Assembly: GCA_903643085.1 (NCBI GenBank)
Contig: CAHJWU010000002.1
Coordinates: 1-43,640 of the forward strand
Origin: Rhodospirillales bacterium
GTDB lineage: Bacteria > Pseudomonadota > Alphaproteobacteria > Acetobacterales > Acetobacteraceae
Reading direction: 5' to 3'
Length of the DNA: 43,640 nt
This document shows positions 1-43,640 of the stretch, one piece after another. The notes below the pieces were generated by a model, which searched no databases, was not told the DNA's origin, and was given only the letters and a program-made list of their open reading frames with translations. How positions within the stretch are numbered: position 1 is the stretch's first letter; every line of letters begins with the position of its first letter. Position numbers and translations under genes: made by a program.

Positions 1-561
1 GCGGGCCGGATCGATCCCGGCTTCATCGCGCGCCATCTAAACGCGCTCGTCGCCGGCGACGCGCCCTCCGCACGCGTGCAGCAGGAAGCCGCAGCCGCGA
101 TGCTGCCGCCCGTCACTGACGAACCCTGGACGGCCCTCACCGGCTTCCGCGCCAATGCCGATGCCTCGCGACAGATAGAGGTGGAGATTGCCGGCCGGCC
201 CTATCTGGTAGAACTGGAGCCGTCCGGGCCGGATCGCGGGTGTGTCGCCGAACTCGGCTTTGAGCGCGTCGTTTTTCTCGACGGCGAGGCGTGGGCGTTC
301 GGCACGCCGCGCGCGGCCCAGGCAGCCGGCAACGCCGGCGGCGACGGCGCGATCCTCTCGCCTATGCCTGGCCGGGTGATCGCCGTGGCTGTGCAGGCCG
401 GCGAAGCGGTCAAGAAAGGACAGCGGCTGATCGTCGTGGAAGCGATGAAGATGGAGATGGCGCTGGTGGCCCCGTTCGACGGCACGATGGCTGAACTGAG
501 AGCGCAAGCGGGCGCCCAGGTCACCGAGGGTATGTTACTGGCGCGTATCGAGAAAGCATAG
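1..561 (+). CDS. Acyl-CoA carboxylase biotin-containing alpha subunit, C-terminal part
   Basis: The reading frame is open from base 1 to a TAG at 559-561, so about 186 C-terminal residues are visible and the biotin carboxylase part lies outside the window. The last ~70 residues form a biotinyl domain with the canonical VEAMKMEM motif around base 438; the first Lys after EAM is the expected biotinylation site. Upstream, the stretch with TGFRANAD is typical of the linker domain of acetyl-, propionyl- or methylcrotonyl-CoA carboxylase alpha subunits. The enzyme carboxylates an acyl-CoA with ATP and bicarbonate through a carboxybiotin arm. Which acyl-CoA it uses cannot be decided here because the partner beta subunit is not visible. 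A hairpin repeat follows the stop by about 40 bases and may act as terminator. Confidence 0.9.
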   Translation, partial: AGRIDPGFIARHLNALVAGDAPSARVQQEAAAAMLPPVTDEPWTALTGFRANADASRQIEVEIAGRPYLVELEPSGPDRGCVAELGFERVVFLDGEAWAFGTPRAAQAAGNAGGDGAILSPMPGRVIAVAVQAGEAVKKGQRLIVVEAMKMEMALVAPFDGTMAELRAQAGAQVTEGMLLARIEKA

Positions 562-599
562 AGAAGCCTACAAATATCGATTCGCGTTCAGATTGACAC

Positions 600-765
600 A
601 CAGAAAGCAAGCAGTCCTTTTTTGCAAAAAAGGACCAAAAAACTTTTGCTCCTCTGCATTTGCCACGTTCGGGTGCATCCGGACGCATCGAAGCAGCCGA
701 ACCCGCGCAGGGATCAAAAGTTTTTGCTTCTTTTTTGCAAAAAAGAAGGCCTTGCTTCCTAAGAG
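600..765. repeat. Nested double-hairpin intergenic repeat, copy A (intact)
   Basis: Two perfect 22-base palindromes bracket the element: 614-635 (GTCCTTTTTTG plus its reverse complement) and 727-748 (CTTCTTTTTTG plus its reverse complement). Inside them an A-rich/T-rich pair is also inverted: CAAAAAACTTTTGCTCC near 636 and GGATCAAAAGTTTTTGC near 712. Together they can fold into one large structure or two separate hairpins. Related copies lie at 4629, 22415, 13199 and, on the other strand, 3440. This one lies just 3' of the carboxylase gene. The A/T-rich stems suggest a terminator or a MITE-like mobile repeat. Short open frames running through it encode KVFCFFF-like peptides and are not taken as genes. 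Confidence 0.85.
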
Positions 766-792
766 TCGTCCGGCTGTTATGTCAGGAAAATC

Positions 793-903
793 TCAGTTGG
801 CAGGGACTTTGTCCTTAGCCTCCTGTGAGATGTCGCCCACGCCCACCACGGCGTAGCGAATTTTCTTGCCCGGTGTGAGGCCAAGCGACGACATGATGCT
901 CAT
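793..903 (-). pseudogene. Truncated start of a Gfo/Idh/MocA-type oxidoreductase
   Basis: A 36-codon minus-strand frame begins with ATG at 903 and stops at 793. Its middle reads GKKIRYAVVGVGDISQEA, which is the usual N-terminal strand and GxGxxx nucleotide-binding loop of glucose-fructose oxidoreductase-like (Gfo/Idh/MocA) dehydrogenases. After Glu-Ala the similarity is lost and a stop follows, so only the first ~30 residues of a ~350-residue enzyme survive. Its 5' end abuts an IS66 transposase remnant on the other strand, consistent with disruption by rearrangement. It cannot encode a working enzyme. Confidence 0.55.
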
Positions 904-904
904 G

Positions 905-1150
905 GTGCGGTGCGCACGAAGTCGGCTGACTGTCGAAACATTGCATGATTGGCTGCACGATCAGCTGCCGCGCATCTCTGGCGCATCCGATCTCGCGAAG
1001 GCCATGCGCTACGCTATACGGCATTGGCCCGGTCTGGTGGCCTTCCTCGACGACGGACGCATCGAGATGGACACGAATGTGTCGAGCGCGCGAGCTGGAC
1101 CGGCACCGCAGCGGCCTGAAACCTTCGCCCGCTGAACGATGTTCTTCGTA
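905..1150 (+). pseudogene. IS66-family transposase remnant (C-terminal region)
   Basis: The frame through 914-1080 reads DLAKAMRYAIRHWPGLVAF and then LDDGRIEMDTNV, which matches the conserved C-terminal catalytic region of IS66 transposases (LAxAIRYALxRW...FLxDGRIELDNN). The expected VERAIRP continuation is lost through what looks like a one-base deletion near 1080. Neither the N-terminal two thirds nor the accessory IS66 genes are present. This is a decayed fragment that marks an old insertion or recombination. The following 260 bases (to 1414) hold no gene I can support. Confidence 0.7.
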
Positions 1151-1414
1151 CGTTCATGCCCCGAGCGGCTTAGCGCGTAGTTTTGGACAAGCCGTGCGAA
1201 GAGCCCTGGACGTGCCGTCCAACGCGTTGCTATCGCAGACGCGCTCCGCGGAAGGGAAGGATGGTGCTAAATCAAGCCCCAAAATCAGGTGGACCGATGC
1301 GGAATGAAACGTCAGGCTGGGCCGGGATGGCGTCGCGCCACACGAGCCAGTGATGGGCTCGCCAGCATGACAACTCATTCAGCGGGCGTGGTTTCACTCT
1401 TTGATTGACGGCTT

Positions 1415-2376
1415 GTGCACCAATGTGCTCTCACTGCATTTGTTGAACGATGTAGGAAGTTACTCAAGTGCGCAGCTGGTTGGCCAGTCCGGCGAACCCT
1501 TCCAGTGTTCATTTTTACCGCTCTGGTCGCCGTTGAGGTAACCTGGAATAGCTGCGTCGGTATCTCCTGGACGGCGCCGTCAAATCTTGACCTTGCCGTG
1601 GCAGCGTTAGCATTAGGCAGTGTGTCCGCTTACGCCGCGAGGCGTGGCGCTCGAGCCTTGGCTGAAATAGCCTTCTTCATCTCAATTTTTGTTCTTTTCC
1701 CGATCCTTGGGGTTCGGTTAAGTTATCTGGCTGCTACGCTCCACGCTCCCCTCGTCGACCAAGCGATGCACAATTTCGATTTACTGCTCGGTTTCGACTG
1801 GCAGCGCTGGGCGGCAACCGAGCTGCGATATCCGCAGTTTATGTCCATTCAGTGTCTGTGTATGAAAGTCATACCGTGGTCGCGCTCAGCTCGATATGCG
1901 TGTTTGCTTTTGTTCGTCCAGCCGACCGCAATTACGAGCTGCTTTTAGTCTACCTGATCGGGCTTGTCTTCACGGTGACCCTGTTCGGCATATTCCCAAC
2001 TTTGGGTCCCGCGAGCCTGATCGGCCAGCCGGCGCTTCAACAGCAAATCCTTGAGCAACTTCGCGCTCGCCAGCTCACCAATCTCTCGTATGACGGGATC
2101 GTCTCTTTCCCGTCCTATCACACGCTCATGGCTATCGCCGTGATCTACACCCATCGCGGCATCCGACTCACCTTTTGGCCAATGCTATTATGGAACGGTG
2201 GTATGCTCATTACAGTACCGTTTGGCGGTGATCACTACGCCACAGATATGGTAGGGGGCGCTGCTATCGCTGCGCTTTCCATTGCACTCGCGAGAGCAGT
2301 AGCCAATGCAGGTTCCTTATTTGAGGTATCAACGCGGTTGCAGCCTAACCACACAATAAAATTTAAAGCGGTATAA
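1415..2376 (+). pseudogene. PAP2-superfamily membrane phosphatase, frameshifted
   Basis: Two overlapping frames together make one multi-pass membrane protein of about 300 residues. The 5' frame (GTG at 1415, open to 1948) encodes several hydrophobic segments. The 3' frame (open through 1852-2376) carries the phosphatase motifs SFPSYHT (around 2110) and GGDHYATDMVGG (around 2225) typical of the PAP2 / inositol-phosphorylceramide-synthase-like group. The switch between frames must lie near 1835-1862, where neither frame alone keeps a plausible helix. Such enzymes hydrolyse or transfer lipid phosphate head groups at the membrane. A real frameshift or a sequencing error would look the same; decayed neighbours on both sides favour a pseudogene. 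Confidence 0.6.
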
Positions 2377-2781
2377 CTGACAGCGAAACTGCCGTTTGAA
2401 GAACCAGCATAGCCGGCACCATGTGGTGCAAGAGTAAACTGCTACCATTCTCTTTGCTTCCGTTGGCCAGAATGTTACACGTTCGGGCCTGCTTGAGGGG
2501 GCGCAGAAACATGCGGCTCGGGTGGTATCTGGTGAGGCGCCACGCTTGTAGATTGCTAGCGTGAATTCGGCCAACGCCGCGGTTAGCGCACAGCGACGCT
2601 GAGTGTGCCAATCGTTGTTGGTATTCAGCACACGGAGCCGATCACCGGGATAATCGAGTTCTCGCTGGGAAAATCTCGAAAACGTGGGCACGACGCTGAC
2701 CTCCTTCTTGCGCCAGGCGACCAAGCTCGTCAGATGTATCTTCAGCCGACAATGGACGAAAGCTTATGTGCGCGAGTATGT
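2377..2781. other. Stretch with no supported gene
   Basis: Open frames here are short, of mixed strand, and resemble no family I recognise. A minus-strand frame across about 2642-2845 lies next to the glycosyltransferase relic and could be its shifted continuation, but the match is too weak to call. Confidence 0.4.
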
Positions 2782-2895
2782 CTACGTCGCTCTTGTCGAC
2801 AATCGCGCAATACAGTGGTGGCCTGCGTCCTTTAAAGCCGCGCATATGTTAACAAACTGAGCGGGGAAATTTTGATGTAGAAAAAGAATCTTCAA
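2782..2895 (-). pseudogene. GT4-type glycosyltransferase, N-terminal relic
   Basis: From a possible TTG start at 2895 the minus strand reads LKILFLHQNFPAQFVNICAA and then LKDAGHH. This is the characteristic first beta-strand and glycine/proline loop of family 4 (group 1) glycosyltransferases, whose usual start is like MRILFLHQNFPGQF. Similarity ends after ~28 residues, a stop follows at 2782, and no Rossmann donor-binding domain is found. In acetic acid bacteria such enzymes add sugars to exopolysaccharide precursors at the inner membrane; here only the start remains. Confidence 0.55.
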
Positions 2896-2984
2896 TGGTA
2901 AACCAAGACAGGTTGTAGCCAACGCTATTGACACCTTTGCCTCGCGGCAGCGTTGGCCGCATGCTACCGCTTTGAACATTCATC

Positions 2985-3410
2985 TTAGGAAGCAGTCGTG
3001 TCAGCCTGGATGCAGCCAGTGCAAGAACATGTCGAGATTTGGCTTTTCGCACGTGAGAGACGATGCCCAACCTTCTGCAGCACGGGATAATATGGCTTCA
3101 CCAAAAGAGGCTTTGCCGTACGAAAGAAGTCGATCTCTGGTGTAACGGCTGCAGGAACATAGACGTTTGCGTGCGGTTGATCACAGGGTGTAGTCACGTA
3201 AGGGAGGCTGCTAGCTATGAAGGTCATTCGCGGGTGAATGAGGTTTTCCCGCAGCGTTACTTTGGGGGATGCTGAGTTTTTCATGCTCAGGAGAGTCGAA
3301 CGGGTCCATACCGTCCCGTCCGCAAACTTGATGCTCGCTACGTTTACTCCTTTGACCGCCGGCCGGCCTTGAACCGGACTAACGCCGGCCCCGGGGTTTG
3401 CGCTCCGCAA
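2985..3410 (-). other. Weak open frame, function unknown
   Basis: A 141-codon minus-strand frame (TTG-type start at 3410) contains a stretch IKFADGTVWTRSTLL that looks protein-like. I do not recognise a family. There is no convincing ribosome site, no signal peptide, and base composition differs from the GC-rich genes nearby. It lies between the glycosyltransferase relic and a degenerate repeat, so it may be part of another decayed gene. Low confidence. Confidence 0.2.
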
Positions 3411-3439
3411 GCCAGGACGTCACTTCGTCATGATGACGG

Positions 3440-3560
3440 GAAGCAAGGCGTACTTTTTGAAAGAGGCGAAAACCTTCCCGGCATTTGCGGCGTCCGGGCG
3501 CTTGCGGAGAAACACGCACGCTGAGACTGCGGGGAGACAAAGGTTTGCTGCTTGAAACGC
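3440..3560 (-). repeat. Nested-hairpin intergenic repeat, degenerate copy E (inverted)
   Basis: Read on the minus strand this stretch has the same order of blocks as the intact copies: an AAGCAGCAAACC block, a GC-rich middle, then AAGGTTTTCGCCTCTTTCAAAAAG and CTTGCTTCCC-like ends. A minus-strand translation gives KVFASFKKYALLP, the decayed counterpart of KVFCFFFAKKKA in the intact copies. The two 22-base palindromes are no longer perfect. It precedes the metallo-hydrolase gene at 3631. Confidence 0.5.
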
Positions 3561-3630
3561 ATCCCTGCTCGCTGACGGGCCAACCGGCCGCCAGGCGTCT
3601 CGAACTGGCTCACGGATGTAGAAAGCCGCC

Positions 3631-4611
3631 GTGACGCGCAACCGCTACTACCAGGGTCCGCCCTCCGACCACTACGACGGCGAGCGATTCTTCAATCCCG
3701 GCCATCCGGAGACCGACCGCAGCCTGGTCGAGCTGCTACGCTGGCGGCTGGGCGGCAAGCGGGCACGCTGGACGGCAACGCCCACGCGCCAGGCCGTTCC
3801 CGCCACCAGGGTCGCGGACCTGAGCGTGACGCTTATCGGGCATGCCAGCCTGCTGCTCCAGGTGGACGGCCGCAACATCCTGGTCGATCCTGTCTGGTCG
3901 GCGCGGGCGAGCCCTCTGCGCTGGGCAGGGCCGCGGCGCCACAACGCGCCTGGCATCGCCTACGCGGCGCTGCCGCCGGTCGACGCCGTGCTGCTGACGC
4001 ACAACCATTACGACCATCTCGACATCAGGACCCTGCGCCGCCTGTGGCGGGACGGGCAGCCACCCGTGGTGGCGCCGCTGGGACAGGACCGCGTGATCGG
4101 GCGGACCGACCCGGACATGCAGGTGCGCACGCTGGACTGGGGCGAGCACGTGGACATCCTCCCCGGCCTGGAGGTCTGGCTGCATCCCGCAAACCATTGG
4201 TCGAGCCGCAGCCTGTCCGACCGCCGGATGGCGCTGTGGGGCGGCTTCGTCGTCAGAACGCAGGTCGCGATCATCTACGTGGCCGGCGACACCGGCTACG
4301 GCGACGGCGCCATTTTCCGCGCGGTGCGCGAACGGCACGGCTCTCCCGACGTGGCCGTGCTGCCTATTGGCGCATACGCCCCGCGATGGTTCCTGAAGGA
4401 TCAGCACGTCAATCCGGCGGAGGCGGTGCAGATCATGCAGGATTGCGGCGCCGTGCAGGCGCTCGGCGTGCACTGGGGAACGTTCGCGCTGACCGACGAG
4501 CCGCAACTCGGGCCTCCACAGGAGCTACGGCGTGCGCTCGAGGCTGCGGGCGTATCGGAAGGGCGTTTCCTGGCCATGCAGCCCGGCGAGTGCTGGACCC
4601 GCCGGGCCTGA
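3631..4611 (+). CDS. MBL-fold metallo-hydrolase, NAPE-phospholipase D-like
   Basis: This 326-residue protein starts with GTG at 3631; the early motif YYQGPPSDHYDGERFFNP supports that start. The metallo-beta-lactamase fold is shown by the metal motif THNHYDHLD (His124, His126, Asp128, His129), an earlier strand LIGHASLLLQVDGRNILVDP, and a later GDTGYGD containing the bridging aspartate. Length and order fit the NAPE-PLD/UlaG-like branch, which cleaves phosphodiester bonds such as those in N-acylated phospholipids; the actual substrate is unknown. No signal peptide is evident. A repeat follows its stop, and the next gene (msrA) is convergent, so it is probably a single-gene transcript. The ribosome site upstream of GTG is weak. 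Confidence 0.85.
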   Translation: MTRNRYYQGPPSDHYDGERFFNPGHPETDRSLVELLRWRLGGKRARWTATPTRQAVPATRVADLSVTLIGHASLLLQVDGRNILVDPVWSARASPLRWAGPRRHNAPGIAYAALPPVDAVLLTHNHYDHLDIRTLRRLWRDGQPPVVAPLGQDRVIGRTDPDMQVRTLDWGEHVDILPGLEVWLHPANHWSSRSLSDRRMALWGGFVVRTQVAIIYVAGDTGYGDGAIFRAVRERHGSPDVAVLPIGAYAPRWFLKDQHVNPAEAVQIMQDCGAVQALGVHWGTFALTDEPQLGPPQELRRALEAAGVSEGRFLAMQPGECWTRRA

Positions 4612-4628
4612 TGCTGCGCGACGCAGCT

Positions 4629-4780
4629 TTCAGAAAGCAAGCAGCCCTCTTAGGAAAACTTTAGCTCCCCCGTCATCCGTAACAGCCCACTGCGTCGAGC
4701 AGAACGGAGCAGCTCAGATGCGGGGAACAAAAGTTTTTTGCTTCTTTTTTTCAAAAAAGAAGGCCTGTCTTACCTCCTCA
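4629..4780. repeat. Nested double-hairpin intergenic repeat, copy B
   Basis: The right arm is nearly intact (4741-4762, CTTCTTTTTTT followed by CAAAAAAGAAG, with one off-centre base), preceded by GGAACAAAAGTTTTTTG. The left arm is damaged: CAGAAAGCAAGCAG is followed by CCTCTTAGG instead of the T6/A6 palindrome. It sits between the convergent metallo-hydrolase and msrA genes, the position expected of a bidirectional terminator. Confidence 0.75.
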
Positions 4781-4816
4781 ACATCAGCGCACTTGCAGGC
4801 AGGAGCGAAAGCGGCG

Positions 4817-5320
4817 TCAGGCGGCCGCACGGCGCGGCAATTTCCAGTTCGGCCGGATGAAATGGCAGGTGTAGCCGTTCGGAATGCGCTCGATGTAGTC
4901 CTGATGCTCGGGTTCGGCCTCCCAGAACGGCCCTGCCGGAGCCACTTCCGTCACCACCTTGCCGGGCCAGAGGCCGGACGCGTTCACGTCGGCGATCGTG
5001 TCCGCTATGACGGCTTTCTGCTGCGCGTCGACGTAGAAGATCGCCGAGCGGTAGCTCGGCCCGCGATCGTTGCCCTGCCGGTCCGGCGTGGTGGGGTCAT
5101 GTATCTGGAAAAAGAACTCGAGCAGGTTGCGGAAGGTGATCTTCGCGGGATCGAAGACGATCTCGATCGCCTCGGCGTGGTTGCCGTGGTTGCGATATGT
5201 CGCGTTCGCCACTTCTCCCCCGGAATAGCCGACTCGCGTCGACAGCACGCCCGGCAGCTTGCGTATCAGGTCCTGCATTCCCCAGAAGCAGCCACCCGCC
5301 AGAACGGCACGTTCCTCCAT
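4817..5320 (-). CDS. msrA: Peptide methionine sulfoxide reductase A
   Basis: The 167-residue protein is of usual MsrA length. It opens with [14 protein letters not shown], in which Cys11 of GCFWG is the catalytic cysteine that attacks the sulfoxide. The block GYSGG...[10 protein letters not shown] and the [19 protein letters not shown] segment are family hallmarks. It reduces methionine-S-sulfoxide in oxidised proteins in the cytoplasm, recycled by thioredoxin. The start at 5320 is fixed by a strong AGGAGG seven bases upstream; the open frame extends further upstream but without homology. The C-terminus lacks an obvious resolving-cysteine tail, so recycling may differ from the three-cysteine enzymes. 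Confidence 0.95.
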
Positions 5321-5717
5321 CACCCGACCTCCTTCGATTCGCGGTGGATGTCCACCACTGCCCAGCACCTGCATTTTCGCGCCGACGAGCGCACAAGCCG
5401 TGGCGCTAGCCAGGAACTGGTGTCGGCAGGCCGCCATGTAAACTCCAACGCCTGCAACGGGACGGCGTTGAGAGTGATCATCGACGAAGCAAGGCACGTC
5501 CAGCCTGCGTGTCTGTCCGGCAACATTCGCCCGCCGCAGAACCGGAGCACAGACGCCGGCTGCCGGGAAAGCCCCGCCCGTGCCGCGATTGGTAACGGCC
5601 GGCGCCGCCGGCGGCGTCGCGCACCTGCAATGGCTGCCCCGCGAAAGTGGCTGGTTTTGAACAGCACAGGCCGCCGGGCGAGAGGAACGGGCGCCGCAGT
5701 CGCGCGTCCCTTCCCGC
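5321..5717. other. Intergenic region between divergent genes, no gene seen
   Basis: This 397-base spacer separates msrA (minus) from an SDR gene (plus). Long frames cross it on both strands but only as extensions of neighbouring frames and without recognisable protein sequence. It presumably holds the promoters of both genes; I could not pick out convincing -35/-10 boxes. Confidence 0.4.
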
Positions 5718-6593
5718 ATGACCCAAGATCCCAGGACGAGCGCCCCCACCAGCTTCCCCGACGAGCCGCACCAGCCACGGCCGGGCCTGGAGGCAGACAT
5801 GCGAACCAAGCCGGACCATGGCGAGGAAAGCTATGTCGGCAAGGGCCTGCTGACCGGCGCCGCGGCGCTGATCACCGGCGGCGACAGCGGCATAGGCCGC
5901 GCCGTTGCCATAGCCTATGCCCGCGAGGGCGCGGACGTTGCGATCTCCTTCCTGCCGGACGAGCAGGTGGACGCGGAGGAGACGCGGAGCTGGGTGGAGA
6001 AGGCGGGGCGGCGGTGCCTGCTGTTGCCTGGCGACATACGCGACCCGGCCTGGTGCCGGACCCTGGTCGACAGGACCGTGGAAGCGTTTGGCCGGCTTGA
6101 CGTCCTGGTCAACAACGCCGCGGCGCAGACCACGAACGAGGACCTCGCCGATATCGCCGCCGCCGATGTGGAGGGCGCCTTCCGGGCCAACGTCTTCGCG
6201 CCGATCTGGCTGACCCAGGCCGCCGCCAGGCACATGAAACCCGGCGCGTCCATCATCAACACGACGAGCGTGCAGGCAAAAGTCGCAGGCAAGGGGATGA
6301 TCGTCTACTCGGCCACCAAGGGCGCGGTCGCGAGCCTCACCATCGGGCTGTCGAACCTTCTCGCACCGCAGGGCATACGCGTGAACTGCGTGGCGCCCGG
6401 ACCGGTCTGGGCGCCGATCCAGCCGATCGCGAAATCGCCGGAGGAGATGGAGGAGCTGGGCCACAACACCCCGCTCGGCCGCGCCGGTCAGCCAGGCGAA
6501 CTGGCAGGCGCCTACGTACTTCTCGCAGCCAGGGAGGGCAGCTACATGTCGGGCGCGCTGGTGCCGGTCACCGGCGGCATGCCGATGCTGTGA
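5718..6593 (+). CDS. SDR-family oxidoreductase (YghA/glucose-dehydrogenase-like)
   Basis: This 291-residue short-chain dehydrogenase begins with ATG at 5718 and carries a ~45-residue hydrophilic N-terminal extension ([20 protein letters not shown]) typical of the stress-linked YghA/YdaD subgroup. The nucleotide loop TGGDSGIG spans residues 53-60, NNAA follows at the fourth strand, and the catalytic YSATK places Tyr197 and Lys201. It probably reduces or oxidises an aldehyde or sugar with NAD(P). The ABC exporter starts 15 bases after its stop, so the two are likely co-transcribed. Confidence 0.85.
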
Positions 6594-6608
6594 CGGCTCC
6601 GCCCGCGC

Positions 6609-8420
6609 GTGAGCCGGCCTTCCATCAGCGAGCGGCTGGGCGCGCTGCGCACCCTGCCGCCGTTCATCGCCATGATCTGGCGCACCAGCCCGGCGCTGAC
6701 TCTTGCGACCTCCTGCCTGCGCCTCGTACGCGCCGTGCTGCCCATCGCCACGCTGTTCGTGGGCAAGCTGATAATCGACGAGGTGGTGCGCCGGTCCCGC
6801 CTGCCGCCGCAGGCGGGCGATCTGTGGCGGCTGGGCCTGCTGCTGGGCACCGAGCTGCTGCTGGCGCTGCTGGCCGATGCCCTCGGCCGCGCCGTGGCGC
6901 TGCTGGACCAGCTGCTGTCAGACCGGTTCAGCGACGAGACCAGCCTGCGGCTCATGCAGCACGCCGCCACGCTTGACCTGCGCGATTTCGAGGACAGCGA
7001 GACACAGGACAAGCTCGACCGCGCGCGCCGGCAGGCCAGCGGGCGCTCCGGCCTGGTCAGCCTGCTGCTGGGCCAGGCCCAGGATCTGGTCACCCTGGCG
7101 GGCTTCGCCGCCGGTATCGCCGCCTACGCACCCTGGCTGATCCTGTTGCTGGCGGCCGCCCTGGTGCCGGCGTTCCTCGGCGAGATCCGGTTCAACCGCC
7201 TGGCCTATGACATCAACGTAAAGCGCACGGCCGACCGGCGGGAACTGGACTATTTGCGGCAGACCGGCGCCAGCACGTACACCGCCAAAGAGGTCAAGCT
7301 GTTCGGCCTGCACGGCTTCCTGATCGGCCGCTACCGCGAACTGGCGGTGTCGATGCAGCAGGAGAACGCGGCGTTCGCGTGGCGCCGGGCCGCATCTGGC
7401 GCGCTGCTGGCGGCGTTTGGAACGCTGGGCTACTACGCGGCGTACGCCTATCTGGCCTGGCGGGCGGTGGCGGGCGGGCTGTCCGTGGGTGACCTGACGT
7501 TCCTGGCGGCATCGTTCCAGCGGCTGCGCGGGCTGCTGGCAGGCGTGCTGGCAGGGGTATCGTCGCTGGCCAGCCAGGCGCTCTACCTGCAGGACCTGTT
7601 CTCGTTCCTGGATCTGCGCGCCGCCATTGCCTCGCCGCCAGGCGGGCTGGCGTTCCCGGCTTGCCTCGCACGGGGGATCGAGTTCCAGGACGTGGGCTTC
7701 CGCTACCCGGACGCGCCGGCCTGGGCGATGCGCCACCTGAGCTTCCGCCTGGCGGCCGGGCGTGTGCTGGCACTGGTGGGCGAGAACGGCGCCGGTAAGA
7801 CCACGCTGGTGAAGCTGCTGACCCGGCTGTATGACCCCGACGAGGGCCGCATCCTGGTGGATGGCCATGATCTGCGCGCCTACGACCTGGACAGCCTGCG
7901 CGCCGGCATAGGCGTGATCTTCCAGGACTTCGTGCGCTACGATCTCAGCGCGTCAGACAACATCGCCGTGGGCCGCATCGGACAGCGCGCCGACCGCGGC
8001 CGGATCGAACAGGCCGCCGCGCGCGGCCGCGCCGACGAGGTGGTCGGCCGCCTGCCCGGCGGTTACGACCAGATGGTCGGGCGGCGCTTCCGCGGCGGCA
8101 TCGAGCTGTCTGGCGGCGAGTGGCAGAAGATGGCTCTGGCCCGCGCCTACATGCGCGATGCGGCCGTGCTGATCCTGGACGAGCCGACTGCAGCACTCGA
8201 TGCCCGCGCGGAGTTCGAGGTGTTCGAGCGCTTCAAGGCGCTGAGTGCCGGCCGCACGGCGGTGCTGATCTCCCACCGCTTCTCCTCCGTCCGCATGGCC
8301 GACCAGATCCTGGTGGTGGCCGGCGGGCGGGTGGAGGCGAGTGGCACCCACGCGGAACTGGTGGCGCAAGGCGGGCGGTACGCCGAACTGTTCGCCTTGC
8401 AGGCCGCGGGTTACCGGTGA
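6609..8420 (+). CDS. ABC transporter, fused permease and ATPase (half exporter)
   Basis: The 603-residue protein starts at GTG 6609 (MSRPSISERLGAL). About 330 N-terminal residues form the transmembrane domain with several hydrophobic helices. The C-terminal ATPase has Walker A GENGAGKTT (residues 391-399), signature LSGGE (500-504), Walker B ILDEP (Asp524) and a switch histidine in ISHRFSS. The architecture is a type IV exporter half that should work as a homodimer in the inner membrane. The substrate (lipid, peptide or drug) is not shown by sequence. It directly follows the SDR gene, with no ribosome site better than a weak purine run. Confidence 0.88.
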   Translation: MSRPSISERLGALRTLPPFIAMIWRTSPALTLATSCLRLVRAVLPIATLFVGKLIIDEVVRRSRLPPQAGDLWRLGLLLGTELLLALLADALGRAVALLDQLLSDRFSDETSLRLMQHAATLDLRDFEDSETQDKLDRARRQASGRSGLVSLLLGQAQDLVTLAGFAAGIAAYAPWLILLLAAALVPAFLGEIRFNRLAYDINVKRTADRRELDYLRQTGASTYTAKEVKLFGLHGFLIGRYRELAVSMQQENAAFAWRRAASGALLAAFGTLGYYAAYAYLAWRAVAGGLSVGDLTFLAASFQRLRGLLAGVLAGVSSLASQALYLQDLFSFLDLRAAIASPPGGLAFPACLARGIEFQDVGFRYPDAPAWAMRHLSFRLAAGRVLALVGENGAGKTTLVKLLTRLYDPDEGRILVDGHDLRAYDLDSLRAGIGVIFQDFVRYDLSASDNIAVGRIGQRADRGRIEQAAARGRADEVVGRLPGGYDQMVGRRFRGGIELSGGEWQKMALARAYMRDAAVLILDEPTAALDARAEFEVFERFKALSAGRTAVLISHRFSSVRMADQILVVAGGRVEASGTHAELVAQGGRYAELFALQAAGYR

Positions 8421-8530
8421 TTGCGTCTGCGGCCGGTGAGTGCTTGGGCGAACGCACGAGCTGGCACGCATCTTACGTCAGGAAGGCCTAATTTGAGACA
8501 ACCGGGCCTTGCCGGCTGCCGCGATGGCGG

Positions 8531-10018
8531 TCAGTGCACACCCACGATCGCCAGCGGGTCATCTCCGCGCAGGTCGCGCACGCCCGCGTCGTCGCGGTGC
8601 CACCAGCCGCCTCCCAGCGCCTGGAACAGCGCCGTCGTGTCTGCCAGCCGTGCCGCGCGCGCCTGGATCAGGGTCAGCTCCGCCTGCAGGGCCGCCTGCT
8701 GTGCGTTGAGTATGCCCAGATACGCCACCTGCCCCAGGGACACCTGCAGCCGCACGATGCGCAGCGTCTCCACCGCCGCCTGCTCCGCGCGGGCGGCGGC
8801 GGCCAGCGTGTCGGCATCCGCCTGCAGGGCGGCCAGCGTGTCGGCCACGTTCTGGAAAGCCGTCAGCGTGGTGTTCCTGTAGTCCGCGGTCGCCTGCGCC
8901 AGCGCCGCGCGCGCCGCGCGCGCCTTGTGCAGCAGCATGCCGCCGTCGAACAGCGGCTGCGTCACCGAGGCGGCGATGGTCCAGAACCCGTTGCCGCTGG
9001 CAAACAGCTGCCTGAAGAAGTTCGATTGCGAGCCACCCTGCGCCGACAGGATCAGGGACGGCAGGCGGTTGGCGACCGCCACGCCCACATTGGCGGTGGC
9101 CGCGTGCAGGTTGGCTTCCGACTGGCGCACGTCAGGCCGCTGATTGACCAGCGACGCGGGCAGGCTCACCGGCAGCTGCCTCGGCAAAGCTATGTCGTCC
9201 AGCACGAACTGTTCTTCTACCACCTGGTCAGGCGTCACGCCGAGCAGCGTGGCCAACGCGTCGCGCTGCAGGTCCAGCTGCCGGCGCAGGGGCGGCAAGG
9301 TGGCCTGCGCCTGTGCCAGCGCGGTGACCTGCGCCAGCTGATCCACGCCGGCGATCTGTCCCACCGCGAGCTGCTTGTCCAGCACGGCCAGCAACTCGCG
9401 TCCGGCGGCGATGATCTGCTCGGTTGCCTTGATCTGCGCACGCAGGGAGGCCTCGTTGATCGCGGCGTTCACGATGTTCGAGGTGAGCGTCAGATACGTC
9501 GCCTCCAGCTGGAAGCGCTGCTGCGCGGTCTGCGCCACCTGGTTCTCGACCTGTCGCCGGTTCAGGCCCCAGATGTCCGGCGAGTAGGAGACAGCGAGCT
9601 CGGCGGTGACCAGCGTGTAATAGGGGTTGCCGTTCAGCTGGTATCCGGACGCTGCCGAGACGCTGCGCGTCGCCGTCTTGTTGCGCGTCGGCTCGAACGT
9701 GGCGCTCAGGCTGGGGAAGAAATTGCCTTCCTGCGCATAGAGGTTCTCGCGCGACTGCAGCAGCGCCGCCTGCGCGGCTTGCAGCGTGGGGTTTCCGGCA
9801 TAGGCCCGCTGCACCAGCGCGTTCAGTTGAGGTGAGTGGTACAGCATCCACCACTGCCCGGGGATGTCCAGGCCTCGCACGTAGGTCTGCGCGTCGTCGC
9901 GCGCGGCCAGCGGCGCCGGTGCGTAGCCTTGTGCGGCGGGCGGCGACGGCCGGTGATAATCCGGCCCCACCGCGCAACCGCCCAGCGCGCACGCGCTGAG
10001 CAGGCAGATCGCGCGCAT
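8531..10018 (-). CDS. RND efflux outer-membrane lipoprotein (NodT family)
   Basis: The 495-residue protein starts at ATG 10018, sharing one base with the pump stop codon (TGATG), so the two are translationally coupled. The N-terminus CLLSACALGGCAVGPDYHRP is a lipoprotein signal with Cys15 as the lipidated residue. Two TolC-like repeats follow, with the usual QWWMLYHSPQLNALV, NPTLQAAQAAL and NQRPDVRQSEANL segments and alanine-rich coiled coils. It forms the trimeric outer-membrane channel of the tripartite efflux system encoded immediately upstream. The open frame extends to 10582 but that part is shadow of the pump gene. Confidence 0.93.
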   Translation of the reverse strand: MRAICLLSACALGGCAVGPDYHRPSPPAAQGYAPAPLAARDDAQTYVRGLDIPGQWWMLYHSPQLNALVQRAYAGNPTLQAAQAALLQSRENLYAQEGNFFPSLSATFEPTRNKTATRSVSAASGYQLNGNPYYTLVTAELAVSYSPDIWGLNRRQVENQVAQTAQQRFQLEATYLTLTSNIVNAAINEASLRAQIKATEQIIAAGRELLAVLDKQLAVGQIAGVDQLAQVTALAQAQATLPPLRRQLDLQRDALATLLGVTPDQVVEEQFVLDDIALPRQLPVSLPASLVNQRPDVRQSEANLHAATANVGVAVANRLPSLILSAQGGSQSNFFRQLFASGNGFWTIAASVTQPLFDGGMLLHKARAARAALAQATADYRNTTLTAFQNVADTLAALQADADTLAAAARAEQAAVETLRIVRLQVSLGQVAYLGILNAQQAALQAELTLIQARAARLADTTALFQALGGGWWHRDDAGVRDLRGDDPLAIVGVH

Positions 10019-13000
10019 CACTCGCCCGCCTTGGCCAAAGCCGGTTCGCTCTCGTGGCTCACCCTGCGGGAGAACATGTCGAGCAGCACGGGGAGCACCG
10101 TCAGGAACAGGAAGGGCGCCAGCGAAATGCCACCGACCACGACCAGCGCCAGCGGCCGCTGCACCTGGCTGCCTATGCCGGTGGATACCGCCGCAGGCAG
10201 CAGCCCCACCATCGCCACAACGCAAGTCATCACCACGGGCCGCAATTGCACCGTGCAGGTGCGCGCCACCGCAGCGTAACGCGCCGCCCCACCCTCGATC
10301 TGCTGGTTGTAGTAGGTGACGATGATTATCCCGTCCATCGCCGCAATGCCCATAAGCGCCACGAACCCGATAGCCGCCGAGACGCTGAACGGCGTGCCGG
10401 TGAGCGACAGCATCAGGATACCGCCGATCAGCGCCATCGGGATCACGCTGGCCGCCAGCAGCATGTCCGTGATTGAGCCGAAATTCACGTACAGCAGCAG
10501 GCAGATCAGCACGAAGGCCAGCGGCACCACGACGGAAAGTCGCGCTATCGCCTCCTGCAGATTGCCGAACTCGCCTACCCATTCGGTGTGATAGCCGCCG
10601 GGTATCATCACCTGTCGCGCAACCTTCTGCTGCGCCTCAAGCACCGTGGTGCCCAGGTCACGTCCGCGCACCGAGAACTTGATAGGTATGTATCGCTCCT
10701 GTCCTTCGCGGTAGATGAAGGACGCGCCGGAGGCCAGGCGCACGGTTGCCACGTCCACGAGCGGCACCGGTATCGTGCCGCTGCCGTTCGGATTGGGCGC
10801 GTTGACGACGATGTGGCCGATCGACTCAAGGTTCTGCCGGTATTGCGGCGACAGGCGCACGATGATCGGAAAGTTTCTGTCGCTGCCTTCCTCGTACACA
10901 TTGCCCGCGGCCTGGCCGCCGACCGCCGCCTGCACCGTCGTGTTGATGTCGCCGGGTGCGAGGCCGTAACGCGCGGCACGCACGCGATCGACGTCGATGC
11001 GCACCGTCGGCTGACCCAGCGAGCGCAGCACGGCCAGATCGGTGATGCCCGCCACCTTGCTCATCACCTCGGCCATCTTGTTCGCCGTGGCTTCCAGCAC
11101 GTTCAGGTCACCGCCGTACAGCTTGACGGAGTTCTCGCCCTTCACGCCGGAGGCCGCCTCCTCCACGTTGTCCTCGATGTATTGAGAGAAATTGAAGTCC
11201 ACGCCGGGGAACGCCGCGACCAGCTGCTTCGTCATCGTGGCGACGAGGCGCTCCTTGTCCACGCCGGACGGCCACGTGTCGAACGGTTTCAGCGGCACGA
11301 AAAACTCGGCGTTGAAAAACCCGGTGGCGTCCGTGCCGTCATCCGGCCGGCCGTGCTGGGAGACCACGGTCACCGTCTCCGGGTAACTCTTGATGATACG
11401 CCTGATCGCGTTGACCCGGCTGTCACCCGCCTCCAGCGACACCGAGGTGGGCATGGTGGCGCGTATCCACAGATTGCCCTCCTCCAGCTTGGGCAGGAAC
11501 TCCAGACCCAGCGAGCGCGTGCACAGCGCACACACCACCAGCAGCATTGCCATCCCGCCCAAGGTCAGCAGCCGGTTGGCCAGAGCCAGGCGCATCAGCG
11601 GCACGTAGGCACGGTGCAGCCGGCGCACAAACCAGGTGTCACTCTCCTTCATCTTGGAAGGCAGGAAGATCGCAGACAGCGCCGGCGTGACCGTGAAGGT
11701 GGCGATCAGGCCGCCGGCGATGGCGTAGGCGTACGTCTTGGCCATCGGCCCGAAGATGTGGCCCTCAATGCCGCTGAGCGTGAACAGCGGAACGAAGGCC
11801 GCGATGATGATCGCCGCGGAGAAGAAGATGCCCTGGCTTACCTCGGTGGCCGCACCGGCGATCACCAACGTCTTGCCGCGCAGCCCGCTATCTGAACGGT
11901 CCCGATGCATGACCGAATTTCTGAACCGCTGCGACGGCGGCTGTGCGACGCGCCGGAGGATGTTCTCCATCATGATGACCGTTGCGTCCACGATCAGTCC
12001 GAAATCGATCGCCCCCACGCTCAGCAGGTTTGCCGATTCACCCTTCAACAGGATCAGCCCGATGGCGAAGGACAGGGCAAACGGAATAGTGGCCGCCACG
12101 ATGAGCGCGGCGCGCACATTGCCCAGGAAGATGTATTGCAGGATGAAGATCAGCAGCACGCCTTCCACGAGGTTGTGCAGCACGGTATGCGTGGTCACGC
12201 GTATGAGGTCGGAGCGGTCGTAGATGCGTTCGATGTGCACGCCGGGCGGCAGGATGCCGGTGCTGTTGATCTTGGCCACCAGCGCTTCCACCGCCTTGAT
12301 TGTCGGCGTGCTCTCCGCACCGCGGCGCATCAGCACGATGCCCTGCACGATGTCATCCGAGGCGTCCTGGCCGGCGATTCCGAGACGGGGCTGGTTGCCG
12401 ATGCGCACCTCGGCCACGTCGCTGATGCGCAGCGGGCTGTTGGTATTCTGCGAGATCATCGTGTTGCGTATGTCGTCGAGCGAGTGGATCAACCCGATGC
12501 CGCGCACCACGGCCGCCTGATCGCCGAAATTCACCGTCTGGCCGCCCACGTTGACGTTGGCGTTGTTCAGCGCTGCGATCACCTGCGGGATAGTGACCCC
12601 GTAGTGCAGCAGCCTGGGCTTGTCGATCTGCACCTCGAATGTCTTGGTCTTGCCGCCCCAGCCGTTCACGTCGATCACGCCGGGCACCGCCTTGAACCGG
12701 CGCTCCAGTATCCAGTCCTCTATCGTCTTCAGGTCCATCACGGAATAGCCGGGCGGGCCTGTCACGCGGTAGCGGAAGATCTCGCCCACCGGGCTGGCCG
12801 GAGAGATGCCTGGCAACGCGCCGTTGGGCAGCGCCGATAACTGAGAAAGCCGGTTGATCACGCGCTGCTCGGCTTCCTCATAGCTGAACGCGTAGCTGAA
12901 CTGCACTTTCACGTCCGACAATCCGAACAGGCTAATCGTGCGTATCGCGCTGACGTTGGGAATGCCCGCCATCTGCACTTCGATGGGGATGGTGATGTAG

Positions 13001-13185
13001 CGTTCCATCTCCTCGGCACTCTGCCCGGTGCTCTGCGTCACGATGTCGACCAACGGCGGCACCGGATCGGGGTAGGCCTCGATGTTGAGGTTCATGAAGC
13101 TCGCCACGCCGGCGGCGAAGGCGAAGACGGTGAGAACGGCGACCAGTATGCGCTGGCGCAGGACGAAGGAAAACAGGCCGCTCAT
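10018..13185 (-). CDS. HME-type RND efflux pump (CzcA/CusA-like)
   Basis: The 1055-residue inner-membrane pump opens with a first transmembrane helix after MSGLFSFVLRQRILV and then the long periplasmic loop starting AYPDPVPPLVDI, as in CzcA. Transmembrane helix 4 reads DFGLIVDATVIMMEN, keeping the proton-relay acids Asp394, Asp400 and Glu407 that mark heavy-metal RND pumps. A short insertion (RVAQPPSQRFRNSVMHRDRS) lies before the next helix. It exchanges protons for metal cations or other substrates, working with the adaptor upstream and channel downstream. The methionine pair-of-clusters seen in CusA is not obvious, so a divalent metal (Zn/Co/Ni/Cd) or organic substrate is more likely than copper. 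Confidence 0.93.
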   Translation of the reverse strand: MSGLFSFVLRQRILVAVLTVFAFAAGVASFMNLNIEAYPDPVPPLVDIVTQSTGQSAEEMERYITIPIEVQMAGIPNVSAIRTISLFGLSDVKVQFSYAFSYEEAEQRVINRLSQLSALPNGALPGISPASPVGEIFRYRVTGPPGYSVMDLKTIEDWILERRFKAVPGVIDVNGWGGKTKTFEVQIDKPRLLHYGVTIPQVIAALNNANVNVGGQTVNFGDQAAVVRGIGLIHSLDDIRNTMISQNTNSPLRISDVAEVRIGNQPRLGIAGQDASDDIVQGIVLMRRGAESTPTIKAVEALVAKINSTGILPPGVHIERIYDRSDLIRVTTHTVLHNLVEGVLLIFILQYIFLGNVRAALIVAATIPFALSFAIGLILLKGESANLLSVGAIDFGLIVDATVIMMENILRRVAQPPSQRFRNSVMHRDRSDSGLRGKTLVIAGAATEVSQGIFFSAAIIIAAFVPLFTLSGIEGHIFGPMAKTYAYAIAGGLIATFTVTPALSAIFLPSKMKESDTWFVRRLHRAYVPLMRLALANRLLTLGGMAMLLVVCALCTRSLGLEFLPKLEEGNLWIRATMPTSVSLEAGDSRVNAIRRIIKSYPETVTVVSQHGRPDDGTDATGFFNAEFFVPLKPFDTWPSGVDKERLVATMTKQLVAAFPGVDFNFSQYIEDNVEEAASGVKGENSVKLYGGDLNVLEATANKMAEVMSKVAGITDLAVLRSLGQPTVRIDVDRVRAARYGLAPGDINTTVQAAVGGQAAGNVYEEGSDRNFPIIVRLSPQYRQNLESIGHIVVNAPNPNGSGTIPVPLVDVATVRLASGASFIYREGQERYIPIKFSVRGRDLGTTVLEAQQKVARQVMIPGGYHTEWVGEFGNLQEAIARLSVVVPLAFVLICLLLYVNFGSITDMLLAASVIPMALIGGILMLSLTGTPFSVSAAIGFVALMGIAAMDGIIIVTYYNQQIEGGAARYAAVARTCTVQLRPVVMTCVVAMVGLLPAAVSTGIGSQVQRPLALVVVGGISLAPFLFLTVLPVLLDMFSRRVSHESEPALAKAGE

Positions 13186-13198
13186 CGATAAACACCCG

Positions 13199-13335
13199 AA
13201 AAGGAAGCAGGCAGTTCTTTTTAGACAGAACCAAAAAAGCTTTCGGTCCGACTGTCGTGGAGCTTGGCCGGGACCCGCCCTGAATGGATGACAGTTTTCT
13301 GCTTCTTCTCGAAAGAGCGCGCTTCGCCTGTCTGC
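13199..13335. repeat. Nested-hairpin intergenic repeat, degenerate copy D
   Basis: Blocks AAGGAAGCAGGCAG, then TTCTTTTTAGACAGAACC, AAAAAAGCTTTCGG and later CAGTTTTCTGCTTCTTCTCG follow the order of the intact copies. Both palindromes are eroded, leaving only weak stems. It fills almost the whole 152-base gap between adaptor and pump genes, so it interrupts an operon rather than ending one, and could set relative expression of the two. Confidence 0.55.
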
Positions 13336-13337
13336 GT

Positions 13338-14648
13338 TCAGCCGTCAGACAGCGTTCGGTCGATGAACACCGCTCCGCTCGTCACCACGCTCTCGCCCGC
13401 GGCGAGCCCATGCGTCACCTGTACCATGCCGTGGTCGGAAGCGCCGGTCACCACCGGCCGCAGCGCCAGGGTCTTGTGCACGGGGTCCGCCACCCAGACA
13501 TGCGCGTCCGAACCTTCGTACACCAACGCGATTTCGGGCACCGCCAGGATGGCGGACGCGGTGCCCGTCATGATCTCGAAATCGGCCAGCATGTCCGGTT
13601 TCAGCATGCCATCGGAATTCATCACCTCGGCGCGCACCAGCAGCCGGTGCGTGTTCGGGTCGATCACGCCCGCCACAAAGCTAACGCGGGCCTCGAAGCT
13701 GCGGTCGGGAAACGCGGGCACGGTCACGCGCGCCAGGTCGCCCACGTGGAACCGCCCGGCGTCGTCCTCACGCGCGTTGGCGATCATCCACAGCTTGGAG
13801 AGGTCGCCGATCGTGAACACCGCGCCCGCGCTGCCCTGGCTGGTCACCGAGCCCACGATAGTCTGCCCCGGGTTGATCGCCCGCTGCGTCACCACGCCGG
13901 CCACGGGCGAGCGTACGATCGTGTCGGCCGCCTCGCGCTCGAAGTCCGGCGCGTTGGCTATGCCGGCCATCTCGGAGCGGCTCACGCCCAGTATGCCCAG
14001 CCGGTTGCGCACGGCTGCCACGGCGATGGAAGCCGAACTCAGCCCGCCGCGGGCGATCGCCAGCTCCACCCGGCTCTGCTGCCAGTCCTTCAGCGCAGCA
14101 CCGCGGCCCAGATAGAGCTGGTGCAGCCGGCTCTCGTTGGCGAGCGCGAGGTCAAGCTGCGCATGCGCCGTTTGCAGCGAGGCCAGCCCGCTCACCAGGT
14201 CATTTTGTGCCTGCGCCAGCTCGGTGGACTGCACGGCGAACAGCGGCGTGCCCGCTTTGACCTGTGCGCCCGTGCGCAGGAACACACGCGTCACCCGGCC
14301 GGAATAAGGTGAGACCACGGGGGTGGTCAGGTCGTCATCAAGCGCGATCCGCCCTTCGGTCTGCACCTGCGGCGCGTAGTCGAGCTGGGCCACCTGCCTG
14401 ACCCTAAGCCCGGCCCATTGCTGGTCCGTGGGTTTGAACGGAACGGAAGCGGTCTCCTGCTCCGGCGCCGCGCCAGGGGCCGCGTGGCCCATGATCGCCG
14501 GCAACACGAAGAGCAAAACGACCAGCGCCCCACCCAGCACCAGCAGCGCCACGCCTTGCGCCGCAGCCGACAGGCGGCGCCCTGGTGGCGGGACGGCATC
14601 CGGGACGCGCGTTTCCTGGTCGTCCGCACTCTTGTACCCGGTATCCAA
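13338..14648 (-). CDS. RND efflux periplasmic adaptor (HlyD/CusB-like)
   Basis: The start is taken as TTG at 14648 because GGAGG lies five bases upstream and the next residues (DTGYKSADDQETRVPD) precede the membrane segment; the frame stays open to 14822 without homology. The 436-residue protein has one N-terminal transmembrane helix (about residues 30-52, rich in Val/Leu), a biotinyl-lipoyl-like barrel with VVSPYSGRVTRV, an alpha-hairpin (QAQNDLVSGLASLQTAHAQL), a second half-barrel with TIVRSPVAGVVTQRAI, and a beta-barrel. It links pump and channel across the periplasm. No N-terminal histidine-rich metal-binding domain is present. It is the first gene of the operon. Confidence 0.9.
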   Translation of the reverse strand: MDTGYKSADDQETRVPDAVPPPGRRLSAAAQGVALLVLGGALVVLLFVLPAIMGHAAPGAAPEQETASVPFKPTDQQWAGLRVRQVAQLDYAPQVQTEGRIALDDDLTTPVVSPYSGRVTRVFLRTGAQVKAGTPLFAVQSTELAQAQNDLVSGLASLQTAHAQLDLALANESRLHQLYLGRGAALKDWQQSRVELAIARGGLSSASIAVAAVRNRLGILGVSRSEMAGIANAPDFEREAADTIVRSPVAGVVTQRAINPGQTIVGSVTSQGSAGAVFTIGDLSKLWMIANAREDDAGRFHVGDLARVTVPAFPDRSFEARVSFVAGVIDPNTHRLLVRAEVMNSDGMLKPDMLADFEIMTGTASAILAVPEIALVYEGSDAHVWVADPVHKTLALRPVVTGASDHGMVQVTHGLAAGESVVTSGAVFIDRTLSDG

Positions 14649-15229
14649 GCGACCTCCAACATCACCAGGGCTGGCCTGGCCTGGCAGCTTGGCAGGACAG
14701 GCGTCTTCCTCGCAGGCGCAGCATAGCAAGGCAGCGACCTCTCCGAAACCGCGGCTTCCGGCGAAGACAATTCGTAACACCCGGCTGGATGGAGCCGCGG
14801 GCCCGCTTGCCTCATCGAACATGCAAGACGAGCTCGTCGTTGGCTCACGCCGCGCAATCCTGACCGGACGCCTTCTAAAGCAGCTTGCCTCTTCAGCGAT
14901 TCGCGGTCTCGGTGGTGTTGCAGCCTATTCGCGCGAGTGCTTCAGCCGCGCGGCACGCGAATGTGCAAACCTGGATGGCTTCCATAGCCTGACGTTTGCT
15001 CTGCACTGACTCTTCGAACTCCCAGCCGCCAACGCACGCTCCGACTACGGACATTGCATCACGACCATATTGCAGTGCCGCATAAAGAAACGATGCTAGA
15101 AACTCTTCGAAGTGTAAAAAACCCATAAATGTGCGAGTCATTTGTCAGATCGCAGGCGTGTTCTGTGTCGCCCGGCGTGACCGGCTCAGCCGCGTGTCCG
15201 AGCCGACTACAGCATTCCGGCCCGCAATG
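14649..15229. other. Intergenic region upstream of the efflux operon; one weak frame
   Basis: No gene can be supported. A minus-strand 82-codon frame (15141-14893, beginning MTRTFMGFLHFEEF) is the best candidate, but it has no ribosome site and no family I know. GC content falls towards the right, in keeping with decayed DNA. The promoter of the efflux operon should lie here. Confidence 0.35.
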
Positions 15230-15599
15230 TGAGAACAGGCTAAAGGTCCGTTGAACAGCTCTCTTTCAGAGAGAATGACCAAAAAATTTTGTTTTGCCAC
15301 CGGGAGCAGTTCAGTGTTCGCGCGCGTCCAGACAACACGGAAGCTGAACATGCGAGAATGCAGAAAGTAGGATTCATTTTCTTGCGGATCACGATGAATC
15401 ATCACCGATGTGTCGGCACGCTCACGCCATCGATCATTCATCCTTGGGCTGCCAGCCCCTGAAAAGCCAGTGTCTTGCAAGCTTTTCACAGCCGACACAT
15501 ACGTTACGGTAACGGGACAGAGAGTTTTCTCTCAGGGGAGACGGGTAATCTTCGAAGCTCGGGACTTTGCCGATTTAATCCCACCTGCCTGGCCCGCGA
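15230..15599. repeat. Possible highly degenerate copy F of the hairpin repeat
   Basis: CTCTCTTTCAGAGAG near 15258 is a hairpin followed by GACCAAAAAATTTTGTTTTGC, resembling the left half of the intact repeats. Near 15529 GAGAGTTTTCTCTC forms a second hairpin, roughly where a right half could be, though the spacing is longer than in intact copies. Similarity is only partial and the assignment is tentative. Confidence 0.3.
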
Positions 15600-15790
15600 A
15601 ATGCTGAGCCATCTGCTGACGCTGCCTGTGACGCCGGCCGAAGTGGGGGTTGCCAGGCCACCGCGCGACTTGCCGCTGACATCCAGGAGGCGACAGGCGA
15701 TACGGTCAGGCTGGCTCATGTCGGCCAAGGCTGCTACCGGACTGGCAACCCGGCCCGCGCCGACGTATCTGACGACAGCGTGCTGTCCGG
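15600..15790 (+). pseudogene. IS5-family (IS1031-like) transposase remnant
   Basis: The frame from 15604 reads LSHLLTLPVTPAE. A shifted frame from about 15667 then reads LAADIQEATGDTVRLAHVGQ followed by GCYRTGNPA. This matches the segment of IS5-family transposases normally reading LGHLLALHVTPA...LAAEVQxATGxxVxLAxxDQGYTG. A frameshift separates the two parts, the catalytic D of VDQGY is G here, and neither N- nor C-terminal thirds survive. It marks the left edge of the catabolic cluster. From here to 15942 I see nothing further. Confidence 0.6.
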
Positions 15791-15942
15791 ACATCCGTAG
15801 CGGCGCCACTCGACCACCGGCCACCCCGGCCCTGCGGACTTCAAGCGGACCGCCGCCACCGCGAGCTGAACCGTATCCGCCAAGCCGGCAGCAGCTTGAT
15901 CGTTACCGCCCAAGCAAAGCTCTCTGCCAGGGCAGGCGGACG

Positions 15943-16575
15943 TCAACGGAGGATCGAGCGGGGTGTGGGTTGTAGCCGCAGGAGCTCGTCGGGTGTGTCA
16001 ACGTCGTGGACCTGGTCGGCTGCAAACCAGGTCAGCAGGTGCTCGCCCTCGCGTATCGGCAGTACGGGAAAATTGTTCGGCGTAGGATCGGAGACGTAGA
16101 GTCCAAGCAGGCTGCGGCCGAGCTGCCCGCGCACCCGCTCGATCAGGCTGGCGCCGGCCGGCTCCTGCAGGCGATACGTGCCCGCACTCACGCCCCTGCT
16201 CTGCACCAGCGCGCCCGCGTGAGGACGCGCGTCCAGATCCACTTGCAGTCCGCAACCCGGTTCAGCCGCGCGCAACAGCTGCACGTTGTCGTAGCCGGTG
16301 ACGTAGCCGATTGCCTCGGCACCGTGCTGCGTCCACACCGCGCCGCCATAGAAGGCGCCCAGACGTTCGGGCCGGCTCGCCATGTCGTCAAATCCGCGCA
16401 GCCAGACGAGCCGGTCAGGATCACCCACTGCCTCGAACTGTCCCAGTATCGGCAAACCCAACGCGTCTTGCGCGTCTGCGAAATACGTGTCGAACAATTC
16501 GATCATGCGCGCGCGACGGCCGGGTGCGATGACGTATTGCCGCAACTCGACGTAGGCGGGGCGGACCGGGCGCAT
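15943..16575 (-). CDS. NIPSNAP-family protein
   Basis: The 210-residue protein starts at ATG 16575, three bases after the stop of the lipoyl gene. Its first half carries the NIPSNAP/ferredoxin-like fold signature VELRQYVIAPGRRARMIELF and DRLVWLRGFDDMASR; the second half is a weaker repeat of the fold ending GEHLLTWFAADQV. Family members are small dimeric alpha+beta barrels, in bacteria often next to oxygenases and dehydrogenases, with no single proven reaction. Here it is the last gene of an operon with E1 alpha, E1 beta and a lipoyl protein, suggesting an accessory role in the same catabolic route. Confidence 0.8.
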   Translation of the reverse strand: MRPVRPAYVELRQYVIAPGRRARMIELFDTYFADAQDALGLPILGQFEAVGDPDRLVWLRGFDDMASRPERLGAFYGGAVWTQHGAEAIGYVTGYDNVQLLRAAEPGCGLQVDLDARPHAGALVQSRGVSAGTYRLQEPAGASLIERVRGQLGRSLLGLYVSDPTPNNFPVLPIREGEHLLTWFAADQVHDVDTPDELLRLQPTPRSILR

Positions 16576-16578
16576 GTG

Positions 16579-16809
16579 TCAGTCGATGCGGCCTATCAGC
16601 GCGCCGATCTCATAGGTTTCACCTACCTCGCCCACAATTTTCAGCACGCCTCCGACAGGGGCCTCTATCTCGTTCGTCGACTTGTCCATCTCGATGGCAT
16701 AGACCGGCGTGCCGGCGTCGACCGTCGCGCCGTCGGCGACAAGCCATTCGCTGAGCGTGGCCTCCGTCATGCTGACGCCGATCTTGGGTATGCGCAGTTC
16801 AGTGCTCAT
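16579..16809 (-). CDS. Free-standing lipoyl-domain protein (E2 lipoyl part)
   Basis: At only 76 residues the protein is a single lipoyl domain: RIPKIGVSMTEATLSEWLV, then EMDKSTNEIEAP with Lys43 as the lipoylation site, then GGVLKIVGEVGETYEIGALI. It lacks the linker, the peripheral subunit-binding domain and the acyltransferase core of a normal E2. The gene starts four bases after the E1 beta stop, so it is translated with the E1 genes. The swinging arm must pass the acyl group from E1 to a catalytic core encoded elsewhere; a matching core-only protein lies at 37321. The stop is genuine TGA, with the NIPSNAP start three bases on, so this is not a simple truncation by frameshift within the window. 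Confidence 0.9.
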   Translation of the reverse strand: MSTELRIPKIGVSMTEATLSEWLVADGATVDAGTPVYAIEMDKSTNEIEAPVGGVLKIVGEVGETYEIGALIGRID

Positions 16810-16813
16810 CGCT

Positions 16814-17821
16814 TCAGGATTCCATCGTCTTCCGGATCGCCGCCTCGATCTGGTCGCGGCTGTAGAGAAACAGCTTTTCCAGCGCCGGCGAGAACGGCAC
16901 CGGGCTGTAGGCGGAGCCTACGCGTTGGACCGGTGCCTTCAGCACGCCGAACAGGTTCTCGTGTATGGTGGCGGAAATCTCCGCGCCCACGCCGAATTTG
17001 CGCACCGCCTCGTGCACCACCACCGCTCGCCGGGTGCGCGAGACGGAGGCAAGCACCGCGTCCTCGTCGAACGGCGCGATCGTGCGCAGGTCCAGCACCT
17101 CGACCGACACGCCCTCCGGTTCCAGCTTCTCGGCAACCGCCAGCGCGTGCAGCACGGCCGGGCCGTAGGCGATCACGCTGACGTCGCGTCCCACCCGCGG
17201 GGTGGCCGCGCAACCGAGCTTCACCCGATAGCCTGGCGGCGGCGCCGGACCGGTGGTGCCGTACGCCAGCGTGTTCTCGATGAAGATGCACGGATCGTTG
17301 TCCTCGATACAGGACAGCAACAGCCCCTTGGCGTCGGCGGGGTTGGACGCGGTCGCAACCTTCAACCCCGGCACGTGCGCAAACCAGGCTTCCAGCATGT
17401 CGGAATGCTGGCCGCCGAAGCCCGCGCCGGCACCGGTGGCCGTGCGTATGGTCAGCGGCACATGCGTCTGGCCACCTGACATGAAGCGCAGCTTGGCGGC
17501 GTGGTTGACCACCTGGTCCATCGCCACGGTGATGAAGTTCATCAGCATGATCTCGGCCACCGGACGGTAGCCGGCAATGGCGGCACCGACCGCCGCGCCG
17601 ACGATCGCCTGTTCGGCAATCGGCGTGGAGCGCACGCGGTCGGTGCCGTATTTGGCCGACAGCCCCTTGGTGGCGGTGAACACGCCGCCGCCCTGCGCGT
17701 CGGCGATGTCCTCACCCAGCAGGATCACCCGGCTGTCCGCCGCCATCGCTTCGTCCATGGCCATGTTGACGGCCTGGATGAAGTTCACTTTCCTGCCCTG
17801 GACGGGGCGTTGCGCGTTCAT
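16814..17821 (-). CDS. 2-oxoacid dehydrogenase E1 beta subunit
   Basis: The 335-residue protein has the transketolase pyrimidine-binding fold with LLGEDIADAQGGGVF, TPIAEQAIVGAAVGAA and GFGGQHSD, and the C-terminal transketolase domain with EVLDLRTIAPFDEDAV. It pairs with E1 alpha to decarboxylate a 2-oxoacid (or acetoin) with thiamine diphosphate and reductively acylate the lipoyl arm. Its ATG overlaps the E1 alpha stop by four bases (ATGA). Similarity to pyruvate, branched-chain and acetoin dehydrogenase E1 beta is shared, so the substrate cannot be fixed from sequence. Confidence 0.92.
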   Translation of the reverse strand: MNAQRPVQGRKVNFIQAVNMAMDEAMAADSRVILLGEDIADAQGGGVFTATKGLSAKYGTDRVRSTPIAEQAIVGAAVGAAIAGYRPVAEIMLMNFITVAMDQVVNHAAKLRFMSGGQTHVPLTIRTATGAGAGFGGQHSDMLEAWFAHVPGLKVATASNPADAKGLLLSCIEDNDPCIFIENTLAYGTTGPAPPPGYRVKLGCAATPRVGRDVSVIAYGPAVLHALAVAEKLEPEGVSVEVLDLRTIAPFDEDAVLASVSRTRRAVVVHEAVRKFGVGAEISATIHENLFGVLKAPVQRVGSAYSPVPFSPALEKLFLYSRDQIEAAIRKTMES

Positions 17822-18804
17822 GCCGCGATCTCCGTCTCCAGCACGTCGAGCCGGAGCTCGTGCGCCTCGGGGTAGCCGCTCGCCATCGCATGGGCCGCGG
17901 CCTCGTCAATCACGGCTGCGATGTCGGCATCGATCGCGTCCAGTTCGGCGGCGGCGAACTGTCGTTCGAGCAACGCGCGCCGATAGGCGGGGATCGGATC
18001 GGCGGCGCGCGCCGCCTGCATCTCCGCCTTGGGAATGTAGTGGCTGTCGTCGCCAAGCAGATGACCGTGGAAGCGGAAGGTCTTGGCCTCCATGAAGGTG
18101 GGACCATGGCCGGCGCGCGCGTGAGCCACCGCCTCGCTTGCGGCCCTGTGCATCGCGAAGGCGTCGTTGCCGTTCACCTGCACCGCGCGTATGCCGTAGC
18201 CGGGGGCACGGTCGATGAGCTCGGCCGCCCCCGTGGACATGGCCTGCGGCGTGTGTTCGCCATACAGATTGTTCTGACAGACGAAGATCACCGGCAGACG
18301 CCAGATCTGCGCCATGTTCAGCGATTCATGAAACGCGCCGATGTTGCTTGCCGCGTCGCCGAAGCAGACCACCGTCACGCGGCCGTCTCCGGCGAGCTGG
18401 CTGGCCAGGGCCAGCCCGTTGGCGATCGGCATGCCGGACCCCACGATCCCGGTCGTCACCATCACGCCCGTCTTGGGATGGGTGATGTGCATCGGGCCGC
18501 CCTTGCCCTTGCAGGTGCCGGTCTTCTTGCCGGCGAACTCGGCCCACAGTTCCCTGGGCGGAATGCCCTTCGCCAGTTGATCGTGGATGCCGCGATAGGT
18601 GGTGACGAGGTAGTCGTCCGGCTGGAGTGCGGCCATGAGGGCGGCGGAGAGGATCTCCTGGCCGCGCGGCGAATAGTAGATGATCTGCAGCTCACCGGCG
18701 CCGATCATGGCGCGAAACTTCTCGTCGGCCCGATAGACCAGGTTGGCGCGCCGGTAGATGTCGAGAAGCACGGTCCGGTCGGGGTCGGCCGGCTCAGCTG
18801 TCAT
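17818..18804 (-). CDS. 2-oxoacid dehydrogenase E1 alpha subunit
   Basis: I prefer the ATG at 18804 (MTAEPADPDRTV), nine bases after GGGAG, over the ATG at 18813 that touches it. The 328-residue protein contains YYSPRGQE, the LVTTYRGIHDQLAKG loop, GIVGSGMPIANGLALA, and the thiamine-diphosphate/Mg motif GDAASNIGAFHESLNMAQ ending in CQNN. The usual GDGA is GDAA here, a tolerated variant. HGHLLGDDSHY corresponds to the phosphorylation-loop region. It is the first gene of the operon E1 alpha, E1 beta, lipoyl, NIPSNAP and is divergent from a Rieske oxygenase, from which it is separated by ~220 bases. Confidence 0.92.
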   Translation of the reverse strand: MTAEPADPDRTVLLDIYRRANLVYRADEKFRAMIGAGELQIIYYSPRGQEILSAALMAALQPDDYLVTTYRGIHDQLAKGIPPRELWAEFAGKKTGTCKGKGGPMHITHPKTGVMVTTGIVGSGMPIANGLALASQLAGDGRVTVVCFGDAASNIGAFHESLNMAQIWRLPVIFVCQNNLYGEHTPQAMSTGAAELIDRAPGYGIRAVQVNGNDAFAMHRAASEAVAHARAGHGPTFMEAKTFRFHGHLLGDDSHYIPKAEMQAARAADPIPAYRRALLERQFAAAELDAIDADIAAVIDEAAAHAMASGYPEAHELRLDVLETEIAA

Positions 18805-18904
18805 CGCGCGCATCTCCCAGACTTCAGCATGCAGTGGTGGCCCGCGGGGCCGGCAGGCGGCAAGCTGGCATCTTTGTCAGGTTGCCGTCCTGGCCGGACC
18901 GCGC

Positions 18905-18932
18905 TGGCACCTCTATCACTTGTCACAGGTGC
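18905..18932. promoter_or_regulatory. Inverted repeat in divergent promoter region
   Basis: GGCACCT (18905-18911) and AGGTGCC (18926-18932) are perfect 7-base arms separated by 14 bases. The dyad lies between the divergent E1 alpha and Rieske oxygenase starts, where an operator for a shared regulator is expected. The right half together with a preceding ACTTGT recurs near 21330-21345 upstream of the CurA-like gene (ACTTGT, then ACAGGTGCC). Confidence 0.4.
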
Positions 18933-19026
18933 CGAGCGGCACCGGCCGGAGCACATCACGCAGCGGGCACGTCCGGACGGCCTGACCATCAGGACGCGGG
19001 TGCCCTGCCCGACAGGAGGCACCCTC

Positions 19027-20481
19027 ATGGACCAAGCCACCGGATACCGACCCGACCGCCATCCGTCCGAATCCTACGAGGACATCCTGGAACGCGACAC
19101 ACGCGCCGTTCCGGACCATTTGCGCCAGGGTCCGACCCTCGATTTGGGCGATGGCGGCATACCCGTCACCGACTACTTCGATCCCCAGCATTTCGCCGAC
19201 GAGGTGCGCCACGTCTGGCTGAAGGTGTGGCAGTGGACCTGCCGGGAAGAGGAGATACCCGAGCCGGGCGACGTCTTCGTCTATGAGAACGTCGGCAAGA
19301 GCCTGATCGTCACGCGACAGGCCGACGGCAGCATCAAGGCTTTCTACAATTCCTGCCTGCATCGCGGCCGCAAGCTGGTCGACGGCGACGGGCACAGGTC
19401 CCATTTCTGGTGCAAGTACCACGGCATGAGCTGGACGTGCGCCGGACGTTTCCGCAGCAACCCGATCGATTGGGATTTTCCCCAGTTCCAGGATCGCGAC
19501 ATGAGTTTGCCGGAAGTCAAGGTCGCGACGTGGGGCGGCTTCGTGTTCGTCAATTTCGACCCCGATGCGGCGCCGCTCATGGAGACGCTCGGGCCGCTCG
19601 CGGAGCATTTCGAACGCTACGATCTGGCCGACCACTACAAGGCCCTGCATGTCTCGAAAGTGGTGCCCTGCAACTGGAAGGTGATGGCGGAAGCCTTCAT
19701 GGAGAGCCACCACACGATCGCCACCCATCCGCAGCTCGTGCCGTTCCTGGGCGACGTGAACAGCCAGTACGACATCCTGTCGGACCACGTGTCGCGCCAG
19801 TTTACCGCCACCGGCGTGGTCAGCCCGACGATGGCGTCGCGCAACCTGTCTGACATGGCCATCCTGCAGGCGATGGAGGCGGCCGGCGGCGGGTCCGACG
19901 CGGAAGAGGACGATCGCGCGCGCACCGGCGCACGCGATACGCCGAAGGCGCCGATGACGCTGCAGGACGGCCAGACCGCGCGCACCTACGCCGCAGAAAT
20001 GACGCGTCAGGCGCTGGCTGCCGAGGACGGCTGGGATTATGCCGGCCGGTCGGATGCGGAGATGATGGACGCGCTGCTCTACAACGTGTTCCCGCATCAG
20101 AGCTTCTGGGCAGGCTATGCGCCGAACCTGGTCTATCGCTGGCGTCCGGAGGGATTGAATCCGGAGCTGTCGGTCATGGAGATCATCATTCTCAAGCGCG
20201 TGCCGAAAAACGGCAAACGGCCGGCACCGGCGGCTGAACATCGTCTGCGTCTGGATCAGGACTGGAGCGACGCACCGAGCCTTGGCGCGCTTGCGAAGGT
20301 GTTCGAGCAGGACATGGAGAACCTGCCGCATGTGCAGACGGGCCTGCGCAGCTCAGGCACCGGCGTGGTCAATTTCGCGCTGTATTCCGAGATGCGCATA
20401 CGCCACCTGCATGTGAAGATCGCCAGGATGATCGCGGACGGCAAGCAGATGCTGCAGCAAGGTCACGTCCTGCCGGCATGA
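19027..20481 (+). CDS. Rieske non-heme iron oxygenase, alpha subunit (first)
   Basis: The 484-residue protein starts at ATG 19027, preceded by AGGAGG at the right distance; the long open frame upstream has no homology. The Rieske [2Fe-2S] ligands are Cys110-x-His112 in SCLHRG and Cys129-x2-His132 in WCKYHGMSW. The mononuclear iron site is indicated by His229 and His234 in ESHHTIATHP. It should insert oxygen into a ring or demethylate its substrate, drawing electrons from a ferredoxin and reductase not encoded nearby. A ~60-residue polar insertion (EEDDRARTGARDTPKAP) before the C-terminal domain is unusual. It is followed after seven bases by a ThuA-like gene. Confidence 0.92.
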   Translation: MDQATGYRPDRHPSESYEDILERDTRAVPDHLRQGPTLDLGDGGIPVTDYFDPQHFADEVRHVWLKVWQWTCREEEIPEPGDVFVYENVGKSLIVTRQADGSIKAFYNSCLHRGRKLVDGDGHRSHFWCKYHGMSWTCAGRFRSNPIDWDFPQFQDRDMSLPEVKVATWGGFVFVNFDPDAAPLMETLGPLAEHFERYDLADHYKALHVSKVVPCNWKVMAEAFMESHHTIATHPQLVPFLGDVNSQYDILSDHVSRQFTATGVVSPTMASRNLSDMAILQAMEAAGGGSDAEEDDRARTGARDTPKAPMTLQDGQTARTYAAEMTRQALAAEDGWDYAGRSDAEMMDALLYNVFPHQSFWAGYAPNLVYRWRPEGLNPELSVMEIIILKRVPKNGKRPAPAAEHRLRLDQDWSDAPSLGALAKVFEQDMENLPHVQTGLRSSGTGVVNFALYSEMRIRHLHVKIARMIADGKQMLQQGHVLPA

Positions 20482-20488
20482 CGGCCCG

Positions 20489-21283
20489 ATGCCGGTCATA
20501 GAATATCGTGCGGGGTTGAACGTGCTGGTCGCCGTGAGGGGCCATCCGTTCGACCGCACGGCGTTCGATGCCCTGTTCCTCGGCATGACGGGCATCGCGG
20601 CCACGATGGTCGACCAGCCGGCTGCGGCACAGCTGATGACTCCGGAGGGCATGTCGCCCTACCAGGCGCTGGTACTCTATGACATGCCGGGGCTGGACTT
20701 CGCTGCCGAAGCCGAGAAGCCTGGCTATGTCGATCCCGGGCCGGCGTTACGCGACGGCTTCACCGCGCTGCTGCAGAGCGGCAAGGGAGTCGTCGCCTTG
20801 CATCATGCCCTGGCGGGCTGGCCGGCCTGGCCGTTTTACGCCGAGCAGCTCGGCGGCGCCTTTTTGTATCGTCCGGGCGAACTGCGCGGCCGGACCTGCC
20901 AGGATTCGGGGTATCGCCACGACGTCGACTACGTGGCCGAAGTGACCGCGCCCGACCATCCCGTGATGCGCGGCCTGCCCGCGCGTTTTCCGCTGCATGA
21001 CGAGTTGTATCTGGCTGAGGTCTTCGACGATGCGACACCGCTGCTGCGCGCGCGCCACCGCTTCGAGGCGGCGGGCTTCCATTCGGCCGCGTCCGCCATG
21101 CGCGGCGCGCTGCACGACAACACAGGCTGGTCTCACCAGGACGGATCGGACGTGATCGGCTGGGCAAGGCAGGCGGCGAACAGCCGGATTGTCTACCTGC
21201 AGCCAGGACACGACGTCAGGACCTACGAAGATCCGAACTACCGGCGCCTGGTGGAAAACGCGATACGGTGGGTTGCCCGCTAG
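20489..21283 (+). CDS. ThuA-like domain protein
   Basis: The 264-residue protein has the class-I glutamine-amidotransferase-like fold of the ThuA family: an N-terminal LNVLVAVRGHPFDR, the central SGKGVVALHHALAGWPAWPF with the family His pair, LHDELYLAEVF, and a C-terminal RIVYLQPGHD with YRRLVENAIRWV. ThuA proteins are linked to sugar or trehalose use, and some are keto-sugar reductases, but most lack a proven reaction. Tight spacing behind the Rieske gene implies a joint transcript. A second, distinct ThuA gene is found at 41767, so the pathway uses two. Confidence 0.8.
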   Translation: MPVIEYRAGLNVLVAVRGHPFDRTAFDALFLGMTGIAATMVDQPAAAQLMTPEGMSPYQALVLYDMPGLDFAAEAEKPGYVDPGPALRDGFTALLQSGKGVVALHHALAGWPAWPFYAEQLGGAFLYRPGELRGRTCQDSGYRHDVDYVAEVTAPDHPVMRGLPARFPLHDELYLAEVFDDATPLLRARHRFEAAGFHSAASAMRGALHDNTGWSHQDGSDVIGWARQAANSRIVYLQPGHDVRTYEDPNYRRLVENAIRWVAR

Positions 21284-21373
21284 TTCGCGACAACACCGAC
21301 AACGTATCGTTGCCCGCCCGGACTTGTTCAATAGGACAGGTGCCAGCGGGCTGAGCCGGCAGTAGGTTACGCC

Positions 21374-22387
21374 ATGATCGCGAATCGACGCTTCACCCTG
21401 GTTCGCCGGCCGCACGGCCTGCCCCAGCCAGCCGATTTCGCGCTCGACGAAGTTGCGGCACCGTCGCTGGCCGAGGGCGAGATACTGGTGGGCAACGTCT
21501 ACGCGTCGCTCGACCCGGCGATACGCGGCTGGCTCGATGACCTGCCGTCCTACCTGCCGCCGGTCGCACTCGGCTCACCGGTGCATGCGACCACTGTGGG
21601 TCGTGTGGCCGCCACGCGCAACGCGGCGTTCGCCGAGGGCGACTGGGTGGTCGGGCTGAACGCGATCGAGGATTTTTCGGTGGCGCGGCCTGGCGGCTTC
21701 CTGATGAAAATCGATACGGACACGGTTGCCAGCCCCACGCACTACCTTTCGGTGCTGGGCGCGGTGGGGCTGACCGCCTATTTCGGATTGATCGAAATCG
21801 GGCGGCCGCAACCGGGGGCTACGGTGCTTGTCAGCGGGGCGGCGGGCGCTGTGGGTTCGCTCGTGGGGCAGATCGCCCGCATCCTGGGCTGCCGGACGGT
21901 GGGGATTGCCGGTGGCGCCGAGAAGTGCCGCAGGCTGATCGAGGATTACGGCTACGACGCGGCCGTCGATTACCGCGGCCTGGATACGCAGGCGCTTGCG
22001 TCCAGGATCGCCGCGGCCGCGCCGCAGGGCGTGGACGTCATTTTCGAAAATGTGGGCGGCACGGTTCTGGATGCCGGCCTGTTATGCCTCAACGAGCACG
22101 CCCGCGTGGCGCTGTGCGGGCTGATCAGCGAGTATAACTCGACGGACGGTATGACCGGGGCGCGCAACCTGTGGCAACTGGTGGTGAAGACAGCGACGAT
22201 CTCGGGCTTCCTCGTCAAGGAGTTCCTGCCCCGCTTCGCCGAAGGTGCGCAGGTGATGTCACGCTGGGTTGCCGAAGGCAGGCTACGCGTGGACGAACAC
22301 ATCGAAGACGGCATACATCAGGCCTATCCCGCCTTCATGCGCCTGTTCGAAGGCACCAACCAGGGCAAGATGATCCTTAAGCTTTGA
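21374..22387 (+). CDS. NADPH-dependent medium-chain reductase (CurA-like)
   Basis: The 337-residue zinc-free medium-chain dehydrogenase has the leukotriene/prostaglandin-reductase pattern: YASLDPAIRGWLDD near residue 45, the nucleotide-binding loop GAAGAVGSLVGQIA, YFENVGG-like DVIFENVGGTVLD, and a C-terminal YPAFMRLFEGTNQGKMIL. Enzymes of this group reduce the double bond of alpha,beta-unsaturated ketones or aldehydes with NADPH in the cytoplasm. The start at ATG 21374 fits the family; no strong ribosome site is visible. It is followed by a convergent repeat-bearing spacer. Confidence 0.88.
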   Translation: MIANRRFTLVRRPHGLPQPADFALDEVAAPSLAEGEILVGNVYASLDPAIRGWLDDLPSYLPPVALGSPVHATTVGRVAATRNAAFAEGDWVVGLNAIEDFSVARPGGFLMKIDTDTVASPTHYLSVLGAVGLTAYFGLIEIGRPQPGATVLVSGAAGAVGSLVGQIARILGCRTVGIAGGAEKCRRLIEDYGYDAAVDYRGLDTQALASRIAAAAPQGVDVIFENVGGTVLDAGLLCLNEHARVALCGLISEYNSTDGMTGARNLWQLVVKTATISGFLVKEFLPRFAEGAQVMSRWVAEGRLRVDEHIEDGIHQAYPAFMRLFEGTNQGKMILKL

Positions 22388-22414
22388 CACCAAGCCGCTG
22401 CAAAAAGTTACACA

Positions 22415-22580
22415 TAGAAAGCAAGCAGTCCTTTTTTGAAAAAAAGGACCAAAAAACTTTTACTTCCTCCGCATCTGCGGCGTGCGGGTGCCTCCTGAAA
22501 AAACGAGGCCGCTCAGCTGCGCGGGAAGCAAAAGTTTTTTGCTTCTTTTTTGCAAAAAAGAAGGCCTTTCTTACTCACCC
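22415..22580. repeat. Nested double-hairpin intergenic repeat, copy C (near intact)
   Basis: Left palindrome at 22428-22449 (GTCCTTTTTTG then AAAAAAAGGAC, one central change) and perfect right palindrome at 22542-22563 (CTTCTTTTTTG plus its reverse complement), with inner CAAAAAACTTTTACTTCC and GGGAAGCAAAAGTTTTTTG. It lies between the convergent CurA-like and SDR genes, so the cluster has acquired the same repeat as the chromosomal genes on the left. Confidence 0.85.
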
Positions 22581-22661
22581 GAGAGTCAACCTCAAGGCGG
22601 TTTGGTATGAGCCATGTGCTCTGCTCTGTGCCTGGAACGCGTCCAGGCTGCGTGCGGCGAT

Positions 22662-23420
22662 CTAGAACTGCACCCGTTTGGTGTATCCTCCGTCGACGAT
22701 CACGTTCGTCCCCGTCGTCCAGGAAGCCGCCGGGCTGGCCATGAACACGATCGTCCGCGCCACGTCCTCGCACAGCCCGAACCGGCCAAGCACCATCTGC
22801 GCCTCGGTTGCCGCATAGAAATCCGGCATGTCGCGCTTCACGTCGTCCCAGTTACCGCCTTCGAACCAGACGGGACCTGGCGAGACCACGTTGACGCGTA
22901 TGCCTTTCGGACCCCAGGCCTGACCGAGCTGCTTGGAATAGGTCATCAGCGTCGCCTTCATGGCGTTGAAGGCCTGCGGGACGAAAAACGTTTCCGTGGC
23001 TGCCGTGCTGCCCAGGATAATGATCGATGCGTGGCTGGATTTCTCGAGGTACGGCAGCATGGCTTCGCAACCTTTCACGGTGCCAAGCACGTCCATGCGA
23101 AAGCACGCCTCCCAGTCGGCGGCAAGCTTGGACCCTGATGCGCTGGCAGACGGGATGAAGATGTCGCAGCCACCGAGCTGGTCGGCGATCCGGGCAAGTA
23201 GCGCCGGATAGGACTCCAGGTCGGCGAGGTCGCCCGCCACGCCCGCCACCTTTCCGCCATGGCGCGCCATGCTTGCCACCGCGTCGTCGATCTGCGCCTG
23301 GTTGCGTGAGAAGAAGCCGACATCCGCGCCCTCCCGCGCGAACAGCTCCAGCGTGGCGCGGCCGGTGCCGCGGCTGCCGCCGGTGAGCACGACTTTCAAC
23401 CCTTTCAGGCCCAGATCCAT
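22662..23420 (-). CDS. SDR-family protein with catalytic Tyr replaced by Phe
   Basis: The 252-residue short-chain dehydrogenase fold is clear: TGGSRGTG at residues 13-20, conserved C-terminal GIRVNVVSPGPVWFEGGNW and a closing TGTNVIVDGGY. Ser138 and Lys155 of the catalytic set are present, but the position that should be Tyr is Phe151 (AFNAMKA, codon TTC). The usual NNAG after strand four is also replaced by SASAS. A standard hydride-transfer mechanism with tyrosinate as acid/base is therefore unlikely, so it may be a lyase, isomerase, ligand-binding or inactive partner. Start at ATG 23420 is preceded by AAAGGA. It is 117 bases from the VOC gene on the same strand. Confidence 0.85.
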   Translation of the reverse strand: MDLGLKGLKVVLTGGSRGTGRATLELFAREGADVGFFSRNQAQIDDAVASMARHGGKVAGVAGDLADLESYPALLARIADQLGGCDIFIPSASASGSKLAADWEACFRMDVLGTVKGCEAMLPYLEKSSHASIIILGSTAATETFFVPQAFNAMKATLMTYSKQLGQAWGPKGIRVNVVSPGPVWFEGGNWDDVKRDMPDFYAATEAQMVLGRFGLCEDVARTIVFMASPAASWTTGTNVIVDGGYTKRVQF

Positions 23421-23537
23421 GGCGCGTCCTTTCCCGAGATTTTACCCGACATTGGTTGCGTTCGAGATGCGCGGCTACTGGCATTCCAGCCAGTTGGAGG
23501 ACTCGCCGGCGTAGATCCTGAAACCAGAAAACTTCTG

Positions 23538-24044
23538 TCAGTTCAGGTCGATCTCCCGCCAGGGCTGTCCGGCTTCGGGTTCGGCGGCGACCATCGCGTA
23601 GAAATCCACCAGCGTGCTGTCGGGCCTGTACAGCTCGATCATATGTCCGTGGCGAGCGACCGTGTCGATCATGGCAAACACGAAGCCGGACGCCATCTCC
23701 GCGTGCAGCGCCACCGTATCGCCTTGCCGCTCGTATCTGGCGATGGCGGCGCCGACATCGTCCACGAAGATGGCGACGTGGTGCAGGCCTTCGCCGCCCG
23801 CAAGATACATGTCGCGGAACGCCGACGGGCCGTCATTGTTCTGCTGGACGAACTCGACCATGATGTCGCCCCACTGACCGTAGGCCGCGCTGTGGTCGAG
23901 CGGTGCCGCACGCCCGCGATGCAGGCTCGACGTCAGTCTGATATGGTCGGCGATCAGGAACGGACCGGAACCGAACTCGCTGCGGTGCCGCGTAGCCGCC
24001 ACCCGCACGTCCGGCACAAAATAGGCGAGCTGACGTATCTTCAT
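23538..24044 (-). CDS. VOC-family (glyoxalase-like) protein
   Basis: The 168-residue protein has two beta-alpha-beta-beta-beta modules: IRQLAYFVPDVRVAATRH at the start and GEGLHHVAIFVDDVGAAIARY in the middle, with HGHMIELYRPD supplying a likely metal-binding glutamate. This is the vicinal-oxygen-chelate fold of epimerases, dioxygenases and glyoxalases; methylmalonyl-CoA-epimerase-like members have the same HHVAI element. Start at ATG 24044 has AAGGA six bases upstream. It begins 16 bases after the acyl-CoA synthetase stop, so it is in the same operon. Confidence 0.82.
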   Translation of the reverse strand: MKIRQLAYFVPDVRVAATRHRSEFGSGPFLIADHIRLTSSLHRGRAAPLDHSAAYGQWGDIMVEFVQQNNDGPSAFRDMYLAGGEGLHHVAIFVDDVGAAIARYERQGDTVALHAEMASGFVFAMIDTVARHGHMIELYRPDSTLVDFYAMVAAEPEAGQPWREIDLN

Positions 24045-24060
24045 CCGATCCTTGCCCGCA

Positions 24061-25698
24061 TCAAACCGGCGATCCCGCGCGCGTGCAGAGGAGCTCGCGT
24101 ATCCGCGCGCGCAACACGTCCTTGCGCAGCTTGCCAGAGGCGGTCATCGGCAGGCTGTCGACGAATTCGATGTGCTCGGGACATTTCTGCCGCGCCAGCC
24201 CGTTGGCCATGACGAATTCGGCCAAGCCGGCGGAGTCGGGCGCGGGTGTGCCGGTCACGACGAAGGCGCAGACGCCTTCGCCAAGCCGCGCATGCGGCAT
24301 GGACACCACGGCCGCCTGGCGCACGGCGGGATGACGCATCAGCACGTCCTCGATCTCTTTCGCGCTGATGTTCTCGCCGCCGCGTATGATCAGGTCTTTC
24401 TGGCGGCCGGTAATGGCCAGCGCGCCACGCGACGACATCGTGCCCAGGTCGCCGGTGCGAAAAAAACCGTCCTCGGTGACGGCCTCGCGCGTCTGCGCCT
24501 CGTCGGCATAGCCGAGGAACATCGCAGGACCGCGCACCAGTATCTCGCCTTCCACGCCGTCCTGCACGGGCTGGCCGGACGGGTCGACGATGCGTATCTC
24601 GTAGTCGATGGCCGGCCCGTCGCTCGCGGCAGCAAGCTCCGGCTCCTCGACAGGAGGAAAGCCCACCGTCACCAGAGGCACTTCGGAGGCGCCGAAGACG
24701 CGGAAGGCGCAGGGCTGCGCAAAAGCCTCGTTGGCACGCCGCACCACATCGGCGGGAACGGCAGCCCCTCCGCAGGCGAACACGCGCAGGCTGGGCAGGA
24801 GCACGCCACGGACTCGCGCCGTCTCGGCCAGTTCCACCAGGAACGGTGTTGCGGCCACCGTCGCGGTGACCTGGAATTTCTCAATCAGGTCCAGTGCCGC
24901 GTCCGCGTCCCAGCGCTCCATCAGGACGCTGCGCGTTGCTGACAGGAAGGGCTGTTCGAGACCGCCCGAGTAGCCGCTGACATGGGTGACCGGGGACGGC
25001 ATGAGCACGGCATCGCCCGCACGCACGCCCCAATGCGCGAAGCTGAGCTGCGAGACGCGCGCCAGCGTGTTGTGGCTGTGCAGCACGCCTTTCGGCCGGC
25101 CGGTGGTGCCCGAGGTGTAGAGCAGCAGCTTGACCGTGTCCGGATCGACTCTCGCCCAGCCGCGTGAGCGGCCACGACCGGCCGCCACCAGCGCCGTAAA
25201 ATCCGACGCGCTCTGCGGACCGCGCACCCGTATCGCATGCGCCAGCGTGGGCAGACCGGCGCGCAGGCGGTCGACCATCGCGGCGTAGTCGAAGCCGCTC
25301 GCTCCGTTTGCCCCCGCGCCAGGATAGAAGAAGATTTTGGCGGCGCTGTCTGCCAGCATCTGCCGCACTTCGGCATCGCGGTAGATCGGCACGATGGGGT
25401 TGACGACGAAACCGCCGATGCATGCGGCAAGATTGATGACCGCCGCTTCGACCCAGTTGAAGGTCTGGAAGCTCGCGACGTCGCCCGGTCGCAGGCCGAG
25501 ATCGGCCAGCGATATCGCCAGCGCCTCCGCGTTCCTCAGCAATCCGGCATAGGTCGGCTGCCCCGGATCGTTGGGGAAAACCACGCTGTCGGGCGAGGCA
25601 TCGGCCAGGTCGCGCGCGTCCTCGGCGATGGTGCGATCGCGCCACAGCCCTGCGGCACGGAAGCGGTGGTGATGCGGTCCGAGCGGAACACGCCTCAC
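24061..25698 (-). CDS. Acyl-CoA synthetase (AMP-forming)
   Basis: The 545-residue adenylate-forming enzyme carries LLLYTSGTTGRPKGVLHSHN (P-loop), FGASEVPLVT (A5), GFFRTGDLG and GRQKDLIIRGGENI (A7-A8 hinge) and a C-terminal ASGKLRKDVLR whose Lys is the adenylation lysine. It activates a carboxylic acid to its CoA thioester with ATP, the entry step for the acyl-CoA dehydrogenases and thiolases nearby. Start is GTG 25698, overlapping the upstream SDR stop (GTGA), so translation is coupled. The acid used is unknown. Confidence 0.92.
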   Translation of the reverse strand: MRRVPLGPHHHRFRAAGLWRDRTIAEDARDLADASPDSVVFPNDPGQPTYAGLLRNAEALAISLADLGLRPGDVASFQTFNWVEAAVINLAACIGGFVVNPIVPIYRDAEVRQMLADSAAKIFFYPGAGANGASGFDYAAMVDRLRAGLPTLAHAIRVRGPQSASDFTALVAAGRGRSRGWARVDPDTVKLLLYTSGTTGRPKGVLHSHNTLARVSQLSFAHWGVRAGDAVLMPSPVTHVSGYSGGLEQPFLSATRSVLMERWDADAALDLIEKFQVTATVAATPFLVELAETARVRGVLLPSLRVFACGGAAVPADVVRRANEAFAQPCAFRVFGASEVPLVTVGFPPVEEPELAAASDGPAIDYEIRIVDPSGQPVQDGVEGEILVRGPAMFLGYADEAQTREAVTEDGFFRTGDLGTMSSRGALAITGRQKDLIIRGGENISAKEIEDVLMRHPAVRQAAVVSMPHARLGEGVCAFVVTGTPAPDSAGLAEFVMANGLARQKCPEHIEFVDSLPMTASGKLRKDVLRARIRELLCTRAGSPV

Positions 25699-26474
25699 AC
25701 GCCGTTCATCCCCGCCGTGGACCCGCCATCGATGAGGTATTCGGCGCCTGTGATGAACGCCGCCTCGTCGGACGCGAGATAGACCACCAGGCCGGCGACT
25801 TCCTCCATCGTGGCCATACGCCGAAGCGGCGAGAGACCTTCCAGCGTGCGCCGCGCCGCCGCAGGATCGGGACTGCCGGCGATCGCCTGAGTGATCATCT
25901 GCGTCTCCACCACCCCGGGATGAATGGAGTTGCAGCGTATGGTCAGGCCCTGACTTGCGCAGTGCATGGCCACCGACTTTGCCAGCAGCCGCAACGCCCC
26001 TTTGGTGGTGGAATAGCCGACGTTGCCACCCAAGGCGAGGATGCCGTTCATCGACGAGTTCAGTATGATCGATCCGCCCGGGCCGCCCGGGTTGCGCCGC
26101 ATCAGGCTTATGGCGTGCTGGGCGGTCAGCATCGGTCCGGTGAGGTTGACGCTGACGATCTGGTCCCAGGCTTCCGCGGTGATCGCCTCGATGTTGGTAT
26201 CCGCCCCTTCGACGCCTGCATTGGCGAAGGCGATGTCCAGCCGGCCGAACCGTGCCTCCATCATCGACATCAGTTCCGGCCAGGCCGCCCTGTCCTGCAC
26301 GCTATGGCGGTGGAAATGTGCGCCGGTCGCCTGTGCGACCGTTGCCGCCGCCTCTTCATTGCGGCCGGTGAAGACGATTTCGGCGCCTTCCTCGGCAAGT
26401 CGCCGCACGGCGGCGGCGCCTATGCCGCTGCTGCCGCCGGTCACCAGCGCCACCTTGCCCGCCAGACGCTTCAT
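25695..26474 (-). CDS. SDR-family oxidoreductase (hydroxysteroid/cyclic-alcohol type)
   Basis: The 259-residue enzyme is a canonical SDR: TGGSSGIG at 12-19, NAG at strand four, Ser141 and the YSTTK motif with Tyr154 and Lys158, then IRCNSIHPGVVETQM and a C-terminal TGAEYLIDGGST. The C-terminal half resembles 3(17)-beta-hydroxysteroid and cyclopentanol dehydrogenases, which oxidise secondary ring alcohols with NAD. It leads the operon SDR, acyl-CoA synthetase, VOC and is divergent from the LuxR-type regulator. Confidence 0.9.
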   Translation of the reverse strand: MKRLAGKVALVTGGSSGIGAAAVRRLAEEGAEIVFTGRNEEAAATVAQATGAHFHRHSVQDRAAWPELMSMMEARFGRLDIAFANAGVEGADTNIEAITAEAWDQIVSVNLTGPMLTAQHAISLMRRNPGGPGGSIILNSSMNGILALGGNVGYSTTKGALRLLAKSVAMHCASQGLTIRCNSIHPGVVETQMITQAIAGSPDPAAARRTLEGLSPLRRMATMEEVAGLVVYLASDEAAFITGAEYLIDGGSTAGMNGV

Positions 26475-26619
26475 GCCTGCACCCGAAGTCCCGTGCCGGG
26501 CATGCCAGCCTCATCGGCCCGCGGGCAAGCTGTGCTTTTGACAAGGTGGCGCTGGCACTCACCTCCGCGGACAGGCCAGACGCTTGCCACGCGATCGAAA
26601 GACTGTGTGTCGTCGAACA

Positions 26620-26649
26620 ATGCCCTTGGCCAGAAATGCCTTTGGCCGG
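26620..26649. promoter_or_regulatory. Two 14-base direct repeats upstream of the LuxR-type gene
   Basis: ATGCCCTTGGCCAG (26620-26633) and ATGCCTTTGGCCGG (26636-26649) are tandem copies with two differences and a 16-base period. They lie in the 291-base spacer between the divergent SDR operon and the regulator gene, a plausible place for regulator binding. Apart from this repeat I see no feature in the spacer. Confidence 0.35.
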
Positions 26650-26765
26650 ACTTGAATTTGGACATCGGCAACCCAGCCGGGGCTTGCTGGCGCCTGTCAA
26701 ACCTTGTAACCCGGAAGGTGGGAAACGTAGCAAAACTGGGATCCAGATCCGAACAGGACGGTCGC

Positions 26766-27533
26766 ATGAAATTCGACATCGACGAGCTGAGGTTTTTGAG
26801 TCCGCAAGGTGTGAGGGGCGCCGCGGAGAGGTTGCGTGACATCGTCCATGAGATGCTTGGTTTTCGTGTCGCGGTCTGTCACAACATCGCGGTCAGCCAG
26901 CCAATGGTGGACGCTGATGGCGACGTGCTTGCCACCGGCGTGTTCGGCTGGACAAACGACGAGAACGATCGCTGGTGGCGCGTGCCGAGGCTGGCGCTTG
27001 ATTCTCCCCTGCCGACAGCCTGCCGCTACGAGAGCGAGCCTTTCTGGTGCAACGCCGAAGGCTTTCGCAGTCCGCTCCCGAACTCGATGCTGGACGCGCT
27101 CGACCTGAGCAATTTCGAACGTCGCGGGTTGACGCCGGCGGCTATCGTCGTGCCGGTGCATCTGCCGTTCGGCCAGATCGGTGCGGCCAGTTTCGTGCCC
27201 TGGGACCGCTCGCACGTGGACGTCTCGGAAGAGTTCGAGAAACACGGCGACATGCTCGGCCTGATGACGCGTACCTTCGTTGCGAGCTACACGCGGGTGA
27301 TGTGCCGTCAGGAGCGGGTACCCGTCGGTGCGATGCTGTCCAAGCGCGAGGTGGAATGCCTGCGTTGGGCCGCGGTGGGCAAAACCGATTTTGAAATCAG
27401 CATGATCATGCTTCGCAGCCGTGCGACCGTCCGGTTCCACATACATAACGCGTCAGTGAAGCTGAGTGCGGTGAATCGCAGCCAGACACTCTTCAAGGCG
27501 ACCCAGCTCGGTTACATCGGGCTCAACGCGTAA
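26766..27533 (+). CDS. LuxR-family transcriptional regulator (solo)
   Basis: The 255-residue protein starts at ATG 26766 with AGGA eight bases upstream; the longer open frame has no homology before this. The N-terminal ~175 residues look like an autoinducer-binding-type alpha-beta-alpha domain. The C-terminus is a LuxR helix-turn-helix: MLSKREVECLRWAAVGKTDF followed by TVRFHIHNASVKLSAVNRSQ. I could not place the conserved Trp/Tyr/Asp set of acyl-homoserine-lactone sensors, and no LuxI-type synthase is in the window. A pathway intermediate is therefore a possible ligand. It sits between two minus-strand catabolic transcripts and is the only regulator seen in the cluster. Confidence 0.85.
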   Translation: MKFDIDELRFLSPQGVRGAAERLRDIVHEMLGFRVAVCHNIAVSQPMVDADGDVLATGVFGWTNDENDRWWRVPRLALDSPLPTACRYESEPFWCNAEGFRSPLPNSMLDALDLSNFERRGLTPAAIVVPVHLPFGQIGAASFVPWDRSHVDVSEEFEKHGDMLGLMTRTFVASYTRVMCRQERVPVGAMLSKREVECLRWAAVGKTDFEISMIMLRSRATVRFHIHNASVKLSAVNRSQTLFKATQLGYIGLNA

Positions 27534-27722
27534 GGTTTTTCGGGCAGGTCACGGCGTTCGCTCGCAAGCTCGACGGCAGGTATCCCGACGGCGCGAACGA
27601 GGCGTCTTGCGCGAGAACCACTGCCGTTCGGTCTGGAGCCGATCGCGGCACGCCGTCACAATCCGAGCGGCGTGTTTGCTCCAGCCGGTGAAACGCAGTT
27701 GGCGAGCCGGCTTGGTCCATCG

Positions 27723-29909
27723 TCATCGCGCATGCAGGCGCACCGGAATGGCGCTCATGCGGGGGATGCCTGTCATGGCGTCATACTCGCGATCGACGGG
27801 AACAAGCCGGCCGGTATTGCCGCCTCGCACGGCGGGGTCGTCGTCCTCGCCCGGATTGCCACCCCAGGCATGACTCATGGACACGCAGCCGCGCCGGACG
27901 CTGGGGTCCGTACGCACGATGGCGGCAACGTGCGCCACGCGCGAGACGATGTCGATGGCGGCTCCGTCCTGCAATCCCAGCATGGCGAGATCGTCGGGAT
28001 GCAGGAACGCGCCGTTTCCGGCGACGCGCGCGCCGATCTTCGGCGCGTCATGCCAGCAGGAATTGACCACGTCGTGCAGTCTTCGGCTGATCAGCCGGAA
28101 GGGGTATGACGCATCCAGCTCGACATCGCGTTCAGCGAGCACCGAAGTCAGTTCGGCCAGCAGGATGGGGTTGCCGATGTCGAGCCGGCCCGTCCAGTCG
28201 GCCGGCCGTGGCTGCACGACCAGCGCCGGCCTGTCGAAGACGTGGCCCGACTCGCCGCAGCCTTTGACCACGTCGACCGCGACTGGCGAATGGCGCGTGA
28301 TCATGCGCCAAACATCGTCCGCGCTCGGCGTTCCGGTCATGTCCAGATCGGTGCCCGCCTGCCTGGCCGCCACCGGATCGGGAATGGACCAGTCGCGCAG
28401 CCGGAGCTCCAGGCCGAGTTGGCGGCCGATGCTATGCAGCACCTCCCACTCCTCGACCAGATCGCTGCCCGGCGGCGGCTGCGTGAGTGGTCCGCTATAT
28501 TGCGCATAGGGCTCCTCGTAGCCCCAGCCCGGCCCGAAATTGCCGAACATCTCGTTGTGCATGGTGGTGGAGGTCGTCTCCAGGCCGAGCTTGGGGGCGA
28601 GCACGTAATGCGCCAGCCGGCCGGTGGCCGACATCACGGGGTCGAAGCAGACCAGCAGATCCAGCGACCGCATCGCCGCGTAGGTCTTCTCCTGGTCCGG
28701 CCAGGCCGCCATCGGGTTGCCGCCCAGCACCAGCAGCGCACGCACCTGGCCCTCGCCTGGCATCAGGATCTCCTCAGCCAGCGTCGCCGTTGGCAGCCCG
28801 GCAGGTGTCTCTTCCAGGCCGCGTATGCGCATCTTGTGGCCGTAGCCGATAGCTGGAAACGGGCCAGGCGAGGCGGCGATGGCCGGCGCGCGGTTGACCA
28901 TCACGCCTGGGTTGCCGATCGTCTCGCCGGCGCGCAGCCAGAACCCTGCGAGCGTGGTCAGCACCTTGACGAAATACTCCGTCACGTTGCTGTGCCCGGC
29001 CATGTTCGAGCCGGTGCCGGCAGAGACCGCCCCGCTGCGGCCGGAAGCGAACAACCGCGCGGCGCGTACGAGGTCGTCCGCGGCGATCCCGGCGCGCGCT
29101 GCGGCCAGCTCCGGCGTGAACGGTGCCACGGCGTCGCGCAACTCGGCCAGGCCTACCGTTTCGGCGCCGACGAAATCGGCGTCGTACAACCCTTCGGTCA
29201 GCATCACGCGCGCGATGCCGGCGAGTACGGCGGGGTCCTCCCCGGGGCGCACCTGCAGATGCACGTCGGCCTGCGCGGCAACTTCGGTCACGCGCGGATC
29301 GATCACGATCAGCTTAAGGCCGCGTTTGCGGGCCTCATGCAGCCGCGCCGCGGGGTTGACCCCAAGGCCGCCGTTCATCGACACGATCGGGTTAGTGCCG
29401 ACCAGCAGCAGGCTCTCCCATCGTGCGATGGGCGGGGTTCCGGCGAGCCAGGGTCCGTGCAAGGCCAGACCGATCGCCTTGCCCGGCTGGTCGATGGAGA
29501 CGGCGTTGAACATCATCGGCGAGCCCAGCGCCGCCAGGACAGCATCGGCATAGGCATGGGCAGGAAAATTATTGTAGCCGTGCGTGCCCACGTAGCAGGC
29601 CACCGCGCGTGGCCCGTGCAAAGCGACGATCTCGCCGATCCGCTCGGCGATTTCGGCGACCGCCTGTTGCGAGCCTACCGGCACATGATCGCCGCCTGCG
29701 TTCCGCTTGCGTGATTGCAGCAGCCGTTCCGGCGCGGTGGCGTAGGCGGCAGACTGGCGGCCCTTGATGCAGCTGTAGCCCCGGTACGCGGCGTTGTTCT
29801 TGTCGCCGTAGAGCCTTACCGGCACGTCACCGTCGAATTCGACCACCAGGTCGCAGGCGGCGTGGCACACCTGACAGACGGTATGCCGCTTCACTCCGAT
29901 GGACCGCAC
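27723..29909 (-). CDS. Molybdopterin-dependent oxidoreductase, large subunit
   Basis: The 728-residue protein begins with a [4Fe-4S] site Cys12-x2-Cys15-x3-Cys19 and Cys47 (VCQVCHAACD, YSCIKGRQ). The molybdopterin-binding domains follow, with LLLVGTNPIVSMNGG, LIVIDPRVTEVAAQADVHL, LLVLGGNPMAAWPD and a C-terminal dinucleotide-binding domain (HPDDLAMLGLQDGAAIDIVS). No Cys or Sec is seen at the usual molybdenum-ligand position (around NAVSIDQPGK), so Ser or Asp may serve. Start GTG 29909 has GGAG eight bases upstream. No separate iron-sulfur or membrane subunit accompanies it, so it probably acts as a soluble single-subunit enzyme; hydroxylation, dehydrogenation or oxygen-atom transfer are all possible. 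Confidence 0.88.
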   Translation of the reverse strand: MRSIGVKRHTVCQVCHAACDLVVEFDGDVPVRLYGDKNNAAYRGYSCIKGRQSAAYATAPERLLQSRKRNAGGDHVPVGSQQAVAEIAERIGEIVALHGPRAVACYVGTHGYNNFPAHAYADAVLAALGSPMMFNAVSIDQPGKAIGLALHGPWLAGTPPIARWESLLLVGTNPIVSMNGGLGVNPAARLHEARKRGLKLIVIDPRVTEVAAQADVHLQVRPGEDPAVLAGIARVMLTEGLYDADFVGAETVGLAELRDAVAPFTPELAAARAGIAADDLVRAARLFASGRSGAVSAGTGSNMAGHSNVTEYFVKVLTTLAGFWLRAGETIGNPGVMVNRAPAIAASPGPFPAIGYGHKMRIRGLEETPAGLPTATLAEEILMPGEGQVRALLVLGGNPMAAWPDQEKTYAAMRSLDLLVCFDPVMSATGRLAHYVLAPKLGLETTSTTMHNEMFGNFGPGWGYEEPYAQYSGPLTQPPPGSDLVEEWEVLHSIGRQLGLELRLRDWSIPDPVAARQAGTDLDMTGTPSADDVWRMITRHSPVAVDVVKGCGESGHVFDRPALVVQPRPADWTGRLDIGNPILLAELTSVLAERDVELDASYPFRLISRRLHDVVNSCWHDAPKIGARVAGNGAFLHPDDLAMLGLQDGAAIDIVSRVAHVAAIVRTDPSVRRGCVSMSHAWGGNPGEDDDPAVRGGNTGRLVPVDREYDAMTGIPRMSAIPVRLHAR

Positions 29910-30027
29910 GTCGTGTCTCCGGGCTTGTGTCGAAGATGGCCGTAAATTCCATCCGAGCTTGCAGACAGCCTGGCCGACGCTAGAGACCAGCCGAGATCCG
30001 GCAAAGCTCGCTTAAAAGCCAGGAGCC

Positions 30028-31251
30028 GTGGACCGGTCACACAGGATACCTCGATCGAAACTGCCGGACTTGCGGGAATTGGACGGCCTGGAGAATGCAG
30101 TTCTGAACGACACCAGCGACTGTCTGTTCGAACCGACTTGCGTCGGCGGCACGACGATCCGCAACCGTCTGGCGTTGGCGCCGATGACCCGGCAGCGATC
30201 GTCACTGGACGGCGTGCCCACCGATCTCAACGTCGAGTACTACCGGCAGCGCGCCTCCGCCGGCCTGCTGGTCAGCGAAGGCATCTACCCGTCCCCGATG
30301 GGAAAGGGATACCTGTTCACACCCGGCTTGCACTCCGACGCACACACCGCCGGCTGGCGGCGGGTGACCGACGCCGTGCACGATGCGGGCGGCACGATCT
30401 TCGGCCAGATCATGCATGTCGGCCGCCTGTCGGACCCGTTGATGCTCGATGGCGCGCAGCCTGTGGCGCCTTCGGCAGTCCGGCCCGATCCAACCGCCAG
30501 GCACTACACGATCAACTGTCCCCGCCCCAAGCGTCCGTATCCGGAGCCGCGCGCGCTGACCCATGCCGAGGTGCTGGGCGTGATTGACGCGTTCGGCGAC
30601 TGCGCCGCGCGGGCGCGGCAGGCCGGGTTCGACGGCGTGGAGATCCACGCCGCCTCGGGCTACCTGCCGATGCAGTTCCTGTCCACCAACACGAACCTGC
30701 GCACCGATGAGTGGGGCGGCAGCGTGCCCAGGCGAACAGCGTTCCTGCTCGCCTGCGTGGACTCCATGACGGCCGCGACCTCCGCGGATTTCGTTGCGGT
30801 GAAGCTCTCGCCGGGCTGGACGTTTCACAACGTGTTCGACGACGACGCAATCGCCACGTACACCCATGCGGTGCGCGAACTATCGAAACGCGGCATAGCC
30901 TATCTGCAACTCGGTGATTACGGTGTCGGGTGGGACGTGTACGGCACGCTCAGGCCGCTGTTCGACGGGCCGGCGATGTTCGTGGCCGGGTTCAGCCGGC
31001 CGAGTGCGGCCGCCGCCGTGCAAGCCGGGCATGCCGACATGATTGGCATCGGGCAGGCCTACATCGCCAATCCCGACCTGGCCGAACGCTACCGACAGGG
31101 CTGGGCGCTCAACCGTCCGGAGGTGGCCACTTACTACACGCAGGGCGAAGAAGGCTACACCGACTACCCGGTCTTTGCGCGCAGCGATCCCGGTCGGCTG
31201 CAATCGGTAGATGCCGCTCCCACCCCCATTTCTGCCGAAACAACAGGCTGA
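30028..31251 (+). CDS. NADH:flavin oxidoreductase (Old Yellow Enzyme family)
   Basis: This ~407-residue FMN TIM-barrel has the family order: LFEPTCVGGTTIRNRLALAPM, GQIMHVGRL, FDGVEIHAASGYLPMQFLST ending in RTDEWGGSVPRR, then the phosphate-binding stretch VAGFSRPSAAAAVQAGHADMIGIGQAYI. It should reduce activated C=C bonds such as enones or cyclic dienones. The GTG at 30028 has an AGGAG that is too close, and ~30 residues precede the homologous region, so the true start may lie slightly downstream. It is divergent from the molybdopterin enzyme and 14 bases ahead of an NTF2-like gene. Confidence 0.88.
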   Translation: MDRSHRIPRSKLPDLRELDGLENAVLNDTSDCLFEPTCVGGTTIRNRLALAPMTRQRSSLDGVPTDLNVEYYRQRASAGLLVSEGIYPSPMGKGYLFTPGLHSDAHTAGWRRVTDAVHDAGGTIFGQIMHVGRLSDPLMLDGAQPVAPSAVRPDPTARHYTINCPRPKRPYPEPRALTHAEVLGVIDAFGDCAARARQAGFDGVEIHAASGYLPMQFLSTNTNLRTDEWGGSVPRRTAFLLACVDSMTAATSADFVAVKLSPGWTFHNVFDDDAIATYTHAVRELSKRGIAYLQLGDYGVGWDVYGTLRPLFDGPAMFVAGFSRPSAAAAVQAGHADMIGIGQAYIANPDLAERYRQGWALNRPEVATYYTQGEEGYTDYPVFARSDPGRLQSVDAAPTPISAETTG

Positions 31252-31265
31252 GAGCGGACTCGCGC

Positions 31266-31835
31266 ATGGATGTCACACCTTCCGCGCTCGCAGAGCTGCT
31301 TGCCAAGCAGGCCATCACCGAACTGCTTCACCGCTATTGCAGGGCGCTTGACCGCATGGACCGCGAACTGGCGCTGTCGTGCTGGCACGACGGCGGCACG
31401 GACCAGCACACCCCGCTGTTCTCCGGCACCGGCGCGGATTTTGTCGACTGGGTGTGGAAGGTGCACGAACCGATGAAGCTGACCCGGCACGTGCTCAGCA
31501 ACATACTCATCGAGGTGGATGGCGGCCAGGCCTGGAGCGAGTCCTACTGGACCGTCCTGTTGCGTGTCGAGCGCGACGGCAAGCTGGTCGATATCTGGGG
31601 TGGCGGCCGCTATCTGGATCACCACCGTTTCGCCGACGGTCGATGGGCCTTCGTGCACAGGCGATCCGTGCATGACTGGGATCGGGTGGCACCACTCGAC
31701 ATGACGATGGCCGATTTTGCCGGACCGCCTATCGTCGAGCCTCAGGCCGGGACCGCGCCGCTTTACGCCCCGTCCCGCACCAGGGCCGACCCATCGTACC
31801 AGGCCCTCGGCGGACATTGCATGAGCTTTCCGTAA
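31266..31835 (+). CDS. NTF2/SnoaL-like protein (first)
   Basis: The 189-residue protein has the cone-shaped SnoaL_4 fold: LAKQAITELLHRYCRALDRM with DRELALSCWHDGG, a core with TRHVLSNILIEV, and a strand-rich C-terminal half (YWTVLLRVERDGKLVDIWGG). Related proteins include ring hydroxylating-enzyme small-subunit-like folds, steroid isomerases and dehydratases. The catalytic residues are not assignable here. It follows the Old Yellow Enzyme gene and is tail-to-tail with a second NTF2-like gene, separated by only 19 bases. Confidence 0.78.
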   Translation: MDVTPSALAELLAKQAITELLHRYCRALDRMDRELALSCWHDGGTDQHTPLFSGTGADFVDWVWKVHEPMKLTRHVLSNILIEVDGGQAWSESYWTVLLRVERDGKLVDIWGGGRYLDHHRFADGRWAFVHRRSVHDWDRVAPLDMTMADFAGPPIVEPQAGTAPLYAPSRTRADPSYQALGGHCMSFP

Positions 31836-31854
31836 CGGCGAGCAGACGAGCGGA

Positions 31855-32373
31855 CTAGGTCTCGGTCGCTTCACGAACCGCCATCCGCCCGATCGCGGGT
31901 ATGCCACGCGCGTGGGCACGGGCGAACAAGGCACGATCGCCCTGCTCCCAGGTGATCACCAACCTGCAGGCGACGATCTTCCAGAGCGCGCCCTGCCGCA
32001 CCAGCCGGTGGACGTAGAAGCCGCCGAGCAGCTGCAGTTCGCCGCCGAAGCTGTGCCGCGCCACGACGGTCACGTCGGTGGTCGCAATGTCGGCGTCGAG
32101 CCTGACGATGATGTTGGTCAGGCTGTGCTGGGTCGCGTCGAAGCATGCAAGCGTGTCGCGCACCTGTGCCACCCAGTCATCCGCCGGCATGGTGGCCTTC
32201 AGCCCGGACCAGGAGGAAAAGTCGAACTCGACCAGATCGGCGAAGATCGAGCGGTACAGCGCCCAGTCGCGCCGGTCGATGCCCGCGGCGTAGGCGAGGA
32301 TCGTGTCGGCGACAGCCGACCGGTCGATCAGGTCCTGCAAGGTCGCCGGCGCCGACGCCGGCTGGCCGTTCAC
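31855..32373 (-). CDS. NTF2/SnoaL-like protein (second)
   Basis: The 172-residue protein has LQDLIDRSAVADTILAYAAG and IDRRDWALYRSIFADLVEFD at the N-terminus and LLGGFYVHRLVRQGALWKIV at the C-terminus, the SnoaL_4/NTF2 fold. The GTG start at 32373 overlaps the upstream SDR stop (GTGA), so it is co-translated with that SDR. The pairing suggests that it acts on the product of the SDR, for example as a dehydratase or isomerase, but no reaction is proven by sequence. Confidence 0.8.
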   Translation of the reverse strand: MNGQPASAPATLQDLIDRSAVADTILAYAAGIDRRDWALYRSIFADLVEFDFSSWSGLKATMPADDWVAQVRDTLACFDATQHSLTNIIVRLDADIATTDVTVVARHSFGGELQLLGGFYVHRLVRQGALWKIVACRLVITWEQGDRALFARAHARGIPAIGRMAVREATET

Positions 32374-33128
32374 AGGGACGATCCCCCGTCGATGACGAAT
32401 TCGGCGCCGGTCACGAACGTGGCCTCGTCGGAGGCGAGATACAGCGCCATGCCGGCGACCTCGTCAGGTCGGCCCATCCGGCCGACCGGGTGAAGCGCGG
32501 ACCATTGGGCATACAACGCCTGCGGGTCCTCGACCTGCGCCATCACCTTGTCCAGGATCGGGGTGTGCATCACGCCAGGATGGATGGTGTTGCAGCGTAT
32601 GCCGTAGCCTTCGCGCGCGTAATGCAGCGCCACGGATTTCGACAGATGCGTCATGCCAGCCTTGGCGGCGTTATAGCCGCAATACTCGGGCTGGGCGCGT
32701 ATGCTGCACATCGAGGACATGTTGATCACCGATCCGCCTGTGCGCCTCATCAGCCCGGTCACGTGCTTGCAGCCGAGGAACACGCCAACGAGATCGATCT
32801 CGAGCATCTGCCGGAAATCCGCGACACCGAGCGTCTCGACGGTGCCGAAGGTCGTGATGCCGGCGTTGTTGACAAGCACGTCGATCCGGCCGCGCCAGGC
32901 TTCGACCGCGGCGAAGGCATCGATCCAGTCCGACTCGCTCGTCACGTCCAGGCGCTGCACGCGCACCGCGTCGCCGAGCTCGGTGCCGATGCCGTGCGCG
33001 CCGTCAAGGTCGATGTCGCCGACCATGACGTGGGCGCCTTCGGCCGCGAAGTGCTGCACCATGGCGCGCCCCAGGCCCGAGGCGCCGCCCGTCACCAGCG
33101 CCACGCGGCCGTCAAGCCTGCCGCTCAT
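32370..33128 (-). CDS. SDR-family oxidoreductase
   Basis: The 252-residue enzyme has TGGASGLG at 13-20, NNAG at 87-90, Ser139 and YNAAK with Tyr152 and Lys156, and closes with TGAEFVIDGGSSL. It resembles 3-beta/17-beta hydroxysteroid and cyclopentanol dehydrogenases like the SDR at 25695, with which it shares the IRCNTIHPGV stretch, so the two are likely paralogues. Start at ATG 33128 has a G-rich ribosome site (GGGGGGAA). It lies 15 bases after an acyl-CoA dehydrogenase stop in one operon. Confidence 0.9.
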   Translation of the reverse strand: MSGRLDGRVALVTGGASGLGRAMVQHFAAEGAHVMVGDIDLDGAHGIGTELGDAVRVQRLDVTSESDWIDAFAAVEAWRGRIDVLVNNAGITTFGTVETLGVADFRQMLEIDLVGVFLGCKHVTGLMRRTGGSVINMSSMCSIRAQPEYCGYNAAKAGMTHLSKSVALHYAREGYGIRCNTIHPGVMHTPILDKVMAQVEDPQALYAQWSALHPVGRMGRPDEVAGMALYLASDEATFVTGAEFVIDGGSSL

Positions 33129-33143
33129 GTTCCCCCCTGTTTG

Positions 33144-34352
33144 TCACAGGCCGAGCACCGTCCTGGCAATAATCGAACGTTGCACCTCGTTCGTGCCGCC
33201 GAAGATGGTCCACGCGCGGTTGTTCAGATAGGTCGGTGCGGCGATCTGCGCGCCGACGCCCAATGCCGGACGCGGCGCGTTTTCGCCGTAAAGCGGCCGC
33301 GTGCGGGCAAGCTGCAGACCCGCATAGCCGTAGAGTTGCATCATCAACGTGCCGACATGCTGCTTGAGGTTGGATGCCACGAGTTTGACCAGCGAGGTCT
33401 GCGGACCAGGCGGGCGTCCGTTGGCTATGTCGGACAGGATGCGCAATTCCGTCATCTCCAGGCCCTGCGCCTCGAATTCGGCACAGGCGAGGCGCGCCAT
33501 GAACAGCGCATCCTGCGCCATCGTCTCATTGCCCTCACCCGGCCGCTCGGCGGCCTGGGCGCGTATGATTGCCAGGTCCGCCAGCAGGGCTGGCGCGTGG
33601 CACGAACCGCCGCGTTCGTTTTCCAGCAGGAACTTCGCAATCGTCCAGCCCTGGCCTTCCTCGCCGACCATGTCGCAGGCCGGCACGACGACATCGTCGA
33701 GGAACACCGCATTAACCTCGTGGTCGCCGGCCAGGCCCATGATCGGCCGCACCTCGATCCCCTTCTGGCGCATGTCGACCAGGAAGAAGCTGATGCCGGC
33801 CTGCTTGCGCGCGGCCTGGTCGGTGCGTGCGAGGCAGAACATGTGGTCGGCGAAATGCGCATGCGTGGTCCACAGCTTGCTGCCGTTCAGTATCCAGTCA
33901 TCGCCCGAACGCACCGCCCGCGTCTTCAGGCTCGCCAGATCGGAGCCTGACGAGGCCTCGGAAAATCCCTGGCACCAGTAATGCTCGCCGGACAGTATTT
34001 TCGGCAGGTAGCGCGCCTGTTGTTCGGGCGTGCCAAAACGATGCAAGACCGGCCCCAGCAGCTTCAGGCTCAGCACAGGCAGTTCGGGCGCGTGGGCCAG
34101 CGCGCAGGCCTTCTCGAAGATGTAGCGCTGCACCGGCGTCCATCCCGGACCGCCGAACTCGGCGGGCCAGGAATAGGCAAGCCATCCCTTGCGGTGCAGG
34201 ATCGCTTGCCATTCGCTTGCCAGGTTGGGTTCGGCAAAAACCGTCGTCGTGGCGCGGGCACCGTCCCGCAGCCGTTCGGGCAGCTGATCGGCCAGGAAGG
34301 TCTCGATCTCGTCTCGAAAAATCCGCTCGGCCTCGGTGAATGCCATGTCCAT
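33144..34352 (-). CDS. Acyl-CoA dehydrogenase, subunit with candidate catalytic base
   Basis: The 402-residue flavoprotein has the family segments WPAEFGGPGW, YWCQGFSEASSGSDLASLKT, DDWILNGSKLWTTHAHFADH and the C-terminal TIFGGTNEVQRSIIA that binds FAD of a neighbouring subunit. The MCAD-type glutamate of YEGT is Gly here; an alternative glutamate is present in helix G (LLENERGG), as in isovaleryl- and long-chain enzymes. It resembles the FadE26/FadE28-FadE29 type of actinobacterial steroid catabolism. It desaturates an acyl-CoA in the cytoplasm and passes electrons to ETF. It is divergent from a second, complementary acyl-CoA dehydrogenase 189 bases away. Confidence 0.9.
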   Translation of the reverse strand: MDMAFTEAERIFRDEIETFLADQLPERLRDGARATTTVFAEPNLASEWQAILHRKGWLAYSWPAEFGGPGWTPVQRYIFEKACALAHAPELPVLSLKLLGPVLHRFGTPEQQARYLPKILSGEHYWCQGFSEASSGSDLASLKTRAVRSGDDWILNGSKLWTTHAHFADHMFCLARTDQAARKQAGISFFLVDMRQKGIEVRPIMGLAGDHEVNAVFLDDVVVPACDMVGEEGQGWTIAKFLLENERGGSCHAPALLADLAIIRAQAAERPGEGNETMAQDALFMARLACAEFEAQGLEMTELRILSDIANGRPPGPQTSLVKLVASNLKQHVGTLMMQLYGYAGLQLARTRPLYGENAPRPALGVGAQIAAPTYLNNRAWTIFGGTNEVQRSIIARTVLGL

Positions 34353-34508
34353 GGTGTGGTCCTATCTCGCCTCCCGCCAGACGCGTCAGCTGGGTAAACA
34401 GCTAGGCCGGCTGCGGCCATGCTCATCGCGCGCCGGCAGCTATCTCTAGTGGGAGTGGCCATACTTGTCTCGCGCACGCACAGTCGCCACCAGTACAACC
34501 AGCCCTGC

Positions 34509-34522
34509 CCGAACGGGTTCGG
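34509..34522. promoter_or_regulatory. Perfect 14-base palindrome before the second acyl-CoA dehydrogenase
   Basis: CCGAAC-GG-GTTCGG is a perfect dyad (6+2+6) 19 bases before the TTG start at 34542 and within the 189-base divergent promoter region. It contains the core AAC-N2-GTT found in operators of TetR-type lipid and steroid regulators such as KstR. No TetR gene is in the window, so the regulator would have to be elsewhere. Confidence 0.4.
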
Positions 34523-34541
34523 TCCGAGGACGGCATAGCAC

Positions 34542-35630
34542 TTGGATTTCACCCTCAGCGCTGATCACGAGGTGCTAAAGGCCCTCGTTGAACGATTCGT
34601 CTCCGACCGCCGCATGTTCACTGCCGGCGGCGCCGACCCGGACTCCAGGAGCGACCAAGCCGCCCGAAGCTGGGCTCTGCTGGCACAGACCGGCCTGCCT
34701 GGGCTGCCGTTCGACGAGGCGCTGGGCGGCTCGGGCGGTGGCGAGGAGGAAATCGCCACGGTCATGGAAGCGCTCGGCCGCGGCGTCGCCGGAGAGACGT
34801 TCCTTGACCGTATCGTCGTCGCCGGCCGGCTGATCGAGGCGGCCGGAACAGAGGCGCAGCGCAGTTGCTGGATACCGGGCATCGTCGACGGAACGATCCA
34901 CCTCGCGCTGGCTCATGCCGAACACGCCACCAGGTTCGACCTGGCAGGCTGCCGCACCCGCCTGGTCGACGGCCATCTGACCGGTTCGAAGACCTGCGTG
35001 CCAGGGGGTGCCGCCGCTTACATCGTGACGGCCATCGGCCCGAACGGGCCTGGCCTGTTCCTGGCCAGCGCCGACGCGCCGGGCCTGGAACATCACGCCT
35101 ACACACTGGTCGATGCCTCGCCGGTTACAGAGTTGCAGCTCAGCGGTGTGCCGGCCGAGGAACTCCCGGGCGGCTTCACGTCGCTGGAGACGATCGTGCA
35201 AAGCGCCCGCGTCGCGGCATGCGCCGAAATGCTCGGCCTGATGGACATGATGCTGGACACGACCCTGGACCACGTGCGCCAGCGCAGCCAGTTCGGCGTG
35301 CCGATCGGCAGCTTCCAGGCCATCCAGCACCGGCTGGCCAACATCTACGTCTCGGCCGACCTGTCCCGCTCGCATCTCTACCGGTGCATGCTGGCGCCCG
35401 CGTCTCAGCGTGTGTCGGCCGTCGCCGCCGCCAAGAGCTACATCTCCACGGCGGCTATCCATCTGGGCGAGGAATGCATCCAGTTCCACGGCGGCATGGG
35501 CGTCTCCGACGAGATGGCGATCGGCCATGCGCACAAGCGCGTCCTGGTCCTGGCCAATTTCTTCGGCAATGCGGATTACGAGCTTGCGCGCTACAATCGG
35601 GCGGCGAGCTGCAGCGCAATCACCGGCTGA
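34542..35630 (+). CDS. Acyl-CoA dehydrogenase, likely non-catalytic partner subunit
   Basis: The 362-residue protein starts at TTG 34542 (MDFTLSADHEVLKALVERF), with GAGGA about 11 bases upstream. It is shorter than the usual ~385 residues and belongs to the divergent FadE-like group with DHVRQRSQFGVPIGSFQAIQ and IQFHGGMGVSDEMAIGHAHK. Neither an EGT/GTNE segment nor a helix-G glutamate (VQSARVAACAEMLGL) is found, so it probably lacks its own base and completes the active site of the partner at 33144. Its last 11 bases overlap the end of the convergent thiolase gene. Confidence 0.85.
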   Translation: MDFTLSADHEVLKALVERFVSDRRMFTAGGADPDSRSDQAARSWALLAQTGLPGLPFDEALGGSGGGEEEIATVMEALGRGVAGETFLDRIVVAGRLIEAAGTEAQRSCWIPGIVDGTIHLALAHAEHATRFDLAGCRTRLVDGHLTGSKTCVPGGAAAYIVTAIGPNGPGLFLASADAPGLEHHAYTLVDASPVTELQLSGVPAEELPGGFTSLETIVQSARVAACAEMLGLMDMMLDTTLDHVRQRSQFGVPIGSFQAIQHRLANIYVSADLSRSHLYRCMLAPASQRVSAVAAAKSYISTAAIHLGEECIQFHGGMGVSDEMAIGHAHKRVLVLANFFGNADYELARYNRAASCSAITG

Positions 35631-36765
35631 GTATTGCGACGGCGGAGACGCCGGGCGCACCATACACATGGCTGTAGGCTGTGCGCGGGGCGCCCCCCAC
35701 CTGACGCGCGCCACACGCGCCGCGCAGCTGCATAACGTTTTCATACACCTGCCGCAGGCCGGACGCGCCGATCGGCTCACCGCAGGCGATGCAGCCGCCA
35801 TCCGTGTTGACCGGCAGGCGCCCGTCCAGCCTCGTGCGACCCTCGGCCAGCCACGCCTCCTGCTCGCCGTCGCGACAGAAGCCGTTTTCGGCCATGTGCA
35901 TGATTTCGGCGCCCGCCTCGGTATCCTGCAACTGCGCCACGTCGATGTCCTGCGGACCGATGCCGGCCGCCTCGAACGCGTCGCGCGAAGCGATCCGCGT
36001 CGCCGACCCGCCACGTTCGAGGTCCAGGCACGGGGAAAACACCTCGAACGACCCGGGCGGCCGTGTACGCATGGCGATCGCATCCAGCCGTATCGCCGGG
36101 GCGCCCAGCGCACGGGCACGCGCGCCGCTGGCCAGCACAAGGGCAACAGCACCCTCGGCCGGCGAGCAGAACATGAATTTCGTGAGCGGATCGCTGACCA
36201 TCGGGGCCGCCAGGATCGTCTCGATGTCAACCGGATCACGCCGCCATGCATGTTCGGTGAGGCTGCCGTTGAGGAAACTCTTCTCGGCGACGCGGCCCAG
36301 CGTCCTCGTGCTGATGCCGTACTCGTCCATGTAGCGCGCAAGCTTCATGGCGAAGAACTGGGTGGTCAGCATGAAACCCGCAGCGCCGTACCAGTCCGGC
36401 AATCCCCAGTCAGACGGCATCGGGTCGAACGCGCCGCGCGGATGCTTGTCGAAGCCGACGGCGATGCCGAGATCGTAGCGGCCCGCGGTGATCTCGCCGG
36501 TCGCGGCGGTCAGCGCCGAACCGCCGGTGGCGCAGCCATTGCGCACGTTGATGAACGGCAGACCGGTCAGGCCTAGCCGCCCGACCATCGTGTCGGCATT
36601 GCCGGACGCGTCCGAACCGCCGAAAGCGAATTGCATGTCGGCCCAGTCCACGCCGGCGTCCGTCAGCGCGGCGCGGATTGCGGCAACCCCCATATCCAGC
36701 CCGCTCCGGCCCTCGGTTCGCCCGAACCGATGTATGCCTGCACCGACGATCCAGACGTCGCTCAT
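35620..36765 (-). CDS. Thiolase-superfamily protein (lipid-transfer/Ltp2-like)
   Basis: The 381-residue protein has the thiolase fold. The nucleophile position is Cys78 in NVRNGCATGGSAL. The second signature, normally GHPxGATG, reads ACGEPIGASGLRQVYE, with Glu330 in place of His. That change is typical of the SCP2-thiolase/Ltp2-like branch, where members cleave a beta-hydroxyacyl-CoA by retro-aldol reaction rather than thiolysis and need a DUF35 partner. The DUF35 gene directly upstream overlaps its ATG by four bases, supporting a complex. The 3' end overlaps the convergent acyl-CoA dehydrogenase gene by 11 bases. Confidence 0.88.
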   Translation of the reverse strand: MSDVWIVGAGIHRFGRTEGRSGLDMGVAAIRAALTDAGVDWADMQFAFGGSDASGNADTMVGRLGLTGLPFINVRNGCATGGSALTAATGEITAGRYDLGIAVGFDKHPRGAFDPMPSDWGLPDWYGAAGFMLTTQFFAMKLARYMDEYGISTRTLGRVAEKSFLNGSLTEHAWRRDPVDIETILAAPMVSDPLTKFMFCSPAEGAVALVLASGARARALGAPAIRLDAIAMRTRPPGSFEVFSPCLDLERGGSATRIASRDAFEAAGIGPQDIDVAQLQDTEAGAEIMHMAENGFCRDGEQEAWLAEGRTRLDGRLPVNTDGGCIACGEPIGASGLRQVYENVMQLRGACGARQVGGAPRTAYSHVYGAPGVSAVAILSR

Positions 36766-37178
36766 GATGCACGGTCTCCGTCAGGCTCGAACGCGTAAAT
36801 CAGCACCGTCGTGCCGTCCGGGTCGGTGGCGAAAGGCAGCGTGGTCAGCCGCAGCGCCATGCCGATACGTATGGCGTCGAACGCCATGCCGGTCAGCCGC
36901 GCCTCCACGATGGTCTGCCCGGCCAGTGCCACGTAGCCCAGCGCGAACGGCTCGAACGCCTCTGGCCCCGTATAGGGCGGCGATTTCGGCCGGAAGCGCT
37001 GTATCGTCCAGGACCACAACGTCCCGGTGCTCGCCAGCCTCACTTCGTCGTAGGAGTCGCGCTCCCCGCCTTGCGGGCAGGGAAAGACAAAACGCCCGGT
37101 CTGGCGATGGCGGCCGCCGCGCAGGCGTGGCGACGCACCCTCGTCGAACAAGCCGGCCGCGATCGGTCGTGTGTTCAT
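36762..37178 (-). CDS. DUF35 / OB-fold protein without zinc-ribbon cysteines
   Basis: The 138-residue protein has the DUF35 layout: an N-terminal segment LRGGRHRQTGRFVFPCPQGG where the rubredoxin-like zinc ribbon normally sits, then an OB-fold with LWSWTIQRFRPKSPPYTG, FALGYVALAGQTIVEARLTG and MALRLTTLPF. Only one cysteine remains in the N-terminal part, so it cannot bind zinc through four cysteines. DUF35 proteins hold acyl-CoA for a thiolase-fold partner; overlap with the thiolase gene at 36765 (ATGA) fits that role. Start at ATG 37178. Confidence 0.85.
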   Translation of the reverse strand: MNTRPIAAGLFDEGASPRLRGGRHRQTGRFVFPCPQGGERDSYDEVRLASTGTLWSWTIQRFRPKSPPYTGPEAFEPFALGYVALAGQTIVEARLTGMAFDAIRIGMALRLTTLPFATDPDGTTVLIYAFEPDGDRAS

Positions 37179-37239
37179 CGTTTCAGCCTAGAGGTAATGC
37201 AGGGGCCGCACGCACTCTCACAAGCGTTAGCGCAGGCCA

Positions 37240-37265
37240 GCGACGACGGTCCGTGCCGTCGCCGC
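37240..37265. promoter_or_regulatory. Inverted repeat between divergent DUF35 and E2-core genes
   Basis: GCGACGACGG (37240-37249) and CCGTCGCCGC (37256-37265) pair at nine of ten positions around a six-base loop. The dyad lies in the 142-base spacer between divergent genes and could be an operator or an RNA hairpin in the E2-core leader. Confidence 0.35.
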
Positions 37266-37320
37266 ACCTAGCACAAGCGAGAAGTGGCCGGAACCAAGCC
37301 GCCGCGCGTAGGCTCTGCGC

Positions 37321-38073
37321 ATGAACAGCACGGCGCCGACCTTCCGCCCGGCACCCTGGCCGGATGTCGACTTTGCTGCGTTCGGTCCGGTGGAGATGCG
37401 TCCCGTGTCGCGCATGCAGTCGCTGACCGCCTCGTTCATGGCGCGCAACTGGACGCATATTCCGCATGTCACCCACCACGACGAGGTGGACGTGACGGAA
37501 CTCGATGATCGCCGCCGGGCGCGCAATGCGCGGCCGGACGCCACCAGGCTGTCGCCTCTGGTGCCACTGATGAAGGCGGTGGCGGCCGCCCTCCGGCGCT
37601 ACCCCGTCTTCAACACTTCGCTGGATGCTACCGGCAAGTTTCTTGCCTGGAAGGATTACGTCCATCTCGGCGTGGCGACCGAGACGCCTGCCGGCCTGCT
37701 GGTCCCGGTGATACGCGACTGCGACAAGAGGCCGCTGGACGATCTGGCGAACGAGCTTGCCGCACGTGTTGAAAAAGCGCGCACGCGAGGCCTGTCGATG
37801 GCCGAAATGTCGGGCGGCTGCTTCACCATCACTTCGCTGGGCAACATCGGCGGCATCGCCTTCACCCCTATTGTGAACGCGCCGGAGGTGGCCATACTGG
37901 GCGTCTGCCGTAGCATCGAACGCCCGGTCAGGGACGGCGCCGGCCTGGCCTGGCGTCGCATGTTGCCGCTGTCGCTCAGCTACGACCACCGGGTGATCAA
38001 CGGCGCGGACGCCGCGCGCTTCGTCAGCTTCGTCGGCGAAAGGCTGGCCGACGCGACGCTACTGGAACACTGA
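37321..38073 (+). CDS. 2-oxoacid dehydrogenase E2 catalytic core, stand-alone
   Basis: The 250-residue protein is an acyltransferase domain only. It starts at the linker-like APWPDVDFAAFGPVEMRPVS and goes straight to the core RMQSLTASFMARNWTHIPHV. It ends with the active-site motif SYDHRVINGADAARF, with His223 and Asn227 (Asn is also used in Azotobacter pyruvate dehydrogenase E2), and Ser172 in CFTITSLG that stabilises the intermediate. Lipoyl and subunit-binding domains are missing, although the ATG at 37321 is unambiguous and upstream bases do not encode them. A lipoyl-only protein lies in the E1 operon at 16579, so together they make a split E2. Such cores form 24- or 60-mers. Confidence 0.9.
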   Translation: MNSTAPTFRPAPWPDVDFAAFGPVEMRPVSRMQSLTASFMARNWTHIPHVTHHDEVDVTELDDRRRARNARPDATRLSPLVPLMKAVAAALRRYPVFNTSLDATGKFLAWKDYVHLGVATETPAGLLVPVIRDCDKRPLDDLANELAARVEKARTRGLSMAEMSGGCFTITSLGNIGGIAFTPIVNAPEVAILGVCRSIERPVRDGAGLAWRRMLPLSLSYDHRVINGADAARFVSFVGERLADATLLEH

Positions 38074-38247
38074 CGCCGTGCGGGCGACCCCAGTGTCCGT
38101 TTGACGCGCCGCGGCGGCCATCTGACACGCTTTCGCTGTGCTCCGCTGCCCATTGCCCAGCGGCAACTCCGCTTCGGCGCTCGCGACGCGCCGGCTAACC
38201 CGTCAGGCCACGTTTTCAAACAAACTCTCAGAAACTGTCATCGCATT

Positions 38248-38498
38248 CTGAGCCTGCATGGGCGTGCTGCCCTGATCACCGGCGGTTTGCGCGGCATAGG
38301 CCACGCCGTGCGCAGGCAGCTCGGCGAGCAAGGGCCACCGTGCACGTGACCGGCCTGGCTCCGGCCGAAGACGGCGAGTGCCTGTCGATCATGAGCTGAC
38401 CGGACGATGCAGCGCATAACCTGCAAATCGACGAGGCGGACGAGGCGGCGCGGCACCAGCGCCATAGCCGAGGCGGGCGGGCGGGCGGCTGGTTGGCT
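38248..38498 (+). pseudogene. SDR-family gene remnant
   Basis: The frame from 38248 reads LSLHGRAALITGGLRGIGHA followed by VRRQLGEQG, the nucleotide-binding start of an SDR. A one-base deletion near 38335 then shifts frame to TVHVTGLAPAEDGE, and an in-frame TGA follows at 38398. No further SDR motifs (NNAG, YxxxK) are seen before the convergent Rieske gene. It is a decayed fifth SDR of the cluster. The remaining bases from 38074 hold nothing else that I can support. Confidence 0.65.
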
Positions 38499-39698
38499 TC
38501 ACAGCACCGGCTGCGCGCCGATGCAGCCACCCACGTACCAATCCACGCATTCGTGGAAGAACTGGTTGCCGCGCTCGTTGCGTCCAAGCACGATGCTCTC
38601 GAGCGCACCCGATGCTAGTCCCTTCTGTATCTGCAACCCGACGCGGTAATCTTCCGTCGTCAGCACCTGCAGGAAGAAATCCATCATCTGCTTGATCTGC
38701 GCGGCGTCGGCGTCGTCGCGCGGTCCGTCGCGTCGCGCGTAGATCATGCGGGTCCGGTTGCGGTCAGGGGTCGGGCCGGGAAAGGTCTGCATGACCTGCA
38801 CGATCTCCGGTGCGACGAACACGGACACGTTGGGAAACAGAATGCGCACAAAATCGAAGCCGTTGTTCTCGTGACGGCCCCAGTCTTTGCGCGGAACGGC
38901 GCCGAGCTTCTCGGCGATGGCGGTCTGCGCGAAGCCGATGCGCATATGCGGCCCGAAAGCTTCATAATGCGTCAGGTTTGACAACGTGCGGGGGTGGATC
39001 GTCTGCGGATGCAGTTTGGAGAAGTGGTAACCCTCCAGGTTGCCGTCGAAGGCGATCTTCCAGTTCGCGCCGTCCAACGCGCGTGCGCCCAGATATGTGT
39101 AGGCCGCGAAATCAAGCGCCTCGAAATCAGCGAGCATGGCGCCGTAATACGCATCGACGTCGATCGGCGCACCGGGAGTCAGCACGACGAAGATCATGCC
39201 GGCGCGTTCCACGCAGGGCAGGCGCGTCAGGCCGCGGGTGGCCCGGTCGAGCGGACCGAAGGTGCTGGCCTGGGCGACCGCGACCAGCCCTCCGTCCAGT
39301 CCGTAGACCCAAGCATGGTAGGGGCAGATGAAGCGGGACGCCGTGCCCAGCCCGTCTTCGGCCACCGGCGCGCCGCGATGCGCGCAGACGTTCAGATGCG
39401 CGTGCACCTGTCCGGATCTGTCGCGGGTGATCAGCACCGGCTTGCCCGCCGCATCCATTGCCTTGTAGCTGCCCGGTGCCGGCAGTTCGGCCGTCAGTGC
39501 CAGCAGCAGCGGCAGACGGTGGAAGATCGTCTCCATCTCGCGCTGCCAACGCTGCGCATCGGTGTAGTGTGCGGCCGGTACGGTGGAAATCCTGTCGGTC
39601 TGAAACGTGGTCCTGTCGCGCGCATAGTCGAACAGCCGTTCGGCGACGCGGCCTATTGCGGGCGTCGTGTCGCGGGAAGGCAGAACGTGGTCGTCCAT
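38499..39698 (-). CDS. Rieske non-heme iron oxygenase, alpha subunit (second)
   Basis: The 399-residue protein has Rieske ligands Cys105-x-His107 (NVCAHRGAPV) and Cys125-x2-His128 (FICPYHAWVYG). Its mononuclear-iron motif is GNLEGYHFSKLHP with the H-x4-H pair. It is of ordinary length for aromatic-ring or choline/carnitine-type oxygenases, and is not a close duplicate of the one at 19027. ATG 39698 is preceded by AAGGAG. It is the distal gene of an operon with the SDR at 39744. No beta subunit, ferredoxin or reductase gene accompanies it. Confidence 0.92.
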   Translation of the reverse strand: MDDHVLPSRDTTPAIGRVAERLFDYARDRTTFQTDRISTVPAAHYTDAQRWQREMETIFHRLPLLLALTAELPAPGSYKAMDAAGKPVLITRDRSGQVHAHLNVCAHRGAPVAEDGLGTASRFICPYHAWVYGLDGGLVAVAQASTFGPLDRATRGLTRLPCVERAGMIFVVLTPGAPIDVDAYYGAMLADFEALDFAAYTYLGARALDGANWKIAFDGNLEGYHFSKLHPQTIHPRTLSNLTHYEAFGPHMRIGFAQTAIAEKLGAVPRKDWGRHENNGFDFVRILFPNVSVFVAPEIVQVMQTFPGPTPDRNRTRMIYARRDGPRDDADAAQIKQMMDFFLQVLTTEDYRVGLQIQKGLASGALESIVLGRNERGNQFFHECVDWYVGGCIGAQPVL

Positions 39699-39743
39699 TG
39701 ATGGTGCTCCTTGGGGAACGGTCCTCCCCCCTTGTGTCGCGTG

Positions 39744-40547
39744 TCAGGCCGTGGCGGCTGCCACGGCGTGCTGCATCTCCTCGCGTGACGGGTTGCGTCG
39801 CAGGGTCAGGCCGCCGTTCACCTGCAGGTTCTGGCCGGTCATGAAACACTCGTCCCCGGCCAGCCAGACGGCGGCGGCGGCTATGTCCTCCTTGGTTCCG
39901 ATCCGTCCGAGCGGGTAGGCGGAAACAAAGGCGTCGAACAGGCCTGGAATCTTCTTGGCGTCGGCATTCATCGGGGTGTCCGTCAGGCCGGGCGAGATCG
40001 AGTTGGCGCGTATGCCGCGCGCGCCGAACTCATGCGCCACGCAGCGTATCAGGTGATCGGTGCCCGCCTTGGTGCCCATGTAGGCGGCGTGGTCGTTCAG
40101 CATGATCGTGGCGGTCGCCGAGCTGATCTGGATGATCGATCCGCCGCCCGTCATCGCGCGCAGCATCTCCTGGAAGAAGGTGAACGGGCCGGTGAACTGC
40201 AGCGCCGTCATGCGCGAAAGCTCGTCCGGCGTGGTGTCCAGGAACGGCTTGAGCAGGCCCCAGCCGGTGGCGTTTACGGCGATGTCGATGCCGCCCATCA
40301 GCGCCACCGATCGCCGGGCCAGTTCGGCCATGTCGGCAGGGACTGTGATGTCGGCTGTGACCGCATGGCCATCGATCTTGCCCGCCAGGCGCTGCAGCTC
40401 GTCTGGATGGCGTCCCGCGACGGTGACGCGGGCGCCCTCGGCGGCAAAACGCCGCGCGATCGCCTGGCCCATGTTGTCGTGGCCCGCCGCGCCAAGAACC
40501 ACAGCGCGCTTGCCCGCCAGGCGGCCACCGGCACCCGAGTGTGTCAT
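39744..40547 (-). CDS. SDR-family oxidoreductase, atypical nucleotide loop
   Basis: I choose ATG 40547 (MTHSGAGGRLAGKRAVVLG), which has GGAG upstream; an ATG at 40580 would add 11 residues without a ribosome site. The protein of 267 residues is an SDR with YMGTK and IRANSISPGLTDTPM, ending in a conserved GQNLQVNGGLTLRR. The glycine loop reads GAAGHDNMG, one residue longer than TGxxxGxG. It is closest in pattern to NAD(P)-dependent SDRs of catabolic clusters. It lies 45 bases before the Rieske gene on the same strand and probably oxidises or reduces the oxygenase product. Confidence 0.83.
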   Translation of the reverse strand: MTHSGAGGRLAGKRAVVLGAAGHDNMGQAIARRFAAEGARVTVAGRHPDELQRLAGKIDGHAVTADITVPADMAELARRSVALMGGIDIAVNATGWGLLKPFLDTTPDELSRMTALQFTGPFTFFQEMLRAMTGGGSIIQISSATATIMLNDHAAYMGTKAGTDHLIRCVAHEFGARGIRANSISPGLTDTPMNADAKKIPGLFDAFVSAYPLGRIGTKEDIAAAAVWLAGDECFMTGQNLQVNGGLTLRRNPSREEMQHAVAAATA

Positions 40548-40656
40548 CGTCTCCGCTGCGCTGTCCCTGATGCGATGCAAGAAGGCTTCGGCACCCGACG
40601 CAACTGGCGTGATGGCTAGGTCGGCAGGTCACCCGACTCGTTCCAGACTGGCCTGG

Positions 40657-41481
40657 ATGGACAAGCAGACACGGATCCTGTCGCTGGCATCCGGCGTGCT
40701 GCCGGATTTCGGGCCTGAACAGACCGCGTCCGCAGCAGCGCGGGCGGGATGGCACGCAACCGGCATCTGGGTCGAGCCCGCCACCTGGACGGCCGCCACC
40801 ACGCGCGCCGTGCGTGACCGTCTGAGCGATGCCGGCCTGTCCGTCCTGGATGTCGAGGTGGTGTGGATACGGCCCGGCGCTCTCGACCCCGCGCATCTGC
40901 GCATACTCGACATCGGCGCCGAACTGGCCGCCAGCAACGTGCTGGCCGTCAGCTCCGATCCCGACATGCACGCCACCGCGGGCAAGCTGTCGGCACTGGC
41001 CGACCATGCACGCGGCACGGGCCTGCGCGTGGCATTGGAGTTCGCCGCCTTCACCGAAATCCAGGGCCTGGGCGACGCGCTGGCGCTGCTCGACAGGCCG
41101 GAGCTCGACGATGTCAGCCTGCTGGTGGACCCCTTGCATTTCGCCCGTACAGGCGGCCGCCCGGCCGATCTGGCGCGGGTGGCGCCAGGACGCCTCGCCT
41201 ACGCGCAGTTCTGCGACGCACCGGCCGATGGTCCGCACCCCGACGACAAGGACGCCATCATACACGAGGCAGTCGATCTGCGGCTGCTGCCCGGCGACGG
41301 GCAATTGCCGCTGGCCGAGCTGCTGTCGGCGTTGCCGGCCATGCTGCCGCTCAGCGTCGAGCTTCGCTCCAAGGCTCTGCGCGAGGCCTACCCCGATGCG
41401 GCCGAGCGTGCGCGCGCCGTGCGCGTGGCGACGGAGGCGATGCTCTACGGCGGAAACGGCCGGGTGGCGGCCACGTCGTAG
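40657..41481 (+). CDS. TIM-barrel sugar-phosphate isomerase/epimerase-like protein
   Basis: The 274-residue protein starts at ATG 40657 (MDKQTRILSLASGVLPDFGP); an ATG at 40612 would add 15 residues. The AP-endonuclease-2/xylose-isomerase-like barrel shows RVALEFAAFTEIQGL (metal-ligand Glu), VSLLVDPLHFARTGGRPADL (Asp and His), AYAQFCDAP and LPLSVELRSKALRE (Glu). Enzymes of this fold isomerise or epimerise sugars and hydroxy-keto acids with a divalent metal. With two ThuA genes in the cluster it hints at a sugar-like or polyol intermediate. Its last 37 bases overlap the convergent ABM gene. Confidence 0.8.
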   Translation: MDKQTRILSLASGVLPDFGPEQTASAAARAGWHATGIWVEPATWTAATTRAVRDRLSDAGLSVLDVEVVWIRPGALDPAHLRILDIGAELAASNVLAVSSDPDMHATAGKLSALADHARGTGLRVALEFAAFTEIQGLGDALALLDRPELDDVSLLVDPLHFARTGGRPADLARVAPGRLAYAQFCDAPADGPHPDDKDAIIHEAVDLRLLPGDGQLPLAELLSALPAMLPLSVELRSKALREAYPDAAERARAVRVATEAMLYGGNGRVAATS

Positions 41482-41747
41482 ATCAGCAGGCTTACGTCCT
41501 TCGTCCTGCCGCCGAACCGCGCGAAGAACGATGCCGTCCAGGGCTGGGCCAGATGTGCCTGCAAGGCCGCATCGTCGCGCCAGATTTCGGAGACGTTCAC
41601 CAGGCCGGCCGCCTCGTCCTCGACGAGCAGCGAGTAATGGACGCAGCCGTCTTCGGCACGGACCCGGCCCACCATGTCGCGCACGGCCTGGGCGAAAGGC
41701 GCGATCTCGGCCGGGTCGAATGTCATCGTGCCCACGAGCGCGATCAT
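41445..41747 (-). CDS. ABM-domain (antibiotic-biosynthesis-monooxygenase-like) protein
   Basis: The 100-residue protein has a single dimeric alpha+beta barrel domain: MIALVGTMTFDPAEIAPFAQ, VRAEDGCVHYSLLVEDEA, VSEIWRDDAALQAHLAQPWT. Such domains serve as cofactor-free monooxygenases, heme-degrading or quinol-handling proteins. ATG 41747 has a strong AGGAGG eight bases upstream. Its C-terminal 37 bases are shared with the end of the convergent TIM-barrel gene, a genuine coding overlap. It follows the second ThuA gene by 19 bases in the same direction. Confidence 0.8.
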   Translation of the reverse strand: MIALVGTMTFDPAEIAPFAQAVRDMVGRVRAEDGCVHYSLLVEDEAAGLVNVSEIWRDDAALQAHLAQPWTASFFARFGGRTKDVSLLIYDVAATRPFPP

Positions 41748-41766
41748 GTGTGACGTCCTCCTGTGG

Positions 41767-42525
41767 TCAGCCTGTCCGCTTTGCCCAGGCCAGGCCCCGT
41801 CTGAGCAGGGTGTAGAAAACGGGAAGCGCCCAGGCGCCGCGGTCCGTGCCGGGCCAGTGATCCATGTAGGGGCGCATGTCGTGATGGCCGCGACAATGGC
41901 CCAGGGTCAGATAGAGCACGCCGCCCTGGCCAACGTCGTGGAGGTAGAAGACGGGGTGCGCTGCTTCGGACCAGTCCTTGCACGCGAAGCCGGTGGCCTC
42001 GCCGCCGAACCTCGTCTCCAGCAGCACGTGCAGATCGCCGTAGGTCTCCAGCAAATAGAGCTCGTCGTCGGTCTCGAACGGCTCGACGCCGTGCACGAGC
42101 GGGTGGGTCGGGTCGGCCACCGTCACCCGGTACGGCGCGATAGGCGGGTGAGCGACGAACATCGAGCCCAGTGTCTGCATGAACAGCGGCGCCCAGCGTG
42201 GGGCGTCGTAGCTGCCGTCCGCCGTCTGTCGCAGCAGGGAGTTGGTGCCGTGCAGGGCATACCAGCGCCGGCCCGCCTCCACCCATCCTCGCAGGGCTTC
42301 CTGCGCCGGCAAAGACGGCACCACGTCGCAGGTGTAGCTCACCAGGAAATCGCACGCGGCCAGTGCCGCGACGTTCTCATAATCCTCGAACACGCGCACG
42401 CGCACGCGCTCGTCCTCGGCCAGAAGCTTGAGCAGCTCCAGACGGGCGAAATCGAAATCGTGGTACTTGCCGCCCACCACCAGCGCGCAGTCCAGCGCGC
42501 GCGTGCCCTGCCCGGTCTCAGCCAT
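41767..42525 (-). CDS. ThuA-like domain protein (second)
   Basis: I take ATG 42525 (MAETGQGTRALDCALVVGGKY), which overlaps the end of the thiolase gene by eight bases. The 252-residue protein has the ThuA pattern: VVGGKYHDFDFARLELLKLL, CDFLVSYTCDVVPS, WYALHGTNSLLRQT, ETDDELYLLETYGD and a C-terminal GGVLYLTLGHCRGHHDMRPY. It differs strongly from the ThuA protein at 20489, so it is not a recent duplicate. The operon thiolase, ThuA, ABM suggests a role late in the pathway. Confidence 0.8.
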   Translation of the reverse strand: MAETGQGTRALDCALVVGGKYHDFDFARLELLKLLAEDERVRVRVFEDYENVAALAACDFLVSYTCDVVPSLPAQEALRGWVEAGRRWYALHGTNSLLRQTADGSYDAPRWAPLFMQTLGSMFVAHPPIAPYRVTVADPTHPLVHGVEPFETDDELYLLETYGDLHVLLETRFGGEATGFACKDWSEAAHPVFYLHDVGQGGVLYLTLGHCRGHHDMRPYMDHWPGTDRGAWALPVFYTLLRRGLAWAKRTG

Positions 42526-43640
42526 CGGCCCGCATCCGCCAGACCGGATCACCGTCGGCCCCGGGCACGGACCATCCCGTGCTGCCGACCGGCTCTGCGC
42601 GTCCGTCTGTCAGAAAGGCGATCGCCTCGCCGTCGGCGGCGGGGACCTTGGCCAGAAAGCGCGCGCCGCCGGGCGTCCGGCCGACGATCACCCCGAAGCG
42701 CGGGCTGCCGTCGCGCGCGTAGAGCACCGTGTAGGTCTCGATCCTCGCCTGTCCGGCGTACCCCTCCACCAGAGGCGGGATCGGGCCGCGCACGGCGTCG
42801 GCCACATGCTGGACGTCGAAATCCTGCGGAAAGCGTGCGCCGGTCGGCGTGCTGGACAGCAGGATGGTGTGGTTGTGCGAGGCGAAGCCGCCGTTGGCGA
42901 ACAGCAGGCCGCGCCCGGACTCCTTGCGCAACCGATGCACCAGGCTGACGACCGCGTGGCCCATGTAGTTGCCGATCGGGCCGCCGCCGAACGTGAGGCC
43001 GCCGAACACGCTGGCCGGCCGATCCGCCGGCCAGCCCAGCACGCGCCGCGCCATCTTCGGCACGCACGGATAACAGCTGTACAGCTCGACGAGGTCGAGA
43101 TCCTTCGCGTTCACACCGTTCATCGACATGGCGCGGGTCAGCGAGGCGGTCATCCCCGGCGATTCGTCGTAGCGGTCGCGGGTGAGGAAATCCTCGGGCT
43201 CGTGCGCCGCCGCCCCGTAGCCGACATGGACGATGCGATGCTCCGGCACCCCTCGGCTGCGGGCCAGAGCGAGGCTGGTGACGATGAAGCCGGCGCCCTG
43301 GTTGACCGAGCTGTTGGCCACCATGAGTTTCAGGTAGGGGTGCGCCAACGGCCGGTTGTCAGCCGATGGCGTGCGTATCTGCGCGGCCGATACGGGTCGG
43401 CGCAGCCAGGCGCCGTCATTGTCAGCCGCCACCTCGGAGAACCGCGACCAGATCTCGCCTGTCTCCGCCTGGCCCTGGTCCAAGGTCTGGCCATAGGCGG
43501 CCCGCCCGGCATTCTCGTAGAGAGGATAGACGTCGGTCGGCGTCACCAGGCCGAAACGGGCGCGCAGGCCGGGGGCGGCGCGCGCTGCCACCGCTTCTAT
43601 GGCGCTGTGCGACGAGGCGGCATCGCCGGCCGCCGCGGCC
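42518..43640 (-). CDS. Thiolase-like protein type 1 with extra C-terminal domain, N-terminus missing
   Basis: The frame is open to the right edge, so the N-terminal part (including the nucleophile Cys region) is outside the window; about 373 residues are visible. TPTDVYPLYENAGRAAYGQT, then LVELYSCYPCVPKMAR and the thiolase core FGGLTFGGGPIGNYMGHAVV identify the thiolase-like type 1 family. A further ~80 residues (IETYTVLYARDGSPRFGVIV and on) match its characteristic added C-terminal OB-like domain. It may perform a CoA-dependent cleavage complementary to the thiolase/DUF35 pair at 35620-37178. Its stop overlaps the ThuA start. Confidence 0.88.
   Translation of the reverse strand, partial: AAAAGDAASSHSAIEAVAARAAPGLRARFGLVTPTDVYPLYENAGRAAYGQTLDQGQAETGEIWSRFSEVAADNDGAWLRRPVSAAQIRTPSADNRPLAHPYLKLMVANSSVNQGAGFIVTSLALARSRGVPEHRIVHVGYGAAAHEPEDFLTRDRYDESPGMTASLTRAMSMNGVNAKDLDLVELYSCYPCVPKMARRVLGWPADRPASVFGGLTFGGGPIGNYMGHAVVSLVHRLRKESGRGLLFANGGFASHNHTILLSSTPTGARFPQDFDVQHVADAVRGPIPPLVEGYAGQARIETYTVLYARDGSPRFGVIVGRTPGGARFLAKVPAADGEAIAFLTDGRAEPVGSTGWSVPGADGDPVWRMRADG

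Follow-up and report, generated by a model that had tools for sequence, protein, structure and literature searches.

The window, the whole stretch of 43,640 nucleotides that was analysed, carries on its minus strand (22662..23420) an open reading frame for a 252-residue SDR-fold protein, named SDR1 here (Pfam adh_short_C2, E 1e-43), in which Phe stands where SDRs have their catalytic Tyr; the plus-strand reading of the same interval contains stops. As an earlier note on this DNA had claimed, the gene is intact and lies within a run of catabolic genes. Upstream of it on the same strand are genes for a VOC (Glyoxalase_4) protein (23538..24044; PF13669), an AMP-binding CoA ligase (24061..25698; PF00501/PF13193) and SDR2 (25695..26474), which overlaps the CoA ligase gene and has the canonical Tyr according to Pfam and its sequence. 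The same strand also encodes a Rieske oxygenase that is a partner in the cluster (38499..39698; PF00355/PF00848) and SDR4 (39744..40580), relatives of which adjoin SDR1 in other loci. On the plus strand, an MDR reductase gene (21374..22387; PF16884/PF00107) converges on SDR1; its product scores 341.6 bits against the NCBIfam curcumin reductase model, under the cut-off of 440. A ThuA-domain protein (20489..21283; PF06283) and a second Rieske oxygenase (18988..20481) are encoded on the plus strand as well, the latter with a hand-set start in a reading frame that opens at 17860 and with its Pfam assignment made on the long frame.

Several other genes of the window were noted. E1 alpha and beta genes are present at 16814-18813, and an E2 acyltransferase open reading frame (37321-38073, 250 aa) aligns with PDH E2 models over their C-terminal catalytic part only; no E3 was found among the window open reading frames given to Pfam. 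A molybdopterin oxidoreductase gene (27723-29909, 728 aa), for which all NCBIfam matches lie far under cut-off, adjoins that of an OYE-type reductase (30028-31251). A thiolase of the lipid-transfer type is paired with an OB-fold ChsH2_C protein at 35620-37178, a kind of pair known from steroid side-chain aldolases. Beside the catabolic cluster is an RND-type efflux set (8531-14822) consisting of an outer membrane protein, an AcrB-like pump and a membrane-fusion protein.

The active site of SDR1 was compared with that of classical SDRs by alignment (codons on the minus strand throughout). Ser138 (23007..23009) and Lys155 (22956..22958) match the Ser and Lys of the SDR triad, as previously proposed, and the coenzyme motif TGxxxGxG is present as T13-G-G-S-R-G-T-G20. 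The catalytic segment, F151-N-A-M-K155, lacks the Tyr of YxxxK, and the codon of Phe151 (22968..22970) is indeed TTC (bases 22970-22968), as had been read. NNAG is replaced, as the earlier note stated, but by Pro90-Ser91-Ala92-Ser93 (23142..23153) rather than by the SASAS that it named, which begins one residue later. A further change that had escaped attention is the replacement of Asn in the N-S-Y-K tetrad by Asp110 (23091..23093). Glu143 (22992..22994), five residues beyond Ser138, is a candidate substitute acid/base. Of the 25 NCBIfam models listed, out of 214 matched, none gives SDR1 a score that reaches its curated cut-off.

The fold, which had been called well conserved, is modelled by AlphaFold2 as a confident classical SDR (mean pLDDT 96.1, pTM 0.94), a single Rossmann domain of about 250 aa, and the best 1000 Foldseek chains all have Z >= 8. 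In VIA-align, the top match to the model is the NADP+ complex of a plant SDR, 6y4d (Z 34.2, rmsd 1.7 over 244 residues), with which 3ai3 ties (Z 34.1, rmsd 1.6 over 243 residues). The available text of PMC7540600 describes the 6y4d enzyme as imine-reducing and 5ff9, another of the closest folds, as enone-reducing, and discusses alternative proton donors of imine-reducing enzymes.

Homologues of SDR1 were collected by a pattern scan, by whole-protein searches of four overlapping genome samples (299, 397, 385 and 398 genomes), and by a plasmid search in which 71 records matched and 13 regions were read. After removal of identical proteins, and with a few genome matches left out, 217 distinct homologues of at least 34% identity (window included) have Tyr at position 151 in 161 cases and Phe in 56; thus Phe is the minority state. 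Apart from the window protein, the pattern scan supplied 48 Phe forms, the genomes 5 Phe and 151 Tyr forms, and the plasmids 2 Phe and 10 Tyr forms; the 48 stem from a scan biased towards Phe, and the remaining sources contribute 7 Phe and 161 Tyr forms. An initial impression that Phe is invariant in the family, drawn from its presence in 50 of the 51 loci of the first scan (the exception being the distant L051), was refuted by the many Tyr relatives in the whole-protein searches, and it was an artefact because one of the six search peptides contained the Phe motif. No SDR1 match at E 1e-50 was found in the two genomes listed in the genus of the window, and the gene is therefore accessory. Phe codons are TTC in 38 and TTT in 20 of the 58 matches counted before duplicates were removed, and recurrence of Phe in independent records at 49-81% identity makes a sequencing error at the codon very unlikely.

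Conservation at the other positions of interest differs in its relation to residue 151. Asp110 and Lys155 are present in all 217 homologues, Trp191 in 216 and Ser93 in 205. Ser138, Lys155, Asp110 and Glu143 are each found in 56 of 56 Phe forms, and among the 161 Tyr forms Ser138 is found in 125 and Glu143 in 127. Arg39 is kept in 55/56 Phe and 160/161 Tyr forms; the coenzyme motif is less strict in some Phe forms (GGxxRGIS in L063, L088 and L090). The replacements of NNAG and of the tetrad Asn are traits of the family, separate from the loss of Tyr, because they are common to Tyr-bearing relatives. Tyr71 occurs in 56/56 Phe versus 23/161 Tyr forms, His90 in 36/56 versus 7/161 (the window protein has Pro90), and nine positions besides 151 separate the Phe forms from the near Tyr forms, those with Glu143 and Asn152. 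The background consisted of 109 other SDR-like open reading frames in the fetched loci, excluding rows gapped at 110, 151 or 155; these have Tyr at position 151 in 100 cases and Phe in none, Asn at position 110 in 66, and the equivalent of Glu143 in 11. Gln occupies the tetrad Asn position in 17 of the 109, and also in SDR4 of the window (LQFTG) and in its relatives in L089 and L092, two loci described below.

The Phe forms and the near Tyr forms have similar surroundings. Relatives of the window's Rieske oxygenases were counted within 6.5 kb of SDR1 in 37/49 Phe, 9/18 near Tyr and 0/48 far Tyr loci, those of the CoA ligase in 30/49, 7/18 and 6/48, those of the ThuA-domain protein in 25/49, 9/18 and 0/48, and those of E1 in 27/49, 6/18 and 1/48, in a count that excludes loci shorter than 6.5 kb, keeps near-copies, draws most of its Phe loci from the biased scan, and misses distant relatives since the probes were the window's own genes. 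Within these limits, a Rieske-linked catabolic setting is common to Phe and near Tyr forms. A megaplasmid of Sphingobium sp. TomTYG74 carries one Phe form (L090:11956-12705), surrounded by genes for acyl-CoA dehydrogenase and enoyl-CoA hydratase; strains of this type presumably originate from tomato, and a link of this Phe form to tomatine degradation is a lead. The term 'short-chain dehydrogenase' does not occur in the accessible text of PMC10653915, which was checked for the tomatine link.

Purifying selection acts on the Phe forms, with Nei-Gojobori dN/dS of 0.02-0.25 in the 12 Phe-Phe pairs that gave a finite estimate among 14 listed, one other (window-L001) being saturated at synonymous sites. 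The previous suggestion that selection maintains a non-classical function stands insofar as the Phe form is maintained in a set of relatives; the function itself may or may not be 'non-classical'. Phe is conserved within its clade, in at least two lineages, the larger of which has Tyr forms inside it. A tree of 98 representatives, built without near-copies, rows of fewer than 230 residues or the trait column, requires at least four changes between Phe and Tyr, two of them forced by well-supported branches; a 42-row tree also requires at least four, and Phe makes up one side in 0% of its bootstrap trees. The AU test on these 42 rows rejects a single Phe clade (p = 0.0002) but not a large Phe clade from which the three Tyr rows nested in it are excluded (p = 0.114), so that reversals inside this clade are unproven; these and the later p values are somewhat optimistic, since the groups were picked after trees or identities had been viewed. 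More than one switch between Tyr and Phe is supported.

Tyr and Phe forms also occupy the same slot in closely similar operons. Plasmid pNL2 of N. aromaticivorans (L089) has a Tyr form in the gene order TIM-Rieske-CoA ligase-FAD oxidoreductase-SDR4-SDR1-VOC-Rieske, and two loci with Phe forms, L008 (Novosphingobium sp. AAP83) and L009 (Novosphingobium sp. ERN07), share most of this gene set. Their TIM, Rieske2, CoA ligase, SDR4, VOC and MDR proteins are 81-96% identical to those of L089, but their SDR1 proteins only 69-70%, and in 75-base steps their DNA is less similar to that of L089 in SDR1 and the preceding gap than in most of SDR4 and VOC. By the same measure, which is noisy, L089 and the Tyr locus L092 are 77-93% identical over SDR1. 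The SDR4 tree groups L008, L009, L089 and L092 (100/99), and the SDR1 tree groups L224, L089 and L092 (100/99). Constraining SDR1 to the grouping of its neighbours is rejected (AU p = 6e-9), as are constraining SDR4 to the SDR1 grouping (AU p = 0.0003) and ACS to the SDR1 grouping, with L089 beside L224 (AU p = 0.002). Because neither gene accepts the grouping of the other, SDR1 was seemingly replaced singly within the operon; a spell of rapid change along a single lineage is less likely. Entry of a Phe form into the L008/L009 lineage would be the likelier direction, because SDR1 of L008 is 86% identical to that of L011, and SDR4 and ACS of these loci only 72% and 71%. Tyr homologues in the same operon context, which the earlier note had named as a sign of a lone loss-of-function mutation, are thus present (L089, L092, L224 and L110), but they do not point to such a mutation. 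With both forms found in it, this slot probably does not require the hydroxyl of Tyr. SARO_RS18305, a Tyr form of N. aromaticivorans, is absent from the portions of the gene table of PMC12997858 that were consulted, and a term search gave no match to it in the accessible text of PMC12607616; both papers concern lignin-dimer pathways.

The Phe form is real and conserved, and seems to be a functional variant rather than a broken gene. The interpretation advanced here, tentatively and with not quite an even chance of being correct, is that SDR1 is a functional SDR of an Asp-Ser-[Tyr/Phe]-Lys family in which the catalytic Tyr hydroxyl is dispensable, proton chemistry probably being carried out by Glu143/Asp110-Lys155-water. 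SDR1 would still bind NADP(H), as Arg39 after strand 2 and the TGxxxGxG motif suggest, and would transfer hydride to or from an intermediate of a Rieske/CoA-ligase pathway. The proton usually handled by Tyr would pass through Glu143 and/or a water bound by Asp110-Lys155, or else be supplied by the substrate itself, which might be a carbonyl that is activated, conjugated or phenolic; the difference between Tyr and Phe would then tune specificity or rate, and not decide whether the enzyme works. Dispensability of Tyr is supported by the intact fold, by the invariance of Asp110 and Lys155, and by the presence of Phe in two lineages under purifying selection. It is doubtful, though worth considering, that the acid/base function has moved from Tyr to Glu143/Asp110-Lys155 and that Tyr and Phe have been exchanged repeatedly, even by single-gene replacement in conserved operons.

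A search of loop 139-150 in the 56 Phe forms for a migrated Tyr found no common Tyr, nor a common His or Cys. In FabI-type divergent SDRs the Tyr lies seven residues before Lys, which corresponds to position 148; here this position is Pro in 55/56 Phe forms, and position 140 is Ala or Asn. Which forms have lost Tyr is not accounted for by Glu143, since 127 of the Tyr forms have this residue too, and Tyr is kept by 161 of 217 members, so for most of them the hydroxyl must be important. A compensating residue of the Phe forms outside the loop is possible, given Tyr71 and His90; instead, each Phe lineage could have a different substrate.

One alternative is that Phe and Tyr forms differ in substrate or direction, gene replacement fitting the pathway to another compound; for example, the Phe form might carry out C=C (ene) or imine reduction and not ketoreduction. 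This is rather unlikely. In its favour, among the operon genes compared, the SDR1 tree alone departs; nine other positions divide the Phe forms from the near Tyr forms; the closest folds include plant SDRs that reduce imines (6y4d) and enones (5ff9); and, in the accessible part of PMC4988499, a change of the acid residue switches mint SDRs between ketoreduction and ene reduction. The high identity of the neighbouring enzymes across the swap, however, argues for the same pathway.

It is improbable that SDR1 is a non-redox enzyme, in which NADP has a structural role or is absent, while Ser138, Lys155, Asp110 and Glu143 perform dehydration, isomerisation or retro-aldol cleavage. In favour of it, the central acid of SDRs is lost, and two strongly conserved acidic residues are placed by alignment at or near the active site; but Arg39 is equally conserved in both forms, and Tyr forms whose Ser-Tyr-Lys triad is intact take the same slot. 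More improbable still is a non-catalytic SDR1 that partners another SDR of the cluster, such as SDR4, in a mixed tetramer. SDR4 genes adjoin SDR1 divergently in L008-L014, L043, L089, L092, L110 and L224 (an arrangement absent from the window), and mixed SDR oligomers exist, to judge from the title of PDB 7dn1; yet relaxed constraint on the remaining catalytic residues would be expected, all four are kept by every Phe form, and Tyr forms replace the Phe form in similar operons. Decay, in which Phe is a loss-of-function substitution on the way to a pseudogene, is scarcely credible and is contradicted, the Tyr homologues in the same operon context notwithstanding, by open reading frames, dN/dS well under 1, and Phe in 56 of 217 sequences and in more than one clade, which likewise contradict a lone loss-of-function mutation.

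Textbooks give the catalytic Tyr as the acid/base of this very large superfamily, and an SDR without it is readily taken for one that has lost its function. Closely similar operons with Tyr or Phe in the same slot, such as L009 and L089, are natural pairs for examining the need for the hydroxyl, and a relocated acid/base, if true, would make them nature's own test of when an SDR can spare its tyrosine. The conserved acidic pair Asp110 and Glu143 may define an overlooked SDR family, found partly in sphingomonad catabolic clusters.

Literature searches on missing or replaced SDR Tyr, with most subscription journals outside their coverage, found no paper on the Phe family of SDR1, and several SDRs that lack Tyr offer comparisons. 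Peroxisomal 2,4-dienoyl-CoA reductase DECR2 would resemble SDR1 in having Asp at the tetrad Asn position, keeping Lys and lacking Tyr. Q9HYA2 of Pseudomonas aeruginosa would differ from SDR1 in its Lys-Ser-Thr-Arg centre. Its structure (PDB 3lf2) is by its entry title that of an SDR with an atypical catalytic centre, and it matches the SDR1 model with Z 33.0. In isopiperitenone reductase (IPR) of mint, according to the accessible part of PMC4988499, Glu238 replaces Tyr and serves as the acid for C=C reduction; SDR1 has likewise replaced Tyr, but the Glu of IPR is at the Tyr position and its Asn is kept, whereas Glu143 of SDR1 lies 8 residues earlier and Asn has become Asp. SimC7 (Ser-Ile-His), in the available text of PMC5039031, is an active ketoreductase without Tyr that employs substrate-assisted catalysis, and is thus a model for substrate-assisted proton transfer in SDR1; unlike SDR1, it has also lost Lys (to His), functions in polyketide biosynthesis and has a separate substrate-binding domain. 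According to the accessible portion of PMC11614110, BcSDR of Burkholderia cenocepacia (LxxxK) combines, as SDR1 does, a classical cofactor motif and fold with a hydrophobic residue in place of Tyr that is conserved across its clade, and retains Ser and Lys; it has a water at the site of the Tyr hydroxyl. BcSDR differs from SDR1 in having Leu rather than Phe and in belonging to the Burkholderiales, and that portion of the paper mentions no Tyr form in the equivalent operon slot. Thus, clade-conserved loss of the SDR Tyr is already known from BcSDR, and the exchange of Tyr and Phe in one operon slot is the noteworthy part of the present case.
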